Source of the DNA: Romanomermis culicivorax
Lineage: Eukaryota; Nematoda; Enoplea; Mermithida; Mermithidae
DNA length: 64,000 nt
Direction of reading: 5' to 3'
Assembly: GCA_963922205.1 (NCBI GenBank)
Contig: CAWUHX010000035.1
Span: forward strand, 1,364,001 to 1,428,000
Of this stretch, positions 1-64,000 are shown in pieces (positions within the stretch are counted from its first letter, which is position 1; each line of letters starts with the position of its first letter). The notes beneath the pieces are model-generated. The model saw nothing but the letters and a program-made list of their open reading frames with translations. It searched no databases and had not been told where the DNA came from. The translations under genes were made by a program, and so were the position numbers.

Positions 1-103
1 GGCGGACTGGACAATTCCCGGGCTAACAATAGGGGTGGCAGCAGCTACTTCTTTTGAGGGCATAACCATATTAGTAGCAGATGTCCTTTGGCTGTAACTA
101 GGT
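1..103. other. Flank left of the first Polinton end, nothing recognised
   Basis: One plus-strand frame is open from base 3 to a TAA near base 96 and reads like hydrophobic coding sequence. It is too short and unrecognised to call a gene. Confidence 0.2.
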
Positions 104-310
104 AGTAGTAAGGAGGGGTTGTCATTTGCAACTTGGGGGCCGGCCACACACAAAACATAGGCAATATTTTCTTACCTGGCAGGGTGCCAAAAGCTCTCGG
201 GGGTCCGCCTTTGGCTACCCCCATTTACTGTTCAAATGCCCAGTGGGTGTAGTGAACCCTGACCCTCTGGCCCGTAATGCTATAACATAGGATCATGTTA
301 TAACGTTGCA
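104..310 (+). repeat. Probable left terminus of a Polinton (P0)
   Basis: The stretch opens with AGTAGTAAGGAGGGG, nearly the same as the first bases of the well-supported Polinton end at 3605 (AGTAGTAAAGAGGGGG). A GGCC-rich patch and an AACATAGGC motif follow in the same order. Polintons are known to begin with AG. Similarity is confined to about 60 bp plus a TATAACATAGGA motif near 280, which also occurs in the right TIR of P1. No 6 bp target duplication was found. It could instead be a partial copy of the same terminal repeat. Confidence 0.4.
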
Positions 311-320
311 GGTCAGATAA

Positions 321-638
321 GATGGGCTTGCTGGGGCATGCACAGAAGGTCAGGAAGGCGAGGCAGGATAGGAGCATGCTGGGGCATGCCCAGGAAGTCA
401 GGAAGGCGAGGCAGGATAGGGAGCATGCTGGGGCGTGCCCAGGAGGTCGGGAAGGGGAGACAGGATAGGGGCTTGCTGGGGCATGCCCAAGAGGTCAGGA
501 AGGCGAGGCAGGATAGGGAGCATGCCCATGAGGTTGGGAAGGCGAGACAAGATAGGGACATGCCCATTAGTTTGGGAGAGGCGTGCCCAGGCAGTCTAGA
601 AGGCGAGACAGGATAGGGGCATGCTGGGGACATACCCA
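321..638 (+). repeat. GC-rich minisatellite, unit about 50 bp
   Basis: Six to seven diverged units contain the core GGGGCATGCCCAGGAGGTC followed by a GGAAGGCGAGGCAGGATAGG-like segment. Unit length varies because internal blocks are gained or lost. The open frames across it on both strands arise from the repeat periodicity and are not genes. Confidence 0.85.
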
Positions 639-639
639 T

Positions 640-1590
640 TTTTTCAAAACTCGCACAGTTTTTTCAAAACTCGCACCAATTTTTTCAATTTTGTCCCGAT
701 TTTTTCAAATTTCCTATACTTTAACACATGAAAGTAGAGTCGATTTTTTCAATTCTTGTTCCAATTTTTACAAAACTTGCACTGATTTTTTCAAAACTTG
801 CACCAATTTTTTTCAATTCATGTCCCGATTTTTTCAAATTTCCTATACTTAAACACATAAAAGCTGCACTAATTTTTTCAATTCTTGTTCCGATTTTTTC
901 AAAACTTGCACCAATTTTTTCAAAACTGGCACTAATTTTTTCAATTGTTGTTCCGATTTTTTCAAAACTTGCACCAATTTTTTCAAAACTGGCACAAATT
1001 TTTTCAATTCATGTCCCAATTTTCTCAAATTTCCTATACTTTAACACATAAAAGTTGCACCGATTTTTTCACTTCTTGTTCCCATTTTTCCAAAACTTGC
1101 ACAAGTTTTTTCAACACTGGCACCAATTTTTTCAATTCATGTCCCGATTTTTTCAAATTTCCTATACTTTAACACATAAAAGTGGCACTGATTTTTGCAA
1201 CTGTTGTTTCGATTTTTTCAAAACTTGCACCAATTTTTCAAAATTTGCATTGAATTTTTCAATTCTTGTCCCAGGGTTTTCAACACTTGCACCAATTTTT
1301 TCATTTTTTGTCCCGTTTTTTTCAAAACTTGCACTGTATTTTTTAATTTTTTGTCCTGATTTTTTCAAAAATTGCGTCAATTTTTTTCGATTTTCGCCCC
1401 CGTTTTTCAATTCACGTCGCGATTTTTTCAATTTTTGTCCAGATTTTTTTTAAAAGTTGCATCGATTTTTTTAAATTTTTGTTTCAATTTTTTCAAAACT
1501 TGCACCAATTTTTCGATTCATGTCCCAATTTTTTTCAAATTTCCTATATTTTAACACATAAAAGTTGCACCAATGTTTTCAATTTCTCAT
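640..1590 (+). repeat. AT-rich higher-order satellite-like array
   Basis: The array is built from a ~20 bp unit, TTTTTTCAAAACTTGCACCA and variants. A second marker, AAATTTCCTATACTTTAACA, recurs near 708, 836, 1027, 1157 and 1537, giving a higher-order period of roughly 130-190 bp. Unit copies alternate between TTTTCAAAAC and TTTTCAATTC types. No coding content. Confidence 0.85.
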
Positions 1591-1618
1591 CCCTGATCAT
1601 GTCATCTCTGAAAAAAGA

Positions 1619-1626
1619 TATAAATA
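1619..1626 (+). promoter_or_regulatory. TATA box (TATAAATA)
   Basis: TATAAATA lies 37 nt before the ATG at 1656. The spacing matches the TATA-to-ATG distance of the P1 Polinton genes further right. Confidence 0.5.
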
Positions 1627-1655
1627 GCCAGAATAAAACATATTACTTATAAAAA

Positions 1656-2033
1656 ATGGCTTACCTGATTATCTTAATGTCAATAACAACTGTAACTAAG
1701 GCTTGTATTTATACAAATGAGACACAGGCGATTTGTAATGGTGTTACTAATTATAATAATTTATCTCAAAATATTCGGTCTTTGATCTTAGAAAACAACT
1801 GTGATTTTCAGGTTAATGATTGGAAAAATTTTTCAAAATGTTTACCAAAACTTGAGAAAATAAAATTTGAACCGAACTGTGATCAGTGTCTAGAAATTGA
1901 TGACCATTTCCCCAAAATTAGTGTTGAAGGCAGATGCTTGGAAGGCATGCACCACTGGAAACATGTACTCTTATACATTACAAAAGTAATAAAATCAGAA
2001 ATTATATCCAATTTTACAGTCAGACAACAATGA
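1656..2033 (+). CDS. Small putative secreted cysteine-containing protein (P0 region)
   Basis: An intact 125-residue ORF whose first ~16 residues are hydrophobic and end in an Ala-Cys boundary typical of a signal peptide. The mature part contains about eight cysteines and several N-x-T/S sequons, fitting an extracellular or lumenal protein. I do not recognise the family. A leucine-rich-repeat-like stretch (residues about 45-75) is a weak resemblance only. It sits between the AT-rich array and a TBP-like gene on the other strand, with a TATAAATA box 37 nt before the ATG. Its place inside the putative P0 Polinton is inferred from neighbours. Confidence 0.5.
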   Translation: MAYLIILMSITTVTKACIYTNETQAICNGVTNYNNLSQNIRSLILENNCDFQVNDWKNFSKCLPKLEKIKFEPNCDQCLEIDDHFPKISVEGRCLEGMHHWKHVLLYITKVIKSEIISNFTVRQQ

Positions 2034-2061
2034 ACAAATCAATACATCGGCTTTAAACATT

Positions 2062-2521
2062 TCATGACAAAATTTGGTGCCAATCACAATAAATGTTTCC
2101 TGATGTGAAAATGATAACCGTCAATTTTGGTTGATCCACATTGTATCTCAAACCTGGAAAAAGTTCAGGTTCATAAAACGTCTTTGAATCAAGTTTCTTC
2201 TATATTTTTGGTAGGCTAACAAGTATCCCAAGCTGCTTGATCCAACATAATCGTGAATTTTTAACAATGGAATGGGATGGTGTAACATTTGACCAACTTT
2301 TTCAAATGCTTGTTGAACTAGTTAATCATTTTTGATCCAGTGCATTCAATTTTGCCAGAAGAGAACAAGATTACTGTAGCTTTTGGATTTTCAAGTTTCA
2401 GGCTCAAGCCTGGAAATTGGCCAGAACCATATTTCACAATATCTGCATAATCTTGTTTGATTTTATGCAAATTAATTTTGAATCCAAAATCAGAGCTAGA
2501 AATTATGTTAAAAATTTTCAT
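2062..2521 (-). pseudogene. TATA-binding-protein-like gene, copy 1 (P0)
   Basis: Read on the minus strand from the ATG at 2521, the product shows the two-repeat TBP fold signature. The first repeat has an N-I-x-x-S-x-D-x-G-F-K-I-N-L start, then F-P-G-L and the strand motif I-L-F-S-S-G-K-I-x-C-T-G (about 2335-2400). The second repeat has [10 protein letters not shown] and I-I-F-T-S-G-N-I (about 2085-2160). Frame shifts near 2325 and 2225 break the gene, and the final segment ends at the TGA at 2062-2064. TBP binds the minor groove of TATA boxes and nucleates RNA polymerase II transcription. The gene converges on the secreted-protein ORF. A second, independent copy lies in P1 at 4473-4991 in the same position relative to the element end, which argues that it is an element gene and not a host TBP pseudogene. 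Confidence 0.75.
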
Positions 2522-2590
2522 TTTTGAATGAAAATGATGAACTAGCTCAGAACAACAGTATTTGTACTCTTGAAACAGATGTGTTCTGAA

Positions 2591-2719
2591 AACACATGTG
2601 TTTTGATAAGACATGTGTTTTGAGAACACCTATGTTTTCACAAACACATGTGTTTGTCTTGGTGCCTTCCTGTAATCACATGATGCATCAAAATCACATG
2701 TGATTTTCAACTATAAATA
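2591..2719. promoter_or_regulatory. Divergent intergenic region with ACATGTG palindromes and a TATA box
   Basis: Between the TBP-like gene (minus) and the ORF starting at 2756 (plus) the palindromic core CACATGTG or ACATGTG occurs at about 2593, 2611, 2645 and 2696, with further half sites (CACATGATG, AGATGTGTT). CANNTG is the E-box core bound by bHLH proteins. TATAAATA sits at 2712-2719. The run looks like a shared regulatory region; any factor is inference. Confidence 0.4.
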
Positions 2720-2755
2720 TCAATGGTGAGGAGGAATGAGTATCATTTACTTGAA

Positions 2756-3193
2756 ATGACTTTTTTCAATCTGCGACCCAGTTGTAGTTATCAATTCTAT
2801 CCACCTATGAACATTACAGTAACCCTAATGAAGGACGATTTTGTTACAGTTAGAGCATGGAAAGCGGGCAGGAAACCATTTTATGCCCGATCAAAATTGA
2901 GGTGCAAATTCGAATTTGACATCATGTGAGTCGAATATTTTTGCAACAAAGTTACAGTAGGATACTTCCCCAATGGCTGTCGTGGTGTGGAATTGGAATT
3001 GTGCCCAGGACCAGGCGTGGAATTGCCAGAACACGTCGAAGAAAAACGCATCAGTGCATTCCAATACATCGCCCCTTATGTTCAACAATCTCATTTGATC
3101 AGGAATGAAGATCCAATCAAAATCGTCTACTGCAGCATCCCCATGCATCCTCAACATCCAAGGGCCCTGACAAAAAAACGGACAATTGAATGA
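2756..3193 (+). pseudogene. Unrecognised protein with one in-frame TGA (P0 region)
   Basis: A single plus-strand frame runs from 2723 to the TGA at 3191-3193, interrupted only by a TGA at 2927-2929. The ATG at 2756 lies 44 nt after the start of a TATAAATA box, the spacing seen for other element genes here, so I prefer it to the ATG at 2723. The product has aromatic- and Pro-rich N-terminal segments and no family I recognise. An intact 167-codon frame on the opposite strand (2891-3394) overlaps it, but its start is a low-complexity Phe/Tyr run over a poly-purine tract, so I treat it as the shadow. Confidence 0.4.
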
Positions 3194-3604
3194 ATAATCA
3201 GGGATTTTTCTATTTAACTCTACAAACCCAATGGCCTTTTTAAGGGCCACCATATTTACAGAAATTTTGCCTATGAACGAGTTGTATTTTCTACTTTTAG
3301 GGAGAAAAAAAAAGAAAAAATAACAAGCATAGAGAATATAATAGAAAGAAAAAACAATAAAAAAATAAAAACAATATTCACGAATAATAATCAACTGTTG
3401 TACAATGGACCAGTGACCCTTGATACTGTTTTAATACACTCACTATAATAAACTATCAAAAAACTATCAAAAAATATGGATATATTACCATTTTTATAAA
3501 ACAATACCCAATGTTGGCCTTTTTGTTTTGAGAGATCTGTGTGAAATAAGAAATGATCTCAATCAACATGTAGAATTTGAATTTGAAAAAACATTCTTGA
3601 AACT
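3194..3604. other. AT-rich spacer before P1, nothing recognised
   Basis: AT-rich DNA with purine and A-rich runs near 3300-3370 and no convincing ORF, hairpin or repeat. It separates the P0 remnant from the AGTAGTAAAG terminus of P1. Confidence 0.5.
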
Positions 3605-4193
3605 AGTAGTAAAGAGGGGGCCTGATCGTAAAAAGCTCCCCGGCCCATGTTAAACATAGGCGTTGGAGTTGGAAAAAAATTCACAACCTCCCCAACACAT
3701 AAAACATAGCCGGCCTTCCTCTGACTACTATGACGTCATTTTTCCAGCTGGAAAGAAGCATGATGTCACACCTGGGGCAGTTGCCGAAACTTGGCCCACC
3801 CACATCTCCATCAAAACTCAAAATAATGTAACATATATGGAGGTACTTTTCGGAATCAGCTCAATGTGATCTATCGATTTGTACTCAACATGATCCATTT
3901 AGCACAAAAGCCTAAATTTAGTGTGGGCTCTACCATTTATGTTATTTGTTATTATGCATTGCCACTGCCCTCCTCTGCTGCAGCCACGCCTGTTGGGGGG
4001 AAGGGAAGTTTGCATAGCTAATAAAGCTAAAGCTGCTGCCTCAAGCTTTACATAGCTAGCCTAAATAGGAAAGTCATGTGATACATCAACAGAAATTGTG
4101 TACTCATTCACCTGATCACAGGATCAGTCCCAGCACCAGCCGGGGGGAGGCTAGTACACATGTGGTGCCAGTACTTTCATAGAAAGTACCCAT
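3605..4193 (+). repeat. Left terminal inverted repeat of P1
   Basis: The reverse complement of this segment aligns by eye almost throughout with 22990-23600. Shared landmarks in order are the AGTAGTA end, a TTTTCCAGC-like block flanked by TGACGTCA/TGACATCA, GATAGATC, GCATAATAACAAATAACATAA, AAAGCTTGA and GGGTACTTTC at the inner edge. Divergence between the two TIRs shows the insertion is old. Confidence 0.9.
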
Positions 4194-4206
4194 AATAAAT
4201 GTTGTT

Positions 4207-4386
4207 TTACTTTTTTCTAGTATAGTTGTGGTCCCAAGTGGCCTTATTTTTCATCAACTTTTTCATTCTTTTCACTGGTGGAGGATCAACACCCAATTCT
4301 CTGTATCTACCTCCCTGAATATATTTACACACAGCATAATGCACAGAATGCACAGGAGTTTTCCTACATAAGTTGCAAGGCTCCAT
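4207..4386 (-). CDS. Small basic Cys-containing Polinton protein, 59 aa, intact
   Basis: An intact ORF from the ATG at 4386 to the TAA at 4207-4209. The N-terminal third has cysteines spaced C-x2-C and a third further on, and the rest is Pro/Lys/Arg-rich (PPPVKRMKK-like, ending in RKK), suggesting a nucleic-acid-binding or virion DNA-condensing protein. A TATAAATA box (4422-4429) starts 43 nt upstream of the ATG, the spacing seen at other P1 genes. It is the first gene inside the left TIR. I do not recognise a family; function is inference from composition. Confidence 0.55.
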   Translation of the reverse strand: MEPCNLCRKTPVHSVHYAVCKYIQGGRYRELGVDPPPVKRMKKLMKNKATWDHNYTRKK

Positions 4387-4421
4387 TGCAGAGAATGAAT
4401 GTTTCAGCTTTCTATATGATA

Positions 4422-4429
4422 TATTTATA
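4422..4429 (-). promoter_or_regulatory. TATA box (TATAAATA) of the 59-aa gene
   Basis: On the minus strand the sequence reads GGTATAAATATATC, 43 nt before the ATG at 4386. Confidence 0.5.
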
Positions 4430-4472
4430 CCAGTGGGTAGTACTGTAATTGAATCATACTAGTACTTACTCA

Positions 4473-4991
4473 TCAACTTTGAAAACTGACAAGTAACTCT
4501 TTGAAGTTTTTCTGCAGTTCACCATAGGTCTTTGCACCTGTAATAATAATTTTACCATTGTGAAAAATCAATGCACATAAGCCCTGCTTGTTAATTGTAT
4601 ATTTCAGTGCAGGAAATAATTCGGGAGAATAATCACACTGACCCCTATGAGTGTTATAAAATTCCTCAAGGTTGATTCAATGATTTAGGGCCTATGACCC
4701 GAAAACATTGCACATTCTAAATTTCCTGGGTCTTGGTCGATAGCCGAGTTTGAGCAGTACATCTGCAAAATGATCTATACTTTTCATCACCTGCTGAGTT
4801 GCCTTAATGCCCACACATACAAGCTTGCCATTTTCGTACAATAGTACACAACATTTAGGATCACTAAGGTGCCAAATCAGTGACCTGAATTTTCCCATAG
4901 TCAGTTTAGAGCCATCCAATTTTTTAGCAAGTGAGTCCAAATTGAGTCAACAGCCAAGTTCAGCTCTGACAGTAATGTTTTGTACTTTCAT
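4473..4991 (-). pseudogene. TATA-binding-protein-like gene of Polinton P1
   Basis: A single minus-strand frame of 173 codons from the ATG at 4991 to the TGA at 4473, the size of a bare TBP core domain. Repeat 1 has the V-Q-N-I-T-V start, L-G-C and L-N-L, then the pattern C-V-L-L-Y-E-N-G-K-L-V-C-V-G followed by a long helix and L-L-K-L-G-Y. Repeat 2 has F-R-M-C-N-V-F-G-S, Y-S-P-E-L-F-P-A-L-K-Y and C-A-L-I-F-H-N-G-K-I-I-I-T-G-A-K. These are the diagnostic beta-saddle strands of TBP in the right order. Three in-frame stops (TGA after repeat-1 residue ~14, TAG and TGA near 4690) break it, but there is no frameshift. TBP recognises TATA boxes; P1 genes carry such boxes. TBP homologues are known in some large DNA viruses; I am not aware of it as a standard Polinton gene. 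Confidence 0.8.
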
Positions 4992-5009
4992 TTTTAGAAT
5001 AAACTTTGC

Positions 5010-6080
5010 TTAGTGTAAATTCACAATTGTTTTACCAGTGACAAATTTTATAGGTTTGTCTTGATAATTGAAATTTCGATAGGATCTATATCTTTTAGGA
5101 GTACAGGCAAGTAGTGAGGAGCTATATATATCTTATCTATAATGTCACCAAAAGCTCCCTCTATATTAACAATACAGAGGAGGGGGGCTAAAATATCACC
5201 AGCAATCAGTTGTTCAATGATGTTACATAAACATACATGGTTTCGAGACTACCCTTCATATCAGCAGGGTGTGCAGCAGTAATTTTCAATTTTTCAGATG
5301 AAGTTGTTTCTACACTACCAGGCGAAACTAACCCTCAAAAATTTGCGTCCGGGATGCGTCCGGAACGCGTCTTTTTCGGCAGCACAAAGAAAACTTTCAT
5401 CTTTCTTAGTAATTGACATTCATGCAATAACTGTCAATCATAATTCTTTCATAATGTGTAGTGGATATGCACTTTGTTTTGATCTACAGTATGACAACAA
5501 TTGACCTTTCGTTTATATCTGGTAAATAATGTGTGCTTTCTATAGGGAGGTAAGAAGGAAGCCTCAGCAAAATTCTTTGGCTTTGTGTGACACGAGCACA
5601 TGGCTTGTCAATTTTATTGTCGGTATAGTGTGCTTTTCGCGTCCTGGGTGCGTCCCAGACACGTTCTGGACGCGTTCCGGACGCGTCCTGGACGCGACCG
5701 GCATGAACGGTTAGTTTCGCCTGGTAGTGTAGTTGTGATTTCTCGAAGCCCAACAGGTAGAGTAAAGGATCACTTAATTTTATGCTCTTGATTCTAATCA
5801 AGTTAACTTTCAGGACAACTGCTCTAGCTAATCTCCTATATGAAAATTCAACTTTTTCCTGTTCACTCAACAACCTGATGGATTGTTGAATAGCTTCAAT
5901 TAAATCTATTACAGATTCATACCTTGTAGAAGGTACTTTTAGTAATTGCCTAGTATTGGTCTGAAGATCATAAAATTTTATTACACTATCACCAGGTGTT
6001 ATATTGAACCATGTATTTGGGTAGATGAATTCACAAAGTGCACATTCCCAGTCACCTTGCAAAATCAGTCTATGAGGCAA
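5010..6080 (-). pseudogene. Penton-type minor capsid protein of P1, central and C-terminal part
   Basis: Residues after the insertion scar read as the single-jelly-roll Polinton minor capsid (penton) protein: a W-E-x-A-L-x-E-F-x-Y-P motif near 6040, an L-L-G-F motif near 5745, then A-A-H-P-A-D-M, I-A-G-D-I-L-A-P-L-L and P-H-Y-L-P-V near the end. The gene is split three ways. Its first 28 codons lie at 11293-11378 beyond a 5.2 kb transposon, a 423 bp MITE (5310-5732) sits after the L-L-G-F motif, and frameshifts occur near 5235 and 5050. Pentons form the capsid vertices next to the double-jelly-roll major capsid protein encoded at 11904-13207. Confidence 0.75.
5310..5732. mobile_element. 423 bp TIR element (MITE) inside the penton gene
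   Basis: The ends are inverted copies of CTACACTACCAGGCGAAACT. Inside each end are arrays of GCGTCC(G/T)GGA-type motifs (5345-5375 and 5640-5700), arranged like subterminal transposase sites. There is no ORF of its own. The penton reading frame resumes on either side. No clear target duplication was found: the flanks AAGTTGTTT and TTGTGATTT share only TTGT. Superfamily not assigned. Confidence 0.75.
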
Positions 6081-7083
6081 CCCAGGGTGAAGGGTACTGA
6101 TAGTCTACTCCTAAGGAACCAGATAAGGTAAGGTAATACATAAGCATCAGTTAGGTATCACATAAGTTATCACATACCTTATCAGTGTCTTATCTGATAC
6201 TAGCAGTCAGATGATCTAAAAATTATGTACTGGCAATGTAAGACGTAAAGTGGTCATAGATAAGAACTGATAAGACTTGAATTCCATGGTTTGCGTTCTT
6301 TTTTGATTATTAATAGATAGTTATGCTCAAATATACACAATAAGGTCGATTTGACATTTATAACAATCCTTTAAGGTCAAATAATGTAATGTGAAAATTT
6401 AGATTTCACAAACATTGTCATAACAAGTCATGGATAAAGTCACATAATACCTAAGCCTAGCTAAGGTAACATCAGTCGTACTGATATGGCATGCATAAGG
6501 TCACGTAGTTTACAGGCACTGCTAATGTAATATATAATAGGTACTGGTAGAAACAGTTAAAGTCAGGTACCCCATAGGAATGTATAAAGTAATTTTCAGA
6601 AATCTGATATTGTGAATGGTCGAGTAGGACATAAAGTGGTCAAATATTAGAATTCATAAGGTCCAAATTTGGTTTAATAACGGAGTATGTCATTTCAACT
6701 AATACTGTTTGCCAGATCAGGTATGAACATAAAAATCAAAGTTTAAATGATCAGTAAAATGAACAGAACGAAAATCAAGATGATGATGGACAATATGTTT
6801 AATTAGATATGTACAAATTTGGATACCATGTTAGAATTGACATTGTATAATACAAGGTTGAGAGAAACTCTGGCAAGGGAATAGGAACAGTACTTCAATC
6901 GTTTATTCATGGAAATAGAAAAGAATATGCCAAGAATCATAATTTTCGAGATTATGCACGTATTTAGATGGCGATTTTTTGGAGACGACGAACATGGTAC
7001 TATCTTCGTGCAAGTTGAAACAGGTTAATACAGTAAATATGAGGCATCATATTGACTTTAAAATTGACAGAAAAACCGCGGAC

Positions 7084-7902
7084 TAGTGTTTTTTTTGTGC
7101 TAAAACATGGTTTTTGACACAAAAAAAATTTGAATGGCACAAAAAATTTTGAGCATTTGTGCCAATTGGCACAAATTTTTTGGCTGGTCAAAAATTAAGT
7201 TTCCTTTATTTTTAGACGTTTAGGGCTGGAAATGCAAGAATTTTTTGGCCCTTCGCGCCGAATCAATGAATATAATATTTCCTATTCGTATATTTGACCT
7301 GAACGCGAACGATTTCTCTTTGAACAGTGTATTAGTATCGTTGCAGCAAAATTTATAGGCCGTCAAGACTGATGGGTGAAAAGAAATTCTGAATATTCTC
7401 TCCTTCATTCAGTCAGATTCGGATTTAAAACTGAAATTGTTACTTTTTGTGTTTGATTGATTCGAACAGAAAAATCAATATCATTGATAATGGCACAATG
7501 TTTCGATCGAAAATTAACGTGATTTTCGACTTTATTTTCTCTAGTCTTAACATGGTTTTTAAATATACATAACATAGATATTCGAATCAATTTGAACTTC
7601 CTGAACAATTCTAGAGCTATTTAAATTATCTCAGCACTCCATTTCTTTTTGGAATTTTGTGAAATATTTTGTTGCACAGTTTTTTCTCTTCTCACTGATA
7701 TGGTTAGCTGAAAAATAGGTTGGGCACGATTTTTACAAATAATTAATGCGTTAAACAATAACTTTTTATCAAACTTTTGGTCTAAAATTTTTCCGCAGTT
7801 TTCAGTATGTCTCTAGTAAAAAAAATTTTTTTGTGCCATTGGCACAAATTTTTTTGGCCTCTTGTGCCAATTGGCACAAATGTCCGTGAAAAAAAAATGC
7901 TG
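7084..7902 (+). mobile_element. MITE-C copy 1 (hAT-like, 819 bp)
   Basis: T-rich ends contain the palindromic word TTGTGCCAATTGGCACAAA near both termini. An 8 bp duplication with one mismatch flanks it (CCGCGGAC at 7076-7083, CCCCGGAC at 7903-7910). Full-length relatives lie at 30046-31505 and 32273-45208. The 8 bp duplication and CAGTG/CAGCG-type ends of the relatives fit the hAT superfamily. Non-coding. Confidence 0.8.
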
Positions 7903-7910
7903 CCCCGGAC

Positions 7911-8600
7911 CCAGGGTTTCAGGTTTTTTTTGCACACAGCAACCAAATTTCGGGCTGTGCAACCAAATTTTTTCTGCCAGGTTGCACAGTGCAACTTGAG
8001 GCCTGACTGCTTTTTTGATTAGGTTATAGGGTTTTCTGTCCGGAGATGCATTTTCATGCGTTCTAAAATGGAAAAAAGTGAAAATTTCCGGGCTCTCCGC
8101 ACCGGGTTTCAATTTATTTATAATTTGTTATATTATTCCAGTGCGCAGTTAGAAAATGTCATTCTAGTTAGTGCTTATAGCATACCTGTAATTGGGGGGG
8201 GGTTTGAGGGTGGCACCCCCCAGCTTGGCCAACCATTTAACCCAGCCCTCCAGTTTGGAAAAAATTGGCAAAAAAGTGTATGTTTTTTGGCTTTTTCGGG
8301 AAAAATTTCGACTTTTTTCGACCCCCTCCCCCTAAATTTTGGATTCACCCCCCCCCCCCATCAACTAGTCGCACCTCTTACAGGTATGGCTTATAGGTTC
8401 TAATTATCAAATTATTATGGATAAATGTTTGATCCTGTATTGTCTCATGACGAATTTGATTGAAAACTAACATTTTTCAGTTATTTTCCCAAAATTTTTT
8501 TGCGATCTTCATACAAATTTTGATTTTCATGTGATAAAAACAGGGTTGGCAAAAACCAAACTTTTGAAATTTCTACATTTTGGTTTTTTAGTGGTTTTTT
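7911..8600 (+). repeat. Repeat family X, copy 1 (interrupted by MITE-B)
   Basis: Starts near a CAGGTTTTTTTTGCACACAGC motif and contains the landmarks GGGCTGTGCAACCAAATTTT, GTTGCACAGTGCAAC (a palindrome) and GGAGATGCATTTTCATGCG. The same order of landmarks is at 45514-46060, and the right half recurs at 8860-9180. No ORF. MITE-B is inserted at 8181-8388. Confidence 0.65.
8181..8388 (+). mobile_element. MITE-B copy (208 bp) with exact 8 bp TSD
   Basis: Starts CATACCTGTAATTGGGGG and ends CTTACAGGTATG, flanked by exact GCTTATAG duplications (8173-8180 and 8389-8396). The paralogous repeat at 8860-9180 has the same flanking DNA with a single GCTTATAG and no insert, i.e. an empty site. G-runs and C-runs sit just inside the ends. 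hAT-like by duplication length. Confidence 0.9.
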
Positions 8601-8859
8601 TCTGGTTTAATTCGTTAAAATATTTGGTACATAAAATAACTATGTAAAAAACTGCGGCAAGCTCCCTGTATCATCTAAGACTGGTTGGAGCGCCTTAAAA
8701 TGGCAGCTAGAAGTATTAATCTTATCTGAAGTGTCATTATTTTATGCTATAGGAAATCCCTATTATAGCAATAGAAATACAGTAATAGCAGGCACATAAG
8801 AAAGGAACGATGAGTGAAGAACATAAAAAAAGTAAAAATGGAACAGAGCATACAGTTCT

Positions 8860-9180
8860 ATCTATGTGTTATAAAATGGAAATCAGTGAAAATTTTTTTG
8901 CGCTTGGCGCCGGTTTCAATTATTTAATAATTTTTCTACATTATTCCAGTGCGCGGTAGAAAAATGTTGTTCTAGTTAATGCTTATAGCTTTTAATCAAC
9001 ATATTATGGATAAAGGTATGATCCTGTGTTGTTTTTTGGGGAATTTAACGAAAAGTAAGATTTTTTTCGGTTAATTTCTTCAAAAATTTTTTGTGATCTT
9101 TAAAACATTTTGACATTTGTGTGATTAGAACATTTTTTGACATTTGTGTGATTAGAACAGTTGCATAAATTTTCACTTGA
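8860..9180 (+). repeat. Repeat family X, copy 2 (empty site for MITE-B)
   Basis: Matches 8050-8560 through the TTATAAAATGGAAA…GTGAAAATTT, CATTATTCCAGTGCGCGG and TATTATGGATAAA landmarks, with one GCTTATAG (about 8983). A 24-27 bp segment around ACATTTTTTGACATTTGTGTG is duplicated near 9110-9150. Confidence 0.65.
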
Positions 9181-9344
9181 AAAATTATGCTAACAATGTA
9201 AGTTTTCAATTTCAATCAAACATCCAAAATAGCAATTTCAGTGCTCAATCCCACTGAATGAACAGACAAAGTTAAGAATTTCTAGTATATTATTTGATGG
9301 AACTTTGCTCACATTCAGCCTGAATAAGAGCAGTTAATATTATG

Positions 9345-9530
9345 CTCATTGACTCAGAATGAACTGCTGCGAAAGTTTTGCATTTTCAGCCCCTAAAATG
9401 TGTAAAATCAAAGTAATTTAGCTTTTGGTCACCCCAAAAACTTGTGCCAATCAGTAAAAATGCTAAAAAAATTGTGCTACTCTAAATTTTGTTCGAAAAC
9501 CATGTTTTGGCACTAAAAGCCCTGGTCAAG
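9345..9530 (-). repeat. Degenerate MITE-C end
   Basis: Resembles the 3' part of the reverse-orientation MITE-C copy (45040-45208): TCATTGACTC…TTTTGCATTTT…CCAATCA…CATGTTTTGGCAC, ending CCCTG. Its other end is not clear. Confidence 0.5.
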
Positions 9531-10900
9531 ACCTGAAAATTTTACCAGTGTCATCCTTTAGTCGAATCATTAGGCAATTTAGGTATTTTTGATTGTTTTT
9601 TCGCTGCTTTTTGTTAATGCTAATTTTGTTTGGTTCATACATTCTTGTATAATCTGGCCTAAAACTAACATGATGGGTTTTTCACTATTTCTTGGTGAAT
9701 AATTTACTGACTGCAGAAGCACCAGAATGTTCAAACAAACTTGAAAAAGCATAATAAAGCATTATGTGGTATTTTTGATCAAAAACAAAAAAAAATTTGG
9801 GGGGGGCGGAGCATCAATTTGACAATTTCCGCATACAGGTAGTGCTCAGTTTTCTGTGATCCAGATACATTCTGAAATGCTGAGTTGTTGTATGACATGC
9901 CTTGCTGTTACAGAACTTTTCTCGTTGATGCATTTTTTTGAACTTTTGGAGTAGCAGGATTACTTGAGCAGAAGGTCTTTGTGATAAAAGTTAATTCCAG
10001 ATTCTTGTTTTTCAGGTTTATTATATTCACATTATGTTTGTATTTCAAATTTTATCGTGAGCTCATGACGAATTGGATATCTTGTTCAATACAGAGCAAA
10101 GTCAGCATCATTTCGGATAGAAAAATGTAAACAAATAGGTAATAAGTCTCGAAAATAGAGTATTGTTTTTAGTCCATTCATTAAGTATTTGAATCCTCCC
10201 CAAAAACTGCCAAAAAGACAGGAAAAAAGAAAGCAGGGAAGGCTGTGAACTGCAAAAGTTCTTGCTTTCTAGTTGACATTGATCATTCCAGTTATTTTAT
10301 TAATTGCTTGTTTTCAGTTCAAGTTCAATTCAGTTGCCTGGATCAAATTTACTAAAATCGAATTTTTTTATCTGACGTTTAACTTATTTTTTATTGTTAG
10401 CAGACCAAAACATCATCACATTTTCCCAGCCTGGTAATAAGTTTGTGAAGAAAAAGAAAATCATATTCCTCCTCTAGTATTCTGTTATTAGATGAGTGCA
10501 TTCTTAATCAGATCAGTTTATTTTTTCTTGTTTACAGATAGGCTTCTGACGCTTGGAACTGAGGAAATTGCGATGATCAAGTTCATGAATATATAATTTA
10601 GAAGTAAGTGTTGATTGAATTTAAAATTTTTTTTCAGGCAGCCATGTTGAACAGAATATAATTCAAAATCATAAAAGACAATTACATATCCTGTGATGAG
10701 ATAGAGGTATTTTCAAATTGTGTTTGTGTCTGTATCTTTATGACTATTTGATTGATTTTATATTTCAGTTGACTGATAATTGTATGAAAAATCCAGGGCT
10801 CCATATGAAATTGTGGAAGTTCCAAAATGTTAAAGATAGGTGATATCTTTTTTAGCCATCTACATATTCATGTTCTTTATAATCTTTGTTTTTTATTATG
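9531..10900. other. AT-rich interior of the 5.2 kb transposon, nothing recognised
   Basis: No ORF above background, no clear inverted or tandem repeats apart from homopolymer runs. Presumably remnant interior of the element at 6081-11292. Confidence 0.4.
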
Positions 10901-11292
10901 GCAAGTATGGTGTTTTTTTATTAATAAATTTGGCCATCACATTGTTTCGTACAGTAACACACATGGTATGAGAAGGTATTAGTAAGGTACAACATGAGGT
11001 TGACATAAGCATGGGTAATGTACCACATAAGTCATTCGGTACTGACAAGGCATGCATAAGGTAATATGTAAGGTACCCAGGTTCCCTCTCTGTATTCACC
11101 CATACAAATAAGGTAATGCATATGGTCATAGTTGGAACAAGTTAGGTCACGTATAAGCATTCATAAGAACTGGTGAAGTAAAAGATAAGCATTGATAAAA
11201 TAATACATAAGATTTGTGTATACCATTATCTTTACCTTATCTAGTATGTGACAGGTATCTTCCCTATTCTTATCGGTAGCCTTTACCCTGGG

Positions 11293-11378
11293 AACCTGTT
11301 ACTAAAATTTGAAGCGAAGTTACTCGGATCACTTTGAGCATTGCTCGGTAATGTTACATAAAACTGTGAAAAATCCAT
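11293..11378 (-). pseudogene. Penton-type minor capsid protein of P1, N-terminal part
   Basis: The ATG at 11378 opens 28 codons with the Y-V-T-L-P-S-N-A start typical of Polinton pentons, then runs into the 5.2 kb transposon at 11292. The frame resumes at 6080. TATAAAAG at 11410-11417 lies 39 nt upstream, overlapping the end of the protease gene. Confidence 0.75.
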
Positions 11379-11409
11379 TTTTTCAATATATCATTAGGGT
11401 AGAAACTAA

Positions 11410-11417
11410 CTTTTATA
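11410..11417 (-). promoter_or_regulatory. TATA box (TATAAAAG) of the penton gene
   Basis: The minus strand reads ATATAAAAGTTAG, 39 nt before the penton ATG (11378). It overlaps the last codons of the protease gene. Confidence 0.6.
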
Positions 11418-11907
11418 TTCTGTTGAGCTGGTCAAATAAAAATGCATCATCATATATGGGAGTATTTATTCTAAAGAGACTGTTGATGAAGCCAGTAACC
11501 AATTGATCAGCATAGCTTTGTTCCAAACTATTAGAAATATCCCTCATTCTTATACCTCTGACTATCCACATGAGAAAGTATACACATAACTGACCACATG
11601 TAGCAGTCAAATACTGTTGAACACATTTGGTATTGCACTTGTAAGAAGTATATATAGTCTTGATGTAATTCCTAAGCTGTTGAGGTGGTTCAAGGCCGTA
11701 ACTGTCAAAATAACAACATGCATGTTTTTTATCAACAAACAGGGCTACCCAGTGTGAACCAGGTTCATCCTGCTTGTCTAGATTTACAACCAATGCTGCA
11801 GGTACAGTGTCAAGAGGTGGTAAACAGTCTATAGGGAATACCCCATTGAAGATTTGTCTGAGAGCTTGATCTCTATTGATCAAGATGTAGAATCCAGAGG
11901 TATTCAT
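11413..11907 (-). CDS. Adenain-like cysteine protease of P1, intact
   Basis: A 164-residue ORF with the catalytic layout of adenovirus-type (C5 family) maturation proteases: G-S-H-W-V-A-L with His52, Y-F-D-S-Y-G-L with Asp68, a Gln at 97/98 and Cys104 in T-C-G-Q-L-C-V-Y-F-L. In viruses with this fold the enzyme cleaves capsid precursors during virion maturation. The ATG overlaps the major capsid stop region by 4 nt (ATGA), so the two were probably read from one transcript. No stop or missing catalytic residue is visible, unlike most P1 genes. Confidence 0.85.
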   Translation of the reverse strand: MNTSGFYILINRDQALRQIFNGVFPIDCLPPLDTVPAALVVNLDKQDEPGSHWVALFVDKKHACCYFDSYGLEPPQQLRNYIKTIYTSYKCNTKCVQQYLTATCGQLCVYFLMWIVRGIRMRDISNSLEQSYADQLVTGFINSLFRINTPIYDDAFLFDQLNRI

Positions 11908-13207
11908 GCAGTATAGTCATTAAAGACATGTCTATTTTTATCCATCAATATCAAATTGTCAAATTCTGCATAAAAAATAACTTCTTTACCTATGTCAGGT
12001 ATCTTATCAGCAAACGTCAATTCTATACTTGTGGAACAATCTCTAATCAAGTCCCAATCTCCACTATCATCTTCATCAGGTGTAAAATCGAAGGAAAAGT
12101 AGCACTGTCCATTTTTAAAATTAAATCTGCTAATGCCATTCCCTTCGTTATCTTTAGCCATGTCTAGAGTTTCAAAGAGCTGATCATAGGCTCAAATATA
12201 TTTGTTGTTGGCAAAATCAAGTCTTAGTGGAGTCCCTGGAAAAGCTTGACCACCAGAGACAACCTTGACTTCGCTTATACTGTAACATTTAAAATTAAAT
12301 GGAGATTTTTTTATTTCTCCATGATATGCATCCGCATCGACACATGCTATAATCATCCTACGTGGCAACTGACCAGTGAATAGAGTATTTTGAGGTGTAG
12401 ATTGCGTTGTACTAGCAATATGAAGGTTCACCATTTGGACTCTTCTGATTGGGTAATTGACTGACATTTTTAACATTGCTTTTTCCAGAGCCAATCCAAC
12501 ACTGTCGAGAACTTCAACTTTCGTGATGAAGAGTTTCATCTGGGAAACTTCCAATTTTGCATTTTCTACATCACCAGCTGGACACTGTAATACAAATGGA
12601 TTACTATTGCATATCAATTCCAGTTTGAGCTCAGTATTGCTGAGTAAATATCGATCTTGCATTAGAAGATCCAAATGAAGAGGAGCTGTTATTTCAACTG
12701 CTTGACCATTTTCAAAGTACTTTGCCCTGTCTTTAAAACCCTGGCAATCAGCAGTATCTATTTTAGGACCAGCTTCCATTGTATACAAAGAAGACTGTAA
12801 GTGACTATTTTTAGCATCAAAACCAAAATTTAAATCAGTTTCAAAGAATGCTCTGTAGGCATACTTATCCCGACTATCATGAATGAGATGACCATTCAGG
12901 AAGAGCTTCACTTGTCTAAAAAATGCTTTACCAAATAGTCACTTACAGTCTTCTTTACTGGTGCAGCTCCACCAGCAGGAACAATGTAAGTCATTTTCAA
13001 GGTCATGTACAGATAATTTTTGCTAAGCTGAATCATGTGAGGATCTGGAGATATATGAAATTTGTACGGACCATCATTTGTGATAGGATTTATGAGGTTA
13101 ACTTCATCCCAGTAGCCTCGTTTAATTACTACTTGTGTGGGAAGTACAGTGAAAAAGTCCAATTCAGACTTCGTAATAATACTAGAAATTGTATCAATTA
13201 GAGCCAT
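11904..13207 (-). pseudogene. Major capsid protein (double jelly roll) of P1
   Basis: Reading starts at the inner ATG at 13207 (M-A-L-I-D), preceded by TATAAAAG at 13250-13257. The N-terminus has K-S-E-L-D-x-F and P-T-Q, the middle G-Q-L-P-R-R and V-D-A-D-A-Y-H-G…S-P-F-N-F, and the C-terminus N-G-I-S-R and F-D-F-T-P, all features of Polinton major capsid proteins. About 434 codons. It is broken by a frameshift at 12908-12911 and an in-frame TGA at 12192-12194; the C-terminal 85 codons (11904-12161) are the same frame beyond that stop, not a separate gene. The capsid, protease, ATPase and penton together make the virion module. Confidence 0.8.
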
Positions 13208-13616
13208 GTTTCTTTCTCTTTTTCTTTGAGAATATATCATTTTTCTCAACTTTTATACCTTTTGGTCTCATGCCCAGGCCTCTTCCAGTCTGCAAGGCAT
13301 CACTGGTGCTGTGGGCCAACTTGAAGAGTGCTGCTCAGCCATGTTCTTCTAGAGATTGTCTAATAGATGAACCTTCAGCTAAATCTCCAGCAATATGTGC
13401 ACCTGTGGATAGTGCTTGCTTACCAATATGACCAGCAGATGACTTAATAACAGGAATGGCCATTCTGAATAAAGATCTAAAGAAGCTTCCTAGACCTCCT
13501 CCACGCTGATAGGGAGTGCCTTTGAAGCCTTTGGAACCATAGCCAGTTTATTCAGCTTGTTCAGTGTAGTACTGAAGCCAAGTTGCATAATCTTCCAGAT
13601 TAAAGTATTGTCTCAT
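13194..13616 (-). pseudogene. Minor structural protein of P1 with G-x-P-Y-Q-R-G-G-G-L-G-S motif
   Basis: From the ATG at 13616 a 141-codon frame runs to the TGA at 13194, overlapping the capsid start by 14 nt. Tyr-rich N-terminus, then K-G-T-P-Y-Q-R-G-G-G-L-G-S-F-F and a hydrophobic helix, then Lys-rich C-terminus. This pattern is typical of a conserved Polinton minor virion protein upstream of the capsid gene. Two in-frame stops, a TAA near 13554 and a TGA near 13338, make it a pseudogene. TATAAAAG lies at 13650-13657. Confidence 0.6.
13250..13257 (-). promoter_or_regulatory. TATA box (TATAAAAG) of the major capsid gene
   Basis: The minus strand reads GGTATAAAAGTTGAG, 50 nt before the capsid ATG at 13207. 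Confidence 0.65.
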
Positions 13617-13649
13617 CTTTATAAGTTTACAAAATGCTGTAAATTACAA

Positions 13650-13657
13650 CTTTTATA
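13650..13657 (-). promoter_or_regulatory. TATA box (TATAAAAG) of the minor structural gene
   Basis: The minus strand reads GTATAAAAGTTGTAA, 41 nt before the ATG at 13616. It overlaps the stop of the upstream 218-aa gene. Confidence 0.65.
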
Positions 13658-14309
13658 CTTTTCCAAATTCTAACCATCTAGACCTTGGTGTAATGCTTTT
13701 GGGTGCCTTAATTTTTTTACCATCTACAGGGCCACTGATGGAAGCAAATGTTTCATCACTTTCACTTCGGACATTTAACCTGGACTTATTTACAAAAAGA
13801 TCTTGAGGCACATTCTCCTTTAAGAGGTTCTTTACAAACAATTCTGACCCTATTGCTTGCTGACGCCTGGGACCAACTCTCCCCACATCAGAAATCAAAT
13901 CAACAATCTTGGTTCCACTTATTTTGGTGCCTTTCAGAATCATTTCTCCTTTATCAGGCCACTCCATGCATGGATTATCTCTAGCATAATCATATAACAT
14001 TTTAGCCTGATGATGCCACTTTTTTGGTGCAATTTTCATAGTTTTTTCATACAGCACATCTTTTCTCGGGGTAATAATGACAGGACTTTCAGCAGTGTCT
14101 GGCTTTACTTGCTTAGGTGTTATTTCTTCCAGATCAGGAATGAGGTGTTCTGCAACAAGTTCACTAATAGTCAACTCATAAGGCCTAGTTTGATCCTGCA
14201 TAGCCTGCCTATATCTGTGCAACACTTGATTGTATAAGATTATCTTCTTGTATGAGGGCAAGGACTTGTTAGTTAAAATATCCTTCATTTCTTTATCCAG
14301 AGCAGTCAT
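13653..14309 (-). CDS. Conserved Polinton protein, 218 aa, intact in P1
   Basis: An intact ORF with an N-terminal helical region, a middle segment A-K-M-L-Y-D-Y-A…W-x-x-K-G-E-M, then G-T-K-I-S-G-T-K-I-V-D-L-I, and a C-terminal R-S-R-W-L-E-F tail. A homologue in P2 (26384-27184) aligns in the same order (G-E-V-L-I-D-G…G-S-H-I-I-D-L-L), so it is a genuine element gene. Its place in the structural cluster between the ATPase side and the capsid suggests a virion role; the function is not known to me. Confidence 0.7.
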   Translation of the reverse strand: MTALDKEMKDILTNKSLPSYKKIILYNQVLHRYRQAMQDQTRPYELTISELVAEHLIPDLEEITPKQVKPDTAESPVIITPRKDVLYEKTMKIAPKKWHHQAKMLYDYARDNPCMEWPDKGEMILKGTKISGTKIVDLISDVGRVGPRRQQAIGSELFVKNLLKENVPQDLFVNKSRLNVRSESDETFASISGPVDGKKIKAPKSITPRSRWLEFGKV

Positions 14310-14373
14310 TACATTAGCTGGTCTTCCCTATGACCAATGTCATGTGGTACAAGAATCATTTTATTTGAATGCA

Positions 14374-14718
14374 TCATTTTTTTATAATTGCATCAGCTAG
14401 TAATTGTCCAGCTATTCCTAAAATTGGTGCCAATAATACAGGCAAAAATCCACTTTTTTGTTCTAGAATGTCTCGTCTTTTGCTGAGACTTGTTTTCTCA
14501 TCTGCTAATACTCGTAAATGTCCCTTGTGGGAACTTAATTTATTCAATGTATTTCTGTCAACTTTTATATTGCCTTCCAGAAAGTTGAGTATACATTCAC
14601 ACAAACAAAGTATCAGTTCTCCATCAGCAGTGCTAATAATAGCTTTACGTTGCTTGGGTTTAGCCTTAGCTAGTACCCTGATGTAACCAATATTATGTCT
14701 AAGATGATCACAAGGCAT
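14374..14718 (-). CDS. Small conserved Polinton protein with hydrophobic C-terminus, 114 aa
   Basis: The start is set to the ATG at 14718 because CATAAAAGTTG (14747-14754) lies 36 nt upstream; the open frame continues to 14838 but that extension has no support. The basic N-terminal half contains K-x-K-P-K-Q-R-K-A-I, then a Cys-rich helix, then a C-terminal membrane segment F-L-P-V-L-L-A-P-I-L-G-I-A-G. P2 has a homologue at 27162-27502 with the same ending F-L-P-L-V-L-P-A-L-L. Probably a virion or membrane-active protein (inference). Confidence 0.65.
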   Translation of the reverse strand: MPCDHLRHNIGYIRVLAKAKPKQRKAIISTADGELILCLCECILNFLEGNIKVDRNTLNKLSSHKGHLRVLADEKTSLSKRRDILEQKSGFLPVLLAPILGIAGQLLADAIIKK

Positions 14719-14746
14719 TTTGACTTTACAACTGAAGAATATACAA

Positions 14747-14754
14747 CTTTTATG
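14747..14754 (-). promoter_or_regulatory. TATA-like box (CATAAAAG)
   Basis: The minus strand reads GCATAAAAGTTGTAT, 36 nt before the ATG at 14718. One base differs from the TATAAAAGTT of its neighbours. Confidence 0.5.
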
Positions 14755-14834
14755 CTTTTGGCACATATATTGTGGAAAATTTTGAGAAAATATCAGCTCT
14801 GAGTCTAAGTTTATTGGGTGTTGTTTGAGGAAGA

Positions 14835-15366
14835 TCAATAATTATAACTGTATGGTTCAAATGTGGCATCTTCAAAAGACTCCAGAAAGTACCTTATTTT
14901 ATCAAGAAACAACTGTCTTGCCAAAGTTTTTACTTGAAGTCTATCTGCAGGATTCTTCATCAAAATGAGGTACTCTGCATTTATTCTAGATGTTCTTAGA
15001 CCATTGAAGAAAACATTTTGCACAATGTGTATCACAGACACATTCATGTGATGACATCCATGAGTAAAAAGAATGTCCAGGTGCTTATTTTTTGCCATTT
15101 CCTGCATCAGATCATCTAGTATAACCAGCTGGGGTACAGGACTGAGCTCTCTAATCAAGTTCATGTCAGGTAACCCCTGATAGAAGTTGACCCTGCCAGA
15201 CAAGTCATTGTAGACTGGCTGCTTCTCACTAAAGAACCAGTGAATATGTTCAGGAACTGGTTCAATCAAGTACTTCACATCTAGTACTAAATTCTTTACA
15301 AAGGTTTTTTTACCAGCTTTTGTAGGGCCAGCAACATGTAAAGGGGTGATTAAATTTTACAGCCAT
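14835..15366 (-). pseudogene. Genome-packaging ATPase (FtsK/HerA-A32 type) of P1
   Basis: From the ATG at 15366, after a one-base frameshift near 15335, the frame shows a Walker A loop G-P-T-K-A-G-K-K-T-F (about 15330-15302), Walker B L-V-I-L-D-D-L (about 15130) and a C-terminal A-R-Q-L-F-L…F-E-D-A-T-F-E-P-Y segment typical of Polinton ATPases. These motors pump the genome into preformed capsids. The residue after the P-loop Lys is Lys instead of Ser/Thr, so the motif is damaged as well as frameshifted. About 177 codons, slightly short of the family. Confidence 0.75.
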
Positions 15367-15509
15367 GTTTTTTTTCTTCTATAGATTCTCAACCTTTACA
15401 ACATGCAACATGCTGGATATACCAGTAATTGTGCTTTATTTGTTTTTCTCTTAATTTTTTTCTTGTTTTTTATTTTTCATTACAATATTTAATTACACTT
15501 ATCACAATA

Positions 15510-15841
15510 TTAATAGGGTATATATATACCTCCATCATTGTATTTTTGCATGGCTTCTAGACTCAGATTCATCCAGATCTCAACAAAAGGGGTCCAGCAC
15601 TGCGGGTTTTCATCAAACCCTCTAGTGCCTTGGCAAAATGCCAAAACCCTGTCAATTTTCTCTTACCCATATGATGATCCAGTTCATTGGCCACTTTAAC
15701 CAAAATCTTCCATTCACGCTAGTAGCCATCATTTATTCGATCCCAAAAATATGAGCCATATATGGCCACATATTTTTTAGTTTAAGGTCTTTTGAGAAAA
15801 GTGCCCATACTCAGTGCAACATTTAAAAAAATACCCTCCAT
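15510..15841 (-). pseudogene. Unrecognised Polinton gene, broken
   Basis: From the ATG at 15841 one frame gives a protein rich in aromatic residues (I-Y-G-S-Y-F-W-D-R-I-N-D-G-Y) with in-frame TAA and TAG. After a frameshift near 15660 a second frame continues smoothly (Q-G-T-R-G-F-D-E-N-P, then W-T-P-F-V-E-I-W) to a TAA at 15510-15512. The two frames abut, and the composition changes exactly at the break, so I read them as one decayed gene of ~110 codons. TATATAAGTTG sits 72 nt upstream (15904-15913). No family recognised. Confidence 0.45.
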
Positions 15842-15903
15842 TTTGAAAAGTGACTAAACAGTAGAAGGTAAAGTTTGAAGACTGAAAGCTACAGAGAATT
15901 TAC

Positions 15904-15913
15904 AACTTATATA
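15904..15913 (-). promoter_or_regulatory. TATA-like box (TATATAAGTTG)
   Basis: Related to the TATAAAAGTTG boxes of neighbouring P1 genes. It lies 72 nt before the ATG at 15841, further than the others. Confidence 0.35.
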
Positions 15914-16030
15914 CATGAAAAATGTTTTAGAATACTTGCAAATCACTATTTTACTGTAGGCTTGAGGATGAGTGCCTGTCTTTAAGCCAGCTGCTTCTTT
16001 AGTACAGCGGTGCCAGCTTCCTGCAATGCC

Positions 16031-16222
16031 CTATTGTATTCTAGACATTTTTGGGCACATTTCAATAGTAAAGAATGTTTTGCCCTGAGACAACTGGAAA
16101 CACTCCCATTCAGAGCTGTTCTTTTGACAAAAATAACACAGTTCAATCATTAAGGCATACATGGCTCTCCGTAAGTTTTGAGCACAGAGTTCAATAGGAG
16201 CTTCAACTTTTTTCGACTCCAT
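16031..16222 (-). CDS. Small Cys-rich ORF of P1, 63 aa, unknown
   Basis: An intact short ORF starting M-E-S-K-K with five cysteines (C-A-Q-N, C-Y-F-C, W-E-C-F, M-C-P). The reading continues beyond the stop in frame for ~20 codons, so it could be a truncated longer gene. It lies between the integrase and the gene at 15510-15841 on the same strand. No TATA motif nearby. No family recognised. Confidence 0.35.
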   Translation of the reverse strand: MESKKVEAPIELCAQNLRRAMYALMIELCYFCQKNSSEWECFQLSQGKTFFTIEMCPKMSRIQ

Positions 16223-16333
16223 TCTAGTTAATCAAATGATTAAAATAATTTTGAAGTTGCTTACATACTGAAATATCAGGCACAGGTAAAAATTTTTAGA
16301 CCTGCAAATCATTGTTTAGTTTTCATACTGTAG

Positions 16334-17398
16334 CTATAGTTTTATCAAATCTGTCACCCAACTACTGAATTTATATGGGTGACCCTTCCATTTAACAAAG
16401 TATTCAGTTTTCTCAGCCCTTTTTCTCTTTCATATAATCTTTTCTATAATGCAGACGTCTGTAATCTCATCAATTTTCTGTGATTCTTGCTCATAAAATA
16501 AGCCCAGTACGACTTCTCCCAGCTGATCTTCTACTATATATACAGGAGGATATCTAGCTTTTTGCTCATGGATCACAAAAACGTCATCACTCCAATTGGG
16601 AGTATAACCCTACTCAAACATCTTTTTGACTTTGCTTATGCATACCTTGTCACCAGGGACCAGTTTAAATTGTACACTAGACTTACATTTCCTGAAAAGC
16701 TTTTCAACAATTTCAGGTTTATTCCCATCAGTAACATCAATGGGAGCAAAACCTATGGTCCTATGCCTAGTAGAGTTGTAAGAGCTGAGCAGGTGAGGCA
16801 GAATGTCTAAGTACTTGTATGTATTATTCTGAGTAAAACGACACCACATTCTTTCCTTTAGAGTTCTATTGAACCACTCAACAATGCTAGCCTTAGTTTC
16901 ACTAGCAGTTATGAAAACACTAATGTCAAGTTTCTTTAATAAGGCCAGGAAGGCTTTGTTTGTAAACTGTGTACCAGCATCGGTCTGTATTTTCTGTGGC
17001 TCCCTGCCAGACTTCAAAATTGTTTCAAAGGCATGTAAAATAGATGATGTACTTTTATTTTTCAAGGGTACAGACCATGCAAACTTTGACAAGACATCTA
17101 TACAATTTAAACGAAATTTAAATCCATCATTATGCCTGGTGAGTGAACTGAGGTCTGCAAGATCCATTTGCCACTGTTCATCAATATCAGTAACTAGAAC
17201 ATTATTCCTGGGGTAATGGCGCCTAGCATACTTGTGTATAGTATATGTTGACTGTTTTTGTAACCACTCCTTAACAGAATGCAGAGTGACCCTGGGACTA
17301 CTAGCTTTTGCCTGTCGCAACAGGTTCTGAGTACTACAATACCCTGTACTTGGGTTGAAGTATATGCTTCCAAAGAGCTTGTCCATTTTTTTAAGCAT
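16334..17398 (-). pseudogene. Retroviral-type integrase with chromodomain, P1
   Basis: A single 355-codon frame with the catalytic triad of the RVE fold: Asp79 in Q-W-Q-M-D-L-A-D-L, Asp140 in Q-T-D-A-G-T-Q-F and Glu174 in S-I-V-E-W-F-N-R-T-L. After a TAG at 16607-16609 and a TGA near 16430 the same frame gives a chromodomain: E-K-I-I, then E-Y-F-V-K-W-K-G-H-P and F-S-S-W-V, ending at 16334. Polinton integrases insert the element; chromodomains in related integrases direct target choice by binding histone marks. Without the two stops it would have normal length. TATAAATAAAAGTTTG (17411-17422) precedes the ATG by 24 nt. Confidence 0.85.
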
Positions 17399-17410
17399 GC
17401 TGCTGACAAA

Positions 17411-17422
17411 CTTTTATTTATA
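17411..17422 (-). promoter_or_regulatory. TATA-like box (TATAAATAAAAG) of the integrase gene
   Basis: The minus strand reads TATAAATAAAAGTTTG. It looks like the shared box with a four-base expansion. It overlaps the end of the upstream membrane-protein gene. Confidence 0.45.
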
Positions 17423-17633
17423 CATCTGCAAGATTGAATCTGAGACTTTTTGTGCTAGTTCCTGAATTTTTTGTAAACAGGTTCTCCAAGTATCTCGTTA
17501 ACAATTTCAATAGAATCGGTATTGTTAATACAGCCAAAAGAGCCACACAATACCATATCTCAGTAAAAACTGTTTTCCCATTATGTCTTTCCAGGCAAGC
17601 TAGAAAATGTTCAATAGTGTGGTTTGCATCCAT
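17418..17633 (-). CDS. Small single-pass membrane protein of P1, 71 aa, intact
   Basis: The ATG at 17633 (M-D-A-N-H) is preferred over the longer open frame because TATAAAAGTTGG (17663-17670) is 37 nt upstream. Residues ~25-46 form one hydrophobic membrane span (Y-C-V-A-L-L-A-V-L-T-I-P-I-L-L), followed by a short polar tail. It lies between integrase and PolB. Function unknown; a virion-membrane or egress role would be a guess. Confidence 0.5.
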   Translation of the reverse strand: MDANHTIEHFLACLERHNGKTVFTEIWYCVALLAVLTIPILLKLLTRYLENLFTKNSGTSTKSLRFNLADV

Positions 17634-17662
17634 ATTTTTTTCCACTATAGAGAGCCAGCCAA

Positions 17663-17670
17663 CTTTTATA
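17663..17670 (-). promoter_or_regulatory. TATA box (TATAAAAG) of the membrane-protein gene
   Basis: The minus strand reads GGCTATAAAAGTTGGC, 37 nt before the ATG at 17633. Confidence 0.65.
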
Positions 17671-18254
17671 GCCACCAATACATAAAAAACGACCAATCAA
17701 TTCTCAAAGAGCGCAAGTTTTTGTTTGTTTACCTAAGGTTTATTGATTGAAAACCTTCCTACTATATGAAACATTTTATGTAGATGAAAAGATGGGTGAA
17801 AGTCTCACATAGTTTTCTAATGGTAAGAAAGCAAATAGATAAAATTGAAACAGCTGTGAGGTACAGTATTACAAGCTCAAGTGATTCACATGCTCATTGT
17901 TGTGAATCGAAGCGATGGAATATGCTAGAGGCTTTCATAGTATTGCAGAAACCCTGTCTGTATCTATGATCAAACATCTCAACTGGAAGAAAAAAGTGGG
18001 TTAATGAAAAGGGAGCTGAGAAAATGACTCATAAAGTGACAACTTGTCTAAAGAAAAATGATGTAAGCAAGAAAGTTGTTATATGTGCATTTTGATTCAA
18101 TTTGACTTGAAAGATAGATCAAAAAGTGAGATAAGAAAAAACCAGAAAAAACCAGTTTATTTTCAGCATGAATCATCAGAAAGTGACATTTGATGGAATT
18201 GATCAGTAGGTTTTGCTGTTCCAACTCAGCCTACAGTAATTCTAAAAAGAAGAG
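17671..18254. other. Divergent spacer between membrane-protein gene and PolB
   Basis: AT-rich with no convincing ORF. It separates the minus-strand gene block from plus-strand PolB and so probably holds divergent control sequences; the only recognised ones are the two TATA boxes at its edges. Confidence 0.4.
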
Positions 18255-18262
18255 TATAAAAG
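18255..18262 (+). promoter_or_regulatory. TATA box (TATAAAAG) upstream of PolB
   Basis: AGAGTATAAAAGTGG on the plus strand, 104 nt before the PolB ATG at 18359. The only box of the set on this strand. Confidence 0.55.
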
Positions 18263-18358
18263 TGGAAAGAATTTGAGTAAGCTCATTTGTGATTTCTATC
18301 AACTTGAAGGAAGGTGACCTCTGAAAATCTGTATTAAAATTTTCTGTTATTGATTATT

Positions 18359-21300
18359 ATGGAGGAACACAATAATTATATGGAATGTGGAAAGCAGTTC
18401 TCTGAAAAATGGTATCTAAAACAGCATATGGATTCATACCATAATGGACTTCGATTCAGGTGTCCACAATGTTCAGCCATTTTTTTGCAAAAGAAGAATC
18501 TTAGTAGACATTTGAATGTCAAACATACTGACACCGATTGTTTATATTGAGGAAAAAGTTTTTCAGACTTCACTGAACTTCTGAAAAAGGACCATACTCA
18601 GTCATGTCTAGAAGTACAGCCTAATGTGAAACAAGGAACAACTTCTTCCTCAAGTATTACAATAGAAAATAATGTGGAGCCTACAAGAGACAAATTCGAA
18701 ATTGATAATATGGAAGAATACCCCGATGATGCAAAAAAGGCAATTGAACAGTATCAACGACTTATCCAAACTAAGGAATCTACAACCAATTTACTCGATC
18801 ATACTCACAACTATGAATGGGCTTCATTCAATGGTAATTTTTATGCAATGTTGGTTGATATTTATAATAAGGAGAAAAAATGCTTTTGGATCAATGGGGC
18901 TATTAGATGTCTCCTGAAAAACCGAGAAACAGGTGAGGTAAAATATTGGTATGCATGTCATAATAATTTTACCTTGTTAGATAACCCTGTACTGATTAAG
19001 AATGGTGAAAATGTAAAACAGCTGACTGAAACTATGAAAAATATCGATTTCGAGCAAAAGTATACTCAACTAGATTCCAAGTGGGCTCTATACTTTATAA
19101 CTAATATAGAGTTTCATGTAATACCACAGCATGGGTTTGTTGCAGGATGTAAGAACTTCCTGTTGCCTGATAATATAGCTCATCAGGGGCATGACCTTAT
19201 TGTAATGACACAAGACAGACAGCATTATAAATTTAATGATAACCTGTGCTTATTTTGATGTTTAGCTCAATGCCTAACTGGGGACTTTGGGGATAAGTTT
19301 CTTGTTTTTTGTCTCTTCATGAAGTACTGTCAGAAAAAGAAAATAGAAGCCTTGATAGACAATTTCTCAGGTGTTCCATATACTGACCTAAAACTAATTG
19401 AACAATTGTTCCATGTGGATATCCAAGTATTTTATATGAATGAGACCAGTAATATTGCAGTTTGCTGGAAAAGTGTTGTTCAAGGGAGTAACAAACTTTT
19501 GAATTTAGATGTTTCATTTTCTGAAAATTATGCAGCTCACTATAGCAACATTGTTAATTCAGACCAGTATGCAAAAAGATACTCATGCTTGTGCTCTAGC
19601 CAGTTATTTAAAAAAGAGAAGAGCTTAACAATCATACTGAAAATCGTTGTCACAGAGGGGAAACTGTACATAAATTTCCAGGAGGTGTGTATCATGTGAA
19701 AAAGTCAGTTTTCGAGCAGTTGAAGAACTAAATATTATTGTAGACACTGAGGACCATTTTTGTCTTTTTTTGCAGTGTTTGATTTGGAAGCAATCCTGGC
19801 CAAGCACCTACAACAGAATTCTGAAAAATTGATTTTCACAGCACAACATTGGACAGTATCTTGCGCTATAGCAACCAATATTCCTAGCTTTGAGCCAATT
19901 TGTTTTGTAGAGAAAGATGCCAATACTTTGGTTCAGAAGATGTTAAGTCACTTGGAATTGATCAGCTTTCAACAGAAAAAGCTCTTGACTGAAAAGTATG
20001 CCCATGTTTTTGAGCAAAATGAGGCTCATTTGGAAAATATCAAGGCTTATGTCCTGGAACTGGAGAATAAAAAAAAGATTTTAAGCGAGAAAAGGGCAAT
20101 TTCAGCTCAATTATAGCAGTTAAGAATCATCTCCAAAGGTATTGTTCACAAGTAACTTGCTTGGGTTTCAATTCAGGTAAGTATGATATTAATCTCATTA
20201 AAAGAAACATATTTCCAAAGTTGGTCCAACAAGTTAGGGGAGATGGGGAAAAGCAATGGCCCAAAGCCATATTGAGGAATGGCACTTTTCTTTGCTTATC
20301 AACAGACAATCTCAAATTCCCCAATATATCCCTATATGTTGCTCCAGGTTTTAGCCCGGATAGTTTCATGAAAGCATATGGGGCTAGTCTTTTAAAAGCT
20401 AAATTCCCTTATGAATATCCTGACTGTTTTGACAAATTGAATGATACTGTATTACCTCCATGTGAAGCTTTCTATAGTACCCTTAGAAAAGAGACAATCT
20501 CCAAAGAAGATTATGAAATGTGTCAAAAGTATTGGGGGACCAACTAGATGCAGAGATTAAAAGATTTCTTGGTCTTCTACAATTTACGTGATGTTGTGCC
20601 CTTCCTGGAAGCAACAAGTACAATGGCTAAATTGTATTGGGGTCAATTTGGTATTGATATTTTTAGAGAGACCATGTCTTTGCCTGGTGTAACTGAAAGA
20701 TACTTGTTTAGGAGTATACCAGATACTCAGCTTTCTCTTTTTTTCTGAAAAAACAAAGGATGTATATTATTCTCTAAAGTCCAGCATGAGAGGTGGGCTG
20801 GCTGTGGTGATGACTCGATTGGCAATTAAAGATAAGACCTTCATTAGGAACAACCCAGAAAAATCAGTGAAAATCATCATGGGTCTGGATTTCAATGCTC
20901 TTTGCCTCTGGGCCCAATCCATGCCTACACCAACAGGGTTTTTCGATCACTAGGTGCTAGATGGAAACAGATTCCAAAAAGTGCATAGCACCAAAAAAAT
21001 CTCTATTGAATGGCTTGAACAGGAATCTTGGAAAATTGGCCGTCCCTATACAAAGCCTTGGGAATGGCAAAAAAAGTGTATTCGTTCAAAGCACTTGCCT
21101 GTTGATGGATATAGCCAAGATACCAACTGCATCTACGAATTCTATGGATGCTATTGGCATTGTTACAATTGTTCTTTTAGCAAAATCAACCAGCAAAAAG
21201 ATAGTGATTTAGAACATCAGAACTGGTTGGAGAAAGAAGCCTATATTAGATCATTAAGTTATAATCTGATTACTATCTGGGAGTGCCAATGGGTTGAACA

Positions 21301-22540
21301 AGGCCGGGAGTATATTAAGAATAGAACAAAATCATGCCCCAATTTTTTCTGACAATATTAGTTCCAAAAATATGTTGCTATAAACTGTATGGAGCAAGCT
21401 ATCCTTGATGGTGCAGTTTTTGGCTTCATTAAAGTTGATATTTGTACCCCTGATCACCTCAAAGAAACATATGCAGACTTTCATCCTATTATAAAACATG
21501 CTGAAGTGGGTAGGAATGATGCTGGTAACCTCATGAAAGAGTATGCTGAAAGAACAAATCAGCTCAATCAGCCGAGGAAGAACCTCATTAGCAGTTATTT
21601 TGGAAAAGAGATCATGCTTTGGAAAAGAGATCATGCCCCATGATACAATTCTTGGTGAAACATGGTCTGATATTTGAAAAAATCTATGGAGTCATCCAGT
21701 TTGATAAGACAATCCCTTTCAAAGAATTCAAGGATAAAGTCACCAGGCATAGACAAGAGGGTGATTCTAACCCTGATCTCTCCATGATTGCAAACACTTT
21801 CAAGCTTCTTGGAAATACTGGATATGGAAAGACATTGACAAACAAAGAAAAACATGTTGATGTTTTCTATACAGATTACAAGAGGGCTGCTGAACTTAGT
21901 CTAAGTCCATACATTAACAAGATCAAATGTCTCACAGAAAACTGCTAGGAAGTTCACATGCCTAAAAGAGAAATAGTCCTGGACTTACCAATTGTAGTTA
22001 GTCTATCAGTATACAACTGGGCAAAAATTCACATGTTAGAATTTTTTATGATATTTTACAAAAGTATTTTGACCCTGTCAGTGTATGGAAACAGACACTG
22101 ATAGTATCTACCTTGCAATGTCAACTGATAATCTTTTGGATACAGTTAGACCAGAATTGAAAGACCAATTTATGACACAAGTCTACCCGAAATGGTTTGC
22201 GACTATGCCAGATGACAAGAGAACTCCTGGTTTACTGAAGGTAGAGTGGGCAGGCACAGCAATGTGCTGTTTGTCTGCCAAAACATACATCGGAATAGGA
22301 GAAGGGAGCCAGAAGCTAAGTTGTAAAGGGGTTATGAAAAAGACAAATACCCTCAGTTTTGACAAATATGTCTTTGTCTTGGAAACTCAAGAATGCTGGA
22401 ATGGAGAAAATATAGGATTCAGAATGATGGGAGATAGTAGAATGTGGACCTAAATACAAAAGAAACCGGATCTACCTTATCTGTACTTAAAGCGAAAAGT
22501 TCTAGATGATGGTATAACAACTGTACCATTAGATCTGTAA
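18359..22540 (+). pseudogene. Protein-primed DNA polymerase B (PolB) of P1, broken into many frames
   Basis: The start is the ATG at 18359. The N-terminus has C2H2 zinc fingers (C-P-Q-C…H-x4-H near 18460-18520, a second damaged by a TGA at 18548). Then come C-L-F, Exo I F-D-L-E (~19780), Exo II N-S-G-K-Y-D (~20165), palm motif A G-L-D-F-N-A-L-C-L-W (~20882), the W-H-C and V-D-G-Y-S block (~21100-21165), motif B K-L-L-G-N-T-G-Y-G-K (~21806) and motif C D-T-D-S (~22094), ending near K-R-K-V-L-D-D-G at 22490-22540. This is the Polinton PolB order and roughly the full ~1,300-residue length. It replicates the element with a terminal-protein-type primer. Breaks include TGA at 18548 and 19257, TAG at 20546, 20952 and 21946, TGA at 20746 and 21350, and several frameshifts. 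It is on the opposite strand from the rest of the genes. Confidence 0.9.
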
Positions 22541-22749
22541 GATTTTTTCTTACATGAGGTAAGTTTAATAATTTTGTGAATTTACTTTATTCTATTTTTT
22601 ACTTTTCTTTTTGTTCATTTAATTTTCTCCGACTATATTTTATATTCACATGTCTACTATGCAGACATTTTTACTTTAACACAATGAAGAGAGTATGTCA
22701 GCAGTAGGAACATGAATCGTCAGTTGTCCCGTTTGAATTTGTGAATTTA
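22541..22749. other. Spacer after PolB, nothing recognised
   Basis: T-rich DNA following the PolB stop; AATAAA-like signals are absent. Confidence 0.4.
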
Positions 22750-22920
22750 GCAAGGTGCTAGATGCATGGTGAGGAGCCACTGACAGCCTAGTGCCATGCA
22801 AATCTATGCTGGGTTCCAGGTGCTTGGTAAGGAGCCAATGACAGCCTGGAGTTGAGCATGCGTATATGTGTATGCATGATGTTAGGTGCATTGTGAGGAG
22901 CCAATGACAGTCTGACATCA
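22750..22920 (+). repeat. Three-copy tandem repeat, ~65 bp period
   Basis: AGGTGC…GGTGAGGAGCCAATGACAG occurs near 22754, 22818 and 22881 with 1-3 changes per copy. It lies between PolB and the right TIR of P1. Confidence 0.75.
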
Positions 22921-22989
22921 CGCTAGTATGTTTGGTACAAGAGTTCTGATTTATATGACTCGAATACTGCATGAATATTCTCCAATTTG

Positions 22990-23600
22990 TGGGTACTTTC
23001 TATGAAAATACTGGTGCCACATGTGTACTAGCTTCCCTGTGGCTGGTGCTGTGACTGATCCTGTCATCAGTGCAAATAAGTACACAATTTCTGCTGATAT
23101 ATCACATGACTTTCCTATTCAGGCTAGCTATATAAAGCTTGAAGCCGCAGCTTCAGCTTTAATAGCTAGGCGAACTACCCTCCTCCAATGAATGCGGCGG
23201 CAGTGGCGAGGGGGTGGGGGGGGGCAGTGGGTGGGCAGTGGCAGCAATGCATAATAACAAATAACATAAAGGGTAAAGCCCACACTAAATTCAGGCTTTT
23301 GTCCTAAATAGGTCATGTTGGGTACCAATTGATAGATCTAATTAAGCTGATTCCAAAAAGTATCATATATGTCACATTTCTCGAGTTTTGACAGAGATGT
23401 GGTTGGACAAAGTTTTGGCAACTACCCCAGGTGTGACATCATGCTTCTTTCCAGCCCGAAAAATGACATCATAACAGTCTGGGGAAGGTCGGCTATGTTT
23501 TGTGTGGGAGTAGGTAATTGAAAATTTTTTCCAAGTCCGTTCCTATATTATAACATAGGACCTACTCAATTCTACGCCTATGCCCCCCTTCTATACTACT
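22990..23600 (-). repeat. Right terminal inverted repeat of P1
   Basis: Inverted copy of 3605-4193, ending …CTATACTACT (reverse complement AGTAGTATAG). It contains a GGGGTGGGGGGGGGC run near 23215 absent from the left TIR. About 611 bp versus 589 bp on the left. Confidence 0.9.
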
Positions 23601-23713
23601 GGTCATCATCATCAGCATCAAAAACAACATAATTATAAACATCTAAAACAATGTTCCTCATTCTTAAAAAAGACTCCATGTAGAGTAGTTGGTTTCAAGG
23701 ATTTCTATTTGAA

Positions 23714-24370
23714 ATGAGTAAATTTATTGATGCTGCATCATCTCCTAGTAGTAAAACTGAACTAGATTCCTCCAACACAAGTAACTATTCATAGAAGTTT
23801 TTGGCCAGAAATTCAGCTCCAAAATCCTTGTACTAATGAAGAACCCTACGAATTTGTTTTTTCACCTGATGCATATATGCTGGATTTATCAAAAAATTTT
23901 ATATATTTTAATATTCCATTAACGAAAGCTAATAGTGCTGCTTGCACTTTAACATCAGATGCCAACACCAATCTCAAGGGTAACGTTGTAGCACCAATTA
24001 ATTTGATCGGCAAAACATTTTTTAAACAGATCAAAATTTATCTAAATAGAAAATTAATATTTGACAAGTAAGTTTTATAATTAAATGTATGTTCACATGC
24101 TTTTTAAATTTTAACATTTTAACATTTTAGCAGGGATAGATATGCTTACAGATCTTATTTGGAAACAGAATTGAACTATGGTCTTGATGCTAAATCAACA
24201 CATGTTACAGCTGCTGGTTATACTTTTGAAAATGACGATGTTCTTGATATAAAGAAAAACAAAGGTGCTTTAGAAAGAGTGTGAATGTTCAAAAACAGTA
24301 CAATTGTTGAATTAATGGCCCCCATAAATGCTGATCTATTTATGCAAGAATGCTTACAAGCCCACAATCA
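23714..24370 (+). pseudogene. Major capsid protein of P2, N-terminal half, with a probable 63 bp intron
   Basis: The ATG at 23714 opens a frame with K-T-E-L-D. After a frameshift near 23768 it continues with P-P-T-Q-V and L-D-L-S-K-N-F to 24067. There GTAAGT (24068) and TTTTAG (ending 24130) bound a 63 bp AT-rich segment, and joining 24067 to 24131 keeps the frame and aligns with the R-D-K-Y-A-Y-R region of the P1 capsid, which has no insertion there. The second part contains G-L-D-A-K-S-T-H matching P1. A TGA near 24283 and later frame loss end the recognisable part; the C-terminal half is missing. Confidence 0.7.
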
Positions 24371-24719
24371 ACCAACCCACAACTGTGTATTATTATTCTA
24401 GAGAGATGAATTTGTAATAGCTGTAATGACTACAATATATATTAGTATGACCTGACTAAAGAACACCACTTTGTTTCAAGGTAAATGTTTTCCAAAAAAA
24501 TCCCAAACACTGACACAAGAGTATTCCGAAGGAGTGCTATTACTACTATCCATTTCAAAATGAAAAATCTTTATTTAACAATTAGATAATTAATTACAAA
24601 TTCTATAAAAAGGCGCAGCTAGTAAAATAACTAATAAAGTTATACAAAAATACATAAAAGAGGAGGAGCTAGTAAAGTAATAAAATTATACAAAAAAATA
24701 CATAAAGAAGGAGGGGTTA
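24371..24719. other. AT-rich spacer between P2 capsid and protease
   Basis: No recognised gene. An imperfect direct repeat, GAGCTAGTAAA(A)TAA…AAATACATAAA, occurs near 24615-24660 and 24660-24710. Confidence 0.4.
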
Positions 24720-25216
24720 ACTCTTTACAAATGCGCACATAATTTATTTTGCAATCGACCTTTTACAGAAAATTTACAATGAAAAAACTAACAAACTAGT
24801 TTATCATTGTAAGCAAAATTTGTATTACTAAAACTTTTAAACATTTTATACATACAAACATGTTGCACTTTATAATACAAAAAAATACAAAGTATATATA
24901 CCACAAACTCTACTATAAAAATTTTGTAGGTGTTTCTTATTTGTGTGTCTTACTGTAGCATTCTATTAATATAGTTTATAAAAGCAGGAATAACAGGTGG
25001 TAAACCATATGAATCAAAATAATATACAGAGTTATCATCATCAAAATACATAGCAATCCAATGACTTCCTTTTTCAAAATGTGAATCAATGTTTGCAATT
25101 AGAGCTGCAGGTCTTTTAACTATCTTCGGTAATGTATCACAAGCAAAAACTCCTAGAAAAATTCTTGATAAAATTGCATCTTGTTGAACATAGTATGCCA
25201 GTTCAAAGTTGTTCAT
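24720..25216 (-). pseudogene. Adenain-like cysteine protease of P2
   Basis: The start is set at the ATG 25216 (M-N-N-F-E-L), which overlaps the integrase stop by 14 nt. His and Asp motifs are present (G-S-H-W-I-A-M and Y-Y-F-D-S-Y-G-L). The ORF stops at 24950, but the catalytic Cys region (V-C-G-I-Y-T-L-Y-F) is found just downstream in a shifted frame near 24885-24920, so the gene is frameshifted, not merely truncated. Homologous to the intact P1 protease at 11413-11907. Confidence 0.75.
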
Positions 25217-26310
25217 CGTAATCATCGTCATCATTTTGTATATCCTTTTCTAAAATCCAACTGTTGAATTTTTCAGGATAACCCCATTACTTCACAAGTA
25301 CTCTATTCTGACCATCTGGTGAGTGCTTAGTTTTAAAAATCTTTTCAATTTTTTATTCTTTGATATTAGGATTAAAATCAATTTTCTGTAGCTCTTTTTC
25401 ATAAAAACATCTTTCTATATCTTGGCCTTCCAAATCATGAATTCTATAAGGTATATGGTTTCTAGTCTTCACAGTTTGTTTTACTCTAAAAACTTCTTCA
25501 TTCCATTGATGTAAATAACCTTTGTCGAACACCCGTCTATGCTTACCAATTTGTATGTAATCTTCTATATCAATCTTAGATTTTCTAGTGTATAAGCTTT
25601 CCAGGTGCAGTCTTTGCCAAATAATTTTTTCATTAGAATAATTCACATTAACAGGTTTTTTATTAATTGATCTATGAATACAGTGATTATAGTTCCAAAC
25701 AACTGCTGGTAAAATATCAATCCATTTATAAGTGGTAAACTCTGTAAAATATTTAAATAATTTAGTTTTTAAGGTTCTATTAAACCATTCCACTATTGAA
25801 CATTTAATGTCTTCATTCTGGGAAGCAAAAAAATGTATATCATTGGCTTTTAATAATTTTTGGAAATCATTGTTGACAAATTCTTTTCCTTTATTGCTGT
25901 GCACTCTCCAAGGGATTCAACCTCTTTTTAAAATATTCTGAAAAGCATCACATACATTCTTTGCATGTTTTGATTTTAATGGTTCAACCCATGCATATTT
26001 ACTCAACACATCTATACATGTAAACATAAATTTATATCCATCATTAAAATCTGCTAAAGAAGACATGTCGGCCAAATCAATTTCCCATTGTTGATCCATA
26101 GCTGTAACATAAATACGGTTATGTGAAAACTTTTTGTTGACTTGTTTATGTAGGGTGTAACTATCTTGTTTCAAGAGCCAATCTTTAACTTTTTTTATGT
26201 GTAATCCTTTTATAGTGTTTTCTAGCCTCAACATATAATTTTTCAATGCTAGAAAAGGCTGTAGGATTTCATTGTAAATTTTTGTACAATTTTGATAGTA
26301 AGATATTCAT
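25203..26310 (-). pseudogene. Retroviral-type integrase with chromodomain, P2
   Basis: Catalytic region: W-E-I-D-L-A-D-M (first Asp), H-S-N-K-G-K-E-F where the second catalytic Asp is expected but Asn is seen (25893-25895), and S-I-V-E-W-F-N-R-T-L (Glu). C-terminal chromodomain: R-V-L-V-K, a TAA, then W-G-Y-P-E-K-F-N-S-W-I and an acidic tail D-D-D-D. The N-terminal segment (start ATG 26310) is in a shifted frame, and a stop near 25915 interrupts the core. Same domain order as the P1 integrase. Confidence 0.8.
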
Positions 26311-26383
26311 CGTTCTAGTACAGAGGAGTATACCATCTGAGTGATCTAACTTTTCTTCATACTTTCTTTTCTGTCGAGGCTCC

Positions 26384-27184
26384 TTAACTCAAGAATGAAT
26401 TGTCTCTGATATCTTCTTTGCCACTTGAAAATAAGCTAATACCTTTCACGAGCAATCTATTCAACCACTTGAGACTACTGCTTGCCTGATCATCTGATTC
26501 TTCCAGAGGTGTATGGTACGAGAGCTTCCGAGGTACAGTGAATAACATTTTAGGTAAAGGATTTCCTATAGCCTCTAAGGGTACAGTATGTTTTCTCAAA
26601 GCATTAGCAATTTTGGTTACTCCAAATGGTTGCATAATTTTTGAACCTTTACACAACAAATCATGTAATAAATCAATAATATGTGATCCTTCGATTAATT
26701 TTCCATCAATTAATACTTCACCTTGCTTATTAACATTTATACTAGGGTTATGTCACACATGTTTCAATAATAATGATGCTGAACATTTAAATTGTTTAGG
26801 ATTATTGTTGAGTAACTTTTCATCATTCAACCAATTTTTTTCTTTTTGTTTCAAATTAGCACCATCATTTTAATTTTCATTATCATAAATAACCTTTTGT
26901 TTCAAAATTATGGTAGCAGGTTGAGCATTTTCATGTTCAAAATTTAAATATTGTGAAAATAATTGTGAGTACATTTTGTATTGTTCTTCGGGTGTTAATG
27001 TATTATCCTTCAAAATATGCTCCAAATCATTAGGATACATGTCAACTTGTTTAGCTATACCTTTCTTTTCAATTGCAGTCCAAGAAGAAGAAGCATGAGA
27101 GTTATTCAGCTTATTCAGAATCTCGTGAGGAATAACAGCAAATATACTCGTGAATTTCATTCTATAATAATTGCTCTGTAACAA
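26384..27184 (-). pseudogene. P2 homologue of the 218-aa conserved Polinton protein
   Basis: One minus-strand frame of 267 codons from 27184 to 26384 with two in-frame stops (TAA near 26870, TGA near 26756). The central block G-E-V-L-I-D-G-K-L-I-E-G-S-H-I-I-D-L-L matches the P1 protein (13653-14309), as does the downstream P-L-E-A-I-G-N segment. Longer than its P1 relative at both ends. Confidence 0.65.
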
Positions 27185-27502
27185 AAGTTGCTAGTGTAGA
27201 TAATAAAGCTGGTAATACTAGAGGTAAAAATGCTCCACGACTTTGAACAATTCTTGTACCTTTATTACGTAAGTCTTTTTTCTTGTTTTTTTTGTGTCTT
27301 GTGGCAATAATTTATGTTTTGCCAATTTCTTTTTTAACTTAGAATTAATAGGAATATTACAGTTCAATATGTTTAAACAGATTTCACATATGCAACAGAT
27401 CAGATCCCGGAAAGAATGTTGAAGAAAAACGTGTCTTTGAATACAGTTTGAATTTTTCAACACATTGAGCTCATGAATATATTTCTTTAATCTAGAAGCC
27501 AT
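27162..27502 (-). pseudogene. P2 homologue of the 114-aa hydrophobic-tail protein
   Basis: Starts M-A-S-R-L-K-K at 27502, with a Cys-rich helix (L-I-C-C-I-C-E-I-C-L-N-I-L) and basic linker. A frameshift near 27285 moves the expected C-terminal membrane segment (G-A-F-L-P-L-V-L-P-A-L-L) into the next frame, ending at a TAG at 27162-27164. It overlaps the next gene by 23 nt. Confidence 0.6.
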
Positions 27503-27649
27503 ACAAAACAGACCATACAGTACAGAAAAATATTACAATAATTACCAAATGTTAAATGAACATTGAAACAGTTAATGTATTACATTAAGATAGTAATAAA
27601 GCTTCATTTTGTTAACAACATTCAACTCTTAACATCTAGAAAAAGCACA

Positions 27650-27940
27650 CAAATTATTCATATTCATAAAAAAACAATTTATGAGTTGTATCTAGTTTTA
27701 AAAAAAGATCTTCTACAAAAATAGAGTGATATATTCAATTCCATTAGTAATAATTTAGCAAAACACCAAAATGGTGTAACTTTTTTACATCCCATAGGTA
27801 AACCAACTTCACAAGGTAAATGATTGAAGGCCTTTGCTATGTCTTTGTAAAAAGTTTTGGCTTTGGGTGAGAAACGAGTCGAAAACAAATCAGCTGTCTC
27901 TTGTTTCTGTTTGTTGGTTAGTATTTTACCTCTGATCTAA
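27650..27940 (-). pseudogene. Possible remnant of the P2 packaging ATPase C-terminus
   Basis: A frame from about 27940 contains F-S-P-K-A-K-T-F-Y-K-D-I-A-K-A-F-N, which vaguely resembles the C-terminal helix of Polinton ATPases and lies where that gene would be in P1 order. No Walker motif is present. Could be unrelated. Confidence 0.25.
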
Positions 27941-28000
27941 ATGGGCTTCAGCTGCCTAACCTTTTTATGTTTGTTCTGGAAAACAGTCAGTATACAAAAT

Positions 28001-28233
28001 CACACATTTACCTGTATAAATCATTATGCATTATAAGATGTATCAATTTCTATACAGAGAGTATTGTGTATGTATGTCTAGCCTCGATGGTTTAGTAGAC
28101 CTTTAACCTCTGGTACAGTTTTTGTGTATATGTGCTCTGTGTTCTCCTTCTTTCTTTCTTTCTTTCCTTCATCTATTTTTGTAGTATCAATTACAGTTTC
28201 TACACCGAGGACAGTTCCTTTTTGCATCTAAAG
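28001..28233. other. Spacer with a CTTT microsatellite
   Basis: TTCTTTCTTTCTTTCTTTCC near 28148-28170; otherwise nothing recognised. Confidence 0.5.
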
Positions 28234-29115
28234 TGTCTTTAATTTCTACACATTTTTTGTACCAAGCTTTTTCTGGTCATTTTTCATAAGAGATCTTTTG
28301 CTCATTTTTTCAAGACCTAATAAGTATGAACCCATAGGAATAATGTTTCATTGGGTAGAGACTTCTACAGGTTTTACTCATAGAATTGAGCATTCTGACA
28401 TAAAAGACTGTTCTAATTTGGACAATCGTTCAGACATGCAGGGCTTCCCATTAGCTACTCTGTTAACCTGCAGAGGGTGCACCTCTCATTTTGGAGCCCG
28501 TGGGTGCTTTTTTGGAAGACTTCCTCTGTGGGTGGATGGAGTCGTTTTTCATACATGCTTTCTTTTTGTTTTTCCAGTTCTGCTTACTTTATTATTTTTC
28601 CTTTTTTATTTTTGTAGTTGGCCTAAATGATCATTTTGCAATAAAACAAAATTGATACATTGATTCGAAAGTTTTTCTTTTGTTACATAAAGATTTTTTG
28701 AACTCTCCAAATTTTCTACACACTTTCTATACCCGGCTCATTCTGGTCATTTTTCTATAAAACTGCTTTTTGGCCATTCTTTCACAGGTAATCAACTTTA
28801 TATGCATGCACCCATATAAATAATGTTTCATCGCGTATAGACTTTTTAGAAATTTTACTTATAGAACAGACCATTACTGACCAATCTGACCAATCTGATA
28901 ATTACTGACTGGAAAGATCATTCAGGAATTGAACCTCCGACCATATTTACACCTGCAGGTGGCACCTTTTTGTCAAAGCGGGTCCATGGGCGCAAATTTT
29001 TGAAAGACTTCCTCTGCCCACGGAGAAAGTCGTTTTTCATACATGCTTTCTTTTTGTTTCTTTTCCATTTTTTGTTCATTTTTGATTTTCTCTTCCATTT
29101 TTTGTTCATCATTGA
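28234..29115 (+). repeat. Tandem duplication of a ~430 bp non-coding unit
   Basis: Copy 1 (28234-28660) and copy 2 (28713-29115) share TTTCTACACA…TCTGGTCATTTTTC, ATAATGTTTCAT, CCTGCAG(A/G)GGG/GTGG, GAAGACTTCCTCTG and GTCGTTTTTCATACATGCTT in the same order. Divergence is about 25-30% by eye. An inner TTTTCCATTTTTTGTTCAT repeat follows at 29065-29125. No coding content. Confidence 0.7.
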
Positions 29116-29149
29116 TTTTCCTTTTCCACCTACAGTAACACGACGATTA

Positions 29150-30037
29150 CCCTAACTCCGCAATTACCATAATCCAAATATTACCATAATTCCACTATTA
29201 GGATAACTCTAGAACATGCATGCTTAACCATACCCCTCTGTAAATCGACAAAAAATCGAGTGTATATGTTTACCCTACCCCCCTATAAATCGGCCAAAAA
29301 TGACAAATTAGGGGGGTACACAAAAGATAGGGATATGCTTAACCATACCCCCTATATGGTCTGGTGTTACTACTTTCGCACACCTTTTGCTCATGGTCAC
29401 ACTTACTGATTATGTCAATCGCCTATTAAATTTTAATCCAGGATAACATAATCGGGGACTAAACGTAATCGTGGATAATTTTAATCGGCCAACAAACTTG
29501 CCGCCCTATTTCAAATGTTATGGGTATCCTAGTCAATGTATGAATTATCAACAGTTCGATTTTGTGACCACTATACATCATTTTTCGGAAAAAACTACAC
29601 CATGCTGAATTTTCTGAATAGCAGAGCTGGAATTCCAGCAGAAAAATATTTTAAGCAAAAAATTTTAGAATCCCAAGTTAGATTTGCAGAGTGACAGTGT
29701 GGCCTAGAAGTAGGTAGTTCACGACTGAAAATTCTCTGACAAAAGTGGAATTAACAAAAAATTCCAGCTTTGGGAGTTAGACGATAACACTGTACCGAAG
29801 TTAGTTTAGGACCTAAGATGACACTAACACAAGATTTGGCCAAAATCTGAGGTGGTCCGGGAGGGTGATCTTACAAATTGAATCATTAATGTGGACCCAG
29901 TCGCAATTGAGAATGAGCTTTTTTCAAACGCAGGCTCTATTTCAGCAGAATGGTCAACATATTCTTGAATTTGCTGCACAATACTTGATAATAAGTTATT
30001 TACTGTAGACAAAGTCTGTTGATCGTCAAAATTGAGC
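29150..30037. other. Non-coding DNA with short ATTACCATAA and CCATACCCC repeats
   Basis: 29150-29360 carries repeated ATTACCATAA-like and TTAACCATACCCCTATA-like words with an imperfect inverted arrangement. 29400-30037 shows no feature. Confidence 0.4.
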
Positions 30038-30045
30038 ATTAGGGC

Positions 30046-31505
30046 CAGTGTTTTTTTTTTTGTGCCAAAACATGGTTTTTGGCACAAAAAAATTTGGAAT
30101 GGCACAAAAAATTTTGAGCGTTTGTGCCAATTGGCACAAAATTTTTGGCTGTTCAAACATTAAATTTCCTTGATTTTTAAATGATTTAGGGGCCGAAAAT
30201 GCAAAAATTTTCGGCGCTTCGCGCCGACTCTATGAATATAATTTTATCTACTCGTAATTGACCCGAACGCGAACGAGTTCTCTTTGAACAGTGTATCAGC
30301 ATTGTTGCAGCAAAGTTAACAGGCTGTCAATGAATGATGAGATGAGTGGAAATAAATGGAAATAAAATAAAAATTGTTTAAGACTCTAGCGCATACTCTC
30401 GATCGACCTTATAGGTATTAGTGCGCCTGGTGGACACGCATCTTGTAACGTGTGTAATTCAGAAGATGCAAGAGGTACCTACAATAACTGGTTATGTCGC
30501 GTAACTTAAGGCGACGGTACGAAGCCTGGCTCAGACTTAGGCTTAGACTGGCTTAAGCAATCGACTCATGCACAGACAATCGACCCAAAACGTTACCGAA
30601 CGAAAGGGAAATTTTTGTTCCGTTAGGTTCGATTGGAGGTTACTGTCGTCATTTTCTACTAAATTGCAGTTATTCTTTCCGATCGAAAGTGGATTTTCAA
30701 GCTGAACGTTTCAAGCTGTTGGCGTTGGCGATCAGTTCCATCGAAAAATCAAATATAAATGACCCTTTAGACTTGGGCCCTATTCAGAAGTGAAAAATCC
30801 TATGATTTTTGTCGTCGACAGTCGGCTATTGCACTGCTAAATTGGACTTTAGGCTTAAGCTACCATTTATCAGGCACGTTATACCGTTTATGCCTCCTCT
30901 CCTCACACATTTTACTCAATTACTGCAGGTAACTTTTTGCATTACACATGTTATAAGATGGGTGGCCACCAGACGCACTAATACCGACCTTATATCCCTA
31001 CTTTTGATCTTTAATTTAGTCGTTCGAATCTTCTAAAATTTATCTTTCACGTTTATTCATTATTTCCTCGTTCTCGACTAATTATATTTTGTATTGTAAT
31101 TTTGCGGTCACTTCGATAGGTAATAAAATCTTTCATTCAGTCTTTCATTCATTCATATATACTTACATAGATTCGTAGTCGAAAATTTAATCAATTTGAA
31201 CATCCTGAACAATCCTAGAGTTATTTAAATTTTCTCAGCATTCTATTTCTTTTCGAGTCGTCGCGAACTACTTGCACAGTTTTTCCTTATCTCACTGACA
31301 TGTTTAGCTGAAAAATAGGTTGGACACGATTTCTACAAAAAAATTAATGCGTTAAACGTTAACTTTTTATCAAAATTTTGGCCTAAAAATTTTCCGCAGT
31401 TTTCAGTATGTTTCTAGTAGAAAAAAATTTTTTGTGCCATTGGCACAAATTTTTTTGGCCTCTTGTTCCAATTGGCACAAATGTTCGTGCACAAAAAAAA
31501 CGCTG
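30046..31505 (+). mobile_element. MITE-C copy 2 (hAT-like) with exact 8 bp TSD
   Basis: Begins CAGTGTTTTTTTTTTTGTGC and ends GCACAAAAAAAACGCTG, flanked by exact ATTAGGGC duplications (30038-30045, 31506-31513). The GTGCCAATTGGCAC palindromes lie near both ends. Its interior matches 7084-7902 on both sides of a nested 572 bp element (30414-30985) plus adjacent unmatched DNA. CAGTG/CAGCG ends and an 8 bp duplication are hAT hallmarks. Confidence 0.85.
30414..30985. mobile_element. Mutator-like MITE with 9 bp TSD, nested in MITE-C
   Basis: Inverted ends of about 48 bp starting GGTATTAGTGCG(C/T)CTGGTGG, flanked by exact 9 bp GACCTTATA (30405-30413 and 30986-30994). Nine-base duplications with long TIRs are typical of MULEs. 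No ORF. Confidence 0.85.
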
Positions 31506-31572
31506 ATTAGGGCACTGTTGCCAGGTGCAGTAGAATTCTACTGTTTTCAGTAGAATTTTTTCTCAACAGTTA

Positions 31573-32057
31573 GGGACGAAACGCGTAGCCCTCTTTTGAT
31601 TGACCGAAATTGCCACCCCCTTGTTGATTCGTCAAAATTTTTAAGATGTCGAAAATGCATATAATGCGTTTTAAAAGACAAATACTGAAAATTTACCAGC
31701 GCTTCGCGCGGAATTTCAAATCAGGCATTTTTTGAAAATGAAGTTTCTGTGGGCTAAATTTTATAAGTCGGTTCCCGGCCTTCAGCCTAATAATTCCATA
31801 TGAGTTGTTTGTTAATTTTGAGCATGGATTTCTGTAACTTATGATTAGACATTAATTTTTCCTTTAAAATTTTCCTTAGGGTTAGGCTTAGGGTACAGCA
31901 GCTGCGCCCCAGGGGCGCAGCACGTTTGAGGCTCTTCCAAATGAAGTTGTTAGTTAAAACCAATAATACGCACACACTGTAGAGTAAATAACGTGTTTGC
32001 GTGTGGGGGTGGGACTTGATTTGCAACCAATCAGAAGAGGGCTACGCATTTCGTCCC
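31573..32057. mobile_element. 485 bp MITE with ~30 bp TIR and TA flanks
   Basis: Ends GGGACGAAA(C/T)GCGTAGCCC and its inverted copy, flanked by TA on both sides (31571-31572, 32058-32059), consistent with a Tc1/mariner-type or Harbinger-type element. The GGTTCCCGGCCTTCAGCC segment at ~31770 recurs at ~54990, so the family has another member in the transporter intron. Confidence 0.75.
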
Positions 32058-32909
32058 TAATGCTTTGTAATCGTAAAAGCATTGCGAAGCGAGATCCAGT
32101 GTTGCCAGATGCGGCTATTTCCCGCCATTTTTGCGGTTTTTAGATCCCTCTGGCGGTTTTTGCAGTGGTTTGACTATTTGGCGGTTTTTGCTGCAGTTTT
32201 TGGGTTCTTGCCGTGGTTTTGGCGGTTTTCAATTTTTCGCTTACCACATAAAAGCAAAATCGGGGTTCGCGGCAGCGTTTTTTTTTTTGTGCACCGACAT
32301 TTGTGCCAACTGGCACAGGAGGCCAAAAAACTTGTGTCTAATGCACAAAGAAAATTTTCTATTAGAAACATATACTGAAAACTGCGAAAAAGTTTAAGGC
32401 CGAAAGTTTAATAAAAAGTAAGCATTTAACGCATTAATTTTTTTGAAAAATGTGCACAGCCTATATTTCAGCCAACTCTGTCAGTGAGATAAAAAAACTG
32501 TGCGAGAAAATAGTTCACGACGACTCAAAAAGAAATGGAATGCTGAGAGGATTTAAATAACTCTAGAATTGTTCATGAAGTTCAAATTGATTCAATTTTC
32601 GACAACAAATATGAATAGGATATATTTAACAACAATGTAATAACTAGAGAAAATAAAGTCGAAAATTGTGTAAATCTTCGGTTGTGAAACATGGTAAAAA
32701 AACAACGATGTCGATTCTTCTATTTGAATCAATCAAACACATAAAAAGTAAGAATTTCAATTTCAAATCTGAATCTGACAGGATTAACAGAGAATATTCA
32801 GATTTTTTTCATTCATCAGTCATTGACAGCCTATAAAGTTTGCTGCAAGGATACTAATACACTGTTCGAAGAGAAATCCATTGCGTTCGGTTTGGGTCAA
32901 ATATAGGAA

Positions 32910-33481
32910 TGTTGTGGGACAATTTGGCGTATTTGTAAAGTTTGTGTCCTTTTCAAGAAAGATCGGCAAGTTGAGAAAAGGGAGATTGTGACGAGACCTG
33001 CAGAGAAGCGTGGCTACAACATGGAGAAATTGTGGAAAAGTTTTTGATTGTGATTGTTTGTACTGTAGCCAAGTGGTTGTGTCCTAGCTTGTGTGGAGTT
33101 TTTGAAAGTTTGAGGCGGCAATTTTGTACATTAGTAAATTGTGTTCTGAGTGTGTGATCTAGGATAAATCAAACTATTTAAAAATAGTTTGAGTAATTGG
33201 GTGAAACTCCTAATTGGGTAAGATAGTACAGTCCAAGTTTCAGCATCCGAAAACCTTAAATGACCTGAGCGAAGAACCTTGGAAAGTTGACATAGCGCTC
33301 TCTACCAGCCTGTCAATCTCCTGAACTCGATTATCATTGCGTTAAATTCGTCAAACATTCTGAGTGTTCCATTTCTAGCATTCTGCACGCCCTTCCACAT
33401 TCCGTACATTTCTTATTAAAACGCGCGATAAATTGTCAAGCTACATAGCTTAAAAGTGTCTACTTATTTTCACGCACAACA
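32910..33481 (+). repeat. 5' LTR of the gypsy-type element
   Basis: 572 bp, TG…CA ends. Contains the palindrome TCAAACTATT…AATAGTTTGA at 33168-33191, shared with the 3' LTR and with the solo LTR at 51998. Confidence 0.95.
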
Positions 33482-33484
33482 TTT

Positions 33485-33500
33485 TGGTGACTGTACCAAC
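33485..33500 (+). promoter_or_regulatory. Primer-binding site candidate
   Basis: TGGTGACTGTACCAAC begins three bases after the 5' LTR. A nearly identical TTGGTGACCGTACCAA follows the LTR remnant at 46338. The priming tRNA was not determined. Confidence 0.65.
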
Positions 33501-33519
33501 TTTTTTAAAGGTTATAGAA

Positions 33520-35330
33520 ATGCTGAAATTTGCGAAAAATCGAAAATCTGAAAAACCAACGGAATCAAACGAAAAATGGAGGAAAACTGCTGGCATCGCT
33601 CTACTGCGTTAGGCTACGAAAAAGGTTTCTACAAGAAACTAGCGAATCCCGATGATTGAGAAATCGAAAATTTTGACCGCGAAAACACGAATCTTCCGCT
33701 TCTCTACAAAGCAGATAAGTGTAATTTCGATTCACGGCAAAAATCTGCTCCGCAAAAAATGCGAAAAACTTCACGGTCGTTATCTCTGAAAATCGTCAAA
33801 AATCGAAAATTTAACTTTCTAAAACCGAAACTGAAAGAGACCGATGCTCGAAAAATTTTCAATAATCACGCATACATTGATGTAATGCATAAATGTGATG
33901 CTGAAATGATAAATTTTCGTGGTGATGCTACTAACGCGTTAAGCGAAATAGTTACGATAGCGACTCAACAATGAAAACTTCTCGAATAGTTTATGAGAGA
34001 AGTTATGAGCTCAGAAAGAAGAGTTATCGAAACGGAATGTTCCCGAAATTGAAAATATTGTGACACCTGTGAGTTCATACACTCAGTCTCTAAAATCGAC
34101 AAAACCGGAAAACCCCATCAGCGATCGAAAAAGTCAACTTAGTTTTCGAGGTATAATTGACGACGATGATGATCTGATCATCCTGACACAAACGTTTGAC
34201 TACTCTAAGGTGCTGAATGTGCTAAACTCCCAGATAAATTTTCCGTCTATCCCACCTACTCAGGTGCATAGATCTTTTGCTGATGATGAAACGAGAATTA
34301 AGACTAACTGTAAAAAGATAGCCTCGCAAAAATTGGATAACTCGACGCAAAATGAACAAGTGTTGAAATTCTTCATTGTGCTCAAAAATGAGTTTGGCCT
34401 CGATGCCTCTGAGTATGTGAAACTTCACACGTTGCGTCACTTGACTTGTGATGGTGCCCTGAACACCATACGAGATGTCCAATCATATGATGAAGCCAAA
34501 AGATTCTGATTCTGATGTGTAGATTCTGATGTGTATGAATGCATCAAATTGCGACCAAGATACGCTCCAATGGGAGCTCCAGTCCGTTGCCCTGTTCAAA
34601 ACCGAAGATCCATCAGCTTTCTTGAACAGAATCAGCACCTAGGTACATTTGCTGTACTATGACAGAAGAGCTCAGTATCGCCATAGAAAAGTTATCACAA
34701 CTTTTCTTTAGAAAATGCCAGAAATTTACAGAGTCTTGATTGATGCTTACTCTAGAAATGATAACTGATTTAGCCATAGCTGTCGCAAAAGTTCAGAAAA
34801 TCCAGCAAGCAAATAAACAGACAACTGTGAGAGCAGAACAACCTATACTGGTTAATAAACTCCAAAATCCGTCGGAACAGCCACCATCTCAGTCACGTTT
34901 TAGAGATGAGTCAAAACCTTGTTTCAGAGATAACTCTCAATCCCGAAATAGAGATGATTCTAGACAGCGAAATACCGTCCGATTTCAAGAAAATTGGACT
35001 ATAATGAAGACAAAAGAATTTGAGGAAAGTGTGAAACAAGTCCTGAAAAAGTTCGGAATCCCAGAAAATTTGCAAAATGCTAATAATTTCGAAAATCTAA
35101 GATTGCGATTCGATGGAGGAATGAGTCCAAATTTCCGGAATAGAGAAAACATTCCTATATGGGATTTCTCTCAAAATCAAAATTTTTGACAAAATCAGTC
35201 ATGTGAACGACCGGCAAAATATTGCACCTATCATGGTCAGTGTAAGCATGACAGCTCCGAACTACACATTCAATCAGAATCAAAATTTTGACTGAAAACA
35301 CTGATTTTTCAATCGCGATAATCGAAACTA
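33520..35330 (+). pseudogene. gag: gag of the gypsy-type element, broken
   Basis: From the ATG at 33520 (Lys/Arg-rich start) several frames carry gag-like sequence: 33759-33974, 34060-34509 (acidic, then a helical capsid-like segment with L-R-H-L-T) and 34740-35189. The last contains the Gln/Arg/Asn-rich R-D-N-S-Q-S-R-N-R-D nucleic-acid-binding region. A C-T-Y-H-G-x-C-x-H zinc-knuckle-like motif lies near 35222-35260. Broken by several TGA codons (34509, 35189, 35291, 35300) and frameshifts. Confidence 0.7.
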
Positions 35331-35340
35331 TCAGAAAGAT

Positions 35341-36583
35341 GTGGCAAACATTTCTCTCTGTGATTCAGAATCCCGACAAGAAAAAATAATCGAGAAGCAT
35401 TACTACTACCCGATGAAGCACTCACAGTCTGTACAGACTCAGCTAACTTCTCCACAACCGTCGCAACAAGTTTTGCCATCAGAAACCAAAACAGTGTTTA
35501 ACTTACCTAAACCTTTTGTTCCGATGAAACTGACGACTAGTACAGCTAACATACTTGAACCAACAGAAACGTCGAAAGCTACAAATTTTTTTGTTGCTCC
35601 CAGAATCACAGATTTCACAATCAAAAAACCTACTGAACCCTTGATCGTGAGATCAAGCATATGTCAAATCAAAGAATGTTCACAAAAAGACATCAAACTT
35701 CTGAGCTTATACGCTCCTAGATGAGCTTTTCATATCAATGCTGAAATTGGAAAAACCAAAGCAAAAGCTTTAATTGATACCGGTGCTCAATGTTCAGTCA
35801 TTTCCTCATGTCTAGCTCAAGGCTCTTTGGGGATTGACTATGATACGTTAGAAACATCTGCGCAGATAAAAGTCGCCGACGATGCTATCGTTGATGCCCG
35901 AGGTCCGATAATCTTCAAAATCAATTCATCTTTTGGAACGCATCTAGTACGATGCTGGATTCTACCTACCGGACGAGAGCAATGCCTCCTAGGAACCGAT
36001 TTCCTAGTGAATCCGAGCGTTCGAGCCATAATAAACTTTGGAGAAAATTTCATCAGAATCTGAGATGTTCAACAAGAACTAAACCAAGTTTTGAAACTGA
36101 TTGATAAAGCGCCCTATGATGAAGTATTTTCAAATACTTCTACGGGACAAAGTCAAAAACAAATCGTGAAAATCATTAGATCACTACCGATTTTGAATAT
36201 CTCGTCATGCTACATAGAGCCAAATAGTCAAACGTGGGTTAACGGGAAAATCTTCCCTTTCACAAATGAAAGTTTCAAAAGCGTAATAGTTCAACCCGTG
36301 AACTTGGGAAAAGAAAACTGTGAATATCCGATCAAATTAGTGATAATCAACATAATCCAAGGCAAATGTCCACTATTATTTGTCAATAATAGTGCAAATG
36401 GTATCCATCTACAACCTAACCAGATTATTGCTGGGGTAAAATTCAAACTTGAAGAATCGAAAATGACCGTCGCGTCGCTAAGCAATCATGAAGATGACTA
36501 TGAGCCAGCTACATTGATTAAAGATCAGTCGACTATGTTGGAAAAAGAAAAACTTCGACTCGCTCTCGAAAAAAATGACTGAA
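35341..36583 (+). pseudogene. pol: pol, aspartic protease region
   Basis: Single frame from 35341 to 36583 with TGA at 35722 and 36061. The retropepsin site A-L-I-D-T-G-A-Q-C-S-V-I is near 35770-35805 and the flap-side C-L-L-G-T-D-F-L near 35982. The protease matures Gag and Pol. The following ~170 codons form a linker before RT. Confidence 0.8.
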
Positions 36584-38100
36584 AAGTCGAATATCAATAA
36601 TGAAGATAAAAAGATCGCTATTGAAGTCTTCAAGTAATATCGCGATGTTTTCAGTCTCCCTGGAGATCAACCTACTCTCACTCAGGAGTTAACAGTCTCT
36701 ATAGACACCAGTGATGCAAAACCAGTCACGAAACACTACTACCGTGCCCCAATACCAATGGTTCACCAGAAAATTCAAGAAATGCTAGAAAAAAGCCTCA
36801 TAGAACCTTCGCGATCACCCTGGGCTGTGCCTATGTTTCTGATAACCAAAAAAGATGAAAGTTGGCGACCCGTTGTGGATTATAGAGGTATAAATGAAGT
36901 CACTCCTAGCCATAAGTTTCCGAAACCAAGAATTGATGACTATCTAGATGCTTTAGGTAATGCGTGATTTTTCTCAACTCTAGACTTAAAAGCAGGGTAC
37001 TGGCAGATCCCTTTAAACATCGTTTCATGCGATAAAACTGCTTTCATTAGTCAAAAAGGCTTGTTTCAATTCAAAGTTCTACCATTTGGTTTGAAAAATG
37101 CTCCCGCAGAATTTCAGAGACTAATGGAACAAATCCTGCATCCATACATCTGGAAAATCTGTCTGGTCTATGTTGATGATATCATAGTTTTTTCGCGAAC
37201 GTATGATGATCATCTAACACATATCCAATTGATCTTTGAAGCTCTTCGCGACACAAATCTAACCTTGAGACCTGATAAATGCGATTTTGTACCAAAACAA
37301 GTAAAATTTCTTGGTCACTTGCTCAGCGAGAAGAGAATCTCGCCTGATCCCGAAAAGGTCTCCGCGATCGTAAACTATTAAATGCCAAAAACCGTAAAAG
37401 ATCTTCAAAGTTTTTTGGGCCTTGTCCAATGGTGTAGACGATTCATACTGAATCTTGCCACTCTTTCGCGACTGCTCTATCAACTACTACAAAAAAACAT
37501 GAAATATGAGATAAGCGATTAACGAGATTAAAACATCTCTAACCTCGACTTCTTTTTTGCAATATCCTGTCTATAACAACAAGAAATCGAAATTCATCAT
37601 TCAAACTGATGCTAGCACAACTGCTATCAGTGCGATTTTGTATCAAGAAAACGAAAATGATCAATGGGTCATTCCTTACAATAGTAGAGTTCTTTCTGAC
37701 ATAGAAACACGTTACAGTATGACTGAGCGCGAATGTCTTGCAATTGTAGAAGCTCTACCATAGTACAGACACTATGTATATGGTCAAAAAGTAACAGTCA
37801 GAATTGATCATAAACCCTTGCAATGGATTAAAGATGGAAAACATCGAAATTCACGACTTTAGAACTTCCCAATAAAGCTTCAAGACTAGGACTATTGTGT
37901 TGAATATGTAAAAGGTAAAGAAAATGCTTGCGCTGATTTTCTGTCACGAAACAAGCCTCGTGCCAAATTGAGGTCAATGACCAATGAAGAAGTAAGGGAC
38001 GAAATATTCAGACGGACATTTCGCGAACAGAAAAAGACTGTCGCCGCAGCCATAACAAGATCAATGACCCAAAAAGAAGAAAGAAGTAAACTCTCGTCTC
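36584..38100 (+). pseudogene. pol: pol, reverse transcriptase and RNase H
   Basis: RT fingers and palm run in one frame from about 36590 (P-S-R-S-P-W-A-V-P, W-R-P-V-V-D-Y-R) past a TGA at 36966 (F-F-S-T-L-D-L-K-A-G-Y-W-Q-I) to Y-V-D-D at about 37170 and F-L-G-H-L near 37310, then a TAA at 37379. After a frameshift near 37520 RNase H follows: Q-T-D-A-S near 37597, T-E-R-E-C-L-A-I-V near 37720, then D-H-K-P-L-Q-W-I near 37810 and G-K-E-N-A-C-A-D-F-L near 37915. TAG codons at 37761, 37859 and 37890. Confidence 0.9.
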
Positions 38101-39400
38101 ATGCCAATGTTTGAAGAAGACTTCCAACTGCCTAAAAAACAGCTAGTGACCATAGAATCGCCAGAAGGAATTCAAGGAGCTCAAAGAAAAGATCCATACA
38201 TCGCGAAGTTGATAAAAATCCTGGAACAAAAGCAAATTTCTACGATTTCATCTGCTCTCCATACCAAAAACAAAATAGTATACCAAACATCAAAACAAGC
38301 TAATACAGCTTCAGCAATAGTAGTCCCGACTACTTTGATTGGAAGCATTTTGTATCAATTCCAGGGCACAAAGATTCTAAGTCATCAAGGTCATAGACGC
38401 ACTACTGCGATGATTCGTCAACATGTCTGGTGGCCCAAAATGGAAGAATCGATAATAAAGTGAATCAGAACATGCAAAATGTGTCAACAAACAACTTCAC
38501 AGTTGCCAAAACCCCCTCTGTTGCTGCCAATACAGCCAAAATATCCATTTGAAATCGTCGCAACCGACATAGTAAACATTTGGCCTCTCGGTGAGAAAAG
38601 ATCATATGTCATTGTATTTCAAGACTATTTCACTAAATGGGTAAGCGCTCATTTGATTCGGGATCAAAAAGCAGCCACTATTGTCGAAAGTTTTGTAAAC
38701 AATGTAGTTTTAGTTCACTGAAGCCCGAAACGTCTATTATCAGATCAGGGTTCAGGTTTTACTTTAAACTTAATGAAAGACATTGCGAAACTACTGAAAG
38801 TTTGGAAAATCAACACTACTGCCTATCACCCTCAATGTAACGGAATGGTCGAAAGATTCAATCAAACCTTGATTTCGCAACTAAAAAAATTCACTGCCGA
38901 AGATCCCGACAATTGAGAACAATATTTACCTTTTGCGACATTCGCCTATAATGCTGTTCCTCACACAGCTACTCACTTTTCTCCGTTTCGACTTTTGGGA
39001 GGGTACAAACCCAGAATCACTATTGATTTCGACTGCGCGAAAAGTCTAACGTTACAGCTAAACTATGACGCATATCAGTATATCTTCATGTGAGCACAAC
39101 TAACGTTATATAACAAACTCTCAGAAAATCTAAAAAACATTCCTCAATCCCATAAACAATACTTCAATAGGAAAGTGAAAGAACAGAAATACAATCTAAA
39201 CGATCTAATACTGCTAATTAAAAACAAAAAAGTGACTAAAATTGACAAAGACTACATCGGACCTTTTGTAGTGGTCGAAAACTCCTAAATCTCTTAAAAC
39301 ATCATAACGATCGACAGTTTAGATTGTCGCAGACAATCTCAGAAAGTCTCACTTTTTCCCCTAAAGCCATACATGCCTCGTACAGCATCAGCAATTCTGG
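38101..39400 (+). pseudogene. pol: pol, integrase
   Basis: The H2C2 zinc module is H-Q-G-H…C-K-M-C (38380-38490), interrupted by a TGA at 38461. Core: A-T-D-I-V-N (~38565), L-S-D-Q-G-S-G-F after a TGA at 38719, and M-V-E-R-F-N-Q-T-L (~38845). C-terminal part extends to about 39400 with TGA at 38915 and 39091. Distinct from the Polinton integrases; no chromodomain seen. Confidence 0.9.
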
Positions 39401-40421
39401 AATCGGAAGACAGCGGTCCTCCAAGACTTGAAAAATATTGAAATTTTGTAAATATTTTGTTACATTTCGACTAACATCAATTTTTAGTTTTGCTAATAAA
39501 AATTGTAATTATTTAATCATTTTATAATCGTAAGCGAAAGCGATGAGTATAAAATTTTGGGTATCTAAAAAACGCACTCAATGCGCTAATTCAGATTCTG
39601 TGTGGAATGAGTGGAAGAAATGTGTGTGATATTGTCACGTAGTTTTGTGTATATTCACGACCATTTCGAAGAAATCGACCTTCCCTAATAAGTAGCGCAA
39701 AATAAAAAAAAATAAAGCGGAAAGCGCGTGCTGTAGAAATATCTTCCTCCAGTCCCACCCAATCTGAACTTTACACTTTTCGTCATGTGCATGAAAAATT
39801 TGAAGTCGTGGTTAACAACCTTCCACTTTACACCTTCATTTTTATAGCAAGCTTATTGAATGGTCGTATTGTATCAAGCTCTTGATACAAGTCAAATTGA
39901 AATTGATAGAAAGAAAGGAATGACTACCGAGTCAGAGGCAACAAGATCACAAAGTTCGGGTATCACATCATCGTTGATAAACCTGCTGCCCGTTTTTCGA
40001 AAATTTTTCAATGTTCTAGATCGATAAATCTCGTATCAAAGGAAACAGCATCCTCAAGATGACGGATTCTTTTTCACTGATGGTAAGTTCTGCACTGCCA
40101 ATTAGACTAAAGTCTTAAAAATTAGAAACTCCAGGTTTCTCTTCCCCTGGGAAGAATATATATCGATCCATCGATATATTAAATTTGGGTCACTGTAACT
40201 TTGCCAGAAGATTTGCATGCGGTGATTCAAAAGATTAATGTTTCCATGCAAAACTAAATTTATCAGAGATTAATTAAAATTTTATGATATTTTTTAGAAT
40301 ATAACATAAAACAGATGATAAAAATCCTGGAATTCGAATGTTGGTTTGAAATGGTGTACGCAAGGCCCCCCAATGTCTTACCCGAGCCGACATATGTGGA
40401 AAGCAGCGAATTGAAAAACTG
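39401..40421 (+). other. Spacer between integrase and the extra ORFs, possible leader exon
   Basis: A short ORF from the ATG near 39928 (Ser/Thr-rich, ~36 codons) ends before a GGTAAGTTCTG at 40082. A TTTTTTAG acceptor-like site lies at 40290-40297, upstream of the exonuclease-like ORF. A spliced subgenomic mRNA is possible; not demonstrable from sequence alone. Confidence 0.3.
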
Positions 40422-41648
40422 ATGATGCATTCGAAACCGAACTTCCCAAGCCACATTTTGGTCAGCTTCCATGTCGAAGAGATTTCTACGAATCAATTGT
40501 ATATTCATAAAAAGACCAAAACAAATATACAAAATCAAAACGCGGCTCATGTCCCTAGATTCCTTCAGCTCTGGTTCCCGACTGGACATACTATCATGTT
40601 TGATGCCCTCACAGCTACTTCTGACAATTGGATTGCATTTTATGAATTCATGTCGGCCCCAAAAACCATCGTCATTGGTTTCAATCAAGCTGACGATTCC
40701 AAGTGCTTGAAAGATATGCACGTATGCAATTTTTATTCACCAGATGCCCGTAAAATGCACTCTAATGTGCTTGCACCCAGTATTTTGGTTGATATCCAAA
40801 TTATACTGGAAAATATCGAACGATTGCCCGAAAAATGGGAAAGAGCACACCTCATAGGCATCTGCCCGGAAAATAAAAAGTTGAAAGGGATAGTCGCCAA
40901 TACGTTCGTGTTGGATGTAGAGCGTTTCATGCTGTATTTTCCACAAGCGAATGATAGAATCGCCCTAGCCATCAAGCCCCATGAGCAGGTTATAACCTAC
41001 TCGATTCTAGATGCCTACTATCCGATTTTAATGTTCTTGGCGTACGGATGCTACAGTTTCGTTGATAGCATCTATGATAATATTCGAATTTTTCCGCATG
41101 ATTTTCTGCGGCCTGAGTTCATACACACAGCAACACAAAATCTGTACAATAATGCGAATGTCAACTATGATGGGGGCGAAAAGGGCGCCTTCGGCATCAT
41201 AGATCTGATGCTATCAAAAAGTCTGCTCCACGCGATAATGCGCGATGAAATTTTGGCGCTAAACCGAATTATATTTTATGATTATAAGGTTCCGAACTTG
41301 TGCTATTGCCTATATAATCACCCCAACGTAGAACACACCACTAAACCATTAGGACAAAAGATGCACCCTTCAAAATTACCATGGTTAAAGGGCAGCAAAC
41401 AGAATATGTCATTCTTGACAGACAACAGAAAACTCAAACTGTACGATAACGCTGACATATGCCCCGAAGTAATCGACAGAGCTCTAGGCTCTAACAATAT
41501 ACCTAGCATCCACCACATGGTCGGTGCACCCATGTCGCTTTTATTCTTATCCGCAATAGACCAAAATATGGTTATGAGTGAGGAAATAAAACAGACAAAT
41601 TTCAATTTAGTCGTGAATGATCCGTTTTCAACATACAGCCCACCCTAA
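40422..41648 (+). CDS. Extra ORF A of the gypsy-type element: DEDDy 3'-5' exonuclease-like protein, 408 aa, intact
   Basis: Residues 46-96 match the layout of the RNase D / Nibbler / MUT-7-like exonuclease fold: L-Q-L-W, a strand ending M-F-D-A-L, then V-I-G-F-N-Q-A-D-D (Exo II, Asn88 and Asp91). Asp124 starts a helix expected in the fold, and Y-S-I-L-D-A-Y at 193-199 is a good Exo III (Y-x3-D). The Exo I D-x-E position appears as H-V-E (residues 17-19), i.e. the first Asp is missing, so activity is doubtful. The C-terminal 200 residues are not recognised. Such enzymes trim RNA 3' ends. No stop in 408 codons, in contrast with pol. A capture from a host gene is the simplest explanation; this is inference. 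Confidence 0.5.
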
Positions 41649-41666
41649 ACCTAGCCGATTTATAAC

Positions 41667-42554
41667 ATGAAATCTGATCACCAAATTTCGGAAATGCCGG
41701 CCTTAGCACCGCTATACTCGGTTCCCAATCACAATAAATGGATGAACGCCATTTGAGGAACCATGCAGATAGCAGTTCACATTTGCTTACTGCATTCTGA
41801 AGTGGAATTGCGAGCTATAATCAAAAATGAAATCCCGAAATTGTTGTCGAAAAGCTATAACATTGAAATCGACCTCATTTGTGAACAAAATTGGATTAAA
41901 TGTGATGGTATGTTCAAATTAGAATTAATCGAATGGGTTAATCAAATACCCATAGTCCAAAGAATTTGCAGCGACAACAAACCACCAGTGTACGCAAACC
42001 AATACTTTATGAGACCTATAGTATTTGGAAACGACAGTTTTCCTGTCTCTAATGATACGGATTTAGTGACGAAAAAAAAGTATAAGGAGAACCCTTATTA
42101 CTATTTTTCGTACAACTCTCCGATTTTGACATCTCGAAAATGCAAACATCTCATTTGTTTTCCGCCTAACAACATTGTGACAATGAGCTCGAATCTACCA
42201 GTATACCCGAGAGCAATGTTGATGGGTGAAAGCCCAACAAAAACGCCTATTCAGGCTCCTACACAAGCTTCTGCGGATACTGAGTTCGATGAGAAAACGG
42301 CAATAGCTGTCGAATCGCTAATAAAAGATATCGCTGATGAATCGTTCGCGGTAAAAACCGAAGTTCCCACCAAAACTGACATAATTCAGATCGAAAGCGA
42401 TGAAGATAACGTATCACAAACCGATACTAAAGCGCCGACAACAACAGCTATAACAACGTCTTCGTTAACTCCCTTATCCAAAAATCTATCGTATAGTCAA
42501 TTCAAATTAGATTGGAATAAAGGAGAAGACTTACGAAAAAAGCCGCATTGGTGA
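41667..42554 (+). pseudogene. Extra ORF B, acidic Ser/Thr-rich protein with one in-frame TGA
   Basis: The frame from the ATG at 41667 continues through a TGA at 41754-41756 into the ORF starting at 41763 and ends at 42554. N-terminal ~150 residues look folded (Tyr- and Cys-containing), the C-terminal ~110 are Thr/Ala/Asp-rich and probably disordered. No family recognised. If the TGA is genuine, translation would start at 41763. Confidence 0.45.
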
Positions 42555-42958
42555 AAACCATTTCAATGAGAGATATCTCCCGAATAGATGATGATGATGA
42601 TGATGACTCGAAAATGGTTCCACCTCCAATAATTCCGACGCGACATAAAATACTGATATCACACGAGGTAGAAACCTCTATGCCTGTCAGCACAGACAGC
42701 AGAACTCATGCTTTGGAGATAAAAGAAGATTGGTTATGCGATGAACATGGTCAGCCGATTCCGGACATCCGAGCTTATCAATTTTCGTTATTTCAAAGAG
42801 GGAACGTGATTGATAAGCAATTGCAGACAATTCAGGACTATCTGGAATCTCATCCAGAAGACCCGACTTATGTTCCACCATCAAAGAAATGTCACAATTC
42901 GCAGGAAGATACGCGAAGTAGGGAACAAAAAGAGACTGATTTGAAAACTCAAGAATGA
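42548..42958 (+). CDS. Extra ORF C, acidic, 136 aa
   Basis: Overlaps ORF B by 7 nt in another frame and contains a D-D-D-D-D-D-D run (residues 14-20), then Pro-rich and Gln/Glu-rich segments. It overlaps ORF D by an ATGA. The series of short overlaps could be genuine overlapping ORFs or one long ORF broken by frameshifts. Confidence 0.4.
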
Positions 42959-43272
42959 CCTCGCAGTCTTCTACACAAAAAGAAAATGATTATGATAGCC
43001 GAAAATATCAACATAGTGAATACGCGTCCAATGAACCCCCGAGGAAATATCACCTTGACAGATACTATTCTAAGTATCAGCGTGAGCACCCAAGCGATTC
43101 AAAAGATCTGCAAAAGAAAATAGAATGGGCAAGCGCCCTAAAACGAGATCAATTACAAAAAGAAGAAATAGAGAGTCAACAGCCTCCAACGGCTGACTCC
43201 GAAAGAATGATCGAAGAACCAACAACATCGCAACAAGCCGAAATGGCTAGTGTTCAACAACAACAACAATGA
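42955..43272 (+). CDS. Extra ORF D, charged Gln-rich protein, 105 aa
   Basis: Starts in the ATGA overlap with ORF C, is rich in Ser, Lys, Glu and Tyr, and ends in a poly-Gln run. Its last 23 nt overlap ORF E. No family recognised. Confidence 0.4.
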   Translation: MTSQSSTQKENDYDSRKYQHSEYASNEPPRKYHLDRYYSKYQREHPSDSKDLQKKIEWASALKRDQLQKEEIESQQPPTADSERMIEEPTTSQQAEMASVQQQQQ

Positions 43273-44104
43273 ACTGTTTGAGAATACAAAATACCACATT
43301 GGTGATTTGGTAAACAATGAATGCCACCTGAAAAAAGGGTACTCCAGCGTACCTACTGCACCTATTACGGCCCAAATACAACCGCAGACAAGCCATGAAA
43401 TGATTATCATTAATTATTTCAACCGCACTCATTTGAATTTTGATCCGACAATTTTATGGCAAGCCACCGCGGCTTCGCAACAAATAGCTCAGGACTTCCC
43501 TGACTATTTTCAATCACAATATTTGCGTTGCAATCCACACTGCAGGGAAGAACTCAAAGCAGTTCTCCTAAGCTGGATGTGTGATTATTACAAATACTAT
43601 GGCGCCAAAAATGCAATCATTATAATACAGCTTACGCTGTTTCTTTTCCATGCGCAGCAAGCATATGACTACAAGACCATGGATTATTCTTATTTGATCG
43701 CCTTGCGTTACATTCTGCAATGCTTAACCAACACGAAAGCCCCGAATTATCCGGCTACCGAAGAAAGAAAAGCAATCATCCGAAAAATTCATCGCAAATA
43801 TCAAATGGAGATGGATAAAAGAGCCGAAGAAAAGAAACGTAAAGATGCGATGATGCTGACAAAACTGGCTGTACCCCTAAAATATCAAATGACACTTGCA
43901 CCGATCATTGCCATAACTACAACCCCGACGACTCAACCACTGGTTGTTGGAATACGAACATTGTTGGGAGCTGCGTGACAAGCACTTGCCCCAGGAGTGC
44001 CGACCACAAGTCGAGGACCGCAGATGCCTCCGCTAGGCATTCTGAAAGCGAGCAAAACTCTGACTAAAGTCCTACTGAAAGGTCGCAGGTTTCCACCGAA
44101 ATGA
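43250..44104 (+). pseudogene. Extra ORF E, helical protein followed by a Pro-rich basic tail
   Basis: 242 codons are open from 43250 to a TGA at 43976-43978, after which the same frame continues with clearly protein-like Pro/Lys/Arg-rich sequence to a TGA at 44102-44104. The middle (~residues 60-175) is a Tyr/Leu-rich helical domain with several Cys. Begins with an Asn run (N-N-N-N-N) opposite the Gln run of ORF D. No family recognised. Confidence 0.45.
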
Positions 44105-44126
44105 AGATTGAGTATAACATTGATAA

Positions 44127-44354
44127 ATGCATTTGTTTTCTTTCACTAGTCTATTGTTTTCCACTGAAATCTTTTCTTTCTTTCAAATCTCTAAAACTTT
44201 AAATTCTCTTCATACAAAAAAAATACTAGTTGTGATTTGCTCATCGCTTTGTGCCTTAATATTTGTGATGTTATCGTTAACATTTTCTTTGTTTATTTGT
44301 TTGCGTAGCTGGCCGCAGTGTAGATGTATGAAGGACACAAGCTGTCAAAGATAG
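44127..44354 (+). CDS. Short ORF with one membrane span, unknown
   Basis: 75 codons; residues ~32-58 are a strong hydrophobic segment (I-L-V-V-I-C-S-S-L-C-A-L-I-F-V-M-L) followed by a Cys/Arg-containing tail. Placed just before the 3' LTR, where envelope genes lie in retroviruses, but nothing else resembles an envelope protein. Could be chance. Confidence 0.3.
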   Translation: MHLFSFTSLLFSTEIFSFFQISKTLNSLHTKKILVVICSSLCALIFVMLSLTFSLFICLRSWPQCRCMKDTSCQR

Positions 44355-44441
44355 AGATTGCCCAATACGAGCTAAACGCTCTCATACGATCAAAACGTCA
44401 ACCTCCAAAGACACGTCCAAATTGCTTAAGGCAATTTACAT

Positions 44442-44456
44442 TGAAACAGGGAGAAG
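44442..44456 (+). promoter_or_regulatory. Polypurine tract
   Basis: GAAACAGGGAGAAG directly precedes the TG of the 3' LTR, the expected site for plus-strand priming. Confidence 0.75.
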
Positions 44457-45027
44457 TGTTGTGGGACAATTCGGCGTATTTGTAAAGTTCATGTCATTTT
44501 GGAGAAAGATTGGCAAGTTGAGAAAAGGGAGATCGTGACGAGACCTGCAGAGAGGCTTGGCTACAACGTGAAGAAATTGTGAAAAAGTTTTTGATTGTGA
44601 TTGTACTGTAGCCAAGCAGTTGTGTCCTAGCTTGTGTGGAGAGTTTTTGAAAGTTTGAGGCGGCGATTTTGTACATTAGTAAATTGTGTTCTGAGTGTGT
44701 GATCTAGGATAAGTCAAACTACTTAAAAAATAGTTTGAGTAATTGGGTTAAACTCCTAATTGGGTAAGATAGTACAGTCCAAGTTTCAGCATCTGAAAAC
44801 CTTAAACAACCTGAGCGAAGAACCTTGGAAAGTTGACATAGCACTCTCTAGGAGCCTGTCAATCTCCTGAATTCGATTATCGATGCCTTAAATTCGTCAA
44901 ACACTTGGAGTGTTCTGTTTCTAGTGTTCCGCACGCTCTTCCATGTTCTGTATGTTTCTTATTAAAACGCATGATAAATCGTCAAGCTACATAGCTTAAA
45001 AGTGTCTACTTATTTTCACGCACGACA
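44457..45027 (+). repeat. 3' LTR of the gypsy-type element
   Basis: 571 bp, ~8% different from the 5' LTR, mostly transitions; a 4 bp deletion and a 2 bp insertion relative to the 5' copy. Confidence 0.95.
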
Positions 45028-45513
45028 GGAATATATTCATTGACTCGGCGCAAAGCGCTGAAATTTTTTTGCATTTTAAGCCACTAAAATGGCTAAAAAT
45101 TATGGAAATTTAATGTATGACCAATCAAAAATTTTTTGCCAATTGGCATAAACGCTCAAAATTCTTTGTGCCATTCCAAAAAGCCATGTTTTGGCACAAA
45201 AAACACCGGTTGGTGGGCATTAGGTTTTCCGGTTGAGTGGTTTTTTGGGTTAAAAAGTTGGACATTTTTGGGTTTTTTAACTAAAAAATTCATTTTTTCT
45301 ATTTTTCCTCAAGAATACACGTTTCTTCCTGATCTAACAATCAAATTGAGAGTTCAGTCAACTGTAGTAACTGCAATGCAGTCTTTTCTGACAGTTTTTG
45401 TGCGGCGGTTTTTTGGCGGTTTTCACATTTCTTGTTGCGGTTTTTTTCAGGTCATTTCGCGGTTTTTCACTAAAACCATCTGGCAACACTGGCGATATCT
45501 GTCATCAATTTAA

Positions 45514-46060
45514 TTCAGGTTTTTTTCGACACAGCAACCAAATTTCGGGCTGTGCAACCAAATTTTTTGTGTCAAGTTGCACAGTGCAACCTGGAGCCTT
45601 ACGGCCGTTATGATTAGGTTACAGTGTCTTCTGCCCGGAGATGCATTTTTATGCGTTATAAAATGGAAAATAGTGAAAATTTTCAATTGATTTTAATTAT
45701 TTAGTAACTTTTCTTCATACCTGTAATTGAGGGGGTTGGGGGGACCCCCCCTCAACCATACCTGTACTTGGGGACCCCCCCCCCCAACTTGATCAGCCCT
45801 ATAGCCAACCCTTCTCCCCCGACTCGGAAAAATTGGGATAAAAGTGGTGTTTTCAGGCCTTTTTGGGGAAATTTTTTTGACTTTTTTTGGGAGTTTTCAA
45901 ATTTTGGAAATTTTGGGACCCCTACCCCAAAATGTTGGGTGTACCCCCCTCCTCCCAACTGGTCGGACTTCTTACAGGCATGTTTCTCGGTTATGTTCCC
46001 GAAAATTTTGCGATCTTTAAAAGCATTTGGACATTTGTGTGATTAAAACATTTTGAGTCC
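45514..46060 (+). repeat. Repeat family X, copy 3 (interrupted by MITE-B)
   Basis: CAGGTTTTTTTCGACACAGC start, GGGCTGTGCAACCAAATTTT, GTTGCACAGTGCAAC and GGAGATGCATTTTTATGCG in the order seen at 7911-8600. About 120 bp present in the other copies is missing where MITE-B sits. Confidence 0.65.
45716..45982 (+). mobile_element. MITE-B copy, with a doubled left end
   Basis: CATACCTGTAATTGAGGGG at 45716, a second CATACCTGTACTTGGGG at 45758, and CTTACAGGCATG at the right end. Either a small copy is nested in the end of another or the end was duplicated. No clear 8 bp duplication. Confidence 0.7.
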
Positions 46061-46261
46061 AAGTACAAATTCTTGCTGGCTGAAGAATCGAAATCTTTAG
46101 TTGCTTTCTCCTAGTTTTTGAATTGTAGTCCGCCCGGCTGAAAATTCATTGAAGTCACTGAAAAATTTAACCTTCTGTCTTGGAAATAAAGGTTGAAAGG
46201 ATTCATTTTCCAGCGTTCTAGAACATATAGTTTTGCATGAAAATTTGAAAGAAAGTAAGGT

Positions 46262-46338
46262 CAGTAGCTAGATTTGTTGGAGTGGTGCTGAGCATTACTT
46301 TTCTGACGCGCCAGCTACGTGGATTTAAGCATACGACA
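46262..46338 (+). repeat. LTR 3'-end remnant followed by a primer-binding-site motif
   Basis: GCATTACTTTTCTGACGCG…GCATACGACA, followed at 46339 by TTGGTGACCGTACCAA, which parallels the PBS region of the gypsy-type element. The last ~48 bp recur at 46987-47034. A separate LTR family from 32910. Confidence 0.5.
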
Positions 46339-46479
46339 TTGGTGACCGTACCAAAGACCTTCCTTTTCGAAGAAGGAAGGGGTGTTGTAGTGCTGTGTCC
46401 GGCTATTCATCCATGGCATGCCCCCCACTCACCACCACTAAAACAATTTCTGAACCATCATCCTCGTGGTCTCGGTTAG

Positions 46480-46990
46480 GTTAGTAAGTAGCGTGCGACT
46501 GCTATATATAGTGAAGGCATACATGTAATTGGGGGGGGAGTGTTATGGGAACCCCCCCCCCCCAGAAATCGTCGACCATATGGCTAGCCATTGGGCGACC
46601 CCCCCCCCCCAGGATTTTCCAATCCTATGGCTAGCCATATGGTAGCCCTAGGGACCCCATAGTTTCACTCTGAAAAATACTGAAAAATGTCATTCTTTTC
46701 ATGAAAAATGTCAATTTTTGAACAAAAAATGGTCAAAAACGTCAATTTTCTCGGCGCTTCGCGCCATAATCATTTTTTAGACAAAAATTACTACTTTTTG
46801 AATTGTTTTTCGGACTTTTTTTGTGAAAAAAATCGAATTTTTTTTCCTTCAGAGAACACTCCCCCCAAAATTTGGGGAATTACTGATCCCCGGCCCGAAA
46901 AAAGTGCTCCAACCCCCCCCCCCCCTCCAGACCTCGGAGCTCCGTTACATGTATGAGTGAAGGTCAAGGGTTCGAGCCTCTCACCGAATA
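46480..46990 (+). pseudogene. tRNA-like relic split by a MITE-A insertion
   Basis: 46485-46517 plus 46964-46982 read as a degraded tRNA: GGTTCGAGCC B-box-like T arm, a foldable anticodon arm with loop CTATATA and a partial acceptor pairing TCGGT/ACCGA. The MITE-A at 46518-46955 with its 8 bp duplication cuts it. Could be a tRNA-derived SINE head or chance; pairing in the acceptor stem is only 5 of 7. Confidence 0.3.
46518..46955 (+). mobile_element. MITE-A copy 1 (438 bp) with exact 8 bp TSD
   Basis: CATACATGTAATTGGGGGG … CGTTACATGTATG, flanked by AGTGAAGG (46510-46517, 46956-46963). Internal landmarks shared by the family: AAATCGTCGACCATATGGC, GGATTTTCCAATCCTATGGC, CGGCGCTTCGCGCC (a GC-rich palindrome near the centre) and ACCTCGGAGCTCC. 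Confidence 0.9.
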
Positions 46991-47034
46991 TTACTTTTCT
47001 GATGCGCCAGCTTCGTAGATTTGGGCATACGACA
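46987..47034 (+). repeat. Second LTR 3'-end remnant
   Basis: ATTACTTTTCTGATGCGCCAG…GGGCATACGACA, the same end as 46291-46338 with a few changes. Together they may mark a collapsed LTR pair ~0.7 kb apart. Confidence 0.45.
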
Positions 47035-47423
47035 GGTCCACTTTTGCATTAATTCTGACGGCGATGATGAAATGGAGGCCATCAGTAATTTCACCCAAAA
47101 CGAAATGTTGATTTTACCTGAAGGGGCTGACGGCTCATCATCATCCTCTTTAGATTAATTGGATTAATTTTGTTGACCTTCTGCTTATTCCGATTATTGA
47201 TCTGGCCATGTATTGAATAAATTGATTGAAACTGGAGTTTTTTCATATTTCAGCTCACAGATGTTACTTTATCTATTGAATAGGTGCCAGGGTAATGAAA
47301 AAACGGGTTCTGGGGTAGAACATTTTCGCTGTGTGAAGCTCTAGTTGATAATTGCAGAGACACTAAAATTTTCCAGTTTGTGAATCACTTTTTACCGTTT
47401 TTGAAAGTTTCAGGAGTTCACAG

Positions 47424-50400
47424 ATGAGCTTTTCGAAGCTGAACAATCTGGCGAGGCCTATTCTGTTCGACTATAGAATTTACAATGTTACGTACAGAAA
47501 ACTTTTTACGTCGTCACTTTTTCGTCAGTTAGCCCGGATGGCCAGCCGAGATAAGAATGCCGTGGCAAAGTCTGAGAAATTTCCCAAATGGAGAGAAATT
47601 GGGAAGCTTATGAGTTTAGCCAAACCGGAAAAGCATAAATTAATAGGTTTGTATGAGTACTCTATTGTAAATAGTTTCGGATGTGTTAATCTTTTCAACC
47701 AGCTGGTTAGTCTGATGAAACATAGTTACCAACGGATGTCAAAATAAATCAGTCAGTTTTGGTAAATTCTAGCGGAAAAATAAGAATCTTATCAATTTTG
47801 AGCTGGAAATGGGTAACCGTTATTTCAGTCATGCCCGGCAAGAATTTTCCAAGGGGGAGGATCCATACCTGTACTTGGGGGGACCCCCCCCCCCCAACTT
47901 GGCCAAAAATTTCGACTTTTTTTCTAAACCCCCCCCCCCCCAAAAAAAATTTCGGATTTACCCCCCCCCCCCAACTGGTCGGAGGTCTTACAGGTACGGG
48001 AGGATCCATGGACTTTTTCCCGGGGGGTAGGGGGATGGGTGAGCAGAAAAACAAAAAAAAGGTTCTGCAAGTTTGTTTTTCATACAAAATATACACTAAA
48101 ATCATGAAAACAGCTGTCTTGGAAAAAGTTCAGGTAGGGGTGTTTGACGAATTTTTTTGGCCAGGGGGGTGGCCAGGGTCTCAGGTATGGGGGTTTACCC
48201 CCCCCCCCTACCTCCCCTATGTGCATGTATGCGTTATTCAAGAATCAATGGACTGAACAAAAAACTGAATTTCTCCAAAAGAAAAATCTAATTATCGCGG
48301 ATCGCAATCAATTATTTGTCATTTGAACGATTTCCTGCAATATTGGACAATTTTTTTTTACAAAAAATCATTTTCCTATCACACCTTTTTTATCGCTTCT
48401 CCTTTCCTATCTGCCTTATTGCTATTTGAGTTCGTATTCTTTTAGGTGGAGTAGCTCTGTTAGCTATATCCAGTACAGTTACAATGTCCATACCATTCTT
48501 TATGGGTCGCATTTTGGATTTGATTTTCAAAGAACCAGCGGTATCCGAGTCGAAACCCGGTTATTCGAATGTCGGGAGAATCGAACGGGCGAACATGATT
48601 AAAGAAAAGTTATGGCAATATATGATCGGACTGGTTGCTTTCTTCACGATTGGGGCTTGCGCAACGTTCGGACGGGTATATTTGATGAATTTTGCAGGTA
48701 AACGGAACTGATGTCAAGTGAAAATATTCAAGAAACCAAAAGCTCAATTTTACCTAGGGATTGAGTCTAAAAGCTTGACTTTCGCTTTGATACCATAGGA
48801 TTTATTCTTTGCCGAAAGTGCACAGCAGTTCTTTCCTGGACAGAGAAGATGAAATGTTTAAGTATACAAGTAACTTTGGGTAAAACAGTCGCAGGATGAT
48901 TTAGTACTAACATATAGCTTTTGATAGAGATGGACCGTATCCACTTTCTTGGCTACATTAGATCTGTATCCAGCAACCCGCAATCATCGATTCAAGTTCC
49001 ATAAAACCACAGCCACTGGATCCCGACCCTGTATATAGGGTATATGTGCATATGCTGATGAATAATCATTGTATATGTATTTGAAATCAAGTTGTACGAA
49101 TTCATGCTTTTTTCGTTTCAATGGAATCTTGAACAAAAGCGCCGAAAATTATTTTGGAATTTTCCAACTTTTGAGCCTGAAAAAAGCGTTTTCTGACCAG
49201 AAAATTATCAAAAAATTTTTTTGTACTTTGTATAAAGATCCTAAAGAAACCTTTGTACTAAGCCGGACTGATTCCAACACCAGCTAAAGAACATAAAATT
49301 GAAAATAAATAGACCGGAGGATACGAATATTGTGGACAAAGCATACATGTAACGGGGGCCCGAGGTCTGGGGGGTTGGACGACTTTTTTGGGGCCGGGGG
49401 TCAGTAATTCCCAAAATTTTGTGGGGTGGGGTCTCTCGAGAAAAAAAAATTCGATTTTTTTCACGAAAAAAGTCCGAAAAATAGTTCAAAAAATAATTTT
49501 TTCCTAAAAAGACCGAAAAAATGTAATCATGGCGCGAAGCGCCAAGAAAATTCACGTTTTCTACCATTTTTTGTTCAAAAATTGACATTTTTCATCAAAA
49601 AATTGACATTTTTCAGTATTTTTCCGACCAAAAGTATGGGGGTTCCTACGGCTACCATATAGCTAGCCATTGGATTGGAAAATCCTGGGGGCGGTCGCCC
49701 AATGGCTAGCCATATGGTCGACGATTTCTGGGGGGGGGGTTCCCATAGCACTCCCCCCCCAATTACATGTATGGGACAAAGTAGTTTCTTTTGCATCATC
49801 AGCGTGTTGACATACTTTCATTGGGAGAATTTACGGGACATGCCCAAAATTATAGGGTGGGGATTCTTGAAGAAAAATAATTTAAATTTTTCGCCATAAA
49901 ACTCCAAAAAATAGTTTAAAAAGTAGTAATTTTTGTTTTAAAAACTTTAAATGAATGTGTTTATAGTGCGAGGCGTCGAAAAGGTTGACATTTTGTTCAA
50001 AAGGATCATTTTTCATCAAAACCTGTTTTCCGACCAAAATTATGGGGGTTCCTTTGGCTACCATATGGCGGATGTGTTAATGTTTTCAACCATCTGGTTA
50101 GTATGTTATTTTAAAAACTACAAAAGGCACTGGTTTACTGGGAGTTGTGTTTAGAGTGTAGCGCAGATATATGCAAGAAGAAAATGCGCCGGAAATAGGA
50201 TACTGTTAAGCCTTTTAATAGACCGATATTTTCTCCTAGCCTGCGTCCTAACCATATGATTGGCAAATCTTGAGCGAGATTACCATATGACTAATTATAC
50301 GATTTCTCTGTGTGGGATTCTTTTGGCATTTCCCTCCAATGACATGTACGATATGAAGATGGAAAGCTCCTAGCTTCAAATTTTTGTAAAAAATAATACA

Positions 50401-53400
50401 AACGAAAGTAAATGAAGTTATGATAGTGACCGGATCTACAGCTTCCACAACATTGGATCTAGATCTAGGTCCAGAAATTTGCTTCATCGAATCCGAAATT
50501 TATCCAGATAATTGTAGTGATGGGACCCAGATCCGGGTCGAGAAAGTGAGTCAGATATTACAGTGATCGGATCCATGTACTCGGCACATCCCTAACTTTT
50601 ATGAATAAAACTTCTTGATTACATAACGGATGGACTTCATTCGTCTCCGCCAAACTGTTTCCACGCAATTTCATTAATTTTATGGGTCGGGGTCCGTAAT
50701 TCCTCAAATTTTTGGGGACGGGTCTCTCAAGGAAAAAATTCGATTTTTTCACGAAAATAGTCCGAAAAATAGTTTAAAAATAGTAATTTTTTTCTAAAAA
50801 GACCGAAAAGATGTATGCCGAGAAAATTCACATTTTTGACAATTTTTTGTTCAAAAATTGACATTTTTCGTAAAAAAATTGGCATTTTTCTGTATTTTTT
50901 CGACCAAAAGTATGGAGGATTGGAAAATCCTGGGGGCGGTCGCCCAATGGCTACCCATATAGTCGACGATTTCTGGGGGGTTCCCATAGCACTCCCCCCC
51001 CTTTACATGTATGGTTAAATGGACGTAAAATTTGAATATAAGTAAAATCAAATAGATTTAATCGTCCTTCAAAATCTTTGGAACTACATGACATTTTTCT
51101 TAACGATAGGAGTAATTAGTTTTTTCTGTCTGCCTGCGATATATTTTTGTCCTTGTTTAACATTCTTGAACAGTTGGTTTTGACTGATGTCCATCACTTT
51201 TGCTTATTATTCGCAAGACGTCTGTGTAATTTCATTGTTTAAGGTGAAAGAGTAGTGAATCGGCTAAGAACTACAGCATTTTCATCCATTATTCGTCAAG
51301 AAATTGCGTTTTTCGACAAGTCTAAAACCGGAGAACTAATTAATAGGCTTAGCAATGATGTTTGGACTGTTGGATACGCCACGACTATGAATATCAGCGA
51401 TGGTTTAAGAGCCCTTGTCGGTGCTATTGGTGGCACATCAATGATGGTAAATGTTTTGCGATGAGGTTTACCATGATTAAGTCGTCGTTCATGTGGCTTG
51501 TTCCGGAAAAAGAATTCTGATGACAGAAGCGTTTGCTTCAAGTTACTCTTGTACCTGACAACAATATAGTGGGATTATGGGTGTCACACCCCAAAGGTCT
51601 GGAAAATGTTTATGTACTACCCGGGAAAAATGATGCTTGTGAAATTTCAGGTTGTCAAATTTCTTGAAAAATAGTGTGAAGAAACTTGATTTAGGGCATT
51701 GCTCAGTGTACTTCCAGCAATAGTGTATAGTTTTTATCGTAATTAAACATTTATTATCATTAAAAAAGCAGATTGGGGGAAAAGAATTTAGCTTAGCACA
51801 AAAGTATTGTGAAAGTGAACAACGTTGTTGTTTAGTTATAAAATCAGTTTGCCGGCTTTCAGCTTGAAGTCTGCATAATTGTGCTGTTTTTGTTCGAATT
51901 TATGGGAAATGACTGATTTTTGAATCACCGTTCAGATTTGTAGATGGTTAACAGCACTTTAGGAGACCCTGGGCGAATAAGAGGGCATATTTGGTAGTGT
52001 TGTGAAGCATTTTGGCGTTTTTGTAAAGAATGTGTCAATTTTGAGAAAGACCCGCAAATGCAATCAAGAGAGATCATGTCGAGACACCAAGGGGGCGTGG
52101 CTATAATGGCCAATGAAATTGTGAAAGATTTTTTATTGTTGTTGTTTGTAGTGCTGATGTGCGGTTGTGTTTTTTGTGTGTGATAGATATACTTTTAGAG
52201 AAGTGAAGTGGTGCATTGTATAATTTAGTAAATTGAAACCACACGTATGATCTAGGTTGAGTCAAACTATTTGGAAAATAGTTTGAGTAGAGGGACGTTC
52301 CTTGAATAAATTGACACAGTGCTCTCTACAAATTGAAACCACATGAAACTAAATTGAAACCACACGTATGATCTAGGTTGAGTCAAACTATTTAGAAAAT
52401 AGTTTGAGTAGAGGGACGTTCGTTGAATAAATTGACACAGTGCTCTCTACAAGCCCGTCAATCGCCTGCATTCGATAATCGTTGTGTAAATCCGTTCGAC
52501 ACTCCGCTTGTCCGATATACAGCATTCTACACGCTTCCTACGTTCCGTAATGTCTCTTCTTCAAACACGCGTGATAAATCAAACTGTATGGACACGACAG
52601 TAGTTATAGTGTGCTGTGACACACCCCGTAGCACATTTTGTTGATAGAAAAAATCAGGGCACTACCCTGGCAAAATCATTGATTTACCTCTACCAAAATT
52701 ACGAACCCTGTTGATATATGTCCTAAACCATTCCTAGCTGTTTCTTTATTATGACATCGGGTAAATCTTCTTTTGGAACCACAAATCCATGTTGAACTTC
52801 CGAAAATAATCAGTCAGTCTTTCAACTTTTGAATTTTACAGAAACAGGTCGAAAAGCCTTGATTTTCAGCCTGAATTGAATATTTTCGGATTTCGTACCT
52901 TCTTCCTTTTGGAGCGAGCGACAACCTGAAAAATTTTGGCGTACATCTTTGATTATGAAATGTTCTGCTTGTAGGCGTCATAATTCTCTTCTATCTCGTC
53001 TACTCGTCTAGTTTGGAGCGTACATGCACATAGGGGGGTCAGGGGGAGGTAAACCCCCTACATGAGACCCTGAACACCCCTACCTGGTCTGAAAAAAATC
53101 GTCAAATACCCCTCCCTGAACATTTTCGATGAATTTTTTTGATGATTTCGATGAATATTTTGTTTGAAAATGAGATTGTGGAGCTTTTTTCCTATCTTTT
53201 TGCTCACTGAACCCCACTCCCCCTCGATAAAAAGTCCAAGGACCCTTCCCCCTAGAAAATTCTTGTCGTGCATGTCTGTACTGGAGTCGCAGGTATTCTT
53301 CTGAAACCAATCACTGTAGTAATCAATTTTTTTGTTCGAGGTGCATCCATTTATTTTTTTAAAGAAGTTCAAAACTTTGAAATTCTGACTTATTCTTCTT

Positions 53401-56400
53401 ATTTATTTTTATCGGAGAGCTCTATAATTTTATTTTCATAAAAGGTGTAAATACTTGAATGTGTGAGCTGATAAATTATCTTATACTGATGATCTAATAA
53501 TTGTACTTTTTCCTACTTTACTCAGTTTTACGTATCGCCTAAACTTGGAATCGTCGGTTTAGGCATCGTTCCACCGGTTGCTGCTATAGCAATTGTATAT
53601 GGACGATACATACGATCAATTTCGAAGCAAATGACCGATGCTTTAGCTGCCTCGACGGACGTAAGTTGTAGACTTTCATTCTCGTCATTTAATTTTCCAT
53701 TTCTTGTCTTTCGTTCTTCTATGTTACTCATTTTTCCTCCTAGGATAATGAAGTAATTTGAGTGCACATTTTCGGGTTGCAAAAATTTTTAAAATGTGTT
53801 GTTTTGATTTTTGATGTTGAAGCTCGAGTTCACCAGCTCATGGCTGTTGTTTTATGACAGATATGAAATACCTCTTAGTAATAGCACGCGACACCAGCTG
53901 CTGCCTCCGGCCATTATTTCGCTAAATATACATAGCTCATAGTGGCTAATGGCTGAAGGTTTTCATTCTGCATGAAATCAGTATGTTGCGATATTTGTTG
54001 CTTTCGCGAAAAAGGATGCAGAGTTCCAGATGTAGATTAGGCATATCAACATAATTTTGAAAATAGTGCTTATTGTTATTCTCCACCTACTAAACGAGTC
54101 TTGTACAATTTCGATTTGAAATTCCATATCATTCAAACCATACCTGTAAGAAGTCCGACCAGTTGGGGGAGGGGTTAAACCCAAAACTTTGGGAGTCCCC
54201 AAAAAACTGGAAATTTCGAAAATTTTCCCAAAGAAGGTCAAAAAAGCCACTTCTTCCAATTTTTTTCGAGTTTGGGGTCCCGATATATCGATATAGGGTT
54301 CCATAAGTTAAGAGGGTCCCCCCAGCCCCCTCAATCCCCCCTCAATTACACGTATGATTCAAAATTCTTTTCTATACAGAGGCTCATTCTGATACCAAGT
54401 AACAAGATGATCAAATTCGTCAGATCAGTTTTACAGAAACGGCAAGGCGTACTGAATTTACTCAGGTTTGAAGAGCAAAGAACTAATTTGAGTGGCATAT
54501 TTTCACAGAATATTCTGTACAGGCATTCATTCGAAAGCCAATTGTTTAATTTGGAGCTTCTTTGACATGAATAAAGCTGCCTTATAATGAGGAATGAAAG
54601 GTATAGGGGTATAACCCTGCCTAAAGACGTAAAAATTGATCATTTGGTGCCCAAGCTTGGGGAAAATAGCATATTCTGCGAAAATTCAGGAATTCCACCT
54701 CGAAAAATGAAAAAAGTGAAAAATCTGATATTGGGTATCCCTGATGTGGGATCACGTCAATTTGGCGTATGACAATTTGGTGTAGACAATTTGGCGTATA
54801 TGTCAATTTGGCGCATGACACTTTTGGCGTATATTGGCTGTTGTATTAAGCATTAGAAACATAGGAGATCGTTATTGTTCAAATCGGTAGCTGTAAACAA
54901 AGGCATTAGGCTTAGGCTTACGAAAGAAGTTGTGAATATTCAAAAACTTCGTAGAAACATGATTTAAAAAAGGCTATATTTTATACGTCGGTTCTCGGCC
55001 TTCAGCCTCATTATTGTTTTTTTAATTTATGACGAAAATAGCTTATTCTTGGCCTTAATCTGCATTTTACGTGATTTTTTCCTTTCGTAACGTTAAATTA
55101 ACGTCCCGCTGGTGTTTTCCCTTAAATTAGTGCAATGTTTTTGGTTTCTTATGAGTTTTTTTTATTTGTATTGCAGAAACTCAGTCTTTTTTCAAGTTTC
55201 TCAGCATTTTTAATGTTTATCACTAATTTTCTGCCTTAATTTCATTTTTCATTGAGTTTTTATTTATTTTAGCGACCTTCGGTGATTTGCCTCCGTCATA
55301 CTTGTCCCATTTTCCGACCATACCTGTAGGAGGTCCGACCAGTTGGGGGGAGGGTAAATCCAAAATTTTTGGGTGGGGGTCCCAACATTTCCAAAATTTT
55401 GGGGAGGGGGTCGAAAAACCCCCAAAAAAGTCGAAAAAAATCCGAAAATTTTCCCGAAAAGGGCCAAAAAACACTTTTTTCCTGATTTTTTCCAACTTTT
55501 CCGAGTTTGGGGGGGTTGGGTATAGAGTTGACCAATTTGGGGGTGGGCCCCCCCCCCCAACCTCCCCTCAATTACAGGTATGTTTCTGACGTAAAAACGA
55601 CAAATTTTAAAAAACTTCTAACTTAAACTTTTGGTCAGTTCCGCGTCCTAATTCTTGCGCTTCCAGTCATTCATAACCATAAATTATACATTCATAACCG
55701 TATAACTTAAACGTTTATAACCGTAATTGACGCCTCATTTTTGCAATAACCTCCCTCTGAATTGCACTGGTTTTATTTTTCTTCGGCAGGACAGTATAAC
55801 ATAGATACAGCATAACTCACTAATCCATGCAAAATAACAGAAACAGCTTTGCTTGTGGATCGGAATGCAGCGATGGTTCGACCTTCACCGCGAAGGTCGG
55901 ACCTTCGAAGGTTCGACCTTCGCTCCGATTGTGCAACCGGAACGAAGGTCGTACCTTGGAAGACTTTACCTTCGCTCGAAGGTACGACCTTCGGCGAAGG
56001 TTCTACCTTCACGAAGGTGTGAAACTCAGACCCAGGTCCACTTTGGCCTTATATAACATATAAATTTCCTATTTTTATGATTTTTGCTAAACGATATGTT
56101 TCATGGTATGGGTTAATTCCTGAGCATGCTCAACTAAGTTTTAACAATTTTTTGAGAAAAAAAAGATTCGCAAGAATTTTTTTAAAATCGGCTATGATTA
56201 GTTGCATAGAATGCTAACGTGTTTGCTCGTCAACAGGCGAAAATGACATCACGTTGTCAAATTCGTTGTCGGTTTTTTTATTCGTTTGTTGGGTACATGC
56301 ATACCTGTAATTGGGGGGGTTGGGGGGGACCCCCCAACTTGGTCGAACCCTATACCCAAATGTTGGGCCCCCACCCCCAACTTGGTCAACCCTATACCCA

Positions 56401-59400
56401 ACCCCCCCAACCAGAAAAAATTAGGAAAAAAATGGCTTTTTTTGGAAAAATTTTCGAAATTTTTCCGACTTTTTTCGGTCTCTTCGACCCCCTCCCCCAA
56501 AATTTTGGAAATTTCGGGATCCCGACCCCAAAAATTTCGGTTCTCCCCCCCCCCCCCAACTGGTCGGACCTCTTACAGGTATGGGTACATGGAGTGCCTC
56601 CATCCTTGGTTTATTCCCTACTTACGCTCTTGAAAATATTCCTGTCCGCGAAAAGCAGTTTGTTCATGCAACTCAATGGTTTAGGTTGCCGAAGAACGAA
56701 TATCCAATATCAGAACCGTTAGAGCTTTCTGCGCTGAGATTAAAGAAGAAAAGCGGTATAATAAGCGAATCGATTCCGTTCTCGATATCGCAAGGAAAGA
56801 ATCATTGGCCAAAGGAGTGTTTTTTTCATTTGTAAGCTGTTACTTTGTTTGCTCCGCTACTCTAATTCTGTATTCACCGTTGATTATAGAATACACTGTC
56901 GGGAAGTCTTATAATGCTAGCGCTACTTTATAATGGTGGTAGCTTGATTGCTTCCGGCGCCATAACTATTGGCGATTTATCGTCATTTCTCATGTATGCC
57001 CTCTACGTCGGAATAAGCATGTCAGGTAATCTTGGAATTATTGATCAACATATTTATGCACTCATACATATAAGTGAATAGTGCCATAATAACAACCTCA
57101 GAAATTGTCGGTCATATAGTAGACATAGGGTGATCCCCCTCAAGATTTGTCAATCATATGGCTCCATATGGTAGCCATAGAGGCATCCATACTTTTGGTG
57201 GAGAAAAACTTTAAAATGTAAATTTTTTATAAAAAATGGACATTTTAAAACAAAAAAACGATCAAAAATGTTACTTTTCTCGGCGCTTCGTGCGATAAAT
57301 ACATTTCTTACGTTTTTTGGTCAAAAAATACTACTTTTTGAACCTTTTTTCGGATTTCTCCGGTAAAAAATTTAATTTTTTGCTGAAGGGACCCCCTAAA
57401 ATTTTGGGCAATCGATGAAGGGACCCCCTAAAATTTTGGGCAATCGATACATGTATGTATTTACTTACCTGTCCTAAATTAACAATCAGAGTTATAAATT
57501 AGCGACGTCAGCTTTTTTATAATTTTGATGAATTCAATACTTCGAATGTTTTCCTAGGGATAAGCAGCTTTTACACCGAATTGATGCATGGCATTGGTGC
57601 CAGTACTCGACTATTTGAGTTGATTGAGAGGCAACCGCTAATTCCGCTAATTGGTAAGAAGTTTCACGATTTATTAATCAATTACGAGTATTTTGTTATT
57701 ATAAATAATGTTACGGAAACATCCAAACCTCCCATGTTACTCAAATCAAAATAGATATTATTTGCTGATTTCAGAAAGTAATTTTTGTCGTAAAGTGTCG
57801 TTGTGAAATCTGAATGCGCTGTTGAAAATATTTGATATATCCCAGGTTTCAGTTATATTTGATTACAGTTTTGAATTATCCAAACCTGTTTCATCAGCCT
57901 AAGACTTCAAACATGAAATTGCGCATTTCGAAAAAACAAGCATAATTTATAAGCAATTAGATAAGAAAACTCGGTGTTCTGTAAACAAACATGTGAAGTT
58001 TCACAATTATTGCAGCGTATGACGAATGAAATATCAGCGTAAATAACTAAGTGATTGGCTAGACTTTGACCTGAATGGAATCTGAACATTCTAGCTCAGC
58101 TGACTCCGATATCTAAAAGAAGACCTTTCCGCGGGATTTTTTACTACCTTTTATTTCTTAATTTGTGGATTAAGCTAACAGTAATTTTTTCAGCTTTTAA
58201 CAACCATTTTTGTGTGTTTAATTTTACGCTATTATCCTACTTTAGGCGGACTGAAACCCTCGTATTTGATCGGTTGCATTGAATTCCGGGACCTTTGCTT
58301 CAGCTATAGCAAAGAATCGAACGAAACATCGCTACTAAAAAATTTGAACTTGGCAGTTCCAGCACGTTCCACGTTGGCCATAGTCGGGTCCAGCGGATCG
58401 GGGAAGTCGACTTTGGCGTCGCTACTGCTTAGATTTTACGATGCTAAAAAAGGTACATTCATTTTTAAATACGTTAGTCTAAGAGTACTTTTAGATGTTA
58501 TGTCCGAAATGCATATCGATCGAAATATTGTGAAATTTGAAGCTTGACCCACTCAACATTCTGGACTGAAAGCATAGGAACAATCTGTATGTTTTTCAGG
58601 TGGCGTGTTTGTCGACAATATTAACATCAAAGATTTAGACCCACAATGGTTGCGCGGGAATATCGGAACCGTGAATCAAGTAAACTTTAGTATCCGTTCA
58701 TTTAATAATGGAAATCATACTCAATGTTGAAAAACACTATTAATGCTCTGCTCAAATCCAAGTTATTCCCAATTAACCTGTTAATTTTTCTTATAAATAT
58801 ACCGTTTAGGAACCCGCTCTTTTCTCTTGCTCAATTAAAGAAAATATAGCTTATTGTGCTGATAATGTCGATTCTGTAAGCTCATTCGACATCGAAGAGG
58901 CTGCCAAAGCGGCTCACGCTCATGATTTTATTTCGAAATTTCCTCATGGTTTCGATACTATGGTCGGGGAAAGGGGACTCACACTTTCGGGTAAATAATT
59001 TCAAGCGGAATTATTCATCGATTTGGCATATAGAAAATTTAATTCATAAATTTTAAATCCTAAATAAATTCATTGATTTAAATTCACTTTGGATATTACT
59101 TTCCAGGTGGTCAAAAGCAAAGGATTGCGATCGCTAGAGCTCTGCTGAAGGCATGTAAACAATATAATAAGTCGGTTTATAATTCCCTACGTTAGAATGA
59201 AACATTGTTTTTTTATCAATTTTATTGTCTTCATTTTTTTCGTTTGATATTCAGAATCCCAAAATTTTACTAATGGACGAAGCTACTAGTGCCCTAGACG
59301 CCGAGAGTGAAAACGCGGTCAAGGAAACGTTGGATTCTTTGATGCATAAGGGTGACAGAACGATAATTATTATTGCTCATAGGTATGAAAATACTATTAA

Positions 59401-62400
59401 CAGTGAAATTCAAAAATCGTTTGCTTTATTTTTCATCAAGTTTTTAATTTAATCAATTGGCAGACATTTTTTCTCGAATGATCGAAAAATATTACAGGAA
59501 GAGTTAACCATTTGATCCCTATAGAGATGTCGCGTTGAAAAGTTTTCTGCTGGTACCATTGCCTCGGCACCTGTGTCTGTGCCGTTGCCTCATACATACT
59601 ATGTACGTTAAACATAGGACACGTTTGTAGACGATTTTTGGAAATAATTTTTTCTCAGAGTATCACATCCTGGAATGTAGAATCTAGCAAAATCTGCAAG
59701 TAATGGTCATTTTGGAATGCAATGAAATTTTTTGTCGGGTTCATTCAGTTGATTACAGCTAAAAATTTTGCTACTATATCATAGGCACCACTGGATAACT
59801 TTACTTCAAATTAATGTTTTTGAAAAATTTGTGAGTGAAAGATTCAATTCTTATTACAAGGTTACAAGTTGTGATAAGCTGGCCGATAAGTTTTTGTGAG
59901 TTAGTAGTCTTTAGTAAAACAAGTATTTGTTTATACCAAAATCGACTTGAGATCATCAATTTTTTATTCTGAATATGGATTTGGTTTTTACTTGCATCAT
60001 TATTCTCATACAAGACATGTGTTTGGCTTTCTGATTTCCTTAAAAAATTTACTTTTGCATGCACACAGTACTGTTTTTAGGGGTAACAAAATCATCGGTG
60101 CCAAAATGACTGGTACAATTGAACGCTGATTTATCTTGTTTTTGAGGGCATTTCAAATACTCCTATTAACTGCTCTAAGAAAAATCTTTGGCTAAAATTA
60201 ATTTCCAAACATGATTAAATTTTCGAGAAATTCTGATTTTACGATTTTTTCATCCTTGACAATTTTTCGCTCGAAATCAATTGCTTTCAATCAAAAATTG
60301 ACATTGTTCGGTTTTTTCATCTCAAAGGATGGCGTCTCATATCCTAGTCTTCTTATAGCTGTATGATAGGCGATTACTATGGTAGGATTATTATTGCACT
60401 TCCCCAAGTACATGCTGTCAGTAAAATACTTTTTTCTCAAAGTAGTTTAGTGGGAGCAAAATTTCGCAGCAAATGTGACGTTGCAGACCAAAATAATTCA
60501 TGTCAATATCATGATAATCTTTACCATGTCCTATTTCAAAATGATCGATGATGCCATCTTATGAAACTAAGTTCAACACAGAAAAATTAATAAAGCTTAT
60601 AAATGTAATGAATGAAGAAAATTTTTTGAGCAGTAAACAGATTAGTTGAAAGTTTCCTTCTATAGCCACTTTAAATGGTCAAAGTTTCTCGAGTAAAGCT
60701 CAGTGTCAAACACAGTTCTATCCAAATCAAAAGTGGATAAGAATTGTAATTTTTGTATGATTTTGGCATTGTCATGGTGACATGTCTGCAATGAAGAATT
60801 TCCCCACCCGCCTATTCAAAGCCCTGACCCAATCCCCGGACTAGTCCCGCTAATCACCACAGAAGAAGTTGAAGCTGCAGACAAGAGGATGAAGAATGGC
60901 ACGGCCACTTTACCTGACAACATCCAAACCAAAGTGTGGAAGATCCTCGGTCATCGAGGAGCCAACATTCTAGCCAGCCTCTTCAACCACATCACTGAAG
61001 AGGGCACAGTCCCGCCAGTTTGAACAACCAGTATCACAGTGCCAATATGGAAGGGCAAAGGTGACGTTCTGGAGTGCTCTAATTACCGGTCAATCCGCCT
61101 CCTCTGCCTTGTGATGAAGATCTTCGAGAGGGTCCTCGACGCGAGGCTCTGCAAGATTATCAATATCATGCCAAACCAGTGTGGCTTTGTGAAAGAATGT
61201 GGAACAACAGACGCCATCCATGCTATCAGGCTGCTCATGGAGAAGCACCAGGAGAAGAACCAGCCAGTTCATATGGCCTTTCTGAACCTGGAAAAGGCGT
61301 TCGACTGGATCCCCCATGAACTCATTTGGCATGCTCTACAATCGCACAATGTTCCCAAAACCTACATCCAATGGGTCAAGCTGCTTTACCATAGCATCAC
61401 TAGTGCCATCAGGTGCCCTGTGGGCACTTCACCGCCTTTCGACATCAATGTTGGCATTCACCAAGGGTCAGCTCTCTCGCCACTGCTCTTTGTCCTCTGC
61501 ATGGACACAGTGACGGCTGACCTCCAAACACCACACCCCTAGTCGCTACTTCATGCGGATGACGTCCTTTTGACAGATGAAGAACGGCAAGAACTCCAGC
61601 ACCAAACACAGCGATGGAGCAACTGATTAGATGAGAATGGATTGAGGCTGGACATCAAGAAGACGGACTATATAGAATGTGGCCTGTAAAATGAGGGAAC
61701 CATCAATGTCAGTGGAGAAGAACTAAAGAAAATGACACAATTTAAGTATCTTGGCTCCATCGTCAGCAGTGAAGGTGATATGCTCCCAGATGCAAGGGCC
61801 TGTATGAATGCGGCCTGGATGAAGTGGTGCCAGGTGACTGGCATTCTTTGTGACTGCCGGATGCCAATCCAACTTAAGGCTAAAGTCTACAAGACCATGG
61901 TCCGCCCTGTCGCCCTCTATGGGTCGGAATGTTGGCCAGCGAGCTCCAAGCATCAACAGGCACTCCATGTTATGGAAATGAGAATGCTACAATGGGCCCT
62001 TGGCTTGACATGATTCAACCGTGTTCTCAATCATGACGTTCAAAGGCGCATGGGTGTGGCACCCATTATGGAAAAGATGCGAGAAGGAAGGTTATGGTGG
62101 TATAGACATGTAATGAGAAGCATTGAGAACTCAGTGGCTGAGACGGCGAAGACATGCGAAAAGTGGGGACAGCCCTGGAAGACACCCAAGACGGGGCCAA
62201 GTGGAGACGGGCATGCCAACAAGGGGACCCTGCCATTTAGTTGGACTAATGCTAGGAAGAAAAAAATTGTCATGGTGACAGTTAGCGTTGTTCTACAGTA
62301 TAAAGTTTTCTACTCCATAAAAATTATGTATTGAATCGAACGTACTTTTTCAATTATTGCTGCATCTGTCATTTCAAAATAAATAGACCATAGACTTACT

Positions 62401-63558
62401 TAAAACCGTATTGGTATGAATATCTCACATTGGAATCGTTGTGCAATAATCAGCTTTTTTCACAAGTGATATTATCAATGTAATGAATTCAGGAACTCAG
62501 TTTGACCATACATGTAATTCGGGGGGAGTGCTATTGGAACCCTTCCCCCAGAAATCGTCGACCATATGGCTAGCCATTAGGCAGCCGCCCCCAGGATTTT
62601 CCAATCCTATGGTAGCCCTAGGGAACCCCCATACTTTTCGTCGGAAAAATACTGAAATATGTCAATTTTTTGATGAAAAATGTCAATTTTTGAACAAAAA
62701 ATGTTCAAGAATGTGAATTTTCCCGGCGCTTCGCGCCATGACTACATTTTTCAGTCTTTTTAGCAAAAAAAAATCCTTTTTCGTGAAAAAATCGAATTTT
62801 TTTTCCTTCAGAGACCCCTCCCCAAAAATTTTTGGGAATTACTGACCCCCGGCCCCGAAAGAATTCGCCCGACCCCTCCAGACCTCGGAGCTCCATTACA
62901 TGTATGAGTTTGATAGATTCACAACTCTTTACTAACGTGCTTGAAAAACAATGACGAAGTCCATCAGATCATTCATAAAATTAATCTGTTTATCACAATG
63001 TGAAAAAATTCTTTTGGTAAAGAGAAGTAATCTGTCAAAAAGTATTTCACAAGGTTCCCGAAACGGTTTATCTGAAGATTATACGGTATGCACAGACTAA
63101 GAGAAAAAAGGTCAGTTATAAGGCCTAACAGTATCTTATTCCCGGCGCATTCACTCATTGCATATATCTTCGCTACACTCTGAACAGTACTCCCATGTAA
63201 ACCGGTGCTCTTTGTAGTTTTTCAAATACCTATTTGGTGTTGAAGCGAATGCAACTAGATTAGGTCTGATCTGCACCATAGCACTTTTGGGGGCAAGCCG
63301 TTGCATTATTTCAGATTATCGACTATTAGGAATGCCGACCAAATCGCCGTCTTACACGAGGGGAAAATAGTCGAAATAGGATCTTACTGGCAGCTGATGA
63401 GCGTTGAAGACGGTCATTTTAGGAAGCTGGTTCAAAAACAAATGATAACATTCAACGACGAGTCAAGATTCGCAAGTGAAGAAAACGACTCTGAGAATGG
63501 TGAAATAGAGGACGCTGCGAGGGGTAAAATTGGCAATGCAATCTCTAAGAACGAATAG
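47424..63558 (+). CDS. ABCB10-like: Mitochondrial ABCB10-like half transporter, 13 exons, 691 aa, intact
   Basis: Exons: 47424-47646, 48446-48697, 51244-51446, 53526-53660, 56685-56831, 56890-57025, 57558-57653, 58246-58452, 58600-58679, 58810-58990, 59107-59150, 59255-59382, 63315-63558. All phases agree and the total is 2,076 nt. The N-terminus is Arg/Lys-rich and lacks acidic residues at first, like a mitochondrial presequence. Membrane spans include residues ~72-97 and ~134-157. ATPase motifs: Walker [10 protein letters not shown] (445-453), Q-loop Gln493, signature L-S-G-G-Q (552-556), Walker B I-L-L-M-D-E (572-577), H-loop His610. Half transporters dimerise; ABCB10 sits in the mitochondrial inner membrane and is linked to heme/biliverdin metabolism. 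All introns are GT-AG except intron 11 (59151-59254), which is GC-AG. A TTTCAG 10 nt before the ATG suggests a 5' UTR exon further upstream. ABCB8 or another B-subfamily member is the main alternative. Confidence 0.93.
47830..48227 (+). mobile_element. MITE-E copy 1 in intron 1
   Basis: Begins CATGCCCGGCAAGAATTTTC, ends CCCCTATGTGCATG. The inverted relative at 53023-53274 shares AAGAATTTTC, GGACTTTTT and the GTTTACCCCC/GGTAAACCCCC end. It carries a nested MITE-B. Target duplication unclear. Confidence 0.65.
47864..47998 (+). mobile_element. MITE-B copy (135 bp), exact 8 bp TSD, nested in MITE-E
   Basis: CATACCTGTACTTGGGG … CTTACAGGTACG flanked by GGAGGATC (47856-47863, 47999-48006). Internal long C runs. 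Confidence 0.9.
49342..49773 (-). mobile_element. MITE-A copy 2 (432 bp), exact 8 bp TSD, intron 2
   Basis: CATACATGTAACGGGGG … AATTACATGTATG flanked by GGACAAAG (49334-49341, 49774-49781). Reverse orientation to 46518-46955; contains the GGCGCGAAGCGCC palindrome. Confidence 0.9.
49843..50345 (-). mobile_element. Decayed MITE-A copy, intron 2
   Basis: 49843-50075 retains GGTGGGGATTCTTGA, GTTCAAAAGG, CATTTTTCATCAAAA and GGGGGTTCCTTTGGCTACCATATGG in family order. 50225-50345 retains CCATATGATTGGCAAATC and a GACATGTACGA end, separated by ~150 bp of other DNA. Confidence 0.55.
50675..51013 (-). mobile_element. MITE-A copy 3, left end lost, intron 2
   Basis: Family landmarks from GGGTCGGGGTCCGTAATTCC through TTGGAAAATCCTGGGGGCGG to the CTTTACATGTATG end at 51013. 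The left terminus and the central palindrome are deleted. Confidence 0.75.
51998..52599 (+). repeat. Solo LTR related to the gypsy-type element, intron 3
   Basis: Starts TGTTGTGAAGCATTTTGGCG and ends GACACGACA, with the 4 bp duplication GTAG (51994-51997, 52600-52603). It shares the palindrome TCAAACTATTT…AAATAGTTTGA, AGTGCTCTCTAC and the CGCGTGATAAATC end with the LTRs at 32910/44457. An internal ~121 bp segment (from 52231) is duplicated, so the palindrome occurs twice. Confidence 0.9.
52604..53022. other. Intron 3 DNA, nothing recognised
   Basis: No repeat or ORF stands out. Confidence 0.4.
53023..53274 (-). mobile_element. MITE-E copy 2, intron 3
   Basis: CATGCACATAGGGGGGTC … GAAAATTCTTGTCGTGCATG; reverse orientation to 47830-48227. 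An internal TTCGATGAATTTTTTTGATGA direct repeat near 53128-53160. Confidence 0.65.
54139..54356 (-). mobile_element. MITE-B copy (218 bp), intron 4
   Basis: CATACCTGTAAGAAGTCCGACC … CAATTACACGTATG flanked by ATTCAAAC / ATTCAAAA (54131-54138, 54357-54364). Confidence 0.85.
54756..54836 (+). repeat. Short tandem array of CAATTTGGCGTAT units
   Basis: Five units of 14-19 bp: GTCAATTTGGCGTATGA, ACAATTTGGTGTAG, ACAATTTGGCGTATAT, GTCAATTTGGCGCATGA, ACTTTTGGCGTATA. Confidence 0.8.
54900..55110. repeat. Relative of the 31573-32057 MITE interior
   Basis: TTTTATACGTCGGTTCTCGGCCTTCAGCCT… matches 31755-31800 (TTTTATAAGTCGGTTCCCGGCCTTCAGCCT). No termini seen. Confidence 0.45.
55319..55582 (-). mobile_element. 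MITE-B copy (264 bp), intron 4
   Basis: CATACCTGTAGGAGGTCCGACC … CAATTACAGGTATG flanked by TTTCCGAC / TTTCTGAC (55311-55318, 55583-55590). Confidence 0.85.
55873..56022. repeat. Cluster of GAAGGTCG(N)ACCTTC palindromes
   Basis: GAAGGT and ACCTTC words alternate at least fourteen times in 150 bp, forming overlapping palindromes able to make cruciforms or a long compound hairpin. GC content is far above the surrounding intron. Confidence 0.8.
56300..56583 (+). mobile_element. MITE-B copy (284 bp), exact 8 bp TSD, intron 4
   Basis: CATACCTGTAATTGGGGGG … CTTACAGGTATG flanked by GGTACATG (56292-56299, 56584-56591). The right end lies ~100 bp before exon 5. An internal CCCAACTTGGTC(G/A)A(A/C)CCTATACCCAA unit is repeated. 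Confidence 0.9.
57100..57457 (+). mobile_element. Decayed MITE-A copy, intron 6
   Basis: AGAAATTGTCGGTCATAT, CGATCAAAAATG, CGGCGCTTCGTGCG and the CGATACATGTATG right end are recognisable; the left end is eroded. A 34 bp segment ending CAATCGAT is tandemly duplicated at 57384-57450. Confidence 0.65.
59383..60767. other. Intron 12, 5' part
   Basis: Mostly unrecognised. 60240-60410 carries a faint reverse MITE-A trace (CAAAAATTGACATT…CCAAGTACATG). No ORF. Confidence 0.4.
60783..62265 (+). pseudogene. 5'-truncated RTE-like non-LTR retrotransposon, intron 12
   Basis: Flanked by an exact 15 bp duplication ATTGTCATGGTGACA (60768-60782, 62266-62280). The remaining ORF shows RT motifs: Y-R-S-I-R-L-L (~61083), F-L-N-L-E-K-A-F-D (~61279), [10 protein letters not shown] (~61456), H-A-D-D-V-L-L (~61550), then L-G-S-I-V-S and the C-terminal G-V-A-P-I…M-R-E-G-R-L-W-W block (~62050-62100). 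The endonuclease end is missing and several in-frame stops are present. RTE clade is judged from the C-terminal region; other LINE clades are possible. It lacks a poly-A tail. Confidence 0.85.
62507..62906 (+). mobile_element. MITE-A copy (400 bp), intron 12
   Basis: CATACATGTAATTCGGGGG … CATTACATGTATG flanked by AGTTTGAC / AGTTTGAT (62499-62506, 62907-62914). Contains CCCGGCGCTTCGCGCC and GACCTCGGAGCTCC as in 46518-46955. Confidence 0.9.
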
Positions 63559-64000
63559 TCGAGCGTGTTGTATTTCGTTATTTTTTTATTTTATATACTA
63601 TTGTTTTGATGTTTTATATCGAAAATTTTATGGTGTGATGTTTGCGGCCTTCTTATCCTGAGCAAGCCACTCTACAAAGCCTTTCGTATAATTTTGTATT
63701 TGACGTCGGTATACCTGAAAAATCAGCTGCGCATAATATCTGAAGTACTTGACGCACAAAATCCTATGTATGTCTCTGATACTTCATTGCCAAGTTGTCG
63801 CAAGGCTGCATTCAGGATCTGAAGCAAAGCCAACAGTAAAAAATGATCGAACCATTAAAAGCGCAAATAGTAAGCTTCATCGTGAGCTCTTTTATTTCTT
63901 ATTCACAGAAAACTGAATGAATATTATGAATTATAGTCTTTTTTAGAAAACGTTTCCAGATATAAAAGTGACACAAATCACTACTGTCTTCAAAATCGTT
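63559..64000. other. 3' flank of the transporter gene
   Basis: Presumed 3' UTR and downstream DNA. No canonical AATAAA was found close to the stop, so the polyadenylation site is undetermined. No further gene seen. Confidence 0.4.

Follow-up and report, generated by a model that had tools for sequence, protein, structure and literature searches.

A decayed, divergent TATA-binding-protein gene inside a degraded Polinton of Romanomermis culicivorax, with a second copy nearby

The degraded Polinton P1 and its TBP gene

The stretch of DNA analysed here (the window, 64,000 nucleotides) contains an element, P1, that spans positions 3605–23600 (19,996 bp), begins with AGTAGT and ends with ACTACT. 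Repeat comparison located its terminal inverted repeats (TIRs) at 3605–4195 (plus strand) and 22987–23600 (minus strand), the two arms sharing 80% identity over 580 columns. Pfam recognised, above the cut-offs, a protease at 11413–11907 (minus; Peptidase_C5, E = 2.3e-05) and an integrase at 16610–17398 (minus; rve, E = 2.2e-11); matches below the curated cut-offs were obtained for an ATPase-like frame at 14835–15356 (minus; Pox_A32, E = 2.4e-04) and for one frame (DNA_pol_B_2, E = 0.0027) of a broken DNA polymerase B region at 18551–22453 (plus). A candidate capsid-region gene at 12192–13252 (minus), also broken, has a homologue among the Polinton fragments that we call P2 and describe below; the candidate capsid frames of P1, of which this is the one common to P2, have no Pfam match. 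Among the frames of P1 that were searched, Pfam recognised no RNA polymerase. When the P1 and P2 integrases were aligned and used as a query, 3313 of 5485 candidates were homologous at E ≤ 1e-10, and proteins of Branchiostoma, Amphiura, Holothuria and Paramuricea appear among the 120 matches listed. Dispersed repeats common to the interior of P1 and the region to the right of P2 were seen at 7088–8087, 9325–9518 and 30054–32910, in both orientations.

In its TIRs, end motif, integrase, protease and size, P1 resembles the vertebrate Mavericks, whose intact copies, in the portion of PMC8097293 covered here, measure 12.7–24.6 kb and have an (AGT)2//(ACT)2 end motif and 6-bp target-site duplications. 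Unlike those intact elements, P1 has no 6-bp target-site duplication, the flanking bases agreeing at two of the six positions of the expected site. Since such duplications mark intact copies, most other Mavericks being decayed (PMC8097293), we file P1 only as a degraded Polinton.

Close to the left TIR, at 4473–4991 on the minus strand, lies a gene of the TATA-binding-protein (TBP) family, hereafter TBP1, as judged by Pfam, PDB matches and tblastn. Its translation of 172 positions covers both PF00352 repeats in two stretches, scoring 129.2 bits (E = 5.1e-38) against a curated cut-off of 22.9 bits, and at an E value of 5e-38 a chance match to TBP is ruled out. In the PDB, 35 distinct sequences of solved structures match TBP1 at E ≤ 1e-3, the best of them being human TBP chains (E = 3.7e-28, query residues 3–166); the names of the 35 are those of TBPs, of TBP-containing fusions and of one unnamed microbial protein (ECU04_1440). 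An earlier, sequence-only reading had placed two TBP repeats in order on this strand at these coordinates and had proposed a search with PF00352, and both the Pfam and the structure matches bear it out. It was also right that the gene lies between the P1 inverted repeats and that a 59-aa gene adjoins it on the TIR side, namely a 59-codon open reading frame at 4207–4386 (minus), next to the TIR and without a Pfam family. With the PF00352 match and the position between the TIRs, a TBP homologue within a Polinton is well supported. A stop-to-stop frame beside TBP1 at 5484–6104 (minus), named penton in that reading, has no Pfam match at E 0.01; next to it we noted by eye a MITE-like insert with short inverted ends at 5310–5750.

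What did not stand is the 173-codon frame as an open gene. It contains in-frame stops at codons 15, 100 and 105, without a frameshift, and the open stretches that bear the TBP match are 4476–4676 and 4695–4946. Because of these three stops, TBP1 does not count as an intact frame and is a pseudogene of the TBP family, its protein sequence still well preserved. It has no N-terminal domain, beginning directly at the TBP core, and lies on the same strand as the protease and integrase genes of P1. A protein search with TBP1 alone as the query returned 39 candidates, none at E ≤ 1e-3, and a PHROGs search with TBP1 returned no families.

A second TBP-like gene and the putative Polinton P2

A second TBP-like gene, TBP2, absent from the earlier reading, lies outside P1 at 2013–2521 (minus). 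One of its open stretches alone matches PF00352 at 7.1e-17, and tblastn with the related protein P0121 covers TBP2 over its whole length across several frames; this copy too is not intact, having undergone several frame changes. TBP1 and TBP2 are identical at 41 of 135 aligned residues, and the differences between them number 74, 58 and 83 at codon positions 1, 2 and 3, respectively (position 2 vs. 3, p = 0.003). This pattern would fit the maintenance of coding after the two genes split, but it carries little weight: the sequences were aligned as protein, a procedure biased towards matches at codon positions 1 and 2. A frame of about 125 aa at 1653–2033 (plus), with a hydrophobic start, is convergent with TBP2 and overlaps its end; it matches no Pfam family at its cut-off. 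A long open frame at 2891–3430 (minus), between TBP2 and the left end of P1, has no convincing match in P1, and its ATG-started part no Pfam match.

Starting about 170 bp beyond the right end of P1, comparison with P1 detected a further series of Polinton gene fragments: a homologue of the P1 capsid-region gene at 23766–24398 (plus), a protease at 24953–25249 (minus; 45% identical to the P1 protease over 74 aa), an integrase in two frames at 25356–26306 (minus; 43% and 37% identical to that of P1), and a homologue of the P1 gene at 14374–14766, located at 27221–27532 (minus). Gene order differs between these P2 fragments and P1. The simplest reading, we believe, is an insertion of P1 into an older Polinton, P2, which was thereby split into two parts; in that case TBP2 would be a former gene of P2. 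Since P1 has no target-site duplication and no TIR was detected for P2, we only infer this nesting; the best candidate for P2 terminal repeats scored 21, where random stretches gave a median of 20 and a maximum of 36.

Elsewhere in the window, an LTR retrotransposon occupies 32910–45027, with direct LTRs at 32910–33481 and 44457–45027 (91% identical), a reverse transcriptase at 36968–37381 and an integrase zinc-binding domain at 38068–38463. Dense tandem repeats with periods of 21 to 191 bp fill 329–1539, an ABC-transporter-like open frame at 58185–58547 (plus) is a possible host exon, and a reverse transcriptase fragment lies at 61024–61542 (plus). Scanning the window for Rfam families and tRNAs gave no hits.

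Divergence from canonical TBP and the pattern of contact residues

Over 161 aligned positions TBP1 shares 54 residues (34%) with human TBP, whereas human and rotifer TBP share 81% identity over 164 positions; on these figures, with human and rotifer TBP as references, we rejected a recent copy or retrocopy of the host TBP. When TBP1 and TBP2 were combined into a profile, 23 of 255 candidates matched at E ≤ 1e-5. The best match, the environmental protein P0121 (172 aa), shares 46% identity with TBP2 in an alignment of 140 columns. Together with the environmental TBPs P0121, P0135, P0136, P0137 and P0141, the two window genes make up what we call the divergent seven, a set picked after looking. 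Like TBP1, TBP2 starts at the core itself. In four of the relatives (P0121, P0135, P0136 and P0137) the start lies only a few residues from the core, in P0141 some 15 residues ahead of it; archaeal-type matches such as P0131 are also core-only, and a short start is no mark of the divergent group alone. P0141 has in addition a C-terminal tail of about 100 aa; a search of the window with this tail gave nothing below E 0.5, and the tail may come from fusion with an adjacent gene. Eight scans of viral contigs with TBP or integrase queries, and one scan of genome contigs, brought up no related locus.

A first, untrimmed tree of 24 rows (the 23 profile matches less the short P0139 and P0142, plus TBP1, TBP2 and human TBP) did not resolve the divergent set; it placed P0136 and P0137 next to P0143 and left open 11 of its 21 internal branches. 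Later trees were built on the 164 human-core columns with 23 rows (P0143 dropped) or 21 rows (P0132 and P0134 dropped as well), and giant-virus, mirusvirus and host TBPs were not among the rows of any tree. In these trees the divergent seven split from canonical eukaryotic and archaeal TBPs with support of 97/99 (21 rows) and 96/98 (23 rows), and the split had support of 99/99 when an approximate TLF sequence was included. Leaving out P0141 gave 85/98, and leaving out P0135 gave 95/99. With P0143 included (24 rows), the best tree did not unite the seven alone, though their monophyly was not rejected (p-AU = 0.338), and the eight formed by adding P0143 were a clade (96/97). A forced join of TBP2 with human and rotifer TBP was rejected (p-AU = 0.0019); the corresponding join of TBP1 was not formally rejected (p-AU = 0.0585), and a join of TBP1 and TBP2 alone gave 0.0998. 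The expectation that TBP1 would not group tightly with animal TBP is thus upheld by identity and by the trees, and falls short of a formal rejection of the forced join. Deep divergence of TBP1 from canonical TBP is clear from the sequence comparisons; its origin is not settled by these trees, in which long branches are in play.

TRF2/TLF, an animal protein that is, like TBP1, a short TBP relative, was also considered as a source. The approximate TLF sequence used here has other residues in place of three of the four intercalating Phe, unlike TBP1 with its three Phe and one Tyr, and from these sites we think a TLF origin of TBP1 unlikely; a tree test of joining the two gave no rejection (p-AU = 0.128).

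We take the minor-groove Asn in both repeats and the four intercalating Phe to be the DNA contacts of TBP, E284, E286 and L287 of human TBP to be its contacts with TFIIB, and A184, N189, E191 and R205 to be those with TFIIA. With the roles of the sites so assigned, TBP1 has N and N, then F, Y, F and F, at the DNA contacts (five of six identical, one conservative change), S, E and L at the three TFIIB contacts (two of three) and A, G, K and S at the four TFIIA contacts (one of four). TBP2 has Asp in place of one groove Asn. Like metazoan TBP (PF00352; human chains such as 1c9b and 1nvp), TBP1 has two repeats with a groove Asn in each, three of the four intercalating Phe and the YxPELFP motif; unlike it, TBP1 stands at 34% identity, has no N-terminal domain, has three of the four TFIIA-contact residues changed, and is a broken copy located in a Polinton. 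TBP1 retains 18 of the 25 columns that do not vary across 14 canonical TBPs, and TBP2 retains 14 of the 22 scorable ones; for the 13 columns that the five divergent relatives also leave unchanged, the numbers are 11 for TBP1 and 7 of 10 scorable for TBP2. The predicted model of P0121 has a mean pLDDT of 92.6 and a pTM of 0.83, with a strand-helix order that repeats twice.

Over the divergent seven, with site roles assigned as above, the canonical consensus is matched in 39 of 42 cells at DNA contacts, 19 of 21 at TFIIB contacts and 5 of 25 at TFIIA contacts, and in 366 of 1092 over all core columns. The 12 canonical eukaryotic rows, from which that consensus was itself partly built, match it in 67/72, 34/36 and 42/48 cells at the DNA, TFIIB and TFIIA contacts and in 1400/1967 over all core columns. 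The TFIIA contact is a regulatory surface that is not needed for Pfam family membership. This distribution suggests that selection for DNA and TFIIB binding may have acted in the divergent seven while the TFIIA contact was lost.

Possible role of a TBP carried by Polintons

Eukaryotes and archaea have few promoter factors more central than TBP. We regard it as fairly probable that TBP1 is a decayed Polinton gene and no stray copy from the host, that it is one of a divergent core-only type of TBP which at least two Polinton lineages seem to have had, and that the protein served the element's own promoters. Let us suppose an intact protein. Its two-repeat saddle would bind TATA boxes in the minor groove, the TATA-bound element TBP would then recruit host TFIIB, and host RNA polymerase II would thereby be placed on the element promoters. 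The TFIIA contact, through which host TBP is regulated, would have no part in this. The sequence-only reading's proposal that the element came with a promoter-recognition factor of its own is a reasonable supposition; the copy present here is a pseudogene.

The regions upstream of the P1 genes have a bearing on this scenario. TATAAAW occurs at 18 sites in all on the P1 minus strand and lies within 70 bp upstream of four of nine minus-strand starts (p = 0.002), in a test devised after the upstream regions had been viewed and with starts that are partly stop-to-stop ends. In a wider count over P1 and P2 starts, TATAWW was found within 100 bp in 6 of 15, against an expected 22%. Such motifs would be equally usable by host TBP. 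The regions ahead of P1 genes have no more 7- to 9-mers in common than random stretches do.

A bolder version, which we offer only tentatively, is that animal Polintons without an RNA polymerase harbour an ancient, virus-borne lineage of TFIIA-blind TBPs, of which P0121, P0135, P0136, P0137 and P0141 would be further members, and that the element's own TBP with host TFIIB and host RNA polymerase II would make up an alternative pre-initiation complex.

Other roles and origins need to be weighed against service to the element's own promoters. The element's real TBP might have competed with or diverted host TBP, leading to shut-off or reprogramming of host transcription, and not chiefly have served its own promoters; the retention of most DNA and TFIIB contacts with the loss of most TFIIA contacts would suit such a competitor as well, but the TATA motifs upstream of several P1 genes suit own-promoter use, and we consider this role rather unlikely. 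Quite unlikely, in our judgement, is that TBP1 is an accidental copy of a host TBP or paralogue, captured by P1 and without a role there, with TBP2 an unrelated decayed paralogue in the flank. Both genes are broken, the assignment of TBP2 to P2 is itself conjectural, and neither the join of TBP1 with human and rotifer TBP nor that with the approximate TLF is rejected, all of which such a capture would accommodate. It sits poorly, however, with the gap between 34% and 81% identity, with the intercalating Phe that TBP1 keeps and the approximate TLF has mostly replaced, with the rejected join of TBP2 to human and rotifer TBP, and with the presence of two divergent TBP genes adjoining Polinton genes in one window.

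We give very little credence to a separate insertion of TBP1 between Polinton genes after P1 had integrated: P1 does hold later inserts, the repeats at 7088–8087 and 9325–9518 being common to regions outside it, but no detected repeat overlaps TBP1, which is encoded on the same strand as the protease and integrase, and TBP2 adjoins another set of Polinton genes. Equally improbable is a non-transcriptional use of the TBP fold, in which it bent DNA as an architectural protein during replication or packaging; the kept DNA contacts would allow this, but it would have no need of the mostly kept TFIIB-contact residues (19 of 21 cells).

In the portions of the literature covered, TBP occurs in 59% of mirusvirus genomes and in 0% of the Nucleocytoviricota set of the same paper (PMC10132985), TBPs are mentioned for Cymbomonas elements, some of putative mirusvirus origin (PMC10675990), a prasinovirus table lists TBP (PMC2386258), and a megavirus expresses TBP together with its own RNA polymerase subunits (PMC11464507). 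By gene presence alone, and within those portions, P1 is like the mirusviruses and the large algal and amoebal viruses (PMC10132985, PMC2386258, PMC11464507) in having a TBP; unlike large viruses with TBP, it is 20 kb long, and its Pfam-scanned frames contain no recognised RNA polymerase. For vertebrate Mavericks, the main text of PMC8097293 contains neither 'TATA' nor 'TBP' and has no TBP among the eight core genes modelled, whereas P1 has TBP1; 'TATA', 'TBP' and 'transcription factor' are absent from PMC10120064. A full-text literature search, judged from titles and the beginnings of abstracts, brought up no TBP described in a Polinton, and a description from adintoviruses may exist.

The viral TBPs in the literature portions covered belong to large DNA viruses, and TBP1 lies in a 20-kb animal element. 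Most likely, judging from the sequences, some Polintons encoded a core promoter factor, by which host RNA polymerase II would have been directed to the elements' promoters. If this is true, such Polintons would not rely only on host core-promoter recognition, and they would put on offer a natural TBP without a TFIIA surface, together with a concrete test of how Polintons switch on in animal cells.
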